DNA from: Pyronema omphalodes
Taxonomy: Eukaryota > Ascomycota > Pezizomycetes > Pezizales > Pyronemataceae
Assembly (NCBI GenBank): GCA_024516155.1
Contig: JAJJXM010000096.1
Location: 62,001-126,000, forward strand
DNA: 64,000 nucleotides
Reading direction: 5' to 3'
The translations under genes were made by a program, and so were the position numbers. Positions 1 through 64,000 of the stretch are shown one piece after another. Every line of letters begins with the position of its first letter. Position 1 is the stretch's first letter. Under the pieces are notes generated by a model. That model saw only the letters and a program-made list of their open reading frames with translations. It was not told the origin of the DNA and did no database searches.

Positions 1-50
1 TCTGGGTTTTCTGGGTCTTCTGGGTTCTCTGGGTTTTCTGGGTCTTCGTT
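1..50. repeat. short imperfect TCTGGGTT-type simple repeat
   Basis: The left edge consists of repeated TCTGGG followed by TTTT, TCT or TTC units. It continues out of the window. There is no coding interpretation. Confidence 0.7.
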
Positions 51-383
51 CCGCGTTGGGTGTCGTACACAGGACGCAATCAAATATCAGAATCCGTATC
101 CACGGTTACTGACGACAGGCAGCGCGGGGTTTTCGGCGGCGAGGAGGGCGGCGGCGGGTTAGGTAAGGCTGGTAAGTTGGGAATGGGCAAGGGTTTGTGG
201 GCTTGGGAAATCACAGGTGAGTTTGGCGAGATGGGATATCACAAGGGAACTTTTGTAGATAGGATTGTGGTAAATAGAAACTTGATTGCGTGAAGAAATA
301 AACTACATACAAATTTCCTCCTCTTATACTTGTTCCTTCATGACTCGTGACTCAGCATTCTCCGCCTGCGGAGAATGCTCCCA
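51..383. other. unassigned sequence with a perfect 12-bp-arm palindrome
   Basis: No gene is recognised. Around 275-300 a stretch (TTGATTGCGTGAAG followed by AAATAAAC) resembles the part of the Ty3 LTR seen near 29610-29630, so this could be a strongly diverged LTR, but the rest does not align by eye. A perfect inverted repeat with 12-bp arms (AGCATTCTCCGC) and a 2-nt loop lies at 354-379. Confidence 0.35.
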
Positions 384-715
384 ATGCTAACCGCCGTGAT
401 AACTACATACATGACCAACATTCCCCAACATTTGCCAACCGCCGTAATTCCAAATAAGAAAGCAAGATAACTAAACGCCGTAATTCCAAATAATAATAAT
501 AACAAGGAAAGAGTACATACCAAAAGAGATAACTACCGGCTAACCGCCGTGATTCCAAATAGCAAAGAAAGAGTACATACCGAAAGAGATAACTTCCTGG
601 CTAACCGCCGTAATTCCAAATAGTAAAGAAAGAGTACATACCAAAAGAGAGAAGTAAAAGATTCCAACATTTTCCTAGCCGCCGTGATACCTAAAAGAAA
701 TCCAAATAAGAAATA
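384..715. repeat. degenerate tandem repeat, unit about 61-66 bp
   Basis: The phrase CTAACCGCCGTRATTCCAAA recurs near 386, 434, 473, 539, 600 and 676, usually followed by AAAGAAAGAGTACATACC and AAAGAGATAACT. Spacing is 61 bp between the two best units (539 and 600) and 66 bp before that; outer units are shorter and decayed. This is minisatellite-like structure, possibly inside a transposon UTR. No open frame of note. Confidence 0.75.
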
Positions 716-883
716 ACTCCGAACATATGAAAATCCTCGGCAAGGGGCCCAGCCCCTTGCCCTAACCCTATCCCTTCACTTCATGACAGCGTAGCAGGTT
801 GCTAGGGTGATGACGATCACCCATAGCCCTGCGGTGGTGACGGCGGAGGCCAGGAGCATGTCACGGGAGCGTTGTGACACGAA
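716..883. other. unassigned sequence upstream of the LINE-C breakpoint
   Basis: There is no homology to the LINE-C copies before about 884. A minus-strand frame ending at 776 would encode a short hydrophobic C-terminus, but no start or domain supports a gene. This is probably the pre-insertion target sequence. Confidence 0.3.
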
Positions 884-889
884 CCACGG

Positions 890-1270
890 AAGGTCACCGA
901 GTTCTTCTCCGCCAGGCCCCCTGACCAGTGTTGCAGGTGCCAGAAGTTTGGCCACCACCACGCAACGTGCCCGGCCGACAACGGCCCTACCTGCGCTATA
1001 TGCGCCGCCGTACGCCCCACGGAATACCACTTCTGTGGAGAATGCCCCAAACAGAAGGGCAGGAAGTGCATCCACACCGTTTACAGATGCTCGAACTGCG
1101 TAGCCGCAGGGAATGCTGACACCCAACACGCCGCGTACAGCACGAAATGCCCAGTACAGGTAGGAATAGTGAGAGAGGCATGGCAGAAAAACCGCCCGGA
1201 CACCACCTACGACAACATTCCTGCCGAAACCAACCCCATCGCTGATACCACCATGACCGCCGACGAATAG
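890..1270 (+). pseudogene. LINE-C ORF1 C-terminal fragment with CCHC zinc knuckles
   Basis: The frame beginning KVTEFFSAR matches the last 130 or so residues of ORF1 in C-b and C-c. It contains a CX2CX4HX4C knuckle (CCRCQKFGHHHATC) followed by two further Cys/His clusters, as expected for a retrotransposon nucleic-acid-binding ORF1 protein. It ends ...TMTADE and TAG at 1268-1270. The ORF2 start codon that overlaps this stop in C-b is changed here (ACG in place of ATG), so ORF2 could not be translated in the normal way. The N-terminal three quarters of the protein is missing through the 5' truncation. Confidence 0.85.
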
Positions 1271-1271
1271 A

Positions 1272-4200
1272 CAACATTCATCAGCGGCGACCCTCCGCAT
1301 CGTGTCCCACAACACGAATCGCTGCACCACCGCCCTCACGACGCTGCTGAACACAGCAAGCGCTTCCACCGACATCATTCTTGTCCAAGAAGTAAACGTC
1401 AAGGACCCCAAATTTGCTATAACCCACCCCAACTTCATTCTTTTGCTCCCCCCCCGCGGCTACCACAAAGTCAACCGGACCGCCGCTTACGTCTCTTGTT
1501 TAAACCCGCACATCAGCGTCACTGCTCGACCAGATGTTACCGAAGACCCGGACCTACAAGTCCTCGAGGTCCGCACACCCCTAATACCCCCCTTCTATTT
1601 ACTTAACATATATAACGAAAGTGACCCGATCTCCAAACTATACACCCTGCCCGGAGCCCTCACCCTCCTCATCCTCCCTCGCCGATGTGTAGTCACGGGT
1701 GACCTCAACGCGCACCATCGGTTGTGGGATTCCAACACTAGCAGGAGAGCCCGAGCAGACGAGCTCGTGGAACTAAACGAAACCCACCACTGGAGTCTGG
1801 CGAACGTCCCCGACGTCCCGACCCACCAGTACAAGGACGGCTCTGGCTCGTCGGTTCTGGACCTAACCCTGACATCCCCCGCGATGACAAGGGAACTCAC
1901 AAACTGGGCAGTCGATGACGACCTGGCTACGGGTTCAGACCACGAGGTCATCCGCTGCCAACTGACATCTCTCCACCCAGACCACACCACCGCTACCCCC
2001 CACCACCCAGCGACTCAACTGGCAAAAAACGGACTGGGACACCTTTTCCAGGGAGCTACAGACCCTCGCCGAGGCCAGTCACCCATACTGGACATACCTC
2101 CACGCAAACCCTTCTGCGAGTAACCTGGACGAATGGCCGCCCTCCTTCGGGACTCCATTCAAACAGCTGCCCAAAAGGCGACACCCACCCTCACTCCAAC
2201 TCCTCACTCGAAGAGGTGGTGGACGGAGGAACTACGCACGACACACCGGAACATGCAGAGCGCAAGAAACAGGTGGAAATCAACTCGCCTCCCGGTCCAT
2301 CATGCAGAGTACAAACGCCTCCGAAACACCCATTACTGCAGAGTACGACATGCAAAGGACTCACTATGGAAAGAATACTCGGCCGCCGCAGAAGGCCCTG
2401 ATGTCTGGGCTGCCTTCAGATACACAAACCCCCGACGCGCCCAACTGACCCCCCCAATAAAAACCCAGGTAGGTGGGGTAGACAAGGTACACGTTGATTT
2501 CGAAGGCAAAGTAAACGCCTTTCAGGCGCTTTTCCCACCCCCCCCCCCCCCCGCTGCCCCTCCGACTCAAATCCCCCCCAGGCACCCCATCATCCCCTGG
2601 CACACATTCACCGCCGAAGAAATATGCCACGCTATTTACTCCTCCTCCCCCACGAAAGCCCCCGGTCCCGACATGATAACGTTCGCATGCCTAAGGAGAG
2701 CCTACGATGCAATCCCCAAGGTGTTCGAGGCGCTGTATGCAAGGTTAGGTGACAAAGGATACCATCCGAGTTGCTGGCGTGAAGCAACGACGGTGGTTAT
2801 CCCGAAACCGAATAAAGCTGTCTATAGCGCAGTTAAGGCCTATCGACCCATCGCGTTGCTGAACTGCATGGGGAAAATCTTAGAAAAACTTATGGCGACC
2901 CGGCTCAGCCTTATGGCGGAGTCACACAACATAGTGCATGCAGACCAGATAGGCGGGCGCCCCAAACGCTCGGCTATCGACGCTGCAATGGCCCTAATGC
3001 CCGAGGTCGAAGCGAATGCGGGGCGCCGCATGGTAACCTCCGCGCTATTTTCAGATGTGCGAGGGGCCTTTGACAATGTCTCCTCCGCGCGCCTCCTCAC
3101 GACAATGCGCACACTGGGCTGCCCAACTGCAGTTATCTCCTGGTGTTCGACTTTCCTAAGTGAAAGGACGACAGCCCTATCATTCGACGGACGAACAGAT
3201 ATACAACGACCTATTAGGACGGGCATCCCCCAAGGTTCCCCGGCGTCGCCCATTCTATTCCTCATCTACCTACGCCCTCTATTCGACAAACTACAAACGA
3301 CTCACCCCACGTTATGGACCCCGAGCTACATGGACGACGTAGCTCTCGTCGCACCTGGACGTACCAGAGAAGAGAATGCTCGCGAACTGGAAGCTGCGGC
3401 TTGCACCGCCTTCGACTGGGCCCAAGCAAATGCCGTAGCATTTGATGATTCGAAATCGGAGCTGCTGCACTTTCACCGCTCCCGCACTGACACACTCACC
3501 GACGCCATAAACGTACGCTTGCCAAACGGAACCATCATTGCCCCAGGGACGAAAGGAGGACGGACGGACGTGGTTCGGTGGATTGGAATATACTTTGACA
3601 GAAAACTCTCCTTCTCATATCATGTAAAAACGAGACTGACGGCCGCCGCTAGGTCCCTCAACGCCCTCCGAAGCCTTGTCTGTCACGAAACAGGTTTGTC
3701 CCCGTCTGTGACGAGAACACTTTACATAGCGTGTGTGCTGTCTAGGTCCGACTTTGGTTCCGAGATCTGGTGGACGGGGCAAAAAAGCCTCGCCAATTTA
3801 CTACAAATGCAACAAAACTCTGCCCTCCGCCGAATTCTGAACGCTTTCACCTCGACACCAATCATAGCTCTACACAACGAAGCAGCTATCCCCCCGGTTT
3901 CAGTCCGCCTACACAACCGCACTCGCAAATACGTCCTTCGTCTCCTCTCTCTTCCCCCCAACCACCCCGTCGTCAGACGCTGCCCCTCCTCCTTCCCCGT
4001 TCCCGCTCACTTCCACTCCTCCATCTGCAGCCCATACGAGTATGACTATCAATGGCAGTCACCGGGCACCGCCCCCTCCCGTCTCGTCACTATGCTCCGC
4101 GCCGTCAGCAAGTGGGTACTCCCTCACGACATCATTGAAAACACATCGCAACCCAATCCCGCCCCATGGGAATGCCCCCGCCTCAAAATCAACATCACCT

Positions 4201-5271
4201 CCCTCCTGAAGCCAGATGCAGCTACAGCACACACCACACTGCTCCAGACCCTCCGCGCAGACCCCCGCAACATTATCGCATACACTGACGGTTTGCAACT
4301 AAACGGAAGAACCGGAGCGGGATATTGCATCACCGACGGCCTACCTCGCCGAGTGGAAGAACTTATCCCAATGGGCAATACAACCGAAGTATTTGACGCT
4401 GAGCTTAGAGCGATACACGACTGCCTCATGACCTGCCAAAAAACCATCACCCTCAACAGACACACCCGCCGCAAAATACACATATTTACCGACAATCAAG
4501 CAGCCATCCTTCGCGCCTCCCGCTCCTCCTACGGTCCCGGCCAGGAACTCACCCTCTCGATTCTCACGACGGCGTCCGCCCTTCACCGCTCCGGATCATC
4601 CGCAACTCTACATTGGCTCCCCGGCCACACAGCCATCCCTGGGAACGACACCGCCAATCTCCTGGCAAAAACAGCTACCTCCATTAACCCCACCGCGCCA
4701 CCCCCGATTTCCCTCTCCTGGATTAGACGCCAGGTACGAGAGCAGTATGTTACTGACTGGGTGGACTGGTACTCTTCATCACCAAAACCCAAGACGTACG
4801 ACGCCCCCCACCGCAAAAGACTCGACAGCGCATACACTACCGTCCCGCGAAACATATCGACGGCCATACTGGGACTCCGCACGGGCCATGGCTATCTTCT
4901 GGACTGCCTAGCACACCCCCCCCACCGCCAAATACCCCTCCCGCTCCTGTCATTGCCCACTGCACCCCCCACAAACTCCCAAGCACCTAATCCGCTCATG
5001 CCCAAACTTTAACAAACAGCGGACTGAACTACGCCACACACTGCACATCCCCCGACGACGCCAACTGACTCTCCCCACGATCTTGTATACGACTGCCAGC
5101 ACGGAAGCTCTGTCCACCATGATCTCGGACACCAAGGTGGCGACCGCCGAATGGGCACACGCGAAGTTGAGTACTCACCCCGCAGAAGAGGACACCCCCC
5201 ATACACTGACGACTGGCTGGGTGATGCTGCTGGACCTAACGGACGAGCACGCGGAAACCCACGATAACTAA
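1272..5271 (+). pseudogene. LINE-C ORF2: endonuclease, reverse transcriptase, RNase H (frameshifted)
   Basis: The frame covering 1302-2020 encodes an APE-type endonuclease: SHNTNR, the catalytic Glu in LVQEVNV, GDLNAHH, SVLDLT and the SDHE motif. A frameshift near 2020-2140 moves into the frame of 2133-5012, which carries the reverse transcriptase (motif A SDVRGAFDN, GIPQGSPASP, motif C YMDD near 3330), then RNase H (AYTDG, the Glu in EVFDAELRAI, FTDNQAAI, LPGHTAIPGND). A second frameshift near 4910, in a C run, leaves the C-terminal CCHC region and tail in another frame, ending with a stop at 5269-5271. The RT and RNase H catalytic residues are intact, so decay is recent or limited to indels, but this copy cannot make full-length ORF2 protein. 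Confidence 0.93.
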
Positions 5272-5318
5272 TGAAAAAAAAAAAAAAAAAATATAAAAAA
5301 AAAAAAAAAAAAAAATAA
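5272..5318 (+). repeat. internal poly(A) directly after the ORF2 stop
   Basis: About 19 A residues, a short TAT, and about 21 more A residues immediately follow the ORF2 stop, roughly 770 bp before the true 3' end. C-b has the same feature in reverse complement at about 12713-12731. It looks like a fossil tail followed by an added 3' module. Confidence 0.85.
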
Positions 5319-6087
5319 TATATAGGTATATAGACGACGAGTAGGGTGAATGGGGGTCGAGTGGAAGCGGGGACGCTGTCGGAAGGAGAGGAACGAGGAC
5401 GGGAGGAAGAGAAGGCGGGAGAGAGGAGATGCAGGAGATGAGGAGCGAGGCAAAGGGGGCAGGAGGAGCAACGGGGGGACGAGGAGGGGTTACTTTTCCT
5501 GTTTTCTTTTGTTTCTTTGGAGGCGGTCAAGGGCACCATGAGATGGGCGGGGAGGCGACGATGAAACGGCGTGCGGGAAAGGAGGACAGAGACGGTGACG
5601 AGTGAGGGGTGATGATGCGCGGAGGTAGAGAAGGAGAGGAGGCGCGGACGGGAGGGAGCAGCGGAGGGGGGTGAGTGGGGGAGAGCAGAGGAGTTGAGGA
5701 CGCGGACGGAGAGCGGGGAGAGAGGGGAGGCGAGGGGACGGTGGCCTGGAGGAGTTACTCTTTCTTTTGTTCTGTTTGTGCTTTGTGGAGGAAATAAAGG
5801 CTGAAAAATGGTTAAAAATGGCAGGGGAAGGGTGGAGGAAATGGGGGATCGACCCGGCGAGGTGGCCTCCGAGCGCACAGGGCTCCTTGGAACTGACGAC
5901 GCTAGATGAAAAACTGCACGGCGAGACTTGGGAGACTACACTCCCACCCACATTGACAGTTCTGGGGCTTACCCAGTGGGGACCTGGCATCACCCCCAGG
6001 TCCCTAACATTGTATTTGAATTGTAGATTCCGCCATAACCTTACGGTTGGATGCGTGTATGAATAAATAAATAAATAAATAAATAAA
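5319..6087 (+). other. LINE-C 3' UTR with purine-rich tract, 3' module and (AAAT)n tail
   Basis: About 400 bp is almost purely G/A-rich on this strand, followed by the conserved box TTTGTGGAGGAAATAAAGG (about 5784-5802), a moderately variable 230 bp, the hairpin at 6036-6049, and AAAT repeats from about 6062 to 6087. The same module ends C-b and the minus-strand NORF copies. The AATAAA inside the box is too far from the tail to be the end-forming signal. Confidence 0.85.
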
Positions 6088-6107
6088 TTCACGCCGCCGC
6101 CTGCAAG

Positions 6108-6638
6108 TGTCAGGGACTTGAACGGAAGTTTGAACGACACGCTGAACACTACCGGGGCAACCGGACTAGGCTAGGCTGCGGCAGCCGAAAGGAGAACAAG
6201 GACCGAAGTGCTCGACAAACGGTCGGCACACTGAACAAGGTCAAGGACAGGGACAAGAATGACGTAAGTCTTGCGACTAAGAAAGGTTATGGATTCTTAT
6301 AAAGGTCACAAAAGAGACACAAGACGTTCGATGGAGAACTCAGTTGACAGGGAGGCAAGCCTCCCCATTTACGAAGGGCGGCCAGCACTCTTGCTGGGCC
6401 GTCAACCAACATCGCTACATGATCCGGCTTTCCATTCTCCATCATCCGACCTGCAACGCCACAGCTCCTACAGCTCGTGGTACGTCATCCATTATCAATC
6501 GATCATCAACTTCAGCGGCACGGCACACAACAACAACACAACACGGCACAACGACACAACGACAACAACAACAGAACGACAACAGCAACACAATGGCAAC
6601 GAAACAACACAACAACTTGTCAGCTGTGTGCCGTTACA
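6108..6638 (-). repeat. LTR2 family LTR, minus orientation (531 bp)
   Basis: Reading the minus strand, it starts TGTAACGGCACACAGC and ends TCCCTGACA, matching start and end of the split plus-strand LTR2 copy (TGTCACGGCACACGGC ... CCCTGACA). The outer 5 bp differ between sides (GCAAG left, GTACC right), so it is not a clean solo LTR. The 20 bp between it and the C-a tail (6088-6107) is unassigned. Confidence 0.75.
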
Positions 6639-6734
6639 GTACCCCCCCGTTAGGCTCGAGTTCCTACGAGACGAGAAGGCTTGTCTGGGTACAGTTGGTG
6701 AAACCGTTCGGGGGCCTCGGTTTCTGATGGGTTC
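6639..6734. other. 96-bp spacer between head-to-head LTR2 copies
   Basis: It separates the 5' ends of the minus LTR2 (6638) and the plus LTR2 (6735). I recognise no motif apart from a C7 run. Confidence 0.5.
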
Positions 6735-7452
6735 TGTCACGGCACACGGCTGACGAGCCGTTGGAACACGGCAACGGCGACCCCCCCCCCTGCGTTCTCA
6801 ACAACGAGCACCGAAACCCCCGGTTTTCTCATCGGATTCGGATTCGCAGCACTCTGTTACGTTATTCTCTAAGTTTTCAGGGAATTCTACGTTGTTTTTG
6901 TTGACTTTTGTCGCAAAATCAGAGTTTTCACGAGTTTTGGCTTACCCCACCTCGCGAAATGTCGCCAAAACAACGACAGAACAACGCCCAACGATCGAAA
7001 CGGTCCGAAAACGCGTACAATGTTCTAGCCGACCTTCCTCATGATGGATCTAATCCTACATTTGATGAAAGAGATGGAAAGGTTGATGAAGTCGTTGGAA
7101 ACATCGCTGAAAAGCTCTTCCAGAGCTTTTATTTATTTATTTATTAACTCATACACGCATCCAACCGTAAGGTTATGGCGGAATCTACAGTAAATACAAA
7201 ATTAAGAAACCCGGGTGTTAGGCCAGGCTCTCACTGGGTATGCCCCAGAGCTTGTCGTTAGGGTGTGGGGTTGTAGACCCCCAAATCTCGTTGTGCTTTT
7301 GTTCGTCAAGCGTCGTCTGTTCCAGGAGCCCTGTACGCTCGGAGGCCACCTCGCCGGGTCGTTCCCCCATTTCCTCCACCCTTCCCCTCCCATTTTTAAC
7401 CATTTTTCCGCCTTTATTTCCCCCACAAAGCAAAAACAAAACCAAAGCAAAG

Positions 7453-8901
7453 TTAAACAGCCGCCGGGCCACCTACGCCCCCACTCTCCTCCCCCCTCTC
7501 AACTCCTCCGCCGGTGTCTCCTGACTCTTTGCCCTTTGAAACACCCGGGCCCGCCCTGCCCCTCTTCTCCTCCCCTCTCTCCCCTTCTCCCTCCTTCTTC
7601 CTCAGCCTTCTCGCTGCCCCGCCTCGCCTCTCTCCCCTTCTTGTCGGTGGTGTTGTAAGTCCAAGATTGCCATTCCCAAGCACAATCTGGACGTTGATGC
7701 CTCCGCTCTTGACGACTTCTGCCCAAGTCTTCTTTGCGGAGGGGGTTGTCTGTCTGGGTTGGTGGGTATTCTTTCCCCTTCCACCATTCTTCGTTGTAGG
7801 GGTCTTGCTGGGTGTCGCTGCCGTAGGTCTCGTCTCCTGCGCTTTCATCTTTTTCTTCTGCGTAGCCTTCGCCTCCACAGTCTTCCATCCGTTCGTCTCA
7901 GCAGGGGCAGTGCTTGGGGCGTCGGGTAGCGGTGTGTCCTGAGCAGATGAACTGTCAGGGTGAGGTTCCGGTGTCGCATCGGATGACGTGATCGCGAGGA
8001 GAGGTAGGGGGGACATAGGCTTGAGGGCATCAAGCTTGTCCTGGGCGGCGGTAGTCGCATGTTTTGAGTGCATCAGGCTTCGCACCGGTGATGCCGTTCT
8101 CGGTTTGTGGTTCACCGGTCGTCTGTTTGTCGGTGAGGTGGGTTCGGTGTTCTGGTCGCTTCCCCTTCGCTTTCTCTTGCCAGGAGGGTTGCGAACAGCG
8201 TCCAGGACATCCTGAATGTCATGTTGGACGACAGAGAGCTGCATAGTCATCTCTTCCATCGCTGAGGAAGAGGCCGTGAGGTTCGGTGAGGGGGGAGCCG
8301 AAATGACTTGTTGCTGTTCGTCGATTTTCTTCGTCAGGGCGGCCACAGCAGCCTCGAGAGCTGCTGTTTCGCCCTGTGTAGAGTCGTATGCTGCGCGCAG
8401 CTTCGCATTTTCGCCGTGCAGGTCGTTGAGTTTCGCCAGAACGGCGTCAAGCCTGTCGTTGATGTGGTCGCTTATGTCGCACATCTTCTCTTCGACTGTG
8501 TCGAAGCGGCGGTGAGTCTCTCTGTTGTCCTGGTTCACACCTAACAACGTGAGGGCACTGATCCGGGAGTGGTTCGCTGCCAATGATCTGTCCAGGCGCG
8601 CTTCATCGCGTGCTCCATATTCTTCAAGGATGAACTTGATCATTTCATGGCGCCAGATATACAGCGATCGGGTAGTTGTGTCTTGTTGCTGGTCTGTTGA
8701 AGCCGAAGGAACTGGTGATCCTGCCAAGACCACGTTCTGGAGGGGTTCTCCAGCACTGTTTCCATCAACTTCATCAACTATTCCATCTCTTCCATCAAAA
8801 GTAGGCTTAGATCCATCATGAGGAAGGTCGGCTAGAACATTGTACGCGTTTTCGGACCGTTTCGATCGTTGGGCGTTGTTCTGTCGTTGTTTTGGCGACA
8901 T
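7453..8901 (-). CDS. NORF protein, complete frame (type m1), about 482 aa
   Basis: The ATG at 8901 (MSPKQRQNNAQRSKRSENAY) follows a conserved leader that is also open but begins without ATG. The order is a basic N-terminus; an acidic linker; central module m1 (WRHEMIKFILEEYGARDEAR ... VNQDNRETHRRFDTVEEK); a coiled coil (LNDLHGENAKLRAAYDSTQ and a following heptad-rich stretch with LTKKIDEQQQ); KRKRRGSDQN, a likely NLS; a Pro/Ser/Thr-rich linker; WKTVEAKATQ; KTWAEVVKSGGINVQIVLGN; and an Arg/Gly/Glu-rich tail ending GGPAAV. No RT, endonuclease or CCHC motif. It is likely a nucleic-acid-binding ORF1-type protein. The open frame looks intact even though the locus is recombinant. Confidence 0.75.
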   Translation of the reverse strand: MSPKQRQNNAQRSKRSENAYNVLADLPHDGSKPTFDGRDGIVDEVDGNSAGEPLQNVVLAGSPVPSASTDQQQDTTTRSLYIWRHEMIKFILEEYGARDEARLDRSLAANHSRISALTLLGVNQDNRETHRRFDTVEEKMCDISDHINDRLDAVLAKLNDLHGENAKLRAAYDSTQGETAALEAAVAALTKKIDEQQQVISAPPSPNLTASSSAMEEMTMQLSVVQHDIQDVLDAVRNPPGKRKRRGSDQNTEPTSPTNRRPVNHKPRTASPVRSLMHSKHATTAAQDKLDALKPMSPLPLLAITSSDATPEPHPDSSSAQDTPLPDAPSTAPAETNGWKTVEAKATQKKKMKAQETRPTAATPSKTPTTKNGGRGKNTHQPRQTTPSAKKTWAEVVKSGGINVQIVLGNGNLGLTTPPTRRGERRGGAARRLRKKEGEGERGEEKRGRAGPGVSKGKESGDTGGGVERGEESGGVGGPAAV

Positions 8902-9104
8902 TTCGTGAGGTGGGGTAAGCCAAAACTCGTGAAAACTCTGATTTTGCGACAAAAGTCAACAAAAACAACGTAGAATTCCCTGAAAATTCAGAGAATAACG
9001 TAACAGAGTGCTGCGAATACGAATCCGATGAGAAAACCGGGGGTTTCGGTGCTCGTTGTTGAGAATGCAGGGGGGGGGGTCGCCGTTGCCGTGTGGTGTT
9101 CGCT

Positions 9105-9944
9105 TTTTGAGTGCATCAGGCTTTGCACCGGTGATGCCGTTCTCGGTTTGTGGTTCACCGGTCGTCTGTTTGTCGGTGAGGTGGGTTCGGTGTTCTGGTC
9201 GCTTCCCCTTCGCTTTCTCTTGCCAGGAGGGTTGCGAACAGCGTCCAGGACATCCTGAATGTCATGTTGGACGACGGAGAGCTGCATAGTCATCTCTTCC
9301 ATCGCTGAGGAAGAGGCCGTGAGGTTCAGTGAGGGGGGAGCCGAAATGACTTGTTGCTGTTCGTCGATTTTCTTCGTCAGGGCGGCCACAGCAGCCTTGA
9401 GAGCTGCTGTTTCTCCCTGTGTAGAGTCGTATGCTGCGCGCAGCTTCGCATTTTCGCCGTGCAGGTCGTTGAGTTTCGCCAGAACGGCGTCAAGCCTGTC
9501 GTTGATGTGGTCGCTGATGTCGCACATCTTCTCTTCGACTGTGTCGAAGCGGCGGTGAGTCTGTCTGTTGTCCTGGTTCACACCTAACAACGTGAGGGCA
9601 CTGATCCGTGAGTGGTTCGCTGCCAATGATCTGTCCAGGCATGCTTCATCGCGTGCTCCATATTCTTCAAGGATGAACTTGATCATTTCATGGCGCCAGA
9701 TATACAGCGATCGGGTAGTTGTGTCTTGTAGCTGGTCTGTTGAAGCCGAAGGAACTGGTGATCCTGCCAAGACCACGTTCTGGAGGGGTTCTCCAGCACT
9801 GTTTCCATCAACTTCATCAACTTTTCCATCTCTTCCATCGAAAGTAGGAGTAGATCCATCATGAGGAAGGTCGGCTAGAACATTGTACGCGTTTTCGGAC
9901 CGTTTCGATCGTCGGGCGTTGTTCTGTCGTTGTTTTGGCGACAT
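9105..9944 (-). pseudogene. NORF protein N-terminal part (outer element of N2), truncated
   Basis: It starts MSPKQRQNNARRSKRSENAY at 9944, carries module m1 and the coiled coil, and breaks at PVQSLMHSK, where the second NORF begins. The frame then runs into the 5' UTR of the inner element and stops near 8988. It is nearly identical to 24317-25156 in N4. Two unlike changes (for example SLNL here, SPNL there) show the copies have diverged slightly. Confidence 0.8.
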
Positions 9945-11720
9945 TTCGTGAGGTGGGGTAAGCCAAAACTCGTGAAAACTCTGATTTTGCGACAAAAGTC
10001 AACAAAAACAACGTAGAATTCCCTGAAAATTCAGAGAATAACGTAATAGAGTGCTGCGAATCCGAATCCGATGAGAAAACCGGGGGTTTCGGTGCTCGTT
10101 GTTGAGAATGCAGGGGGGGGGTCGCCGTTTTGGGCGCTCTTCCAGAGCGTGGTCTTGGCAAGATCACCAGTTCCTTCGGCTTCAACAAAGCAGCAACAGG
10201 CGACAACTGAGCACAGCCGGTTCAGTAACTACCGTCGCATAATGGTATCTGCAATTAAAGAGGCAGTCGCAGTTGACGACAACTATGCCACCCTAGATCA
10301 ACTGTTTATAGACAACTACGCCGAATTCACTGCAGCCAGCTTCCTGGGGATACAACCGATCCACCAGGACACACAGCGACGCTTCAATACCCTCGATGAC
10401 ACCATATGCAACAACAGCGATGAGATGCGCCACAGATTCGACGTCATGATGACAAACTTCGCCATTCTGACCCGCGAAAACACGAAGCTGCGCGCAGCAT
10501 ACGACTCTACACAGGCAGAAACAGCAGCTCTCAAGGCTGCTGTGGACGCCCTGACGAAGAAAATCGACGAACAGCAACAAGTCATTTCGGCGCCCCCCTC
10601 ACCGAACCTCACGGCCTCTTCCTCAGCGATGGAAGAGATGACTATGCAACTGTCCGTCGTCCAACATGACATTCAGGATGTCCTGGACGCTGTTCGCAAC
10701 CCTCCTGGCAAGAGAAAGCGAAGGGGTAGCGACCAGAACACCGAACCCACCTCACCGACAAACAGAAGACCGGTGAACAACAAACCGAGAGTGGCATCAC
10801 CGGTGCGAAGCCTGATGCACTGGAAACATGCGACTACCGCCGCCCAGGACGAGCTTGATGCTCTCAAGCCTATGTCCCCCCTACCTCTCCTCGCGATCAC
10901 GTCGACCAAAGCGACACCGGAACCTCACCCTGACAGTTCATCTGTTCAGGACACACCTCTACCCGACGCCCCAAGCACTGCCCCTGCTGAGTCGAACGGA
11001 TGGAAGACTGTGGAGGCGAAGGCTACACAGAGGAAGAAGCAGAAAGCGAACGAGACGACACCTACGGCAGCGCCACCCAGCAAGACCCCTACAACAAAGA
11101 ATGGTGGCAGGGGAAAGAATACCCACCAACCCAGAACGACAACCTCCTCTGCAAAGAAGACTTGGGCAGAAGTCGTCAAGAGCGGAGGCATCAACGTCTA
11201 GATTGTGCTTGGGAATGGCAATCTTGGACTTACGACACCACCGACAAGAAGGGGAGAGAGGCGAGGGGGAGCAGCGAGAAGGCTGAGGAAGAAGGAAGAA
11301 GAAGGGGAGAGAGGGGAGGAGAAGAGGGGCAGGGCGGGCCCGGGTGTCTCAAAGGGCAAAGAGTCAGGAGACACCGGCGGAGGAGGGGAGAGAGGAGAGG
11401 AGAATGGGGGCACGGGTGGCCCGGCGGCCGTTTAACTTTGCTTTGGTTTTGTTTTTGCTTTGTGGAGGAAATAAAGGCGGAAAAATTGTTAAAAATGGGA
11501 GGGGAAGGGTGGAGGAAAGGGAGGAGCCCGGCGAGGCAGCCTCTGTGCAAGCAGGGAACTGGAACAGCAGACGCGCTTGGACAAGAAACCCCCGTAGTAA
11601 CAGTGGGGACAGACCCCACAACAACAACGATCAAGAGGAGGAGACTGGTAGAGGTGGAGACTGGGTTTTTGCTTTTACATTTCTTTCTTCTTCTCTTTTG
11701 TATTTATCTGTCCCTTGTCA

Positions 11721-11734
11721 TAACCTTCGGGTTG
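11721..11734 (+). other. 3' RNA hairpin TAACC-TTCG-GGTTG (NORF N1)
   Basis: A stem of five pairs (one U-G) closed by C-G around a UUCG tetraloop, 15-20 nt before the microsatellite tail. The same form occurs at 26941-26954 and 36994-37007. Confidence 0.75.
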
Positions 11735-11941
11735 CAAACAAGTAATGAGAGAACAAACAAACAAACAAACAGACGAGCCGTTGTGTTGTTGCGTCATCAT
11801 TGTGTTGTCGTTGTTGTCGTTGACATCGTGCCGTTGTCTTGCCGTGTTGTGTTGTGTTGCTGTTGTGTTGTTGTGTGTGCCGTGCCGTCGTGATTGATAG
11901 ACTGATTGATGATGGATGACGTACCATGAGCTGGAGAGCTG

Positions 11942-12731
11942 TTTTTATTTATTTATTTATTTATTAACTCATACACGCATCCAACCGTAAGGTTATGGCG
12001 GAATCTACAGTAAATACAAAATTAAGAAACCCGGGTGTTAGGCCAAGCTCTCACTGGGTATGCCCCAGAGCTTGTCGTTAGGGTGTGGGGTTGTAGACCC
12101 CCAAGTCTCGTTGTGCTTTTGTTCGTCAAGCGTCGTCTGTTCCAGGAGCCCTGTACGCTCGGAGGCCACCTCGCCGTGTCGTTCCCCCATTTCCTCCACC
12201 CTTCCCCTCCCTTTTTTAACCGTTTTTCCACCTTTATTTCCTCCACAAAGCAAAAACAAACAAGCAAAAGAAAAGAAAAGAAGATATAACTCCCCCGGGT
12301 CAACGCCCCCCCCATCGCACCTCTCTCCCCTGTGCCACTACCCTACTCTACGTCCCTCCCCTCGCCCTTCACCACGCTCCTCCCTCTCGGCTCGCCAGCC
12401 ATCCATCGTCCCACTCCGTCCACTTCTCTCCGCGTCACCATCTCGTACTCGCCTCATTCGTGCTCCTCCCGTCCGTCTCCACCGCGTCTCTCCTCTCCCT
12501 CGACTCCTCCCCTCACTTTCATTCCCGTTTCAAAAAGAAAAAACACAATACTCCATTCTCCACAACAACCACGCCTCCGCTCTCCCAGTCTCCCGTCTCC
12601 ACTCTCTCCTCGTCATCGTCCGCTTCCTCCATCTCCCCTTTCCCTCGTCTCTCTCTCCGCTCTCGCCTCCCGCTTCTCCCTCCCTCCGTCCTCCTCCTAC
12701 TCCTTTTTATTATTATTTTTTTTTTTTTTGT
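11942..12731 (-). other. LINE-C 3' UTR of C-b with poly(A), purine tract, hairpin and (AAAT)n
   Basis: Reading the minus strand: poly(A) with ATAAT just after the stop (about 12731-12708), a purine-rich 400 bp, a box AGGAAATAAAGG, then a 300-bp end nearly identical to the ends of minus-strand NORF copies N2, N4 and N5 (TCTGGGGCATACCCAGTGAG region), the hairpin TAACC-TTAC-GGTTG, and the tail. Confidence 0.85.
11982..11995 (-). other. 3' RNA hairpin TAACC-TTAC-GGTTG (LINE C-b)
   Basis: Same stem with UUAC loop near the AAAT tail. Found also in C-a (6036-6049) and on the minus strand in N2 (7162-7175), N4 (21421-21434) and N5 (22374-22387). Confidence 0.72.
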
Positions 12732-15700
12732 TTAATTATTAGAGGTAACCGCGTGTTCGTCCGTCAGGTCCAGCAGCGTCCCCCAGTCTGTTGTCAGCGT
12801 AGCAGATGTGTCCTCCTCAGCGGGGAGTTTACTTAACCTTGCGTGAGCCCACTCCGCAGTCGCTATCTTGGTCTCTGAGATCATAGCGGACAGTGCTTTG
12901 GTTCTGGCGGTGGTATGTAAGATTGTCGGTAGTGTGAGGTGTCGTCGTCGTGGGATTTTCAGTGTACGTCGCAGTTCGGTCCGTTGGGAAGTGAAGTAGG
13001 GGCACGAGAGAATGAGATGTTTGGGGGATTGCGGAGGGTGAAGGGGGCATGAGCACGAGCGGGAGGGGTATTGGGCGGTCGGGGGATGAGCAAGGCAGTC
13101 CAAAAAATAACCGTGTCCGGTTCGCAATCCCAAGATTGCGGTTGATAGTTTGCGTGGTAGGGCCGTGTAGTCATGGTCGAGGCGTCGACGGTGTGGGGCG
13201 TCGTATGTTTTAAGTTTCGGCGCGGAGGAGTACCAGGTCGTCAAGTCCTGGATGTATTGATCGTGAATCTGTCGGCGTATCCAGGACAGGGAGACCGGTG
13301 GCGAAGAGCGGGGAGTTAGGGTGGTTGCAGTTTTGGCGAGGAGGTCGGCTTGGTCATTCCCGGGTATATCGGTATGTCCTGGGACCCAATGTAAGGTGAC
13401 GGATGTGTCTTTGGAACGGAGGGAGGAGGCGATGTCGTGTATAGCGCGGGCGAGCTCTTGGCCCGGACCATATGTTGTGCGGGAGGCGCGGAGGATGGCC
13501 GCCTGGTTGTCTGTAAAGACGTGTATCCGGCGGCGTCGGAGGTGGTTGTGGGAGATGACTTTGTGGCACATCTCGAGGCAGTCGTGAATTGCTCGTAGCT
13601 CGGCGTCGAACACTTCCGTGGTCGTGCCCATGGGGATGGATTCGTTGACTTGACGGGGGAAACCTGAGGTGATGCAGTATCCGGCGCCTGTTTTTCCTTC
13701 GAGTTGGGAGCCGTCTGTATAGGCGATAATGTTGGTTTTGTCGTCGCTCAGGTCGCGGATCAGCGAGAGGTGTTCGACGGCGGCTTCGGGTTTGGGGAGG
13801 GAGGATATCTTTATTCGTAGGGGTGAGCTTATCCACGGGGTGGGATTTGGGTGTGCCGTGTCCTCGATTACGTCGTCTGGCAATATCCACTGACTGACGG
13901 AGCGGAGCATGCGAACGAGGCGCGAGGGGGCTTTCCGGGTGGTGTTCCAGGGGTAGTCATATTCGGACGGGTCACATATGGAGGTGGGGAAGTGGTTGGG
14001 CACGGGGAAGGAGGAAGGGCAGCGTCTAACTACGGGGTGGGAAGGGGGGAGGGAGAGGAGGCGGAGAACGTATTTGCGGCTGCGGCGTTGAAGGCGAACT
14101 GCGACGGGGGGTATGGCGGCTTCGTTGTGTAGGGCCACTATGGGGGTCGATGTGAATGCGTTTAGTATGCGGCGTAGGGCGGAGTTTTGTTGCGTTTGTA
14201 GTGTGTTGGCCAGTCCTTTTTGTCCATTCCACCAGATCTCAGAGCCAAAATCCGACCTAGAGGTTACACACGCTTGATAAAGTGTACGGGTCGCTGAGGG
14301 GGACAGACCTGTTTCGTGACGTACCAAACTTCGGAGGGCGTTGAGGGACCTAGCGGCGGCCGTCAGTCTTATTTTTACATGTTGGGAAAAGGAAAGTTTG
14401 CGATCAAAATGTATGCCAATCCACCGGACCACGTCCTTGCGGCCTCCTTGAGTCCCGGGGGTGACTATGGTGCCGTTCGGTAAGCGCACGTTTGTTGCTT
14501 CGCTGTGTTCATCGATTCGCGACTTATGGAAGTGCAGCATCTCCGATTTGGAATCGTCGAATGCTACCGCGTTTGTCTGCGCCCAGTTGAATGCGGTGCG
14601 AGCGGCTGCTTCCAGGGCGCGCGCATTTTGTTCTCTCGTTCGTCCATGGGCCACCAAGGCAACGTCGTCTATATAGCTAGGGGTCCACAGGGTCGGGTGT
14701 TCGGATTGTAAGGCGTCAAAGAGGGGGCGAAGGTATATGAGGAAGAGTATTGGCGACGCGGGGGATCCCTGGGGAATGCCGGTTTGAATTGGTCGCTGTG
14801 AATCTGTTCTGCCGTCAAATGATAGGGCGGTTGTGCGGTCACTTAAGAATGAGGAACACCACGATATTACCGCCTGTGGGCAGCCGAGTGAGTGCATAGT
14901 TGCCAGTAATCTGGCGGAGGAGACGTTATCGAAAGCTCCTCGTACATCTAAAAATAGGGCAGACGTCACGAAGCGATTTCCCGCGTTAACTTCTACCTCA
15001 TGCGTCAGTGCCATCGCGGCGTCAATTGCCGAGCGTTTTGGGCGCCCGCCAATCTGGTCCTTATGCAGGATGTCGTGCGACTCCGCCATAAGGCTGAGCC
15101 GGGTCGCCATGAGTTTTTCTAACACCTTGCCCAAGCAGTTGAGTAAGGCGATCGGGCGGTATGCCTTTATGGCGCTATAGTCCGGTTTGTTTGGTTTAGG
15201 TATCACCACCGTCGTGGCCTCTCGCCAGCTCCGCGGGTGATATCCTTTCGTTCCTAAGGTTGAGTACAGGGCGTTGAAAACTTTGGGGACTGCATCGTAC
15301 GCCTTCCTAAGGCACGCGAACGTGATGGAGTCCGGGCCGGGGGCTTTCTTGGGGGAGGATGTTGTGATAGCGGTACGAATTTCTTCGGGGGTGAATGTTT
15401 TCCAGGGGAGTTGGGGGTTGGGTCGTGAGGTGCGTGTGGGGGGGGCAGCTGGGGGGGGGAGGGAATAACGCTTGAAAGGCCTCTACCTTACTGTCGAAGT
15501 CGACGCATACCTTCTCCATTCCTCCTACCTGTGTCTTGATCGGTGGTGTCAATTGAGCGCGGCGCGGGTTTGTATATCGGAAGGCCGCCCATATGTCTGG
15601 TCCTTCCACCGCGGCTAAGTATTCCTTCCACATGGAGTCCTTTGCATGTCGGACTTTCCTGTAGTGGGCGTTTCGAGACTGTTTGTATTCGGCGAGGTGT

Positions 15701-16734
15701 TGGGGAAGGCGGGTCTGTTTCCATCTCCTGCTGGCCCGGGTCATGTCTTTACGTGTCAGGCGTACCTCCTCCGTCCACCATCTCTTCGACCGCGGGGTTG
15801 GGGTGAGGGTAGGTGTTGATATCGCGGCGGCGGTTTGGATAGAGTCGCGAAGGAGGGCAGCCCATTCGTCGAGGTTCTCGGCGGAGGGGTTGGCTCGGAG
15901 GTGGGACCACCGGGGGTAGGAAGCTTCGGTGAGACGTTGCAATTCTTCGGTGAAGGTCTCCCAGTCCGTCTTGCGCCAGTTTAGTCGTGTAGTGTCGCCG
16001 GCGGTGTTGTGGTGGTCTGGGTGTAAGGAGTTGATTTGGAAACGGATCACCTCGTGGTCCGATCCCGTGGCAATGCCGTCGTCAATGGCCCAAGAAGAAA
16101 TTTCCCTTGCCATCGCCGGGGCTGCCAGAGTCAGGTCGAGGACCGAAGAGCCCGATCCGTCTCGATAGTGGTAAGTAGGAACGTCCGGGACGTTTACCAG
16201 TTGCCAGTGATGGTCTTCCATCAGTTCCACCAGCACGTCTGCTCTCGCTGGTCTGCGTGCGTGGGAGTTCCACAGAGGGTGATGGGCATTGAGGTCCCCT
16301 GTGATCACGCAACGGTGGGGGAGAGTGAGGGGGGTAAGGGAGCGGGGGACGGTATATAATTTTGTTTGGGGGTCTTTTTCATTATAGATATTTAAGAGGT
16401 AAAAGGAGGGAATGAGTGTGGTGCTGACCTCGAGTACCTGGAGGTCAGGATCTCCGCTGACGTCCGGTCTTGGTGTGACTCGAACATGTGGGTTGAGGCG
16501 AGAGATATATGCAGCAGTGCGATTGACTTTGTGGTGGCTGCGGGGGGGAAGTAACAAAAGGAAATCTGGATGTGTGATTGCGTACCGGGGATCTTTAACG
16601 TTAATCTCTTGTACCAGCAATATGTCTATTTTGGATCCTGCTGAGTTCAGCAGTGTTGTTAGTGCGGTGGCGCTGCGATTCGTGTTATGTGACACGATGC
16701 GGAGGGTCGCCGCTGATGAGTCGTATCTATTCAT
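12732..16734 (-). pseudogene. LINE-C ORF2: endonuclease, RT, RNase H, C-terminal CCHC; one frameshift
   Basis: It starts MNRYDSSAATLRIVSHNTNR at 16734. The endonuclease has LVQEINV, ITGDLNAHHPLW, SSVLDLTLA and GSDHEV. A frameshift falls in the proline/poly-C hinge between endonuclease and RT (about 15445-15470). From there the RT frame runs to 12732 with IPKPNKPDYS, LDVRGAFDNVS, GIPQGSPASP and YIDDVALV. RNase H follows with AYTDGSQ, DAELRAI, FTDNQAAI and WVPGHTDIPGND. The C-terminus has a Cys-rich CSCPLHPP ... HLILSC motif typical of Tad1/I-like LINEs. It is about 1330 codons. All catalytic residues are present; a single homopolymer slip separates it from an open frame. Confidence 0.92.
16727..16734 (-). 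promoter_or_regulatory. 8-nt ORF1 stop/ORF2 start overlap ATGAATAG
   Basis: The ORF2 ATG lies just inside the end of ORF1 and the ORF1 TAG closes the octamer. LINE-B copies have ATGTCTAA and ATGTATAA in the same position. This arrangement suggests ORF2 is translated by termination-reinitiation. Confidence 0.8.
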
Positions 16735-18636
16735 CAGTGGTCATGGTGGTGTCGGCGATGGGGTTTATTTCGGCGGGGATGGCGTCTAGGGGTGTTGTCT
16801 CCGGGCGAGTCTTCTGCCAGGCTTCCCTGACGACGTTCACTTTGACGGGGCAGCGGGTGCTGTATGCGGCGTGGTGGACGTCTGTGAGGCCAGCGGCGAC
16901 ACAATTGGCACACTTGTAGAGGGTGTGTTGACATTTGCGGCCCTGGATTGTGGGACACTGGCCGCATTGGTGATATTCGGTGGGGTGGGGGGCGGCGCAT
17001 ATCGCGCAAGCGGGGCCATTGTCAGCTGGGCAGATTGCGTGATGATGTCCAAATTTCTGGCACCTGCGGCATTGCTCAATGGAACGGGCGGTGAAGAATT
17101 CTGTCACCTTGCGTTGTTCGAATAATACTGTCACCTTTGTTCTCTTGAGGAGGTTGTATTCCTCGCTGGACTTCAGTGCGATCATCACACTGGAGGCGGT
17201 CTTACCAACGCGCTTGTCCGGGTGAGAGATGTACCTTGGGGGTTGTGTCAGGCGTACTTTGTGGTTCGTCTCGATTTCTTGCTGCAATTTTTGCATACCC
17301 TCGGCGGTGTCCTCGTAGTAGTCCGTGGGGATTCCGTGGACTGCCAGCTTATACCATTTTTCGTTAAGTCGGGGGGGCAAGAGGTTCGGGTGGACTGTGC
17401 AGGCAGCGGCGTGGATAACAGAGAGGTGGGGGGTGAGATCGGTAATGGATGTGTTCGGGGAGGGGGTAAGCATGAGGCTTCCTGCCATATTTTTCCTAAC
17501 CGTCATGATGTTTCCTTCCACCTTCGCCTTGTGTAGGGCTTCGTTGATAGCTAATCCAATGGCGATCTTAGAGCTATCGGGCAGGGCACGGGGGTCAGGC
17601 CAGGGGATCACAATGTCTTGGACGTGGGGGGGGTGCTTGCGTTGGGGGTTGGGTTTGGTGGTCTTAGGGGGGGTCTTTGATGGGGCAGCGGCTTTCTCTT
17701 TGAACAACTTGGTTGCCGCGGGTATTGGTCCTTGCCACGGTTCGTTCGCCTGGGGTGGGGGAGGGGGTAGGTGAGGGGGAGGAGTGAGCTCGTTCTTCCG
17801 GAGTTCAGCTTCGGCGTTCAAGCACCTCTGCTTCCAGTACTGGGCTTCGCTGAGGCGGGGGGCATGTTTGGAGGGTAAATCGAGAGGGGCGTTAACGGGC
17901 TGGGTATCGGGGCTGGTGGTCTCGAGGGGGGTGGGGGATGCGGAGACGGGGGTGGGGGACACGGCGGCAGCTGTTCCTTTCGGTAGGAGGACGGGGCGAG
18001 GAGTTGGACGGCGTCGTAGATGGATTGGAGGAGGGACTGGTTCTTGTTGATTGTCTTGAACGCTTTGTTGATTCTGTCGTTCGTTGTCTGGTCGGCGTGA
18101 CGAAACATGTCCGCGGTGGTAGCAAGATTGTGGTGGAGGACGTCGATGGATTGAGCGAGGTCGGCGTTGCTGGGAGGTGTGGCGTTAATCGGAGCGGTGT
18201 CGGGGTGGAGTCGTTGGACTAGTGCAGGAACGGGGGTGGAGTCTTCGGCGATATGGGTGATAGTATGGGCAGTGGAGGCGGCGGGGTGTTTTTTCTGTTT
18301 TCCGGTGGTTTGTTGGATGGAGTATTTAGGGTCATTGTTGCTCAGTTGATCGGGGGTGTCGGAGTTTTCAGGGAGGGGTTTTTTGTTGTGGGGTGTTTTG
18401 GGTGGGGCGTTGGTGGTGTTGCGAGAAGTTGGCGTTGGGGAGCTGTCTCGGGGAGACGCGTCGTCGTCGCTGGAATCCTCGCTGACGTCAGAGCACGTGT
18501 CTACGTGCATCTCAACGTCGGACGCGTCGGACTCGTGCGGCTCTGCGTTAGCGCGTTTTTCTTTCGCGAGCGCTCGAGGGGGCGCTTTGTCGGGGGGGAG
18601 GGGCTGTTTCTCAACAGCGGAGGATCGGGTGGGCAT
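16727..18636 (-). pseudogene. LINE-C ORF1 (nucleic-acid-binding protein), one frameshift
   Basis: It starts MPTRSSAVEKQPLPPDKAPP at 18636. The N-terminal third is Ser/Asp-rich and low complexity, followed by a helical segment (NADLAQSIDVLHHNLATT). A frameshift near 17965-18000 moves into the frame that carries a Pro-rich linker, YWKQRCLNAEAEL, the conserved globular region around LNEKWYKLAVHGIPTDYYED, KVTEFFTAR, and three Cys/His clusters starting CRRCQKFGHHHAIC (CX2CX4HX4C). It ends TMTTDE, with TAG at 16729-16727. About 635 codons over both frames. Its role is RNA binding and assembly of the retrotransposition particle, by analogy with LINE ORF1/gag-like proteins. Confidence 0.88.
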
Positions 18637-19296
18637 CGGAAGTTCGGAATAAGTTGATTGTGCGGTAGCGACAAGGAATCCGCGATTGAAATGATGGTTG
18701 TTGATGTGGGTGGAGGGTGGTGTTGATGGAACCGGTTCGCGGGGCTTTTCTCAGGGGCCCGAAAACTCTTTTTCGATGAAAACTCAACGGAAAAGAGAGG
18801 GCCTGATCTGGAAATGCTGCGAATAGGTAATTCGGGGCTGCCGAACAATAATCCGCGATAAAATCTTGCGATTTCGGCGTGGTTGTTGAAAAGGCAGGGG
18901 GGGGTCGCTCTTTTTCAAGGCCGACAAGAAACGCGCGACGGAGCTGGAGAGCTGTGGCGTCGCAGGTGAATTGATGGAGAACGGAAGCTTTCATGTAGCG
19001 ATGTTGGATGACGGCCCAGCAAGACTGCTGGCCGCCCCTTTGTACATAAGGAGGCTTGCCTCCCCGTTGTCGAGTTCTCCATCGAACGTCTTGTGTCTTT
19101 CCCTTGCTCTTAATAAAGACTTCTCCTTCCAGTCCCACGTCATTCTTGTCCTTGTCCCTGTCCCTGTTTCGTGTGCCGTCCGTCTGACGAGCACTTCGGT
19201 CCTTGTCTTCCCGTTCCCCGTCCTGTTACCCGCCTAGTCCCTCTTGCCGGTAGTGTTCAGTGTGCTCTTTGAACGTCCGTTCCTAGTTCCCTGACA

Positions 19297-20097
19297 TTAC
19301 GTTCGATCGAATAATTATTCAACCAACACGCATGAACCCCACCGGTTCTGCTTGGACCTACGCCTTAAAACAAGCCCTGGAAACGCACACCCTAAACGAA
19401 ACCTTTGGGATTTCCGACCGATTCGCTGGCGCAGTGCGAAGAACCATCCGAAGAGCAGAAAATCACTGCTACCTTGTGGTCCGCTGGGAACTCCAGGACT
19501 ACACTTACCAGGAGCACGTCCGCAACACCATCAGACTCAAGCCAATCCTCCGAGCCCGCCAGAATGCACGTTAAACTTATCGACGAAGGACACTGGCAGC
19601 AAATTATGAACGCTGCCTCCATGACCCAGTTCCCTGACGGCCATGAACCGCTTACTTTCACCAAATAACTCGCGCGATCCATCATAGACGCCCAAGACCA
19701 CCCCACGGGCTATCTCTTAAACGACCTCGCGGAAACCCCCGGCTCCCGTAACAGCACCCGGGTCTCCAGCCCTGTCGCCTCCCGCGCTCCGGAAGCTCCA
19801 ACCCCTGCCCCCATTCCCCCTGTAGTTATCCAGACTGGCTCCGTCCAGGTTTATCCAAATCGCCCAGAAACAGTGCCGCGAACCGCCGCACCCCCTACCA
19901 CAGCCGCAGCCGCAGCCCCCGCCCCCGCTATAATCGCACCAATTCCAAGACCCCCCCCCCCGAGACTCCGAAATCCTCCTAACCCCGGAGGAACAAGCGG
20001 ATACGAATGAAACTCACTACTACGAGAAGGAGCGCACCCGCCAGCGTGAACTCATCAACGCGCGACTCGCCTCCCCTGGCATCCGCGTGACCGGAAC
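19297..20097 (+). pseudogene. LTR2 retrotransposon internal region, gag-like remnant of unknown family
   Basis: It directly follows the LTR2 3' end. An ATG at 19332 opens a frame of 80 codons (MNPTGSAWTYALKQALETHT ... NHCYLVVRWELQDYTY), followed in another frame by LIDEGHWQQIMNAASMTQF, an in-frame stop, a Pro/Ala/Thr-rich stretch and an acidic segment (ILLTPEEQADTNETHYYEKE). The position and composition fit the N-terminal part of a gag gene, but I do not recognise the family and no protease, integrase or RT is present. It is cut off at about 20098 by NORF N3. Confidence 0.45.
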
Positions 20098-21382
20098 CTC
20101 ACGAAATGTCGCCAAAACAACGACAGAACAACGCCAGACGATCGAAACGGTCCGAAAACGCGTACAATGTTCTAGCCGACCTTCCTCATGATGGATCTAA
20201 TCCTACATTTGATGAAAGAGATGGAAAAGTTGATGAAGTTGTTGGAAACATCGCTGAAAAGCTCTTCCAGAGCGTGGTCTTGGCAAGATCACCAGTTCCT
20301 TCGGCTTCAACAAAGCAGCAACAGGCGACAACTGAGCATAGCCGGCTCAGTAACTACCGTCGCATAATGGTATCTGCAATTAAAGAGGCAGTTGCAGTTG
20401 ACGACAACTATGCCACCCTAGATCAACTGTTTATAGACAACTACGCCGAATTCACTGGAGCCAGCTTCCTGGGGATACAACAGATCCACCAGGACACACA
20501 GCGACGCTTCAATACCCTCGATGACACCATACGCAACAACAGCGATGAGATGCGCCACAGATTCGACGTCATGATGACGAACTTCGCCATTCTGACCGGC
20601 GAAAACACGAAGCTGCGCGCAGCATACGACTCTACACAGGCAGAAACAGCAGCTCTCAAGGCTGCTGTGGACGCCCTGACGAAGAAAATCGACGAACAGC
20701 AACAAGTCAGTTCGGCGCCCCCCTCACCGAACCTTACGGCCTCTTCCTCAGCGTTGGAAGAGATGACTATGCAACTGTCCGTCGTCCAACATGACATTCA
20801 GGATGTCCTAGACGCTGTTCGCAACCCTCCTGGCAAGAGAAAGCGAAGGGGAAGCGACCAGAACACCGAACCCACCTCACCGACAAACAGAAGACCGGTG
20901 AACCACAAACCGAGAACGGCATCACCGGTGCGAAGCCTGATGCACTCGAAACATGCGACTACCGCCGCCCAGGACAAGCTTGATGCCCTCAAGCCTATGT
21001 CCCCCCTACCTCTCCTCGCGATCACGTCAACCGATGCGACACCGGAACCTCACCCTGACAGTTCATCTGCTCAGGACACACCTCTACCCGACGCCCCAAG
21101 CACTGCCCCTGCTGAGACGAACGGATGGAAGACTGTGGAGGCGAAGGCTACACAGAGGAAGAAGCAGAAAGCGAAGGAGACGACGCCTACGGCAGCGCCA
21201 CCCAGCAAGACCCCTACAACAAAGAATGGTGGACGGGGAAAGAATACCCACCAACCCAGAACGACAACCTCCTCTGCAAAGAAGACTTGGGCAGAAGTCG
21301 TCAAGAGCGGAGGCATCAACGTCCAGATTGTGCTTGGGAATGGCAATCTTGGACTTACGACACCACCGACAAGAAGGGGAGA
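20098..21382 (+). mobile_element. NORF fragment N3 (5'- and 3'-truncated)
   Basis: It begins at CCTCACGAAATG just before the NORF start codon, with no NORF 5' UTR, and ends in the Arg/Gly-rich 3' coding part at AAGAAGGGGAGA where the tail of N4 begins. The part from 20259 to the end is repeated on the other side of N4 (N6, 25347-26470) as a direct repeat of about 1.1 kb. Confidence 0.85.
20106..21382 (+). pseudogene. NORF protein (type m2), nearly complete, 3'-interrupted
   Basis: It starts MSPKQRQNNARRSKRSENAY and is open for 425 codons through module m2 (IMVSAIKEAVAVDDNYATLD), coiled coil, KRKRRGSDQN and KTWAEVVKSGGINVQIVLGN, until the AAAT tail of N4 replaces the last 55 or so codons. It shares NPTFDERDGKVDEVVGNIAE with N1, so N1 and N3 are close relatives, yet it differs from N6 at several codons (IQQ versus IQP, TIRNN versus TICNN). 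Confidence 0.8.
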
Positions 21383-22336
21383 TTTATTTATTTATTTATT
21401 TATTAACTCATACACGCATCCAACCGTAAGGTTATGGCGGAATCTACAGTAAATACAAAATTAAGAAACCCGGGTGTCAGGCCAGGCTCTCACTGGGTAT
21501 GCCCCAGAGCTTGTCGTTAGGGTGTGGGGTTGTAGACCCCCAAGTCTCGTTGTGCTTTTTGTTCGTCAAGCGCCGTCTGTTCCAGGAGCCCTGTACGCTC
21601 GGAGGCCACCTCGCCGGGTCGTTCCCCCATTTCCTCCACCCTTCCCCTCCCATTTTTAACCATTTTTCCGCCTTTATTTCCCCCACAAAGCAAAAACAAA
21701 ACCAAAGCAAAGTTAAACAGCCGCCGGGCCACCTACGCCCCCACTCTCCTCCCCCCTCTCAACTCCTCCGCCGGTGTCTCCTGACTCTTTGCCCTTTGAA
21801 ACACCCGGGCCCGCCCTGCCCCTCTTCTCCTCCCCTCTCTCCCCTTCTCCCTCCTTCTTCCTCAGCCTTCTCGCTGCCCCGCCCCGCCTCTCTCCCCTTC
21901 TTGTCGGTGGTGTTGTAAGTCCAAGATTGCCATTCCCAAGCACAATCTGGACGTTGATGCCTCCGCTCTTGACGACTTCTGCCCAAGTCTTCTTTGCGGA
22001 GGGGGTTGTCTGTCTGGGTTGGTGGGTATTCTTTCCCCTTCCACCATTCTTCGTTGTAGGGGTCTTGCTGGGTGTCGCTGCCGTAGGTCTCGTCTCCTGC
22101 GCTTTCATCTTTTTCTTCTGCGTAGCCTTCGCCTCCACAGTCTTCCATCCGTTCGTCTCAGCAGGGGCAGTGCTTGGGGCGTCGGGTAGAGGTGTGTCCT
22201 GAGCAGATGAACTGTCAGGGTGAGGTTCCGGTGTCGCATCGGATGACGTGATCGCGAGGAGAGGTAGGGGGGACATAGGCTTGAGGGCATCAAGCTTGTC
22301 CTGGGCGGCGGTAGTCGCATGTTTTGAGTGCATCAG

Positions 22337-24316
22337 TTATTTATTTATTTATTTATTAACTCATACACGCATCCAACCGTAAGGTTATGGCGGAATCTAC
22401 AGTAAATACAAAATTAAGAAACCCGGGTGTCAGGCCAGGCTCTCACTGGGTATGCCCCAGAGCTTGTCGTTAGGGTGTGGGGTTGTAGACCCCCAAGTCT
22501 CGCTGTGCTTTTGTTCGTCAAGCGTCGTCTGTTCCAGGAGCCCTGTACGCTCGGAGGCCACCTCGCCGGGTCGTTCCCCCATTTCCTCCACCCTTCCCCT
22601 CCCTTTTTTAACCATTTTTCCGCCTTTATTTCCTCCACAAAGCAAAAACAAAACCAAAGCAAAGTTAAACAGCCGCCGGGCCACCTACGCCCCCACTCTC
22701 CTCTCCTCTCTCAACTCCTCCGCTGGTGTCTTCTGACTCTTTGCCCTTTGAGACACCCGGGCCAGCCCTGCCCCTCTTCTCCTCCCCTCTCTCCCCTTCT
22801 CCCTCCTTCTTCCTCAGCCTTCTCGCTGCCCCGCCTCGCCTCTCTCCCCTTCTTGTCGGTGGTGTTGTCAGTCCAAGATTGCCATTCCCAAGCACAATCT
22901 GGACGTTGATGCCTCCGCTCTTGACGACTTCTGCCCAAGTCTTCTTTGCAGAGGAGGTTGTCGTTCTGGGTTGGTGGGTATTCTTTCCCCGGCCACCATT
23001 CTTTGTTGTAGGGGTCTTGCTGGGTGGCGCTGCCGTAGGTGTCGTCTCCTTTGCTTTCTGCTTCTTCCTCTGTGTAGCCTTCGCCTCCACGGTCTTCCAT
23101 CCATTCGTCTCAGCAGGGGCAGTGCTTGGGGCGTCGGGTAGAGGTGTGTCCTGAGCAGATGAACTGTCAGGGTGAGGTTCCGGTGTCGCATCGGATGACG
23201 TGATCGCGAGGAGAGGTAGGGGGGACATAGGCTTGAGGGCATCAAGCTTGTCCTGGGCGGCGGTAGTCGCATGTTTTGAGTGCATCAGGCTTCGCACCGG
23301 TGATGCCGTTCTCGGTTTGTGGTTCACCGGTCGTCTGTTTGTCGGTGAGGTGGGTTCGGTGTTCTGGTCGCTTCCCCTTCGCTTTCTCTTGCCAGGAGGG
23401 TTGCGAACAGCGTCCAGGACATCCTGAATGTCATGTTGGACGACAGAGAGCTGCATAGTCATCTCTTCCATCGCTGAGGAAGAGGCCGTGAGGTTCGGTG
23501 AGGGGGGAGCCGAAATGACTTGTTGCTGTTCGTCGATTTTCTTCGTCAGGGCGGCCACAGCAGCCTTGAGAGCTGCTGTTTCGCCCTGTGTAGAGTCGTA
23601 TGCTGCGCGCAGCTTCGCATTTTCGCCGTGCAGGTCGTTGAGTTTCGCCAGAACGGCGTCAAGCCTGTCGTTGATGTGGTCGCTTATGTCGCACATCTTC
23701 TCTTCGACTGTGTCGAAGCGGCGGTGAGTCTCTCTGTTGTCCTGGTTCACACCTAACAACGTGAGGGCACTGATCCGGGAGTGGTTCGCTGCCAATGATC
23801 TGTCCAGGCGCGCTTCATCGCGTGCTCCATATTCTTCAAGGATGAACTTGATCATTTCATGGCGCCAGATATACAGCGATCGGGTAGTTGTGTCTTGTTG
23901 CTGGTCTGTTGAAGCCGAAGGAACTGGTGATCCTGCCAAGACCACGTTCTGGAGGGGTTCTCCAGCACTGTTTCCATCAACTTCATCAACTATTCCATCT
24001 CTTCCATCAAAAGTAGGCTTAGATCCATCATGAGGAAGGTCGGCTAGAACATTGTACGCGTTTTCGGACCGTTTCGATCGTTGGGCGTTGTTCTGTCGTT
24101 GTTTTGGCGACATTTCGTGAGGTGGGGTAAGCCAAAACTCGTGAAAACTCTGATTTTGCGACAAAAGTCAACAAAAACAACGTAGAATTCCCTGAAAATT
24201 CAGAGAATAACGTAACAGAGTGCTGCGAATACGAATCCGATGAGAAAACCGGGGGTTTCGGTGCTCGTTGTTGAGAATGCAGGGGGGGGGGTCGCCGTTG
24301 CCGTGTGGTGTTCGCT
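22337..24316 (-). mobile_element. NORF element N5, complete, minus strand, (AAAT)n tail
   Basis: It has a 15-bp TSD in N4. The 5' end is CACCACACGGCAACGGCGA plus a C run (about 24285-24312), followed by leader, one ORF, the GGAAATAAAGG box (about 22626-22636), hairpin 22374-22387 and tail 22337-22356. About 1.98 kb. This is the best complete type-m1 NORF. Confidence 0.93.
22665..24113 (-). CDS. NORF protein, complete (type m1), about 482 aa
   Basis: It starts MSPKQRQNNAQRSKRSENAY at 24113 and ends GGPAAV before TAA at 22665. Order: basic N-terminus, acidic linker ending NVVLAGSPVPSAST, m1 module, coiled coil, KRKRRGSDQN, Pro/Ser/Thr linker, KTWAEVVKSGGINVQIVLGN, Arg/Gly/Glu-rich tail. The N-terminal half is nearly identical to the frame at 7453-8901, while the C-terminal version (QRKKQKAKETTPTAAPPSKT) differs from it, marking a recombination point. 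I recognise no catalytic domain. It is probably an RNA-binding protein acting in cis on its own RNA, by analogy with LINE ORF1. Confidence 0.78.
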   Translation of the reverse strand: MSPKQRQNNAQRSKRSENAYNVLADLPHDGSKPTFDGRDGIVDEVDGNSAGEPLQNVVLAGSPVPSASTDQQQDTTTRSLYIWRHEMIKFILEEYGARDEARLDRSLAANHSRISALTLLGVNQDNRETHRRFDTVEEKMCDISDHINDRLDAVLAKLNDLHGENAKLRAAYDSTQGETAALKAAVAALTKKIDEQQQVISAPPSPNLTASSSAMEEMTMQLSVVQHDIQDVLDAVRNPPGKRKRRGSDQNTEPTSPTNRRPVNHKPRTASPVRSLMHSKHATTAAQDKLDALKPMSPLPLLAITSSDATPEPHPDSSSAQDTPLPDAPSTAPAETNGWKTVEAKATQRKKQKAKETTPTAAPPSKTPTTKNGGRGKNTHQPRTTTSSAKKTWAEVVKSGGINVQIVLGNGNLGLTTPPTRRGERRGGAARRLRKKEGEGERGEEKRGRAGPGVSKGKESEDTSGGVERGEESGGVGGPAAV

Positions 24317-25346
24317 TTTTGAGTGCATCAGGCTTTGCACCGGTGATGCCGTTCTCGGTTTGTGGTTCACCGGTCGTCTGTTTGTCGGTGAGGTGGGTTC
24401 GGTGTTCTGGTCGCTTCCCCTTCGCTTTCTCTTGCCAGGAGGGTTGCGAACAGCGTCCAGGACATCCTGAATGTCATGTTGGACGACGGAGAGCTGCATA
24501 GTCATCTCTTCCATCGCTGAGGAAGAGGCCGTGAGGTTCGGTGAGGGGGGAGCCGAAATGACTTGTTGCTGTTCGTCGATTTTCTTCGTCAGGGCGGCCA
24601 CAGCAGCCTTGAGAGCTGCTGTTTCTCCCTGTGTAGAGTCGTATGCTGCGCGCAGCTTCGCATTTTCGCCGTGCAGGTCGTTGAGTTTCGCCAGAACGGC
24701 GTCAAGCCTGTCGTTGATGTGGTCGCTGATGTCGCACATCTTCTCTTCGACTGTGTCGAAGCGGCGGTGAGTCTGTCTGTTGTCCTGGTTCACACCTAAC
24801 AACGTGAGGGCACTGATCCGTGAGTGGTTCGCTGCCAATGATCTGTCCAGGCATGCTTCATCGCGTGCTCCATATTCTTCAAGGATGAACTTGATCATTT
24901 CATGGCGCCAGATATACAGCGATCGGGTAGTTGTGTCTTGTAGCTGGTCTGTTGAAGCCGAAGGAACTGGTGATCCTGCCAAGACCACGTTCTGGAGGGG
25001 TTCTCCAGCACTGTTTCCATCAACTTCATCAACTTTTCCATCTCTTCCATCGAAAGTAGGAGTAGATCCATCATGAGGAAGGTCGGCTAGAACATTGTAC
25101 GCGTTTTCGGACCGTTTCGATCGTCGGGCGTTGTTCTGTCGTTGTTTTGGCGACATTTCGTGAGGTGGGGTAAGCCAAAACTCGTGAAAACTCTGATTTT
25201 GCGACAAAAGTCAACAAAAACAACGTAGAATTCCCTGAAAATTCAGAGAATAACGTAATAGAGTGCTGCGAATCCGAATCCGATGAGAAAACCGGGGGTT
25301 TCGGTGCTCGTTGTTGAGAATGCAGGGGGGGGTCGCCGTTTTGGGC

Positions 25347-26990
25347 GCTCTTCCAGAGCGTGGTCTTGGCAAGATCACCAGTTCCTTCGGCTTCAACAAA
25401 GCAGCAACAGGCGACAACTGAGCACAGCCGGTTCAGTAACTACCGTCGCATAATGGTATCTGCAATTAAAGAGGCAGTCGCAGTTGACGACAACTATGCC
25501 ACCCTAGATCAACTGTTTATAGACAACTACGCCGAATTCACTGGAGCCAGCTTCCTGGGGATACAACCGATCCACCAGGACACACAGCGACGCTTCAATA
25601 CCCTCGATGACACCATATGCAACAACAGCGATGAGATGCGCCACAGATTCGACGTCATGATGACAAACTTCGCCATTCTGACCCGCGAAAACACGAAGCT
25701 GCGCGCAGCATACGACTCTACACAGGCAGAAACAGCAGCTCTCAAGGCTGCTGTGGACGCCCTGACGAAGAAAATCGACGAACAGCAACAAGTCATTTCG
25801 GCGCCCCCCTCACCGAACCTCACGGCCTCTTCCTCAGCGATGGAAGAGATGACTATGCAACTGTCCGTCGTCCAACATGACATTCAGGATGTCCTGGACG
25901 CTGTTCGCAACCCTCCTGGCAAGAGAAAGCGAAGGGGTAGCGACCAGAACACCGAACCCACCTCACCGACAAACAGAAGACCGGTGAACAACAAACCGAG
26001 AGTGGCATCACCGGTGCGAAGCCTGATGCACTGGAAACATGCGACTACCGCCGCCCAGGACGAGCTTGATGCTCTCAAGCCTATGTCCCCCCTACCTCTC
26101 CTCGCGATCACGTCGACCAAAGCGACACCGGAACCTCACCCTGACAGTTCATCTGTTCAGGACACACCTCTACCCGACGCCCCAAGCACTGCCCCTGCTG
26201 AGTCGAACGGATGGAAGACTGTGGAGGCGAAGGCTACACAGAGGAAGAAGCAGAAAGCGAACGAGACGACACCTACGGCAGCGCCACCCAGCAAGACCCC
26301 TACAACAAAGAATGGTGGCAGGGGAAAGAATACCCACCAACCCAGAACGACAACCTCCTCTGCAAAGAAGACTTGGGCAGAAAGTCGTCAAGAGCGGAGG
26401 CATCAACGTCTAGATTGTGCTTGGGAATGGCAATCTTGGACTTACGACACCACCGACAAGAAGGGGAGAGAGGCGAGGGGCGAGCAGCGAGAAGGCTGAG
26501 GAAGAAGGAAGAAGAAGGGGAGAGAGGGGAGGAGAAGAGGGGCAGGGCGGGCCCGGGTGTCTCAAGGGCAAAGAGTCAGGAGGACACCGGCGGAGGAGGG
26601 GAGAGAGGAGAGGAGAATGGGGGCACGGGTGGCCGGCGGCCGTTTAACTTTGCTTTGGTTTTGTTTTTGCTTTGTGGAGGAAATAAAGGCGGAAAAATTG
26701 TTAAAAATGGGAGGGGAAGGGTGGGAGGAAGGGAGGAGCCCGGCGAGGCCGCCTCTGTGGCAAGCAGGGAACGGGGAACACAGCAGACGCGCTTGGACAA
26801 GAAACCCCCCGTAGTAACAGTGGGGACAGACCCCACGACAATGCAGCGCAGGGAGGAGGAATAGGGCAGAGGGGGAGACAGGGGTTTTTGCTTTTGCGTT
26901 TCCTTTTCTTTCTTTCTTTGTATTTATCTTTCTCTTGTCATAACCTTCGGGTTGCAAATAAGTAATGAATAAACAGACAAACAAAGAAAC
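25347..26990 (+). mobile_element. NORF fragment N6, 3' part, (CAAA)n-type tail, many small indels
   Basis: It resumes at GCTCTTCCAGAGC exactly as N1 does at 10136 and is nearly identical to N1 to about 26380. After that several 1-nt indels appear (for example GCAGAAAGTCG), and from about 26836 the 3' end switches to the version seen in N10 and N13. Hairpin TAACC-TTCG-GGTTG at 26941-26954, then a degenerate ACAAAC tail. Confidence 0.82.
25360..26499 (+). pseudogene. NORF protein C-terminal part (type m2), frameshifted
   Basis: Open from VVLARSPVPSASTKQQQATT through m2, coiled coil, KRKRRGSDQN and the linker to KKTWAE. Then an extra A near 26382 shifts the frame and further indels follow. There is no start codon at the 5' side because N4 lies upstream. 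Confidence 0.78.
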
Positions 26991-26993
26991 CAA

Positions 26994-27162
26994 CGAACAA
27001 GCAACGGCGACCCCCCCCCCCCCCTGCATTCTCAACAACGAGCACCGAAACCCCCGGTTTTCTCATCAGATACGGATTCGCAGCACTCTGTTACGTTATG
27101 CTCTGAATTTTCAGGGAATTCTACGTTGTTTTTGTGTACTCTTGGCGCAAAATCAGAGTTTC
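26994..27162 (+). mobile_element. NORF 5'-end fragment N7
   Basis: It contains the NORF 5' terminus (GCAACGGCGA, C run of about 13, TGCATTCTCAACAAC) and the conserved leader (TTTCAGGGAATTCTACGTTG) and stops just before the ORF at CAAAATCAGAGTTT. Joined to Ty3 integrase sequence. Confidence 0.8.
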
Positions 27163-27422
27163 GTGACACATGACCCCGCCCATGAGACTGGCACCCTCTT
27201 AAGTGGACCTCCTACTTAAGGAGGGATACAAGACAGATTCATTCCCAAACCATGTGTTGAGAATGCTGGAAGACGGAACACAAATCTGTAAAGACATTTC
27301 ACTCGGTGACTGCTCCGTGTTGGAAAACAGATTGTATTACCGAGACTGTCTCTATGTCCCCGCACTGGACAAATCACGCCCAAAATTACTACAAGATCAC
27401 CACGACCCGCCCACCACAGGAC
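27163..27422 (+). pseudogene. Ty3/gypsy RNase H-integrase junction fragment
   Basis: The frame from about 27203 reads LKEGYKTDSFPNHVLRMLED ... LENRLYYRDCLYVPALDKSR and ends LLQDHHDPPTTG. This is the region just before and into the HHCC zinc finger of a Ty3-type integrase (YVP...LLQ.HHD motif). It is cut by the tail of N8. Since it lies 5' of a gag start on the same strand, it comes from a different copy than T-b or marks a rearrangement. CTTAAGT/ACTTAAG arms at about 27191-27214 could form a small hairpin. Confidence 0.75.
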
Positions 27423-27924
27423 GTTTATTTATTTATTTATTTATATATTCATACAGGCATCCAATCGTAAGGTTATGGCGGAATCTACCAATTAAATACA
27501 ATGTTAAGAACCTGGGGGTGATGCCAGGTCCCCACTGGGTAAGCCCCAGAGCTGCCACTGTGGGTGGGAGTGTAGTCTCCCAAGTCTCGCCGTGCAGTTT
27601 TTCATCTAGCGTTGTCAGATCCAAGGAGCCCTGTGCGCTCGGAGGCCACCTCGCCGGTTCGATCCCCCATTTCCTCCACCCTTCCCTCCTATTTTCAACC
27701 ATTTCTCCGCCTTTATTTCCTCCACAAAGCAAAAACAAAACCAAAGCAAAGTTAAACAGCCGCCGGGCCACCTGCGCCCCCACTCTCCTCTCCTCTCTCA
27801 ACTCCTCCGCGGGTGTCTCCTGACTCTTTGCCCTTTGAGACACCCGGGCCAGCCCTGCCCCTCTTCTCCTCCCCTCTCTCCCCTTCTCCCTCCTTCTTCC
27901 TCAGCCTTCTCGCAGCCCCGCCTC
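27423..27924 (-). mobile_element. NORF/LINE-C 3'-end fragment N8
   Basis: AAAT-type tail (27423-27443), hairpin 27462-27475 with one weakened pair, the GGAAATAAAGG box and the Arg/Gly-rich 3' coding part of NORF. The 3' sequence is the subtype of C-a (GGGGCTTACCCAGTGGGGAC). It is joined head to head with N9. Confidence 0.8.
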
Positions 27925-28393
27925 GCCGGGAGAAGGGGAGAGAGGGGAGGAGAAGAGGTGCAGGGCGGGCCCGGGTGTCTCAAAGGGCAAAGAGTCAGGA
28001 GACACCAGCGGAGGAGGGGAGAGAGGAGAGGAGAGTGGGGGCATGGGTGGCCCGGCGGCTGTTTAACTTTACTTTGGCTTCGTTCAGTTTTCCTTTGTGG
28101 TGGAAATAAAGGTGAGATAATGACTAAAAATGGGTGGGGAAGGGTGGAGGATAGAGGGGAACGACCCGGCGTAGTGGCCCCTGAGCGCACAGGGCTCCTG
28201 GAACTGACGACGCGAGATGGATCGAGACCCAACGAGATGAGAGACTACACTCCCAAACCCTCATAACTACTCTGGGGCTTACCCAGTGGGGACCTGGCAT
28301 CACACCCAGGTGCTTGACATTGTACTTAAATTGTAGATTCCGCCATAACCCTGAGGTTGGATGCTGTATGAATAAATAAAGAAATAAATAGAA
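27925..28393 (+). mobile_element. NORF/LINE-C 3'-end fragment N9, inverted partner of N8
   Basis: The plus-strand counterpart of N8: purine-rich coding end, box GGAAATAAAGG, C-a-like 3' end, hairpin TAACC-CTGA-GGTTG (28346-28359), AAAT tail. With N8 it forms an inverted repeat with arms of nearly 0.5 kb and tails pointing outward. Confidence 0.8.
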
Positions 28394-28649
28394 GCACGAA
28401 GGGCTTCAACCCGTAACTAAGAAATCAAAGAAGAAACAACCAGTACCGTGGCTCCGTTCCGATTGCAGGAGCTGAGCGAGGTCATCGAAAGGGAAGCAAC
28501 CGGTCCAGCGAGCCCTGTAACCCCCGAGCACCGATCCCCCCCGCAGACTCCGGATTCACCGGGACCAGCACAGATCCCCGAGGACCTAGAATCACCAATG
28601 GCCTCCCAACAGGGAACGAGTGGTATGACACCACCCTCGGTTGTGATGA

Positions 28650-30891
28650 TAACCGGTTCAGAGACTTTCGCCGCGATCTGTTTACTGCTATGCGGGACGC
28701 TATCGAAAAAGACGACAACGATAGCAGCTTGAGCGCCCTATTCTGTGAACATGAACCGCTTTTCACAGGAGCAAGCTTCCTGGGGATACAACAGATCCAC
28801 CGGGACACACAGCGACGCTTCAATACCCTCGACGACACCATACGCAACAACAGCGGTGAGATGCGCCACAGATTTGACGTCATGATGAGGAAATTCAACA
28901 TTCTGCTCGGCGAAAACAGGAAGCTGCGCGCAGCATACGACTCTACACAGGCAGAAACAGCAGCTCTCAAGGCTGCTGTGGACGCCCTGACGAAGAAAAT
29001 TGACGAACAGCAACAAGTCATTTCGGCACCCCCCTCACCGAACCTCACAGCCTCTTCCTCAGCGATGGAAGAGATGACTATGCAACTGTCCGTCGTCCAA
29101 CATGATATTCAGGATGTCCTGGATGCTGTTCGCAACCCTCCTGGCAAGAGAAAGCGAAGGGGAAGCGACCAGAACACCGAACCCACCTCACCGACAGACA
29201 GAAGACCGGTGAACCACAAACCCACAGCGGCATCACCGGTGCGAAGCCTGATGCACTCGAAACATGCGACTACCGCCGTCCAGGACAAGCTTGATGCCCT
29301 CAAGCCTATGTCCCCCCTACCTCTCCTCGCAATCACGTCGACCGAAGCGACACCGGAACCTCACCCTGTGTTAGGTACGCCACGCAGATATCGATATCTG
29401 AGGTAGGCGACACACCAAGGTTCGTCTGTTCTTTCGTCGGTACCTATCAAGGTAGGCAGGCTGTCTTCTTTGTAGCGTGGCCGGTTGGGGGGGAGAAGTG
29501 ATAGGTGGCGATGGAAGGGGTTAGGGTTGGGGGCTCTGGGTTTTCCGTGATCTCGTTCAGCACACGGACAGACAATCTTTGAGTGGTCAAGGTAAGTTGG
29601 GGTGAAAGGTAATTGATTGCGTGAAGACTAAATACAGCGTTCCTCCCCTCTCCTTTATATATCCATTAATGTCCTCCTTTTCCTCGTAACCCGAGGGGCT
29701 CATGCCCGGCAGTCCGACCCCCGGAGCTTCACATAATTCCCGTAAGTCATCACGCCCCTTTGTTTCCCATGCTAACTAACTAACTAATAATAATGATTAC
29801 AAACATATATCTGATCAATAATTGCGTATCCTTTTTCTGGTTTCTTCCTATTTCTCCTCGCCTTCCGAAACGCGCGCCGCGCTTTCCTGATCCTACGCGA
29901 GCTCTCGCGCAGCTCCGTATTCGATCCACCTTCGCGCGTCACCTTCCCGACGCTCCCTCCTCCGCTCCTTGCCGAAACTTCTTCCATCTCTTTTTCCCAG
30001 CTCGGCTGAGCTCCACCGAGCTCCACCGAGCTCCACCGAGTTCCACCGAGCTGTGTTACCTTCCTCGCCGTATCCTCCGGGGCTCCCCATAGCTCACCAA
30101 AGCTGTACCGAAGCTTCGCCGAGCTCCGTCCTGCTTCATCTCGCTTTCCTTCGTCCCACCTCGTTCCACCACTTCCCCGACGACCTTCTTGTTCCTTTTT
30201 CCTCCTTGACCCCGCGACCGTCGTGTTCCTTTCTCCTCCTTGTCCCCCGTAGTCTTCTTGTTCCTTTGCTATTCTCGTCGTCCCGTGGTAGCCAAGTACC
30301 ACACTGTGACCGTGATTCCCAACGCCCATGCGATTGCTGACGCAACCATAGCTCCTATCAACATGTCATCGTTGATTCTTGACACCCTGACAGTTCACCT
30401 GCTCAGGACACACCTCTACCCAACGCCCCAAGCACTGCCCCTGCTGAGACCAACGGATGAAAGACTGTGGAGGCGAAGGCTACACAGAGGAAGAAGCAGA
30501 GAGCGAAGAAGACGACACCTACGGCAGCGACACATAGCAAGACTCCTACAACAAAGAATGGTGGAAGGGGAAAGAACACCCACCGACCCAGACGGACAAC
30601 CCCTCCGCAAAGAAGACTTGGGCAGAGGTCGTCGAGAGCGGAGGCATCAATGTCCAGATTGTGCTGGGCAATGGCAATCTTGGACTTCCAACACCACCGA
30701 CAAGAAAGGGGGAGAGGCGAGGCGGGGCAGCGAGAAGGCTGATGAAGAAGGGAGGAGAAGGGGAGAGAGGGGAGGAGAAGAGGGGCAGGGCGGGCCCGGG
30801 TGTCTCAAAGGGCAAAGAGTCAGAAGACGCCAGCAGAGGAGTTGAGAGAGGAGAGGAGAGTGGGGGCATGGGTGGCCTGGCGGCTGTTTGA
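28650..30891 (+). pseudogene. NORF protein of N10 (type m3), truncated and interrupted
   Basis: The first part (28650-29368) starts in module m3 (AMRDAIEKDDNDSSLSALFC) and covers the coiled coil, KRKRRGSDQN and linker. After the LTR the frame resumes at 30385, has a TGG to TGA stop at the conserved NGWKTVEAK motif (about 30459) and further frame changes. It ends near 30891 with the usual GLAAV-type terminus. Confidence 0.78.
29369..30384 (-). repeat. solo Ty3 LTR, minus orientation (about 1.02 kb)
   Basis: On the minus strand it runs from TGTCATTG ... on the plus-strand right side inverted, to ...TACCTAACA; that is, it has TG/CA ends matching the T-c LTR (59493-60503). It is flanked by the 5-bp TSD CCCTG (29364-29368 and 30385-30389). 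TATA-like TATATAAAGG is on the minus strand near 29652-29662, a perfect palindrome CAGATATCGATATCTG near 29385-29401, and a 10-bp GAGCTCGGTG repeat block near 30000-30050. Formed by LTR-LTR recombination after insertion into N10. Confidence 0.93.
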
Positions 30892-32199
30892 CTTTGCTTT
30901 GGTTTTGTTTAGTTTTTGCTTTGTGGAGGAATAAAGGTGGGAAAATGGTTAAAAACATGGGCAGGGAAGGATAGGAGGATAGGGAGGAGCCCGGCCAGGC
31001 GGCCTCTGCGCAGACAAGTCGCCCGGAACTATTTTTGACGCGTTCGGACAACACACCCCCATCAGTCTGAGTGGGGACAGAACCCACAACAATGCAGGGC
31101 AGGGAGGGGGAAAAGGGCAGAGGTCGAGACAGGGGTTTTTGCTTCTGCGTTTCCTTTTCTTTCTTTCTTTGTATTTATCTGTCTCTTGTCATAACCCTCG
31201 GGTTGCAAACAAGTAATGAATAAACAAACAAACAAACAAACGGTCGTGATGACCCAGGAACAGCTCCAGCAATTGTCCCAACAACTCACCTACCGCCCCT
31301 CCCCGACCAGTAATCCCAAGGTCCAGGACCCCGAACTGTATCACGGGGAGAGGATGAAGCTTCGGGCTTTCCTGACTCAGTGCAAGTTGAAGTTCAATTG
31401 TGAACCGAACAGGTTCGACAGTGACATCAAGAGGGTTAATCTTGCCAGTTCGCGGTGTCGGGGAAATGCGTGGTCGTGGATTGAGCCCTCCATCGAGAAG
31501 GGAAGAAGCACGTATACCACCTGGGAGGCAGTGAAGACTGCCGTCTCGAGAGCATGTGGAGAGGCAGACTCAAGGGAGGTGGGTAGAAGGAAATGCAAGA
31601 ATATCCGTCGAGGAAATCGGTCGGCCGCAGCATACTGGGCCGAATTCCAGAGAATGCAACCCGGACCTGCGTTATAACGATGACATCTATATTGATCAGT
31701 TCAGCGATGGACTCCATGTGGACGTGCAAAGACAACTCGCCATCCTCGAGACCCGGCCAACGAAGATAATCGACTTCGCAAACAAGACAATTGCGTTGGA
31801 CAACCGGCTGTTCAATTTCCGGACTCTGCGAAACCGATATGAGCCCCAATACCAGAATTTCCATCCAAAGAACGGCCACCAGGGGTCGACCTTCTCGGAA
31901 CCAGAGCCAATGGAGCTGGATGCCACCCGGAGGGGCAAGCCTAGGGATAGGACCGAGGAAGTGAAACGACGTAGAAACAATGAATGCTTTAACTGCAGAA
32001 AGACGGGCCACTACGCCGCAAAATGTCCCCACAAGAAACCAATGGGGGAACGGAGGACGTACTGGGCGGCAGAGGCCAACATTGACGAGGAACAAGTCCA
32101 AGAAAGGACGGGAAAAGAGGATCCCCAGGAGTAAAATAACAAGATGGACTCCTGGGGACGAAGAGTTCCGCCGAACCAGACAATCTGGAACCAGCCTAC

Positions 32200-32673
32200 A
32201 TGATATCAAGCGTAGGACCATACCGACGAGACGAAAAGCTCATATTCAAAGTAGTAATAAAAGGAAAAGACAATCGAGAACACACCACAACGGCCATGGT
32301 GGACTGTGGAGCGACGGAGAACTTCATCGATAAAGAGTATGCGGAAGGGGTGGGGATCCCGTTGAAAAAGAAGGACGTCCCACGAAGGGTGTTGGCAGTG
32401 GACGGACGACAGATAGCTAGTGGACCAGTCACCCACGAAGCTATGGTGAAACTACAGATTAACAACCATCAGGAGGATATTCGACTGCATTGTATCAGGA
32501 TTGGAAACGCACCTATCATTGTGGGGCTACCATGGCTCCGGAGGCACAACGCCAGTATCGACTGGCATGAGGGAAGAGTTACGTTCGACTCGGCGCATTG
32601 CGCTAAGAGGTGCCTAGGGACCTCGACCTCACCTCACGCGACCACGGTCACGGAAGACAACGCTATTCAATAA
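32200..32673 (+). pseudogene. Ty3 protease region of T-b
   Basis: The frame ISSVGPYRRDEKLIFKVVIK continues to MVDCGATENFID, the aspartic protease active-site region (DCGA replaces the more usual DSGA; T-c has the same), RRVLAVDGRQIASGPVTHEA and the ILG-like IIVGLPWLRRHN. It stops near 32673, before the LINE-B fragment. About 155 residues. It is in a different frame from gag, as in T-c. Confidence 0.85.
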
Positions 32674-32715
32674 TATCAACTGGACACTGCGCAGGCCGCA
32701 GCCAGGGAAGAAAGA

Positions 32716-33163
32716 GCGGAGGTTATCTTTTTTTTTCTTTTCTTTTCTTTTCTTTTCTTTTCTTTTCTTTTCTTTTCTTTTCTTTTCTTTTCTTTTCTTT
32801 TCTTTTCTTTTCTTTTCTTTCTTTTCTTTTTCTTTTCTTTTCTTTTCTTTTGTTCGTGGAGGAAATAAAGGCGGGAAAAACGGCTAAAAACATGGGAGGG
32901 GAAGGGTGGAGGAAAGAGAGGACACCCGGCGCGGTGGCCTCTGTGCGAACAGGGCACTGGAACAGCAGACGCGGTTGGACAACAAGACCAACGAAGTAAT
33001 AGTGGGGACAGGACCACAAAATCACAGCCTAAGGGAGGATCAGCGGAGGTAGAGACGGGACTTTGTTTTGGTTTTTGCTTTTGACTTTCCATGTACTATA
33101 AACCTGTACCCTCGTCATAACCAATAAGGTTGCATACGAGTAATGAATAAACAAACAAACAAA
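32716..33163 (+). mobile_element. LINE-B 3' UTR fragment with expanded TTTTC microsatellite
   Basis: It corresponds to 41993-42329 of B-a from GGAGGTTATC to the CAAA tail. TSD CAGGGAAGAAAGA (32703-32715 and 33164-33176). Hairpin TAACC-AATAA-GGTTG at 33118-33132. The TTTTTCTTTTTG of B-a has become about 120 bp of TTTTC repeats here. Confidence 0.9.
32726..32851. repeat. (TTTTC)n microsatellite, about 23 units
   Basis: A nearly pure pentanucleotide run within the LINE-B fragment, with one interruption near 32820-32830. Confidence 0.97.
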
Positions 33164-33176
33164 CAGGGAAGAAAGA

Positions 33177-33656
33177 ATATGCGAAGCAAGATGGGAAGAG
33201 AGGAAGGAACCCTGGGGCAATCGAACGAGAAAGAAGAAACAAGAAGATGATCCGTGTCGAAGAAGGATCAAAGGGGACCAGGAAAAGGAGGGGGAAGAGG
33301 AGCAACACGGAAGGGTCCAAGACAGAGCACAAGATGATCCTTTTCGAAGGGGGTTCGATGAGGAAATGGGAAGGGACGAAGAAGAGGAGGAGCTAAAAGG
33401 GACCTGGGAAGACAGACAAAATGATCCCTTTCGAATGAAGGTCGAGCAGGACCAGGAGGAGCAGGAACGAAAAGAGATCCACAATAACGAACGAAATGAT
33501 CCTTTTCGAATGCAGGACAAGGGGGACCATGGGAACAAGGAACGGAAAAGGATCCTCAATAACGAACAAAACTATCCTTTTCGAATGCAGACCGAAGGGA
33601 AGGACGGGAAAGAGGAGGAACGGAGAGAGATCCAGGATGCCGCACAGAGTGATCCA
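33177..33656 (+). repeat. Ty3 T-b spacer with diverged GATCCTTTTCGAATG repeats
   Basis: Charged, Glu/Lys/Arg-rich coding sequence between protease and RT. The phrase GATCCYTTTCGAATG (encoding DPFRM) recurs near 33337, 33424, 33497, 33571 and, changed, at 33651, about 75 bp apart; it reappears at 42337 and 42415 on the far side of B-a. In frame it reads as a tandem protein repeat with core DPFRM followed by an acidic/basic linker. Function unknown. Confidence 0.8.
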
Positions 33657-34064
33657 TTTTGCGACAACAACAACAATTTCCCCGATTTTCGAATCGGCAA
33701 TCGATCTCTTACCTCGGAATTACCCCTAATCTTGATTTTCGGAACCCAGCTACCGTTTACCGTTGAGATTCAGCGGAAAAAAAACGCGATTCTGGGATCT
33801 CCGGGCGGATTCCGGGCTCTTTCATCAACGCCGCTCCACCACCCGCCCTCCAATCATCAAACCGACCTTATTTTCGGTTTCGGCATACCGAAATCCCCCC
33901 CCCCCCCCCCCAAATCCCCCCCCCCACCAGCAGCACTGGTTGTGGTGATACCCCAAATTTCCCCCCCTCCGGACCCCTTTCCTCGCGAGAAATTTTCGTC
34001 CTCGCTTAGCAAGAGCCTCCTCACGTGACTCTTCGCCATCGCTTACCTCACCACCGGTTAAGCG
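33657..34064 (+). other. LINE-B 5' UTR of B-a
   Basis: It contains TTTACCGTTGAGATTCAGCG and ACGCGATTCTGGGA blocks shared with B-b and B-c, and C runs near 33895-33925. It should contain the internal promoter expected of a LINE, but no promoter motif can be named. Confidence 0.6.
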
Positions 34065-35053
34065 ATGGACGCTAACGCACCCATCCCTGCCACGCCCTCG
34101 CGTATGCAGGTACCCGAGAATATTTTTAGCCCGACGAGCTTTCCCGAATCAACGTCCCGCACGCTGGCTCCTCCGCCATCGCGACCTCTAAGAAATCAAC
34201 GACCGTCTCCGGAAAAGTCACCAAACGCCCCACCAAAAAATCCGACTCTAGACTTGGCCTCGACCTCCTCCGCAAGAAACGCCACCCGACCGGAAACAAA
34301 CACCCACGTGAACCTCGATGGGACCTCCGTCGAAACAATGCCGACCGCTATGGACACTGACAGCTGCACCGACACCGACTCCGAATCCGACTCTGACCTG
34401 AACCTCAACGACAGCCAGCACGCAATAACTACTTCCGACGTCAACCTCGCGACCTTATCCGAACTGATCAAGACGAACATCATGGATCTCCTCCGCCCCA
34501 ATGAACCAACGCCTCGAAACTGTGACCAAACGCATCGACAAACTACACCGAACCAACACCCAGCCCCGAACCGACCACCTCGCCGACAACCCCCCGACCG
34601 CCCCCCGACACCGCACCCGCCACCACGCGCATCGCCAACGACATACACCATTGGATGGCGAGATGCCACATGCTCGAAGGAATCTTGCGCAGCAACAACA
34701 TCGCCATCCCCCTCGACGCACCCCGGACTACAACCCGCCCCTCCAACGCACCCTCGGCGCCGTGGGCGGACCCCTCCAAGACCAAAACTCTCCTCAAAGC
34801 CAACCCCCCCACCAACCCCACACCCGCCACTACTCGCCCCGTCGTCAAACGACAGCCCCGAACCCGCCCCCAGGAAATCATCCTGCCCTGCCCCAACCCC
34901 AGTGTCCTCCCGGTCCACACGAGAGTAGAAGTGGGCTTCGCAGTGAACAAAGCACTGCTAGAGGCCAAAGCCCCCTCTCACATGGTAGTCACTACGGTCC
35001 GCAAAAACCAAGCGGGAAATATCATCTTGACACTGAACCCTGCTACCACCACC

Positions 35054-37042
35054 ATACACCACACGGCAACGGCGACCCCCCCCCCTGCATTCTCAACAAC
35101 GAGCACCGAAACCCCCGATTTTCTCATCGGATTCGGATTCGCAGCACTCTATTACGTTATTCTCTGAATTTTCAGGGAATTCTACGTTGTTTTTGTTGAC
35201 TTTTGTCGCAAAATCAGAGTTTTCACGAGTTTTGGCTTACCCCACCTCACGAAATGTCGCCAAAACAACGACAGAACAACGCCCGACGATCGAAACGGTG
35301 CGAAAACGCGTACAATGTTCTAGCCGACCTTCCTCATAATGGATCTACTCCTACTCTGGATGGAAGAGATGGAAAAGTTGATGAAGTTGATGGAAACTTC
35401 GCTGGAAAGCCCTTCCAGAGCGTGGTCTTGGCACGATCACCAGTTCCTTCGGCTTCAACATCGCAGCCAACAGGCGACAACTGAGCACAGCGGTTCAGTA
35501 ACTACCGTCGCATAATGGTATCTGCAATTAAAGAGGCAGTCGCAGTTGGACGACAACTATGCCACCCTAGATCAACTGTTTATAGACAACCTACGCCGAA
35601 TTCACTGGAGCCAGCTTCCTGGGGATACAACAGATCCACCAGGACACACAGCGACGCTTCAATACCCTCGATGACACCATACGCAACAACAGCGATGAGA
35701 TGCGCCACAGATTCGACGTCATGATGACGAACTTCGCCAATTCTGACCGGCGAAAACACCGAAGCTGCGCGCCAGCATACGACTCTACACAGGCAAGAAG
35801 AAACAGCAGCTCTCAAGGCTGCTGTGGACGCCCTGACGAAGAAAATCGACGAACAGCAACAAGTCATTTCGGCGCCCCCCTCACCGAACCTCACGGCCTC
35901 TTCCTCAGCGATGGAAGAGATGACTATGCAACTGTCCGTCGTCCAACAGACATTCAGGATGTCCTGGACGCTGTTCGCAACCCCCAGAGAGAAGCGAAGG
36001 GGAAGCGACCAGAACACCGAACCCACCTCACCGACCAACAGAAGACCGGTGAACAACAAACCGAGAGCGGCATCACCGGTGCGAAGCCTGATGCACTCGA
36101 AACATGCGACTACCGCCGCCCAGGACAAGCTTGATGCCCTCAAGCCTATGTCCCCCCTACCTCTCCTCGCGATCACATCGACTGAAGCGACACCGGAACC
36201 TCACCCTGACAGTCCATCTGCTCAGGACACACCTCTACCCGACGCCCCAAGCACTGCCCCTGCTGAGACCGACAGATGGAAGACTGTGGAGGCAAAGGCC
36301 ACACAGAAGGAGAAGATGAAAGCGAAGGAGACGACATCTACGGCAGCGATACCCAAACAGACCCCTACAACGAAGAATGGTGGAAGGGGTAAGAATACCC
36401 ACCAACCCAGAACGACAAACTCCTCTGCAAAGAAGACTTGGGCAGAAGTCGTCAAGAGCGGAGGCATCAACGTCCAGATTGTGCTTGGGAATGGCAATCT
36501 TGGACTTACGACACCACCGACAAGAAGGGGAGAGAGGCGAGGGGGAGCAGCGAGAAGGCTGAGGAAGAAGGAAGGAGAAGGTGAGAGAGGGGAGGAGAAG
36601 AGGGGCAGGGCGGGCCCGGGTGTCTCAAAGGGCAAAGAGTCAGGAGACACCGGCGGAGGAGGGGAGAGAGGAGAGGAGAGTGGGGGCACGGGTGGCCCGG
36701 CGGCTGTTTAACTTTGCTTTGGTTTTGGTTTTGCTTTGTGGAGGAAATAAAGGCGGAAAAATGGTTAAAAATGGGAGGGGAAGGGTGGAGGAAAGGGAGG
36801 AGCCCGGCGCGGCGGCCTCTGTGCAAGCAGGGCACTGGAACAGCAGACGCGGTTGGACAGAAACCCCCGTAGTAACAGTGGGGACGACCCCACAACCACA
36901 ACGATCAAGAGGAGGAGACTGGTAGAGGTGGAGACTGGGTTTTTGCTTTTATATTTCTTTCTTCTTCTCTTTTGTTTTATCTGTCCCTTGTCATAACCTT
37001 CGGGTTGAAAACAAGTAATGAGAGAACAAACAAACAAACAAA
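35054..37042 (+). mobile_element. NORF element N11, complete (type m2), (CAAA)n tail
   Basis: TSD CTGCTACCACCACC (35040-35053 and 37043-37056). The 5' end is ACACCACACGGCAACGGCGA plus C run; then leader, ORF, box near 36739, hairpin TAACC-TTCG-GGTTG (36994-37007) and tail. About 1.99 kb. The 3' end is of the N1 subtype. Confidence 0.94.
35254..36711 (+). pseudogene. NORF protein of N11 (type m2) with a cluster of 1-nt indels
   Basis: It starts MSPKQRQNNARRSKRCENAY at 35254. Between about 35450 and 35990 there are at least eight single-base gains or losses relative to N3 and N12 (for example GCAGTTGGACGAC, ACCTACGCC, CGCCAATTCTG, CACCGAAGCTG), plus a 2-3 base gain. From 35824 the frame is open again to GGPAAV and TAA at about 36709-36711. 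Either a pseudogene or a poorly polished consensus. Confidence 0.8.
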
Positions 37043-37749
37043 CTGCTACCACCACCGAAGAGCTAACCGCACACTTAGAAACAATTCAACGCGTGCCCAA
37101 ACGGTACACCCCTCCCTCGACAACCCCCACATCAACGAACGATGGTATAAACTCGCCGTCCACGGCATCCCCACAGACATCTACCCCGACACGAGGAAGG
37201 AATGCGCCTCCTCCGAGAAGAAATCGAACGAAGCAACAACCCGGTCACCCTGGCCCAGAACCCGCGGTACATGACGACGGCAGAAAAACTGCTGGCAAGA
37301 CGGCCTCCAGTGTAGTAATTGCGGTGCGCACGCCCGACGAGTTGGCCCTCCTCAAACGCCGTAAGGTACTGGTCCTCTTCGAAGCACGAAGGGTCACCGA
37401 ATACTTCACCGCGAGGAAAACCGATCAATGTCGACGGTGCCAACTCTACGGCCACCACCACGCAACCTGCACTGGACCCCCCGGACCGATCTGCGCCCTC
37501 TGTGGAAAAGACCACCCCACGGAGAACCACAACTGCACCGAATGCCGACGAGAAACGGTAAGTCGTGCTCACACACTAAGTACGAATGCAGAAACTGCGT
37601 CGAGGCTGGCATCCCCGAACATGACCATCCCGCCTTTCACAAACAATGCCCGACTCGCCTCCGCATCCACAAGGAAGCCAGAGAGGCAACCCAACCCGCC
37701 GCCTCTACCTCACCCAACCCTACAGACAAAGACACCGACATGATCCAAC

Positions 37750-37757
37750 ATGTCTAA
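37750..37757 (+). promoter_or_regulatory. 8-nt ORF1 stop/ORF2 start overlap ATGTCTAA
   Basis: The ORF2 start (MSNYNPLATTIRIISHNMNR) lies inside the end of ORF1, whose TAA closes the octamer. Same geometry as in B-b and C-b. Confidence 0.8.
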
Positions 37758-40700
37758 TTACAACCCATTGGCAACGACAATCCGAATAATTTCCCATAAC
37801 ATGAACCGCCAACGCCCAGCCCTCGACTCCCTCCTAAACAGCGCCTGCACAACAGCAGACATCATCCTACTACAGGAAATCAACATCACTGACCCCGCCT
37901 TCGCCACCACCCACCCCGCCTTCACGTTGGTCCTGCCCCCCCGCGGCGACAGAGCCTCCAACAGGACGGCGGCGTATATCAACCGCACAAACCCTTACCT
38001 GAAAGTATCACAACGCACAGACATATGTACAGACCCGGACCTCCAGGTCCTCGAGGTAGGTACAGATCTCATCCCCGCGTTTTTCCTTTTAAATATTTAT
38101 AATGAACGTGACCCCGAAACCCAAACCTACACAATTCCCCGCTCCCTATCACCCCTTTCCCTCCCCGCAGATGCGTTATAACAGGTGACCTCAACGCTCA
38201 CCACGCTCTATGGAACTCCGCAACACGCACACCCAAACGTGCCAGTGAACTGGTACACCTAATAGAACAGGAAAACTGGAGATTGGTTTCCGTCCCAGAC
38301 ACCCCGACACACTACTACCAACGGGGGACTAGATCCTCCGTTATAGACTTGACCCTGGCCTCGCCAGCCATGATGGAAGAGGTAGGGACCTGGGCCATAG
38401 ACGATGAACTAGCCACCGGGTCGGACCACGAAGTAATTCGCTTCGACATCCAAACTGTGCACCCAGACATAGAACCTACCCCCCCACCGGAACGTCTCAA
38501 CTGGCGGAAAACAGACTGGGCCTTGTTCTCCACGACCCTCCAAGCATCCATCTCCGCATCGACAACACAGTGGAGTCAGTACGCCTCCAACCCCACACCC
38601 GAAAACCTCGACGCCTGGGCACGCCACGCGAGAGAACATATCCTCGATGCAGCCCGCGCCTCCACCCCCGTACTACAAGTCACCCCCCGATCGAAACGTT
38701 GGTGGACAGTGGAAGTCACCACCGCCAGAAAGGATATGACCCGCGCGAAAAGAAGGGGAAAAACAGGCTCAGACACTAACCACACCATTTACCGCCGCCT
38801 ACGAAACATGTATCACCGTCAGATAAGACATGCCAAGGATGCGATGTGGAAAGAATATCTAGCTCAGGCAGAAGGACCAGACGTCTGGAGGGCCTTCAAA
38901 TACCCAAACCACGCGCCGTGCCCAACTCACTCGAATATCCGCGCCACAATCAACGGTAGCGAGGGAAATCTGCAGTTCGTTCGACAGAACGTAGAGGCAT
39001 TTCAGATGTTATTTCCCCCACCACCTCCCCCACCCCCCCCCATCCACCCTCCCCTGTCGCAGAGAGATAGCGTGGGACGACCTTCTCGCCGTTGGAGGTC
39101 AAACAGCCATCTTTACCTCTTCCCCCTCGAAAGCCCAGGCCCCGACGGATACCTTTGGCTGGTCCTCCGCCAAGTATATCTCGCCGTCCCCCACATACCT
39201 GACCAATCTATACTCGACGCTGGGCACTGTAGGGTACCATCCCCGCGGGGTGGAGACAGGCCACGACGGTAATTATACCAAAACCTAACAGACCGGACTA
39301 CGCAAATCCAAAGGCGTATACCGCCCAATCGCCCTGCTGAACTGCCTTGAAAAACGTTGGAGAAATTGATGGCGACTCGGCTCGGACAACTCGCGGAGAC
39401 CCGGGAACTGTTTCACCCAGACCAAATAGGAGGCCGCCCGCAGCCATCCGACCATCGACGCCGCAATGGCACTCGTCCACGACATCGAAATGGGTAAGCA
39501 CCAGAAACTTATCACCACAGCACTTTTCCTAGACGTACGCGGAGCTTTCGATAATGTCTCCGCCGACCGCCTTCAGCAGACACTACACCAGCTAGGCTGC
39601 CCCCGACAAATCCGAACATGGTGCGAAACCTTCCTCGCCGAAAGGACGACCGCTCTATCCTTCGACGGACAAACAGATCGCCAACGCCCAATTAAAACGG
39701 GAATCCCCCAGGTTCCCCAGCATCACCGATCCTGTTCCTCCTGTACTTAAGACCGCTCTTCGACGCACTAATTCAGGAACACCCATTCACGTGGACCCCC
39801 AGTTACATGGATGACGTCGCAATCGTCGTACAGAGTCGAACCCGGAAAGAAACGCACGCCTCCTGGAAAAAGTCACCAAAACAGCATTCACTTGGGCAGC
39901 TTCCAACGCCGTGGCCTTTGACGACTCAAAAACGGAACTCCTCCATTTCCACTGGGCGAGGTCAGATACAATCACAGACAACGAAAAAGTGAAACTACCA
40001 AACGGTACGATAGTGAGCCCTAGGACGCAGGGGGGAGAAAAAGATGTTGTACGATGGATTGGTATGTACCTAGACAGACGCCTTAACTTTACAGCACATG
40101 TACGTAGAAAAACAGCCGCCGCACAAAGAACGCTCAACGCGCTATGCCGATTAGCAAGATATGAAACTGGTTTGTCTCCCCTCGCGACCCGACTAATTTT
40201 CCAGGCCTGCGTCCAAACCCGTGCGGACTTTGGCGCGGAGATATGGTGGACACGACAGAGAGACCTTGCCTCGAAACTACAAACCCAACAAAATTCAGCC
40301 CTACGCCGCATACTCAACGCCTTCAACTCGACTCCCACACTGGCGCTCCATAACGAGACCGCCCTACCTCCGGTATCGATACGCCTGGACCACAAGCAAC
40401 GCCAATACGCACTTCGCGTCCTCACTCTCCCTCCGACACACCCGATCGCACGCCGGTTTCCCACGTCCTTCCCCATACCGAGCTTACAATCCGCCGCTAT
40501 TGAGATCGCAAACGAGTACAACCACCCGTGGCACAACACCACACGACAACCCACGCGCCCTCCTCAGCGCTCTACACTCTCTCCTCGCCTTGGCTCCCTC
40601 TCAACGCACCGGTCGAAGACCACCTCCCTCCCCGTTCCGCTCGACGCCGACGAAAACCTCTTAACCGTCGACATCCCCACAGCCCCGAAACCCGAGACAG

Positions 40701-41652
40701 CGCACGCCCAGCTCCTACTCCTTGACAACCTCAGACGACGCCGCAATGTCATCCTCGCCTACACGGACGGGTCGCAGACCGCGTCTGGCACCGGCGCCGG
40801 ATACACCATCACCTCTGGACTACCCACCACCATCAACGCCATCGTACCTATAGGAGACACAGCTGAAGTGTTCGATGCAGAGGTGCGCGCAATTCAAGAA
40901 TGCCTCTTAACGTGCTTGAAGTACACATCGCTCGCCTCAACCTCCACAACCGTCGACTGCACATCTTTAGCGACAACAAAGCGGCGCTCCAACGTGCCTC
41001 ACACCTCCGACGCGGCCCCGGCCAGGAAATAGCCCACGCTATACACGAGACAGCCGAAGCCCTACTACAACACGACGTCACAGTCACCCTCCACTGGATC
41101 CCCGGTCACTCCGACAAACCTGGCAGCGATGCCGCAGACCGCCTGGCTAACAAGCCACCGAATCCCTCCCCCGTGCGAATCTACACATTACGCTCACCCG
41201 GCTACGCAAGAAAGCACGCGAAAAGACCGTTGCCGAGTGGACGCACTGGTACTCCTCCTCCGATCGACCACAACACATACTCTGCCCCGCACCGGAGACG
41301 CATGGATCCCATCTACGTCGACAACCCCCGGTGGCTCTCCACCGCGATCCTTGGCCTTCGTACAGGACACGGATACTTTCTGGACTGCCTGGCACACCCG
41401 CCGACAGACTCCTACCCATCGCGACGTTGTAGCTGCCCGCTACACCCCCCTCCAGACCCCTCGGCACCTGCTCCCTCAGCTGCCCAGACCACCAGGACGC
41501 CCGGACAACACTTCGACAGGACCTCAAACTCCACAGGAATTCCCGGATCAATTTGGACAACATCCTCTACACCCCCTCCGGCACAAAGGCTCTCTCTTCG
41601 TTTATCTCCGCGACAAAGGTCGCTACTTCGGTATGGGCTCATGCCAGGTTAA
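37750..41652 (+). pseudogene. LINE-B ORF2 of B-a: endonuclease, RT, RNase H; multiple frameshifts
   Basis: 37750-38170 encodes the N-terminal endonuclease (SHNMNR, LLQEINI); a frameshift near 38170 is followed by SSVIDLTLASP and GSDHEVI. The proline/poly-C hinge at about 39020-39050 is again frameshifted. RT pieces follow: FLDVRGAFDNVS near 39530, a lost base in the GIPQGSP motif near 39710, YMDDVAIV near 39810, then VRWIGMYLDRRLNF. RNase H pieces: AYTDGSQ near 40760, EVFDAEVRAI, FSDNKAAL, WIPGHSDKPGSDAAD near 41100, and the C-terminal GHGYFLDCLAHPP with CSCPLHPP. It ends about 41652. At least six indels. Confidence 0.9.
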
Positions 41653-42329
41653 GTAGGACTCGCAGGCGAGACCACCCCCGTTTCATTGACAGCTAATAAG
41701 CAGCACCGCTTGACTTCTCCGCGCGTGTGTAGATTCGTCGCTCTCTTTTGCCTTCATGTATTCCTTGTCATTTTCTTTGCTTTTCTGTTCCTTTGTTATC
41801 GCGGGCGGAGTAGGATAGGAGAAGACAGTGGAAGGAGAAGGGACCGGGGAAGGAAGGGGGGACGGGATTGCGCGACGAGAGTTTTTCCTTTGATTATTTC
41901 CTTTCTTTTGTTTTGTTTTTAAGGGCGGAAGGGGTATACGGGATTGCACGAGGAGAGAGAGGCGCGATGGGAAGGGGCAGAGTGGGCCGGCGGAGGTTAT
42001 CTTTTTCTTTTTGTTCGTGGAGGAAATAAAGGCGGGAAAAACGGCCTAAAACATGGGAGGGGAAGGGTGGAGGGAAGAGAGGACACCCGGCGCGGTGGCC
42101 TCTGTGCGAACAGGGCACTGGAACAGCAGACGCGGTTGGACAACAAGACCAACGAAGTAATAGTGGGGTCAGGACCACAAAACCACAGCCTAAGGGAGGA
42201 TCAGCGGAGGTAGAGACGGGACTTTGTTTTGGTTTTTGCTTTTGACTTTCCATGTACTATAAACCTGTACCCTCGTCATAACCAATAAGGTTGCATACGA
42301 GTAATGAATAAACAAACAAACAACAAACA
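41653..42329 (+). other. LINE-B 3' UTR of B-a
   Basis: Mixed pyrimidine- and purine-rich blocks, then GGAGGTTATCTTTTTC, the TTCGTGGAGGAAATAAAGG box (42014-42032), a 240-bp end almost identical to that of NORF N12, hairpin TAACC-AATAA-GGTTG and tail. Unlike LINE-C there is no poly(A) after the ORF2 stop. Confidence 0.85.
42279..42293 (+). other. 3' RNA hairpin TAACC-AATAA-GGTTG (LINE B-a)
   Basis: Same stem with a five-base loop. Found also at 33118-33132 and in NORF N12 at 52871-52885. Confidence 0.72.
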
Positions 42330-42897
42330 ACAGAGTGATCCTTTTCGAATGCAGACCGAAGGAGGGGAAGAGGAAAAGGAGGTACGGAAATGGATCCGGG
42401 ATGGTGCACAGAAGGATCCTTTTCGAATGTAGGCCTATGGAGACGATGAAGAGGAGGAAGACGAGGAGGAACAGGAAGGGACCTTCGATTGGATCGCATA
42501 CGCCGCCAGAGGATCGCTACGGGTTGTGCAATATGACTCCGTTCAGGTTCCCTCATCCTCGAGTTCAGCCAACTCGCAACGGCAGGAACCCACCCCGTGC
42601 TCAGCGAGTGATATTGTTCCAATCGAATATCATGATTTCCTGCACGTATTTGATAAGGAAGAGGTTTCGGGGCGACCCCCACACCGCCATCACGACCATC
42701 GGATTCCGTTGGTGACGGGAGGTGTTCCGCCATTCGAACCCCTTCGCGCATTGGACCAGGGAAGGCTGAGGACGGTGAAAGAGTACTTGGACACTAGTCT
42801 TGAGAAGGGATGGATAGGCCGCCTCAACATCACCGGCGGGGGCCCCGATACACTTTGTAACAAAGAAAGATGGCACACTGGGACTCTGTGTGGACTA
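42330..42897 (+). pseudogene. Ty3 T-b spacer end and start of reverse transcriptase
   Basis: Two more GATCCTTTTCGAATG units, then frames reading IVPIEYHDFLHVFDKEE, PPFEPLRALDQGRLRTVKEY and LEKGWI, which align with T-c RT residues 1-60. Several indels, then broken at the position of the CVDYRG motif by C-c. Confidence 0.82.
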
Positions 42898-43256
42898 TCG
42901 AGGACTCTACGGCTGCCCCATCAACGACCCCCCCTAAGACCACCAAACTCAATCCCCACCAAGGAACACCACCCAGCAAAGAGCGACCCCCCCCCTGCCT
43001 TTTCAACAACCACGCCGAAATCGCAAGATTTTATCGCAGATTATTGTTTCGGCAGCCCCGAATTACCTATTCGCAGCCTTTCCAGACCAGGCTCTGTGTA
43101 TTTCGTTCAGTTTTCATCGAAACAGAGTTTTCAGGCCCCTGAGAAAAGCCCCGCGAACAGGTTCCATCAACACCGCCCCCCACACACATCAAAAACCATC
43201 ATCCTAATCGCGGATTCCTTGTCGCTACCGCAAAAACAACTTATTCCGAGACTCCG

Positions 43257-45159
43257 ATGCCTACCCGATCCTCCGCTGTTGAGAAACAGCCCCTCCCCCC
43301 CGACAAAGCACCTCCTCGGGCGCTCGCCAAGAAACAACGCGCTAACGCGGAGCTGCAACAGTCTGACGTGTCCGACACGGAAATGCACGTAGACACGTGC
43401 TCTGACGTCAGCGAGGACTCTCGCGACGACGACGCGTCTTCCCGCGCGGACTCCCCCACGCCTGCCACCCGCAACAACGCCAACCCCATCCCCAAGACCC
43501 CCCATAATAAGAAAACCCTACCGGACGTGAACTGCGACACCCCCGACCCTATCATCAACAATGACCCCCGTTACACCGTCCACAACACCACCGGCAAAAA
43601 TAACAAATGCCAAGCCACATCCACCGCGCACTCCGTGACACACATCGCCGCCGATTCCACTTCTGTTGTAGCCGGAATCAAACGCACCCAACTTACTGCC
43701 GACACCTCCATTGATGATTCCCCCTTGACCCTCGAGCACCTATCTAACACCGTCAACACCGCCACGGACATGTTCCGACACGCAGACAGAGCCACAAACG
43801 ACAGAATCTCCCAGGCGTTCCGATCTATCCACAAGTACCAATCCACAATCCGTGCCGTTCACGATCTTCTGTCCCGTATCGCCCCCTTCATACTCCCCAA
43901 CGAAGACATTTCAGCCCTCCTTTCCCCCATCGAATCCTCCACCCCCGAGAACTCAACTATCCCCGCTCCACCTCCCCCCGAATCCAACGACCTCCCTTCT
44001 ATTCATGCACCCTCCCCCGCTGCCTCTGCCCCCTCCCCCAAGGAACTTGCCTACTGGAAACAGCGCTGTCTTGAAGCTGAGAACGAGCTCAAGAAACACA
44101 AGATCCCCCTCCCCGTCCACGCCCCCCGCCCCGATCCGAAGCCCTCAACCCCATGGCAAGAAGAAGGACCCGCAAAGAAAAGGTTGTTCCCCGGTGCCAC
44201 CCCCACGCCTCCTAAACAGACCCCTAAGCCTGCCAAAGCCCAAAAGAAACCTCCCCCCAGCCCCAGAGACATCATCATCCCCCTGCCCAGACCCCCGCTC
44301 CCTGCCAGATAGCGCGAAAGCGGCCATCGGTCTCTCCATCACCGCTGCCCTGCGAGAAACAAAGGTTCCCGACCACATCTCCATCATGACGGTCAAACGC
44401 AACATGCAAGGAAACCTCATGCTCACCCCCCCTCCGCAAACCTCTCCCGAAGAACTGACCCCCCACCTGCCCCTGATCCTCGAAGACGCCCGACGTGTAC
44501 ATCCCTCTTTGCTCCCCCCTAGGCTCAACGAAAAGTGGTACAAACTGGCTGTCCACGGTATCCCGACCGACTTTTTCCCAGAGACCGAGGAAGGCATGAC
44601 ACGCCGGAAGAATGAGATCGAACGCAATCACAACGTCAACCTTACGCAGCTACCACGCTACATGTCACACCCAGAGAAGAGGGCTGGCAAGTCAGCATCG
44701 AGCGTAATGATAGCCCTCCGATCTAGTGACAAATCTAACACCCTGAAACGCACGAAAGTTGTCGTGCTCTTCGAACCCCGCCGGGTGACTGAGTTCTTCT
44801 CAGCCCGCTCCATTGACCAGTGCTGCAGATGTCAAAAGTTCGGCCACCACCACGCCACCTGCGCCGCCGATAACGGTCCCGTCTGGGCCATCTGCGCCCT
44901 AACCCACCCGACCGAGTACCACCCATGCGCAGCCTGCCCCTCACTTACGGGTCGCAAATGCATCCACACCGTATACAAGTGCATCAACTGCGCCGACGCT
45001 GGCCTTCGCGACACCCAACACGCCGCCTACAGTACCCAGTGCCCCATCAAGGTGAACACTGTCCGAGAGGCATGGCTGAAGACCCGACCCGACGATACCC
45101 AGAACGCCATCTCCACGGAGACCAACCCCATCACAGATACTACCATGACCGCTGAATAA
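43257..45159 (+). pseudogene. LINE-C ORF1 of C-c, one frameshift
   Basis: It starts MPTRSSAVEKQPLPPDKAPP, identical to C-b for the first 20 residues. Ser/Asp-rich N-terminus, helical segment (MFRHADRATNDRISQAFRSI), Pro-rich linker, YWKQRCLEAENELKKHK. A frameshift near 44290 is followed by the conserved core NEKWYKLAVHGIPTDFFPET, RRVTEFFSAR and knuckles CCRCQKFGHHHATC and following clusters. It ends MTAE, TAA. The ATG overlap with ORF2 is lost here. Confidence 0.88.
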
Positions 45160-47622
45160 TAAGTACAACTCATCAGCGGCGACCCTCCGGATCATATCAC
45201 ATGACCTGAACCGCAGCACCACCGCCCTCACAACGCTGTTGAACACAGCAAACGTAAACACAGACATCATTCTCGTCCAAGAGGTGAATGTCAAAGATCC
45301 CAAGTTTGTATTCACACACCCTGATTTTGTTTTGCTTCTTCCCCCTCATGCCGACCATAAGGTCAACCGCACCGCCGCGTATGTCTCCCGGCTCAATCCC
45401 CCACGTCCGTGTCACGCCCAGACCGGATGTCAGCGGAGACCCCGACCTCCAGGTCCTAGAGGTCAGCACCGACCTTATCCCGTCTTTTTACCTTCTCAAC
45501 GTCTATAACAAACGTGACCCCAATACCAGAACCTACACCATCCCCCGCGCGCTCACCCCCCTTACCCTCCCTCGTCGATGCGTTATCACAGGGGATCTCA
45601 ACTCCCATCATCCTCTGTGGAACTCCCACACGCGCAGAACAACACGGGCCGACGAGATCGTCAAACTGCTGGAATCACATAACTGGCGGCTGGTGAACGT
45701 CCCAGACGTCCCAACCCACCAATACAAGGACGGCACAGGCTCGTCGGTTCTGGACCTAACCCTGGCTTCCCCATCGATGGCAAGGGAAATAACAAACTGG
45801 GCCATCGACGACGGAATAGCCACAGGCACAGACCACGAGGTCATCCATTTTCAACTTAACTCTCTCCATCCAGACCACACGGCGGCCCCCCTCGCAACTA
45901 CTTGTCTAAACTGGAACAAAACGGATTGGGATACGTTTACCAAGGAGCTCGAGCTCCTCGCGAAGGCCAGACACCCCTACTGGACACACCTCCGTGCCAA
46001 CCCTTCCGCAAGCAACCTCGACGAATGGGCCGCCCTACTTCGCGACTCCATACAGAGTGCAGCGTCAAAAGCCACCCCGACCCTATCACCCACCCCGCGC
46101 TCGAAAAGGTGGTGGACTGAGGAAATCCGCCACACCCGTCGTGAAATGACCACCGCCAGACGCCGATGGAAGCTCTCCCGACTGCCCACCCCCTCGACGA
46201 ATACAAACGCCTCCGTAACAAACACTACCGGACAGTGCGCTACGCCAAAGACTCGCTGTCGAAGGAATACCTCGCAGCAGCGGAAGGCGCGGACATCTGG
46301 GCGGCGTTTCGTTACACGAACCCCCGTCGCACCCAACTGACCCCGCCGGGCGAAGCCCTGGTCGGCGGCACAGAGAAACTGTGCGTTGACTTCGAGAGTA
46401 AGGTTGAAGCTTTTCAAGCGCTATTCCCTCCCCCCCCCCAACTACCCCCCACACCCATAATCCCCGCTCTTCCCCCGAAATCCCCTGGCACACGTTCACC
46501 CCCGATGAAATTCCCACTGCTATTTTTACCTCTTCCCCGAAAAAAGCCCCTGGCCCTGACACCATCATGTTCGCATGCCTTAGAAAAGCATACGACGCGA
46601 TCCGCCACGCGTTCAACGCACTATACTTGGCGCTCGGCAAGCAAGGATACCACCCGAAGTGCTGGCGAGAAGCCACCACGGTGATCATCCCAAAGCCAAA
46701 TAAGCCTGACTATAGCGCGGTGAAGGCATACCGACCGATCGCATTGCTTAACTGCATGGGAAAGGTTTTGGAAAATTTGATGGCGACGAGATCCAGCCTT
46801 ATGGCGGACTCATATAACATCCTGCATGCAGATCAGATAGGCAGGCGCCCTAAACGCTCGGCTATCGACGCTGCGATCGCACTAACGCACGAAGTCGAAG
46901 CGAACGCTAGCCGTCGTCTAGTCACTTCTGCATTATTTTTAGACGTACGAGGCGCGTTCGACAACATGTCCTCGGACAGACTGCTCGCGGCGATGCGCAC
47001 ACTAGGCTGCCCCCAAGCAGTGACCTCGTGGTGCTCGTCCTTCTTAAACGACCGCTCCATCACCCTCTCGTTCGACGGCAGAACAGACACCCAGCGACCA
47101 ATCAGAACAGGCATCCCTCATGGCTCCCTGGCGTCCCCAATCCTTTTCCTTATCTATCTCCGACCCCTCTTCGACACCCTTCAGAATGCCCACCCCACAC
47201 TTTGGACGCCCAGCCACATGGACGACGTCGCCCTTGTTGCACACGGCCGCTCCAGAGAGGACAACGCCAGGGAACTAGAATCCGCCTTTCGAACCGCCTT
47301 TCGCTGGGCGCAGCAGAACGCAGTAGCCTTCGATGACTCTAAGTCGGAGTTGCTATACTTTCACCACTCGCGCACCGACAATCTGACAGACGGAGTCAAC
47401 GTCCGTCTTCCAAACGGCACGGTGGTGACCCCGGGAACAAGGGGAGGAAAAACAGACGTTGTTAGATGGATCGGGATTTACTTCGACAGAAAACTGTCCT
47501 TTGTACATCATGTAACAATTAGACTAACGGCCACTGCTAGATCCCTCAACGCCCTCCGAAGCCTAGTGCGTCACGAGACAGGTTTGTCCCCCTCAGCCAC
47601 TGGTACCCTTTACATCGCGTGA
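45160..47622 (+). pseudogene. LINE-C ORF2 of C-c: endonuclease and RT, 3'-truncated by B-b
   Basis: Endonuclease in two frames (DIILVQEVNVKDPKF from 45239; after a shift near 45400, ITGDLNSHHPLW, SSVLDLTLASP, TDHEVI). A frameshift near 46190 and another in the poly-C hinge (46428-46440) precede the RT frame 46567-47622: IPKPNKPDYS, FLDVRGAFDNMS, GIPHGSLASP (QGSP altered to HGSL), HMDDVALV (YMDD altered to HMDD). These two motif changes suggest an inactive enzyme independent of the frameshifts. It breaks at TGTLYIA. Confidence 0.88.
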
Positions 47623-48050
47623 CACCACACAGCAACCGCTGACCCCCCCCTGCATTTTCAACAACAACCCAAAATTTCCCGGCTCTGCCGACGGAAAACG
47701 CATTATCGCACTGAGTTTACCCCGAATCCCGATTTCCAGGCCCGAATTCCCGTTTGCCGTTGAGTTTCAGCGGAAAAACGCGATTCTGGGACCTCCGGAC
47801 CGGCCAACGGGCCTTTCCATCAACGCCGCCCCACCACCCGCCCTCCGATCATCATGCAAACCTCATATTTGGTTTCGGCACACCGAATTCCCCCCCTCCC
47901 CAAATTCCCCTTTCGCCAGCAGCACTGGTTGTGGTGGACCCCAACATTTCCCCCCTTTCGGACCCCCTCTCTTCGCGAAAATTTTCTCTCGCTTAACCAG
48001 AGCCTCTCACGTGACCCGTAGCCTTCGCTTACGGCGATCCCGATTTTGCG
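47623..48050 (+). other. LINE-B 5' UTR of B-b
   Basis: Shares block structure with 56429-56863 but with many substitutions, in contrast to the almost identical ORF1 start that follows. CACGTGACC (48008-48016) lies 40 bp before the ATG in both copies and contains an E-box-like CACGTG. Confidence 0.65.
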
Positions 48051-49802
48051 ATGGACGCTAATTCGCCCCTCCCGCCGACCCCCTCGCTTATGCAGGTACC
48101 AGTTGACACCTGCAGCCCTGCCACCCAAGTCCCGACAACCCCAAGACACCAAATCATAGCCATCGACCCCACCTCTGCGATGTCCACCGACCCCCTCGCC
48201 CGCGCAGACGCCCCGCACGCAGGCACATCCTCCACCATCGCCCCCTCCCGCAGAAACACTTCCTCCTCTTCTACCCGCAACACCGCCCGCCTCAGCAGAA
48301 TCTCCAAATCCGAAATTAACCTCCTCCGACGCACTGCCGGGGAAATGAGACGTGCCGCCATTGCTCACCTCGATAACAACCCCGCCATGCGCAACCTCGA
48401 CAACACCCCCGCCCTGCCAGACCCCATCGACATCGACTCCGACACCGACCTTGACGACGAAGAGGAATACGAATCAACACTCCAGCCAAGCGACGAATTC
48501 CTCGCCACCATCGCCACCATGATCTCGAAAACCACCAATGACGCCCTCTGCCCTATAGTACAATCCATCGACACCATCAACAGACGACTCAACAAAATCA
48601 CCAAACCCAGCCAACTTCCATCGCAACAGCCCCAGCAACAGCCCCTCCCCGGACGGACAACCACTGCCACCCCACCCCGCGACGATCTCCAGCATTGGAA
48701 GAAGCGATGCCGAATGCTGGAAGCCACCCTCCGACACCATAATATCCACCTACCGACGTCCCCCACCCCCCGCCGCCAGAACCCACCAGCAACGCACAAC
48801 CCAGCAGCACCTTGGACCTGCGGAAACGCAGCAAACGACCTTCTCTCCTCTGACTACGCCCCTCGACGCACCCCGACTGCATGCCCAACCCCACGACCAC
48901 CCCGACCGCGCCCCCAATCCATCATCGTACCGTGCACCAACCCCTCTGAACTCAACGTGAACACCAGGGTTAACGTAGGAATCGCCATCAACACCACGTT
49001 GGCTAAGTCCCGGGCTCCACCCCACATGGGGGTAACTACGATAAGACAGACCTCGACCGGGAACTTTATGCTAACCATGTCGGACAACACAACTGAGGCA
49101 GAGCTGATAGAGAACTTAGTTACGATACAGACAGCCACACAGACAGTCCACACCTCCCTATCCGAACCCCGCCTGAACCAGCGTTGGTACAAACTCGCCG
49201 TTCACGGCATCCCCACAGACCTATACCCCGACACCCCCGAGGGCATGCGCCTCCTCCAGGAAGAGATCGAACGCAACAACAGCCCTGTGACCCTAATGCA
49301 ACCTCCCCGCTACATGACCAGTCCGGAGAAACGTGCATGTAAGAGCGCATCGAGTTTGGTAATTGCAGTGAAAACACCCGAAGAACTGGCACTTCTGAAG
49401 CGCAGAAAGGTCATGGTACTCTTTGAACCCCGAAGAATCACCGAATTCCACTCCGCGAGAAAGACCGACCAGTGTCGGCCATGCCTGCTCTTCGGCCACC
49501 ACCACTCCAACTGCACAGGAGATCGAGGACCAGTATGCGCCCTCTGCGGCCAGGACCACCCCACGGACGCCCACACATGCACTGAATGCCCCCAGAAAAA
49601 AGGTAAAAGCTGCGAACACACCCGATATCAGTGTGAAAACTGCGTAGACGAAGGCCTCGATGCGCACGACCACCCCGGGTTCAGCAAACAATGCCCAACC
49701 CGAATCCGCATCCTTCGCGAAGCATGGGCAGCCTCACAGCAAACCGCCCCTGCCACCACAAACCCCAGCGACAAGGACACCAAGATGGTCGCCCATGTAT
49801 AA
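48051..49802 (+). CDS. LINE-B ORF1 protein, intact, 583 aa
   Basis: It starts MDANSPLPPTPSLMQVPVDT and ends TKMVAHV, TAA 49800-49802. Residues 1-120 are Ser/Thr/Pro-rich with RISKSEINLLRRTAGEMRRA; about 125-150 acidic (DSDTDLDDEEEYES); about 150-190 helical (ISKTTNDALCPIVQSIDTIN); a second helix LQHWKKRCRMLEATLRHHNI near 220; a globular core about 300-450 around NQRWYKLAVHGIPTDLYPDT and SASSLVIAVKTPEELALLKR; then KTDQC and Cys/His clusters. The first knuckle reads CRPCLLFGHHHSNC (CX2CX4HX4C), followed by CALCGQDHPTDAHTC and C-x-x-C further on. An RNA-binding gag-like protein of a Tad1/I-type LINE. The only uninterrupted LINE ORF1 in the window. Confidence 0.9.
   Translation: MDANSPLPPTPSLMQVPVDTCSPATQVPTTPRHQIIAIDPTSAMSTDPLARADAPHAGTSSTIAPSRRNTSSSSTRNTARLSRISKSEINLLRRTAGEMRRAAIAHLDNNPAMRNLDNTPALPDPIDIDSDTDLDDEEEYESTLQPSDEFLATIATMISKTTNDALCPIVQSIDTINRRLNKITKPSQLPSQQPQQQPLPGRTTTATPPRDDLQHWKKRCRMLEATLRHHNIHLPTSPTPRRQNPPATHNPAAPWTCGNAANDLLSSDYAPRRTPTACPTPRPPRPRPQSIIVPCTNPSELNVNTRVNVGIAINTTLAKSRAPPHMGVTTIRQTSTGNFMLTMSDNTTEAELIENLVTIQTATQTVHTSLSEPRLNQRWYKLAVHGIPTDLYPDTPEGMRLLQEEIERNNSPVTLMQPPRYMTSPEKRACKSASSLVIAVKTPEELALLKRRKVMVLFEPRRITEFHSARKTDQCRPCLLFGHHHSNCTGDRGPVCALCGQDHPTDAHTCTECPQKKGKSCEHTRYQCENCVDEGLDAHDHPGFSKQCPTRIRILREAWAASQQTAPATTNPSDKDTKMVAHV
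49795..49802 (+). promoter_or_regulatory. 8-nt ORF1 stop/ORF2 start overlap ATGTATAA
   Basis: ORF2 (MYNYNALAETVRIISHNMNR) starts at 49795 inside ORF1; the ORF1 TAA closes the octamer. Confidence 0.82.
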
Positions 49803-50898
49803 TTACAATGCATTGGCAGAAACCGTCCGGATCATCTCTCACAACATGAACCGCCAGCGAACGGCACTTGACGCGCTTTTGAACAGCGCCTGTGATTCAG
49901 CAGACATTATTCTGCTACAAGAAATAAATATTACTGACCCTACATACGCCATAACTCACCCCTCTTTCACACTGGTAATACCACCGCGGGGAGGAAGGGA
50001 CACCAACAGGACAGCAGCCTACGTGACTAAAACCAACCCATACCTCCGGGTATCCCAGCGCACCGAGGTATGCGCCGACCCTGATCTGCAAGTCCTCGAG
50101 GTGGGCACAGACCTTATCCCCGCTTTCTTTTTGTTAAATATCCATAATGAACGACACCCTGATACCCAGCTATACACCCTCCCCCGCGCCCTTACACCTC
50201 TTTCCCTCCCCCGCAGGTGCATAATCACCGGTGATCTCAACGCTCACCATGCCCTGTGGAACTCCACAACACGTTCCCCAAAGCGAGCCTCCGAGCTCGT
50301 GGACCTAATAGAACAGCAGAACTGGGCCTTCATCTCAGTCCCGGATGTTCCTACCAACTTCTACAACAAGGACGGAGCTCTTCCGTGCTCGATTTAACAC
50401 TGTCGTCGCCCCACATGGCGGAAGAAGTCGTTAACTGGGCGGTTGACGACGACATCGCAACGGGATCCGCCCACGAAGTGTTCCGCTTCGAAGTGAAAAC
50501 AATACACCCGGACTCAGAAGCCACATTCCCAACGCAGCGACTGAACTGGAAAAAAACCGACTGGAACCTCTTTGCGACCACCCTCCGCGCCTCCTGTGAC
50601 GAAGCCACAGAGCTCTGGGCTTAATACCACGCCAACCCCACCCCAGAAAACGTCGACGAGTGGGCCAACACCCTCAGCGACAACATTGTACAAGCGGCCA
50701 AAACCTCCACCCCCGTCCTACGGGTGACCCCTCGATCAAAGAGATGGTGGACCCCGGAGGTAGCAGCCGCCCGAAAACAAATGACCCTGGCTGGCCGTCA
50801 CTGGAAACGCATGAGGACCGACGACAACCACACAGCGTATAAGCAGCTACGAAACGCCTACCATCGCACTATACGACATGCGAAGGACGCAAAATGGA

Positions 50899-52917
50899 AC
50901 TCTCGCCTTGGCTCCCTCTCAACGCACCGGTCGAAGGACACCACACGGCAACGGCGACCCCCCCCCCCTGCATTCTCAACAACGAGCACCGAAACCCCCG
51001 GTTTTCTCATCGGATTCGGATTCGCAGCACACTGTTACGTTATTCTCTGAATTTTCAGGGAATTCTACGTTGTTTTTGTTGACTTCTGTCGCAAAATCAG
51101 AGTTTTCACGAGTTTTGGCTTACCCCACCTCACGAAATGTCGCCAAAACAACGACAGAACAACGCCCGACGATCGAAACGGTCCGAAAACGCGTACAATG
51201 TTCTAGCCGACCTTCCTCATGATGGATCCAATCCTACTTTTGATGGAAGAGATGGAAAAGTTGATGAAGTTGATGGAAACTTCGCTGGAAAGCCCTTCCA
51301 GCGCGTGGTCTTGGCAGGATCACCAGTTCCTTCGGCTTCAACAAAGCAGCAACAGCCGACAACTGAACACAACCGGCTCAGTAACTACCGTCGCACATTG
51401 GTATCTGCAATTAATGATGCAATCACAGTTGACGACAGCTATGCCACCCTAGATCAACTGTTTACAGACTACTACGCCGAGTTCACTGGAGCCAGCTTCC
51501 TGGGGATACAACACATCCACCGGGACACACAGCGACGCTTCAATACCCTCGATGACACCATACGCAACAACAGCGATGAGATGCGCCACAGATTCGACGT
51601 CATGATGACGAACTTCGCCATTCTGACCGGCGAAAACACGAAGCTGCGCGCAGCATACGACTGTACACAGGCAGAAACAGCAGCTCTCAAGGCTGCTGTG
51701 GACGCCCTGACGAAGAAAATCGACGAACAGCAACAAGTCATTGCGGCGCCCCCCTCACCGAACCTCACGGCCTCTTCCTCAGCGATGGAAGGGATGACTA
51801 TGCAACTGTCCGTCGTCCAACATGACATTCAGGATGTCCTGGACGCTGTTCGCAACCCTCCTGGCAAGAGAAAGCGACGGGGAAGCGACCAGAACACCGA
51901 ACCCACCTCACCGACAAACAGAAGACCGGTGAACAACAAACCGAGAGTGGCATCACCGGTGCGAAGCCTGATGCACTCGAAACATGCGACTACCCCCGCC
52001 CAGGACAAGCTTGATGCCCTCAAGCCTATGTCCCCCCTACCTCTCCTCGCGATCACGTCGACCGAAGCGACACCGGAACCTCACCCTGACAGTTCATCTG
52101 TTCAGGACACACCTCTACCCGACGCCCCAAGCACTGCCCCTGCTGAGTCGAACGGATGGAAGACTGTAGAGGCGAAGGCTACACAGAGGAAGAAGCAGAA
52201 AGCGAACGAGACGACACCTACGGCAGCGCCACCCAGCAAGACCCCTACAACAAAGAATGGTGGCCGGGGAAAGAATACCCACCAACCCAGAACGACAACC
52301 TCCTCTGCAAAGAAGACTTGGGCAGAAGTCGTCAAGAGCGATCAACGTCCAGATTGTGCTTGGGAATGGCAATCTTGGACTTACGACACCACCGACAAGA
52401 AGGGGAGAGAGGCGAGGGGGAGCAGCGAGAAGGCTGAGGAAGAACGAAGGAGAAGGTGAGAGAGGGGAGGAGAAGAGGGGCAGGGCGGGCCCGGGTGTCT
52501 CAAAGGGCAAAGAGTCAGGAGACACCGGCAGAGGAGGGGAGAGAGGAGAGGAGAGTGGGGGCACGGGTGGCCCGGCGGCTGTTTAACTTTGCTTTGGTTT
52601 TGGTTTTGCTTTGTGGAGGAAATAAAGGCGGAAAAATGGTTAAAAATGGGAGGGGAAGGGTGGAGGATAGAGGGGACACCCGGCGCGGTGGCCTCTGTGC
52701 GAACAGGGCACTGGAACAGCAGACGCGGTTGGACAACAAGACCAACGAAGTCATAGTGGGGACAGGACCACAAAATCACAGCCTAAGGGAGGATCAGCGG
52801 AGGTAGAGACGGGACTTTGTTTTGTTTTTGCTTTTGACTTTCCATGTACTATAAACCTGTACTCTCGTCATAACCAATAAGGTTGCATACGAGTAATGAA
52901 TAAACAAACAACAAACA
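50899..52917 (+). mobile_element. NORF element N12 (type m2) with 35-bp LINE sequence at its 5' end
   Basis: TSD GACGCAAAATGGA (50886-50898 and 52918-52930). Between the TSD and the NORF 5' terminus (ACACCACACGGCAACGGCGA, about 50939) lies a 35-bp stretch (50902-50936) identical to 40584-40618 in B-a ORF2. The 3' end is nearly identical to that of LINE B-a, including hairpin TAACC-AATAA-GGTTG (52871-52885). Confidence 0.93.
51137..52459 (+). pseudogene. NORF protein of N12 (type m2), 5-bp deletion near the C-terminus
   Basis: It starts MSPKQRQNNARRSKRSENAY. Open for 440 codons with m2 (TLVSAINDAITVDDSYATLD), coiled coil, KRKRRGSDQN and KTWAEVVKS. A 5-bp loss at about 52340 (the GGAGGC before ATCAACGTCC is shortened) shifts the frame and replaces the last 90 or so residues with a shorter charged tail. 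Confidence 0.82.
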
Positions 52918-53085
52918 GACGCAAAATGGAAGGAATACCTGGCTCAAGTGGAAGGACCAGACGTGTAACAAGCGTTCAGATACACGAACCCCCGTCGGGC
53001 CCAGCTGACCCCCAACCTCCGAGCGACAATAAACGGACAGGAAACTGAATGTAGCTCGTTCGATTCAAAAATCGAAGCCTTCCAG

Positions 53086-55100
53086 GACAACCCAGAAACA
53101 CCATACGGCAACGGCGACCCCCTCCCTGCATTCTCAACAAGGAGCACCGAAACCCACGGTTTTGTCATCCGATTCGGATTCGCAGCACTCTGTTACGTTA
53201 TTCTCTGAATTTTCAGGGAATTCTACGTTGTTTTTGTTGACTTTTGTTGCAAAATCAGAGTTTTCACGAGTTTTGGCTTACCCCACCTCACGAAATGTCG
53301 CCAAAACAACGACAGAACAACGCCCAACGATCGAAACGGTCCGAAAACGCGTACAATGTTCTAGCCGACCTTCCTTATGATGGATCTACTCCTACTTTTG
53401 ATGGCATAGATGGAAAAGTTGATGAAGTTCATGGAAACCTCGCTGGAAAGCCCTTCCAGAGCGTGGTCTTGGCAGGATCACCATCTCCTTCGGCTTCAAC
53501 ATCAACACACCAGCAGCAAGCTACACCTGAGCACAACCGGTTCAGAGACTTTCGCCGCGATCTGGTTACTGCTATGCGGGACGCTATCGAAAAAGACGAC
53601 AACGAGAGCAGCTTGAGCGCCCGATTCTGTGAACATGAACCGCTTTTCACAGGAGGAAGCCTCCTGGGGATACAACGGATCCACCGGGACACACAGCGAC
53701 GCTTCAATACCCTCGATGAATCGATATGCAACAACAGCGATGCGATACACCGCAGATTGGACGTCATGATGACCAAATTCAACGATCTGCTCGGCCAAAA
53801 CGAGATGCTGTGCGCAGCATACGTCTCTTCACAGGCAGAAACAGCAGCTCTCAAGGCTGCTGTGGACGCCCTGACGAAGAAAATCGACGAACACCAACAA
53901 GTCATTTCGGCGCTCCCCTCACCGAACCTCACGGCCTCTTCCTCAGCGATGGAAGAGATGACTATGCAACTGTCCGTCGTCCAACATGATATTCAGGATG
54001 TCCTGGAGGCTGTTCGCAACCCTCCTGGCAAGAGAAAGCGAAGGGCAAGGGACCAGAATACCCAGCCCACCTCACCGACAAACAGAAGACCGGTGAACCA
54101 CAAAGCGAGAGCTGCATCACCGCTGCGAAGCCTGATGCACTCAAAACATGCGACTACCGCCGCCCAGGACAAGCTTGATGCCCTCAAGCCTATGTACCCC
54201 CTACCTCTCCTTGCAATCACGTCGACCGAAGCGACACCGGAACCTCACCCTGACAGTTCATCTGCTCAGGACACACGTCTACCCGATGCCCCAAGCACTG
54301 CCCCTGCTGTGACCAACGGATGGAAGACTGTGGAGGCGAAGGCTACACAGAGGAAGAAGCGGAAAGCGAAGCAGACGACACCTACGGCAGCGACACCCAG
54401 CAAGACCCCTACAACAAAGAATGGTGGCCGGGGAAAGAATACCCATCAACCCAGAACGACAACCCCCTCTGCAAAGAAGACTTGGGCAGAAGTCGTCAAG
54501 AGCGCAGGCATCAACGTCAAGATTGTGCTTGGGAATGGCGATCCGGGACTGACAACACCACCGACAAGAAGGGGAGAGAGGCGAGGGGGAGCAGCGAGAA
54601 GGCTGAGGAAGAAGAAAGGAGCAGGGGAGAGAGGGGAGGAGAAGAGAGGCAGGGCGGGCCCGGGTGTCTCAAAGGGCAAACAGTCAGGAGACACCGGCGG
54701 AGGAGGTGAGAGAGGAGAGGAGAGTGGGGGCATGGGTGGCCCGGCGGCTGTTTAACTTTGCTTTGGTTTTGTTTTGCTTTGTGGAGGAAATAAAGGCGGG
54801 AAAATGGTGAAAAATGGGAGAGGAATGGAGGAGGAAAGGGAGGAGCCCGGCGAGGCGGCCTCTGTGCAAGCAGGGCACTGGACCAAGCGACGCGATATGG
54901 ACAACACACCCCAGTAGTAACAGTGGGGACAGACCCCACAATAATGGAGCACAGGGAGGAGGAAAAGGGCAGAGGTGGAGACAGGGGTTTTTGCTTTTGC
55001 GTTTCCTTTTCTTTCTTTCTTTGTATTTATCTGTCTCTTGTCATAATCTTAAGGTTGCAAACAAGTAATGAGAAAACAAACAAACAAACAAACAAACAAA
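53086..55100 (+). mobile_element. NORF element N13, complete (type m3), (CAAA)n tail
   Basis: TSD CGAAGCCTTCCAG (53073-53085 and 55101-55113). About 16 bp of extra sequence (GACAACCCAGAAACAC) precedes the terminus CATACGGCAACGGCGA. C run interrupted by one T, box near 54786, hairpin TAATC-TTAA-GGTTG (55044-55057; a U-G wobble keeps the stem), tail of seven CAAA units. Confidence 0.94.
53295..54755 (+). CDS. NORF protein, complete (type m3), 486 aa
   Basis: It starts MSPKQRQNNAQRSKRSENAY at 53295. Central module m3 (RFRDFRRDLVTAMRDAIEKD ... ARFCEHEPLFTGGSLLGIQR), coiled coil (MTKFNDLLGQNEMLCAAYVS; LKAAVDALTKKIDEHQQVIS), KRKRRARDQN, Pro/Ser/Thr linker, KTWAEVVKSAGINVKIVLGN, Arg/Gly/Glu-rich tail ending GGPAAV. 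No catalytic motif. It is the only uninterrupted plus-strand NORF frame, and its nearest relatives are m2 copies outside the central module. Confidence 0.8.
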   Translation: MSPKQRQNNAQRSKRSENAYNVLADLPYDGSTPTFDGIDGKVDEVHGNLAGKPFQSVVLAGSPSPSASTSTHQQQATPEHNRFRDFRRDLVTAMRDAIEKDDNESSLSARFCEHEPLFTGGSLLGIQRIHRDTQRRFNTLDESICNNSDAIHRRLDVMMTKFNDLLGQNEMLCAAYVSSQAETAALKAAVDALTKKIDEHQQVISALPSPNLTASSSAMEEMTMQLSVVQHDIQDVLEAVRNPPGKRKRRARDQNTQPTSPTNRRPVNHKARAASPLRSLMHSKHATTAAQDKLDALKPMYPLPLLAITSTEATPEPHPDSSSAQDTRLPDAPSTAPAVTNGWKTVEAKATQRKKRKAKQTTPTAATPSKTPTTKNGGRGKNTHQPRTTTPSAKKTWAEVVKSAGINVKIVLGNGDPGLTTPPTRRGERRGGAARRLRKKKGAGERGEEKRGRAGPGVSKGKQSGDTGGGGERGEESGGMGGPAAV

Positions 55101-56428
55101 CGAAGCCTTCCAGAAACTATTCCCCCCACCACCTCCGCCCCCCCCCGTCCTCCCTCACGCCCCGCCGAGAACTACAATGGAACACCTTCACACCGACTGA
55201 AATCAAAACCGCCATCTTCACCTCCTCGCCAAAGAAGGCACCCGGGCCCGACGGAATTACGTTCGCCTGCCTCAGGCAAGTATACCTGGTTATCCCCGAA
55301 CAAATCAACACGCTCTACGCCACACTGGGCACGACAAGATACCACCCACGCTGTTGGCGACAAGCCACAACGGTCATCATCCCAAAGCCCCATAAGCCCG
55401 ACTACAGCAACCCGAACATGTACAGACCGATCGCCCTCATAAATTGCCTAGGTAAAGTCCTCGAGAAGCTGATGGCAACACGCTTGGGGGTCATGGCAGA
55501 CACCCATGGTCCGTTACACAGGGACCAAATCGGAGGACGCCCTCAGCGATCCCCGGTGGACGCAGCGATGGCATTAGTACACGATGCAGAGATGGGAAAA
55601 ACTAACGGCATGATAACAACTGCGCTCTTTCTAGACGTCCGTGGGGCGTTTGACAATGTCTCTGCCGACAGGTTGCAGCAAACCCTCCGCCAACTCGGCT
55701 GCCCGAAACCGGGGATCTCGTGGTGCAAGTCCTTCCTCGAGGACCGCACAATCGCCCTCGTTTTTGATGGCCGAACCGACAGACAATGCCCGGTCAAGAC
55801 CGGAATCCCGCAAGGTTCCCCCGCGTCCCCCATACTGTTCCTGCTATATCTACGCCCGCTATTCGACATGTTAGAACAGGTACACCCTTACGCATGGACG
55901 CCTAGCTACATAGACGACGTAGCTATAGTCGTTCAAGGCAGAACGCGCAAAGACAACGCACGCGCACTGGAAACGGTCACGGCGACAGCTTTCAGATCGG
56001 CCGACGCGAACGCGGTAGCTTTCCACGACTCCAAGTCGGAACTACTCACTTTCACTGGGCTTGCGCCAATACAATTACCGCAGAAGAGAAGGGAGAGGTG
56101 CCGAATAGGACAGTGGTCACACCGGGTACGCAGGGAGGGGAGAAGGACGTAGTACGATGGATCGGGATGTACTTAGATAGAAGACTTACCTTTAGACAAC
56201 ATGTAAACAAGAGAGCAACTGCAACACGAAGGACCCTTAACGCACTGTGTAGGCTCGCACGATACGAGACAGCAAAACACAGCACTCCGCCGGATCCTGA
56301 ACGCATTCGCCTCCACACACGTCCTGGCCTCCATAACGAAGCCGCGCTTCCCCCAGTAATGACCCGGCTCAACAACCGGCAGCGGAAGTACGCTCTTCGA
56401 ATCCTCACCCTCCCGGCTTCACACCCAA

Positions 56429-57967
56429 TCATCGACACCACACAGCAACCACTGACCCCCCCCTGCATTTTCGACAACAACCTCAAATTTCCCGGCTCTG
56501 CCGACGCAAATCGCTTCATCGCGCTCAGTTTACCCCGAATCCCGATGTCCAGACCCGAATTCCCGTTTACCGTTGAGTTTCAGCGGAAAAACGCGATTCT
56601 GGGACCTCCGGACCGTTCAACGGGCCTAGCCATCAACGCCACCCCACCATGCGCCCTCCGATCAACATACAAACCTCATTTTCGGTTTCGGCATACCGAA
56701 TTCCACCCCTCCACAGATTCCCCTTTCGCCAGCAGCACTGGTTGTGGTAGACCCCAACATTTCCCCCCTTTCGGACCCCCTCTCCTCGCGAAAATTTTCT
56801 CTGGCTTAACCAGAGTCTCTCACGTGACCTGTAGCCATCGCTTACGGAAATCCCGATTTAGCGATGGACGCTAATTCGCCCCTCCCGCCGACCCCCTCGC
56901 TTATGCAGGTACCAGTTGACACCTGCAGCCCTGCCACCCAAGTCCCGACAACCCCAAGACACCAAATCATAGCCATCGACCCCACCTCTGCGATGTCCAC
57001 CGACCCCCTCGCCCGCGCAGACGCCCCGCACGCAGGCACATCCTCCACCATCGCCCCCTCCCGCAGAAACACTTCCTCCTCTTCTACCCGCAACACCGCC
57101 CGCCTCAGCAGAATCTCCAAATCCGAAATTAACCTCCTCCGACGCACTGCCGGGGAAATGAGACGTGCCGCCATTGCTCACCTCGATAACAACCCCGCCA
57201 TGCGCAACCTCGACAACACCCCCGCCCTGCCAGACCCCATCGACATCGACTCCGACACCGACCTTGACGACGAAGAGGAATACGAATCAACACTCCAGCC
57301 AAGCGACGAATTCCTCGCCACCATTGCCACCATGATCTCGAAAACCACCAATGACGCCCTCTGCCCTATAGTACAATCCATCGACACCATCAACAGACGA
57401 CTCAACAAAATCACCAAACCCAGCCAACTTCCATCGCAACAGCCCCAGCAACAGCCCCTCCCCGGACGGACAACCACTGCCACCCCACCCCGCGACGATC
57501 TCCAGCATTGGAAGAAGCGATGCCGAATGCTGGAAGCCACCCTCCGACACCATAATATCCACCTACCGACGTCCCCCACCCCCCGCCGCCAGAACCCACC
57601 AGCAACGCACAACCCAGCAGCACCTTGGACCTGCGGAAACGCAGCAAACGACCTTCTCTCCTCTGACTACGCCCCTCGACGCACCCCGACTGCATGCCCA
57701 ACCCCACGACCACCCCGACCGCGCCCCCAATCCATCATCATACCGTGCACCAACCCCTCTGAACTCAACGTGAACACCAGGGTCAGCGTTGGACTCGCCG
57801 TCAACACCGCTTTGGCTAAAACCCGGGCTCCACCTCACATGGGGGTAACTACGATAAGACCAACTGCGAACGGGAACCTTATGCTAACCATGTCGGACAA
57901 CACAACTGAGGCGGAGCTGACGGAGAACGTAGCTACGATACAGGAAGCCACAAAGACAGTGAACACA
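56429..57967 (+). mobile_element. LINE-B copy B-c, 5' part, broken by N14
   Basis: The 5' terminus ACACCACACAGCAACC, TGA plus C run, TGCATTTTCGACAAC, 5' UTR to 56863, then ORF1 until N14 begins after ACAGTGAACAC. The rest lies beyond the window. Confidence 0.9.
56864..57967 (+). pseudogene. LINE-B ORF1 of B-c, interrupted by N14
   Basis: Open for about 368 codons from MDANSPLPPTPSLMQVPVDT. The first 880 bp differ from B-b ORF1 at only one base that I can find, whereas the 5' UTR before it and the 220 bp after it (VSVGLAVNTALAKTRAPPHM against VNVGIAINTTLAKSRAPPHM) are clearly diverged. It ends at the N14 junction before the knuckles. Confidence 0.88.
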
Positions 57968-59492
57968 AGACACGGCAACGGCGACCCCCCCCCCTGCATT
58001 CTCAACAACGAGCACCGAAACCCCCGGTTTTCTCATCGGATTCGGATTCGCAGCACTCTGTTACGTTATTCTCTGAATTTTCAGGGAATTCTACGTTGTT
58101 TTTGTTGACTTTTGTCGCAAAATCAGAGTTTTCACGAGTTTTGGCTTACCCCACCTCACGAAATGTCGCCAAAACAACGACAGAACATCGCCCAACGATC
58201 AAAACAGTCCGAAAACGCGTACATCGTTCTAGGCGACCTTCCTCATGATGGATCTACTCCTAGTTTTGATGGAAGAGACGGACAAGTTGATGAAGTTGAT
58301 GGAAACTTCGCTGGAAAGCCCTTCCAGAGCATGGTCTTGGCAGGATCACCAGTTCCCTCGGCTTCAACACAGCAGCAACAGGCGACAACTGAACACAGCC
58401 GGTTCAGTCACTACCGTCGCTTGTGTGTATCTGCGATTAATGAGGCAGTCGCAGTTGATGACGACTATGTCACTCTAGATCAACTGTTTAAAGACAACCA
58501 CGCCGAATTCACTGGAGCCGGCTTCCTGGGGATACAACAGATCCACCGGGACACACAGCGACGCTTCAATACCCTCGATGACACCATACGCAACAACAGC
58601 GATGAGATGCGCCACAGATTCGACGTCATGATGACGAACTTCGCCATTCTGACCGGCGAAAACACGAAGCTGCGTGCAGCATACAACTCTACACAGGCTG
58701 AAACTGCGGCTCCCCAGGCTGCTGTGGACGCTCTGACGAAGAAAATCGACGAACAGCAACAAGTCATTTCGGCGCCCCCCTCACCGAACCTCACGGCCTC
58801 TTCCTCAGCGATGGAAGAGATGACTATGCAACTGTCCGTCGTCCAACATGACATTCAGGATGTCCTAGATGCTGTTCGCAACCCTCCTGGCAAGAGAAAG
58901 CGGTTGGGAAGGGACCAGAACACCGAACCCACCTCACCAACGACCAGAGTACCGGTCAACCACAAACCGAGAGCTGCATCACCGGAGCGAAGCCTGATGC
59001 ACTCGAAGCACGCAACCACTGCCGCCCAGGCAAACTTGATGCCCTCAAGTTAAAGTCCCCCCTACCCCTCCTTGCAATCACCTCGACTGAAGCGAAACCG
59101 GAACCTCAGCCTGACAGTTCCTCTGGTCAGGACACAACTCTACCCAACGCCCCAAGCACTGCCCCTGCTGAGACCAACAGATGGAAGACTGTGGAGGCGA
59201 AGGCTACACAGAAGGAGAAGATGAAAGCGAAGGAGACGACATCTACGGCAGCGATACCCAAACAGACCCCTACAACGAAGAATGGTGGACGGGGAAAGGA
59301 TACCAACCAACCCAGACAGACAACCCCCTCCGCAAAGAAGACTTGGGCAGAGTTCGTCCAGAGCGGAGGCATCAACGTCCAGATTGTGCTTGGGAATGGC
59401 AATCTTGGACTTACAACACCACCGACAAGAAGGGGAGAGTGGCGAGGCGGGGCAGCGAGAAGGCTGAGGAAGAAGGAGGGAGAAGGGGAGAG
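57968..59492 (+). mobile_element. NORF element N14 (type m2), interrupted by Ty3 copy T-c
   Basis: The 5' terminus is ACACGGCAACGGCGA plus C run. The ORF is followed until the Arg/Gly-rich 3' part (AGAAGGGGAGAG), where the T-c LTR begins at 59493. The remainder should lie right of T-c. Confidence 0.88.
58163..59492 (+). pseudogene. NORF protein of N14 (type m2), frameshifted and interrupted
   Basis: It starts MSPKQRQNIAQRSKQSENAY. Module m2 variant (LCVSAINEAVAVDDDYVTLD), coiled coil, KRKRLGRDQN. A lost base pair region near 59030 (GCCCAGGCAAACTTG) shifts the frame after AAQ and a stop follows. The conserved C-terminal part (KTWAEFVQSGGINVQIVLGN) persists in another frame until the LTR. Confidence 0.82.
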
Positions 59493-60503
59493 TGTCAAGA
59501 ATCAACAATGACATGTTGATAGGAGCTATGGTTGCGTCAGCAATGCATGGGCGTTGGGAATCACGGTCACGGTGTGGTACTTGGCTACCACGGGACGACG
59601 AGAATAGCAAAGGAACAAGAAGACCACGGGGGACAAGGTGGAAAAAGGAACAAGAAGGTCGCGGGGTCAAGGAGGAAAAAGGAACAAGAAGGTCGTCGGG
59701 GAAGAGGTGGAACGAGGTGGGACGAGGGAAAGCGAGATGAAGCAGGACGGAGCTCGGCGAAGCTTCGGTACAGCTTCGGTGAGCTATGGGGAGCTCCGGA
59801 GGATACGGCGAGGAAGGTAACACAGCTCGGTGGAGCTCAGTGGAGCTCGGTGGAGCTCGGTGGAGCTCAGCCGAGCTGGGAAAAAGAGCCGGAAGAAGTT
59901 TCGGCAAGGAGCGGAGGTGGGAGCGACGGGAAGGTGACGCTCGAAGGTGGATCGAATACGGAGCTGCGGGAGAGCTCGCGTAGGATTAGGAAAGCGCGTC
60001 GCGCGTTTCGGAAGGCGAGGAGAAATAGGAAGAAACCAGAAAAAGGATACGCGATCATTTATCAGATATATGTTTGTAATTATTATTAGTTAGTTAGTAG
60101 TATGGGAAACAAAGGGGCGTGGTGACTTACGGGAATTATGGGAAGCTCCGGGGGTCGGACTGCTGGGCATGAGCCCCTCGGGTTACGAGGAGAAGGAGGA
60201 GATTAATGGATATATAAAGGAGAGGGGAGGAACGCTGTATTTAGTCTTCACGCAATCAATTGCCTTTCACCCCAACTTACCTTGACCACTCAAAGATTGT
60301 CTGTCTGTGTGCTGAACGAGATCACGCAAAACCCAGAGCCCCCAACCCTAACCCCTTCCATCGTCACCTATCACTCCTCCCTCCCAACCGGCCACGCTAC
60401 CAAGGAGACAGCCTGCCTACCTTGATAGGTACCAACGAAGGAACAGACGTACCTTTGTGTGTCGCCTACCTCAGATATCGATATCTGCGTGGCGTACCTA
60501 ACA
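59493..60503 (+). repeat. Ty3 LTR (5' LTR of T-c), 1011 bp
   Basis: TG/CA ends (TGTCAAGAATCAAC ... GGCGTACCTAACA). U3 has about three copies of a 40-bp repeat with GGAACAAGAAGG (59605-59700) and five to six copies of a 10-bp unit GAGCTCGGTG (59824-59875). The putative TATA box is at 60211. Near the 3' end is the 16-bp perfect palindrome CAGATATCGATATCTG (60472-60487). The same parts are present in the solo LTR. Confidence 0.93.
60211..60220 (+). promoter_or_regulatory. TATA box of the Ty3 LTR (TATATAAAGG)
   Basis: The only good TATA motif in the LTR, about 290 bp before its 3' end, conserved in the solo LTR on the other strand (about 29652-29661). It predicts a transcript start near 60240. 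Confidence 0.6.
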
Positions 60504-60504
60504 T

Positions 60505-61647
60505 TTGATTGCGTCTCCCCCCGAGGTACCTGACACACCCAAAGAACGACCGTCCAAACAAGAAAAAACCCTGGATCCCTTCCAGTTACGAGATCTCGGC
60601 GAAGCTATCAGCGATTACGCCACACCAGCCAGCCCAGTGACGCCAGAACAACCTTCGAGACCCCAGTCCCCAACGACGAACGAAGAAGATAACTCCGGAA
60701 TGACGACCCCTCACGGAACTGCGGGAGCCTCCCTTCCCCCCGTCCAGATGACGACCGATCCACTGCAAACCCTCTTGCAACAGTTGTATCAACCTCCCCC
60801 ATCCAGTCAACCTAAGATCGAAGACCCCGAGCTCTATCACGGCGAAAGAGCCAAGTTAAGAGCGTTCCTTATCCAATGTGAGCTCAAGTTCAACTGTGAA
60901 CCGAGCACATTCGATAGGGATGCGAAAAAAGTCAATCATGCCAGCGCCAGGTGTAGGGGAAACGCCTGGGCATGGATCGAACCATCAATGAAAGAGGAGG
61001 GAGTGAGTGAGTATGAAACCTGGAAGGGTTTCAAAACAGCTATTGGTAGAGCCTTCGGAGAAGCCGACAGCAATGAAGTAGCACGGCGAAAATTCAAAAA
61101 CATTGAGCAAGGAAACCGCTCTGCTGCTTCTTATTGGGCCGATTTCCAAAGACTAATGGCGGATTTGGATTATAACGACTCAATGTACATCGATCAGTTC
61201 CATGACGGGTTGAACATGGAAGTACAACGACAACTGGCCCTGTTAGATGACAGACCACGCAATATCACGGACTACGTAAACAAATCTATTGCCCTTGACA
61301 ATAGATTGTTCAACTTCCGAACACTTCGAACTCGAAACGACAACCAGTACTACCGGGAATTCCGTGATACCCATGTCAGCCACCCCCGAATGCATGAAAA
61401 CCACATGTCCGACCCTACACCGATGGAATTAGATGCAAACCGAAGAACCAGAGGAAAGGACCGAATGGAAGAAGAGAAGAGAAGACGAAACAATGAGTGC
61501 TTCAACTGTGGGAAGACAGGACATTTTTCCGCTGGCTGCCCTAACAAAAAGCCTTATCCTCCAAGAAGAACCTACCGTGCAGCCGAAGCAATGCTGAGCG
61601 AAGAGGTACAAGAAGACGAGTCGGGAAAAGAGGATCCCCAGGAGTAA
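60505..61647 (+). CDS. Ty3 gag protein
   Basis: The frame is open from just after the LTR to 61647. The first ATG is at 60700 (MTTPHGTAGASLPPVQMTTD), but conserved sequence upstream (LDPFQLRDLGEAISDYATPA) is also present in T-b, so translation may start at a non-ATG codon or the original ATG is lost. The core has PELYHGERAKLRAFLIQCEL, NAWAWIEPSM, FKTAIGRAFGEADSNEVARR and YWADFQRLMADLDYNDSMYI. CX2CX4HX4C knuckle CFNCGKTGHFSAGC near the C-terminus. It forms the virus-like particle and binds genomic RNA. Confidence 0.87.
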   Translation: MIASPPEVPDTPKERPSKQEKTLDPFQLRDLGEAISDYATPASPVTPEQPSRPQSPTTNEEDNSGMTTPHGTAGASLPPVQMTTDPLQTLLQQLYQPPPSSQPKIEDPELYHGERAKLRAFLIQCELKFNCEPSTFDRDAKKVNHASARCRGNAWAWIEPSMKEEGVSEYETWKGFKTAIGRAFGEADSNEVARRKFKNIEQGNRSAASYWADFQRLMADLDYNDSMYIDQFHDGLNMEVQRQLALLDDRPRNITDYVNKSIALDNRLFNFRTLRTRNDNQYYREFRDTHVSHPRMHENHMSDPTPMELDANRRTRGKDRMEEEKRRRNNECFNCGKTGHFSAGCPNKKPYPPRRTYRAAEAMLSEEVQEDESGKEDPQE

Positions 61648-61709
61648 GAAGTCCGACGCCGCTCCTGGGAAAGAAGAACATCGAACCAAAACCCCCCGAC
61701 CGCCCCCTC

Positions 61710-62124
61710 ATGATATCAAGCGTAGGACGATACCAACGGGACGAAAAAATTATCTTGGAAGTCACTATTCAAGGAAAAAATAACAAGACACACCATACAA
61801 CCGCCATGGTCGACTGCGGGGCTACCGAAAATTTCATTGACCAAGATTACGCATACCAAATCAAACTGCCCCTAAATAAAAAAAACAATACCGAGAAGAG
61901 TCCTCGCAGTTGACGGAAGAGAAATTGCAAGTGGGCCAGTGACCCACGACACCACCGTTAAGTTAACCATCAACAATCATCGCGAAGACATAAAACCCCA
62001 CTGCATCACTATTGGGAACTCACCGATAATAATGGGATTACCATGGTTAAAAAAGCACAATCCAGATATTGATTGGAAGGAAGGAAGAGTAACGTTCGAC
62101 TCCGAGAAATGCGCAAAATACTGA
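61710..62124 (+). pseudogene. Ty3 protease region of T-c, frameshifted
   Basis: ISSVGRYQRDEKIILEVTIQ leads to MVDCGATENFIDQDY (aspartic protease active site). A frameshift in an A run near 61880-61890 separates it from MTHDTTVKLTINNHREDIKP and IIMGLPWLKKHN. It ends at 62124. The frame differs from gag, implying frameshift or a separate start. Confidence 0.83.
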
Positions 62125-62412
62125 TTGGAATAATCACCACACGCCAGAACTATTCCCGAAGAATCAGCAATACGACAATACCAACGGGACCGCGTACAAA
62201 CAACACAAGGCAAAGGAAACAAAAGCCACGAGGACCAGGAAGACTCGCTAAGCGAACTTTCTTCCGCGTACGAGGAGATATTCTTCATAAATGAGTCGAG
62301 CGAACGCTATCATAACGGACCAGAGGAAAAGAAAGACGCCGAGAAACCCACCTCCCTGGCACAACAAACACCAGAAAAAATCGTACCGCGGGAATACCAC
62401 GACTATCTATCA
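62125..62412 (+). other. Ty3 T-c protease-RT spacer
   Basis: Lys/Arg/Thr-rich in the likely frame, with frame breaks. It occupies the position of the DPFRM repeat block of T-b but lacks those repeats. Confidence 0.6.
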
Positions 62413-63231
62413 GTGTTTGGAGACAACGACAAATCTGTCCTACCGCCACATCGACGCCAAGACCAACAAATCCCATTACTGGAAAATCAATCACCGCCCT
62501 TCGAACCATTGCGAGCTCTTGACGAAAATCGACTTCAAGCACTGAAAGAATATATCGATAGTACCTTGGAAAAGGGTTGGATCAGAAGCTCAACCTCCCC
62601 GGCGGGGGCCCCAATCCATTTTGTAAAAAAGAAAGACGGGGGACTCCGCTTATGCGTGGACTACCGGGGGCTTAATGCCATAACCATCAAAGATCGGACT
62701 CCCCTGCCATTGATTGGAGAAGCCTTGGATCGACTATCAAAAGCGAAGATTTACACCAAGTTAGATGTTAGAGACGCATATCACAACTTGCGGATAGCCA
62801 AGGGGGACGAATGGAAAACCGCTTTTCGGACGAAATATGGTCTCTATGAATATCTAGTAATGCCCTTCGGATTCACCAATGCACCAGCGTCATTCCAGCG
62901 TTGGATCAATGAGGTACTCAGCGACTATCTCGACATATTTTGTATCGCATACCTAGATGATATTTTAATTTACTCCGACAATTTGCAACAACATCGTGAC
63001 CATGTACAACTAATCCTAACACGAATCCGAGATGTAGGCCTCAAACTAAAGGCAACAAAGTGTGAGTTTCAAACGCATAAAACGGAGAACCTCGGATACA
63101 TCATCGCCCCAGAAGGAATCTTGATGGACCCGGAAAAGGTCAGAGCGGTAAAAGCATGGAAAGAAGCAACGAACGTAAAAGGAATCCAAAGCTTCCTTGG
63201 ATTTGCAAATTTTTATAGAAGGTTCATATGA
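62413..63231 (+). pseudogene. Ty3 reverse transcriptase (T-c), ends at an in-frame TGA
   Basis: The open frame carries [61 protein letters not shown] (motif A Asp), MPFGFTNAPASFQ and AYLDDILIYS (motif C YLDD), LKATKCEF, SFLGFANFYRRFI. The TGA at 63229-63231 replaces the Trp/Arg codon expected before DFSKI; translation of the remaining pol would need readthrough. About 272 residues. Confidence 0.9.
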
Positions 63232-63954
63232 GATTTCAGCAAAATTACCACACCGCTCACGAAACTCATCCGAAGAGATACACCCTTTGTCTGGGACGAT
63301 GTGGCACAGCAAGCGTTCGATAACATTAAGCTCGCCATGATAACCCAACCCATCTTACGCCATTTCGATCCCAGCCAACCCATTACCCTAGAAACAGACG
63401 CATCCGATTACGCTATCGGTGCGGTCTGCTCTCAAGCAGACTCGGACGGTGTGCTACATCCGCCTGGATACTTCTCCCGAAAGTTAAAAGATGCCGAACG
63501 AGATTATGACAAACATGATAAAGAATTACTTGCAATTGTGGAAAGTCTACAAAAATGGGCAACTTATTGCAAAAGTACCCAACAACAAATCAAAATACTG
63601 ACGGACCACAAAAACTTGGAGTATTGGCAAACAAAAAAAGATCTCAATCTACGCCAGGCACGGTGGGGAGAAGTACTTGCCAATTATGACTTCCGCATTG
63701 TGTATAGACCGGGCAAATTGGCTGGAAAGCCGGACATTCTTTCCCGCGAGTCAGGAGACTCGCCCTGGGAAGGGGAGGCGAAACATCGAGAAAACAAGGA
63801 TCGCATCTTACTCCCGGAAGAAACTTTCGTTGTCAATACCACTGAGGTAGTAAAAATTAAAGAAGATCGGGAAATAATAAAATTAATAAAAACAAAAATG
63901 GCGACTGATCCAGAAATACGAGACGTCCTGAAGAAGTTACGAAGCGGCGAATGA
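63232..63954 (+). pseudogene. Ty3 RNase H and connection to integrase (T-c)
   Basis: Continues the RT frame: ITTPLTKLIRRDTPFVWDDV, LETDASDYAIGAVCSQ (RNase H catalytic Asp), YFSRKLKDAERDYDKHDKEL (catalytic Glu), ILTDHKNLEYW (catalytic Asp), LRQARWGEVLANYDFRIVYR and KPDILSRESG. A TGA at 63952-63954 ends it before the integrase zinc finger. The last 46 bp (63955-64000) continue pol sequence without a recognisable motif. Confidence 0.88.
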
Positions 63955-64000
63955 CAAGATGATAAGGTAGCACTAGGACTGTGCAAGGAACGGAACGGGC

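Follow-up and report, generated by a model that had tools for sequence, protein, structure and literature searches.

HAL1 (half-L1) elements of mammals are moved by L1 in trans, and SINEs that carry LINE tails are not known to encode a protein. Published accounts derive HAL1 from L1 and credit it with ORF1p only, reverse transcriptase (RT) being absent (PMC5753468). HeT-A, found with TART and TAHRE at Drosophila telomeres, is presented as a Gag-only non-LTR element whose Pol is supplied from elsewhere (PMC5537684). Among SINEs, the CORE-SINEs are tabulated with LINE tails whose source varies from species to species (PMC3747384). In the fungus Magnaporthe, the MINE and WEIRD-MGL chimeras have 10-20 bp direct repeats and were ascribed to a template switch in LINE reverse transcription; WEIRD is described as non-coding, and for the 33 WEIRD-MGL chimeras 28 sites are given, of which six occur in two elements each (PMC2104539). 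Eg-R1 and its relatives in Blumeria are reported as abundant non-autonomous retroelements, thought to be transcribed by Pol II, whose members have a similar 5' region (PMC6022598). Finally, MarorLINE-6 of Marasmius oreades produces active LINE-like insertions without an RT, and the RT of MarorLINE-5 was suggested as the source (PMC9674265).

The window, a 64,000-nucleotide stretch of Pyronema omphalodes DNA, contains many copies of an element that we call NORF. Several LINEs probably copy this protein-coding, RT-less retroposon in trans, and it has probably gained LINE tails repeatedly. Its architecture, about 2.0 kb in all, consists of a common 5' end, one frame of about 485 codons, a 3' module and a microsatellite tail. 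Self-comparison of the window yielded, besides three complete copies each close to 2 kb in length (35056-37043, 50938-52920 and 53098-55093), more than 12 other pieces; these lie on both strands, and some belong to one interrupted copy. The first-pass annotation had proposed a multi-copy family with this common anatomy, and the comparison confirms it. The 486-codon frame that had been reported at 53295-54755 is indeed open.

The copies differ in their tails and in what they have entered. The plus-strand copy at 35056-37043 sits in the ORF1 of a LINE-B, ends in a LINE-C type tail (T1a) and is flanked by a 14-bp target site duplication (TSD), CTGCTACCACCACC, at 35040-35053 and 37043-37056. The plus-strand copy at 50938-52920 has a LINE-B type tail (T1b) and a 14-bp TSD, GACGCAAAATGGAA, at 50886-50899 and 52918-52931; the 45 nt at 50900-50944, between the TSD and NORF, contain 37 nt that are identical to LINE-B ORF2 in the sense orientation. 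The plus-strand copy at 53098-55093, which holds the 486-codon frame, has a LINE-D type tail (T1c) and a TSD of 12-13 bp, CGAAGCCTTCCAG, at 53073-53085 and about 55101-55113. A complete minus-strand copy with a LINE-A type tail (T2) lies at 22340-24312 (frame 22665-24167) inside another NORF copy, with a 15-bp TSD, CTGATGCACTCAAAA. The perfect or near-perfect TSDs that the first-pass annotation gave for five copies were thus borne out for these four. No TSD was found for a second minus-strand T2 copy, at 7128-9100, which belongs to a 4.7-kb duplication whose other member, 22340-26996, matches it at 98%. The region 20098-25346 is a nest of NORFs: a plus-strand copy at 20096-21382, its 3' end broken by minus-strand NORF copies, is followed on the minus strand by 21387-22336, 22340-24312 and 24317-25340. 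The last of these is the 5' part of a copy split by the 22340-24312 insertion, and its remainder is probably 21387-22336. A further plus-strand copy, at 57972-59492, is cut in its 3' part by another repeat.

Scoring covered no fewer than 146 places with NORF-1 and 18 rows with NORF-2. In a scan of 160 nt of upstream sequence with trimmed tails, TSDs of 10-17 bp flanked 21 of 30 complete AAC-tailed copies from the window and the genome loci and were missing in the other nine; among mismatched pairings, only 5 of 870 gave 10 bp or more. A shorter scan of 45 nt upstream gave 20 of 30, including a microsatellite match that drops out of the 160-nt count. Among T2 copies with the leader in reach (7141 and 22353 in the window, and loci L065 and L024), a TSD was found in only one of four. 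Variable-length TSDs together with a 3' microsatellite tail are the features of a non-LTR retroposon inserted by target-primed reverse transcription (TPRT).

None of the 30 complete copies, followed from the leader through the frame and the 3' module to the microsatellite, continues into an ORF2 or RT, and the length from leader to tail is nearly always about 1.95 kb. This agrees with the earlier suggestion that the missing RT is not an effect of truncation, and it runs against the prospect, raised at the same time, that most copies might continue into an ORF2. Copies interrupted on the 3' side (e.g. L032, L033, L034, L041 and L046) are uninformative on this point. NORF is therefore not an autonomous LINE: the frame holds no RT domain and the complete copies have no room for one. 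It shares with HAL1-like half-LINEs the absence of ORF2 from complete copies. A search of the window against Rfam returned no known RNA family.

One NORF body carries four kinds of last ~200 nt, and each kind matches the 3' terminus of a separate LINE with an RT in this genome. Like a SINE, NORF thus shares its 3' tail with a partner LINE, here in four versions with four LINEs. Identity to the LINE consensus was 98.1-100% for T1a and LINE-C (21 copies), 95.8-99.5% for T1b and LINE-B (13 copies) and 97.6-99.5% for T2 and LINE-A (13 copies), 47 copies in total, as compared to 45-74% for mismatched combinations among these three LINEs (18 aligned ends). Dropped beforehand were three T2 rows that had diverged (78-81%), a single duplicate among the T1b rows and, for T1a, 16 of 37 rows, which were duplicated, incomplete or outside the sample. 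The T1c tail was assigned to LINE-D from one sequenced locus (L069), to which four of six copies are 93-95% identical and the other two only 84-89%. At the coding end, NORFs are 90-98% identical to each other and 47-51% identical to any LINE (18 aligned ends); because of the former value, we rejected a division into two elements, one with T1 and the other with T2 tails. Identical body types occur with different tails and the tail kinds are spread over the body types, in a set of rows that repeats some places (e.g. L013, L017 and the window).

The partner LINEs are themselves resident. A minus-strand LINE-A copy at 11944-18913 has an ORF1 at 16727-18184, with the frame broken upstream, and an ORF2 at 12732-15482 with RVT_1 and RNase_H domains; its 3'UTR ends in a T2 tail at 11944. 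A plus-strand relative at 880-6088, its start cut within ORF1, has at the end of its 3'UTR a T2 tail that has diverged (79% identity to T2). The plus-strand LINE-B copy split by NORF 35056-37043 spans 33720-42330, and its 3'UTR (41657-42330) ends in a T1b tail. An ORF2 lies upstream of the tail at four of four LINE-B loci (one being the window copy), at four LINE-C loci and, by coordinates, in LINE-D. LINE-A ORF2 is stop-free in 41 of 50 scored copies; many open RT frames were found for LINE-A and LINE-C, and the scored LINE-B frames are mostly short. We also considered that NORF might be the ORF1 part of LINE-C, the owner of the commonest tail. This was rejected on one locus, L070, where the end of the LINE-C ORF1 is of LINE-B type.

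The termini of NORF also resemble those of LINEs. Its 5' terminal ~50 nt are similar to the 5' ends of resident LINEs, and a 5' motif, ACACCACACRGCAAC...CCCCCCCCCTGCATTYTCAACAAC in most copies (53098-53140, plus strand), also occurs at the 5' ends of LINE-A and LINE-B. Neither this resemblance nor the variation among 3' modules had been described in the first-pass annotation. At the 3' end, a terminal hairpin of two stems (55037-55065, plus strand) is present in all four tail kinds, a conserved stem-loop like that of stringent-type LINE/SINE pairs. In 19 distinct rows 96.3% of its cells are paired, as compared to at most 39.4% in slid versions, and 14 cells show a double change against 5.7 in shuffles; two of the five pair-count measures (pairs with a double change and further pair types) do not exceed shuffles. 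Since the hairpin is common to all tails, each LINE may accept every tail, and a tail match need not mean specificity.

The junctions between body and tail are concentrated in short stretches common to the NORF body and the LINE. When a single best change point was fitted, 36 of 47 junctions fell within all or part of a purine-rich block of 27 nt (T1b 7/13, T2 10/13, T1a 19/21) and 11 fell elsewhere; a second such stretch is CAGGGCACTGGAACA. T1b tails show four distinct crossing points from a T1a-like body, in 5, 2, 2 and 4 copies. The T2 junctions are less clean, with 4-7 exceptions in 132 sites, and those of T1c have 6-7 exceptions. From this distribution we infer that the tails were probably acquired by template switching. 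A LINE RT would start on its own RNA, copy the terminal ~150-240 nt and then jump onto NORF RNA at a matching stretch, thereby giving NORF a new tail. The chimera could afterwards be used by the LINE that donated the tail, and multiply.

The NORF frame is under selection. Between the NORF-1 and NORF-2 lineages dS is about 1, yet both frames are open, with 0 stops as compared to 7.8 expected (500 simulations, minimum 1). The first-pass annotation had named dN/dS near 1 across copies as a refutation, and this is not what the lineages show: the ratio is roughly 0.2 for the coiled coil, 0.26-0.33 for the basic linker and 0.59-0.97 for a variable domain. Pooled pairwise dN/dS at dS above 0.02 is 0.44-0.72. 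Pairs with dS below 0.4 give 0.58-1.16, and the value of 1.16 for the 13 youngest pairs is as expected of drift after insertion. The frame is stop-free in 90 of 98 scored places; copies retrieved by the protein search are biased toward open frames. In the variable domain, dS is 0.5-1.7 as compared to 0.04-0.16 in the flanks (RDF, SNY and IWR types), and judged by this pattern the domain looks as if it had been swapped as a cassette between NORF lineages.

The encoded protein is predicted to form a long coiled-coil-like helix followed by a basic, mostly disordered C-terminal half, with helices at residues 78-99 and 104-206 (53526-53912, plus strand). The AlphaFold model has a mean pLDDT of 50 and exceeds 90 only around residues 140-200. 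Pfam returned only sub-threshold matches and no recognised RNA-binding domain, and a PDB profile search gave no credible relative. Comparison with LINE-A and LINE-B ORF1 profiles produced no match, in a weak test with shallow alignments (Neff 1.7 and 2.0). The protein may nevertheless have an ORF1-like role, most likely packaging NORF RNA as ORF1p does for L1, in which case only endonuclease and RT would be borrowed.

One alternative is that NORF is a half-LINE in the manner of HAL1, consisting of the ORF1 and 3' end left after a LINE had lost its ORF2, and mobilised by its parent. Both ends of NORF are LINE-like, the single and mostly open frame has a predicted coiled coil, and the described HAL1, encoding only ORF1p, is a precedent (PMC5753468). 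We find this origin doubtful, however: apart from the missing match to the LINE-A and LINE-B ORF1s, the LINE-C ORF1 end is of LINE-B type, a NORF-like ORF1 was seen in none of the LINEs read (a set that excludes the LINE-D ORF1 and most LINEs of the genome), and one parent alone does not explain four tails. Another is that the tails changed hands at the DNA level, through gene conversion or unequal recombination between copies within the nested repeat islands. NORFs and LINEs are densely nested in the same islands, the junctions fall in stretches of common sequence, and a 4.7-kb segment is duplicated at 98%; on the other hand, the common stretches, measured from one informative site to the next, are short at 8-27 nt, and a TSD surrounds the whole chimera in complete T1a and T1b copies and in one T1c, and therefore the chimeras moved as units once formed. 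Exchange between DNA copies is thus possible but rather improbable, and template switching is the explanation that we prefer.

Two further possibilities concern the protein. It could be a passenger, a recently captured frame that is not needed by an element in which only the RNA ends matter. The dN/dS values of close pairs and of the variable domain would fit, but the constraint on coil and linker, the frames still open at dS of about 1 and the amplification of NORF-1 and NORF-2, both with open frames, make this unlikely. Alternatively, the protein could act on the LINEs as helper or inhibitor, making NORF a regulatory satellite and more than a parasite. An arms race could give the cassette-like exchange of the variable domain; however, the tail kinds are spread over body types and there is therefore no clear pairing of domain with LINE. 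We regard this as improbable too. We therefore retain the reading of NORF as a coding retroposon served by several LINEs. The view of the first-pass annotation, a parasite of co-resident LINEs, holds in that NORF is coding, lacks RT, inserts in the LINE manner with TSDs and carries the 3' ends of resident LINEs; it needs to be widened from one LINE family to at least four.

Set beside the described systems, NORF resembles HAL1 as a LINE-type, RT-less element with one ORF (PMC5753468), but the HAL1 ORF is L1 ORF1p while that of NORF matches none of the resident LINE ORF1s compared, and four LINEs are the source of the NORF tails. HeT-A adds to chromosome ends, where nicking is thought unneeded, and the passages describing it mention no tail swapping (PMC5537684); NORF, in contrast, enters other repeats with TSDs and has swapped tails. 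SINEs with LINE tails, especially CORE-SINEs, likewise take their 3' end from a LINE, but those of the CORE-SINE type are described with tRNA promoters (PMC3747384) and SINEs are short and non-coding, whereas NORF is 2 kb long, has a frame of about 485 codons under selection and has four tails in one genome. MINE and WEIRD-MGL are, like NORF, fungal chimeras with direct repeats (PMC2104539); unlike in their published description, NORF junctions are common to many copies and the chimeras amplify as families. The Eg-R1 peptide has 74 aa, as compared to the conserved 485-codon frame of NORF, and the passages on Eg-R1 name no partner LINE (PMC6022598). For MarorLINE-6 the description reports no protein domain and suggests a single partner (PMC9674265), unlike NORF.

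We see about an even chance that NORF stands for a kind of retroparasite intermediate between SINEs and half-LINEs, with an unrelated RNA-packaging protein of its own and a 3' end repeatedly switched to that of an active LINE, at least four LINE families being exploited. At the protein level, tail switching would have its counterpart in the passing of the fast-evolving cassette from one NORF lineage to another. The sharing of tails between SINEs and LINEs is one of the main indications from nature of how LINE enzymes select their RNA. NORF, with one coding body, four natural tails and mapped, repeated exchanges, amounts to a ready-made swap experiment, and at least two of its partner LINEs retain many open RT frames. 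Its tails allow a test of whether RT recognizes the variable ~200 nt or the common hairpin alone, and its frame allows a test of whether a parasite-made protein replaces ORF1p. The four tails suggest that NORF borrows the machinery of several LINE families, not one, and tail switching suggests a way for a parasite to persist when one of its host LINEs declines.

Most of the window consists of nested retroelements. By self-comparison we found three complete NORF copies of ~2 kb (35056-37043, 50938-52920, and 53098-55093) and more than 12 other pieces, in agreement with the first-pass annotation, which had described many copies and fragments here. The 486-codon frame at 53295-54755 is open as described, and the span 20098-25346 does contain NORF sequence, in the form of copies nested one inside another. 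A ~1.0-kb repeat of no named family (29369-30388 and 59489-60503, opposite strands, 95% identical) adjoins or splits two NORF copies and has internal 10-bp tandem units; it may be another mobile element. A 4.7-kb segment present at 7128-11776 and 22340-26996 (98% identity) is a recent segmental duplication within the repeat island, and a partial Ty3/Gypsy-like element (60502-63954) was recognized by eye from translations with a gag zinc knuckle and RT frames.

When the whole genome (60.8 Mb, 232 contigs; window at G000:C229:62001-126000) was searched at the protein level, 98 NORF places were scored among 887 candidates, and the matched stretch was stop-free in 90 of them. L004:3289-4455 proved to be a diverged relative with ~50% identity to the window protein. 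When it was used as the query, 106 rows were scored: 18, two of which are possibly a single copy, were 95-100% identical to it with no stops and form a second family, NORF-2, and the remaining 88 (49-53%) were NORF-1, the family of the window copies. With both searches pooled, NORF-1 occupies at least 146 distinct places on 53 contigs; all these counts are lower bounds, and selection by protein score biases them toward open frames.

The lack of reverse transcriptase had been proposed not to result from truncation. This held: in each of 30 complete copies with an AAC-type tail, the leader is followed by the frame and then by the tail, nearly always within ~1.95 kb, and none of the 30 goes on into an ORF2. 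Where the 3' end is interrupted, as for instance in 5 of one 30-locus set, a copy is uninformative on this point. Twenty-one of the 30 complete copies then reach a TSD of 10-17 bp, as compared to 5 of 870 mismatched end pairings that reached 10 bp or more. For T2-tailed copies the test is thin (n = 4 with the leader in reach), with a TSD in one (22340-24312, 15 bp). Between the TSD and the first conserved NORF base lie 2-49 extra nucleotides. At the 50938 copy these (50900-50944) include 37 nt matching LINE-B ORF2 in the sense direction, 37/37 to L011, and at another locus (L019, 2981-3003, minus strand) 20 extra nt are identical to a piece of LINE-B ORF1, also in the sense direction. In both cases the extra nucleotides could have arisen by template jumping at the 5' end, or they could be flank brought from a source locus.

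We aligned 18 3' ends, 10 from NORF and 8 from LINEs of the same genome. At the end of the coding region, NORFs were 90-98% identical to one another, and their identity to any LINE was 47-51%. Grouping by the distal ~207 nt of these 18 ends was different: tail T2 paired with LINE-A (98-100%), T1b with LINE-B (96-98%), and T1a with LINE-C (93-95%), while mismatched combinations of A, B, and C gave 45-74%; a LINE-A relative at 880-6088 was 79% identical to T2. Against group consensus sequences over about the last 180 nt, identity was 97.6-99.5% for T2 and LINE-A (13 copies), 95.8-99.5% for T1b and LINE-B (13 copies), and 98.1-100% for T1a and LINE-C (21 copies). A fourth kind, T1c, ends the window copy 53098-55093. 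On contig C167 (locus L069) a T1c tail lies, by coordinates, ~630 nt past a LINE RNase H end; this owner is named LINE-D. Of six T1c NORF tails, four share 93-95% identity with the L069 tail and two share 84-89%, as compared to 83-84% for T1a and LINE-C tails.

The LINE-A 3'UTR (12731-11944, minus strand) ends in the T2 tail, the LINE-B 3'UTR directly follows the ORF2 RNase H end in 4 of 4 loci (L009, the window copy, to L012), and T1a lies downstream of a LINE 3'UTR and ORF2 end in L027, L028, L058, and L063, where the ORF2 ends are 59-62% identical to LINE-A ORF2. LINE-A is recent: its ORF2 was scored at 50 places from 1556 candidates, 41 stop-free and most 97-98% identical, many with an open ORF1 upstream. 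LINE-C has many 1308-codon frames, and LINE-B has 30 rows at 93-100%, mostly in shorter frames. The LINE-C ORF1 end, seen at one locus (L070), belongs with LINE-B (74 and 65% identical) and is unlike NORF. Within a LINE-B type 3' module, a (TCTTT)n expansion at 32726-32851 apparently grew out of a short pyrimidine run.

By NORF body type, RDF carried T1a in 14 rows, T1b in 8, T1c in 4, and T2 in 1; SNY carried T1a in 15, T1b in 2, T1c in 2, and T2 in 4; and IWR carried T2 in 2. No tail lay within reach in 27 rows, and some rows duplicate one place.

Junctions were mapped in 13 of 14 T1b rows, 13 of 16 T2 rows, and a sample of 21 of 37 T1a rows, leaving out duplicates and three diverged T2 rows. 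At sites that differ between body and LINE, each copy fits a single body-to-LINE change, with 0-2 exceptions for T1b (54 sites), 0-2 for T1a (94 sites), and 4-7 for T2 (132 sites). The purine-rich stretch AATGGGAGGGGAAGGGAGGAGGAAAG, whole or in part, holds the best-fit change in 36 of 47 copies (7/13 T1b, 10/13 T2, and 19/21 T1a), some extending a few bases beyond; the other changes adjoin it or lie upstream (2 T2) or downstream (4 T1b). Against the T1a body, the T1b crossings fall at four points, AATGGGAGGGGAAGGGT (5 copies), AGGAGGAAAGA (2), GGAGGACA (2), and GCAGGGCACTGGAACAG (4), and 0-4 of 106 sites are exceptions; against the T2 body, AATGGGAGGGGAAGGGAGGAGGAAAG fits 13 of 13 with 3-7 exceptions in 135 sites. 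T1c copies fit worse (6-7 exceptions), and for three of the six the crossing lies in GGCACTGGAACAA or a variant of it. As crossing points are common to several copies, each tail gain was then multiplied along with the body, and the T1b pattern indicates that LINE-B tails were probably acquired on several occasions, with two preferred stretches.

The tails end in the same two-stem hairpin. Across 19 distinct sequences 96.3% of cells were paired, as compared to at most 39.4% in slid versions, and cells changed on both sides numbered 14 against 5.7 in shuffles. In the same sequences, pairs with a double change (2 against 1.8) and further pair types (6 against 7.0) showed no excess over shuffles. 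The inner stem is almost invariant, and the outer stem covaries between LINE families, although in the LINE-A kind one outer pair is disrupted. Over its first ~50 nt NORF also resembles LINE 5' ends: its first 70 nt were identical at 43/64 and 37/58 positions to two LINE-A copies and at 46-48/68 to LINE-B, and the following 60 nt were unlike LINEs (24-29/~60).

Pairwise dN/dS, pooled over 429 codons, was 0.58-0.72 at dS 0.02-0.4, 0.63 at 0.4-0.8, and 0.44 above 0.8. Between NORF-1 and NORF-2 (dS ~1) there were no stops across 387 codons, whereas 500 simulations with the same changes at random positions gave a mean of 7.8 and a minimum of 1. The frame is under selection. The constraint sought in the first-pass annotation was evident between the families in the coil (residues 171-245, 0.19-0.23) and linker (246-429, 0.26-0.33), values for the N-terminus were 0.38-0.60, and those for the variable part (71-170) were 0.59-0.97; constraint was not evident in the 13 youngest pairs (1.16), as expected if most recent changes post-date insertion. 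In the variable domain dS is 0.5-1.7 among the RDF, SNY, and IWR types and merely 0.04-0.16 in the flanks, as if it were swapped between lineages like a cassette.

AlphaFold predicted a single long helix (residues 104-206), with pLDDT <50 for most other residues and a mean of 50; a pI of 11.3 was computed for residues 246-486. No Pfam family scored above cut-off for the protein, and profile comparison with the LINE-A and LINE-B ORF1s, from alignments that were both shallow, gave no match.

A proposed origin of the Magnaporthe MINE chimeras is template switching in a fungal LINE (PMC2104539). For NORF, a LINE reverse transcriptase would begin on its own RNA, stall at such a shared stretch, and transfer to NORF RNA; the chimeric product would then be usable by that LINE. 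The least supported step is that the NORF protein may act as an RNA-packaging partner.

NORF combines a protein-coding body with four LINE ends; its junctions lie at short shared stretches, it inserts with TSDs, and its frame is under selection. We know of no other coding element with tails of different LINEs, and our literature search, in papers mostly outside subscription journals, showed none; such silence, from papers alone, is weak evidence for novelty. For CORE-SINEs, the LINE that supplies the tail is listed as differing between species (PMC3747384). HAL1 (PMC5753468) and HeT-A (PMC5537684) are coding and RT-less, each having one partner system. NORF is best classed as a non-autonomous parasite of LINEs, a class already known.
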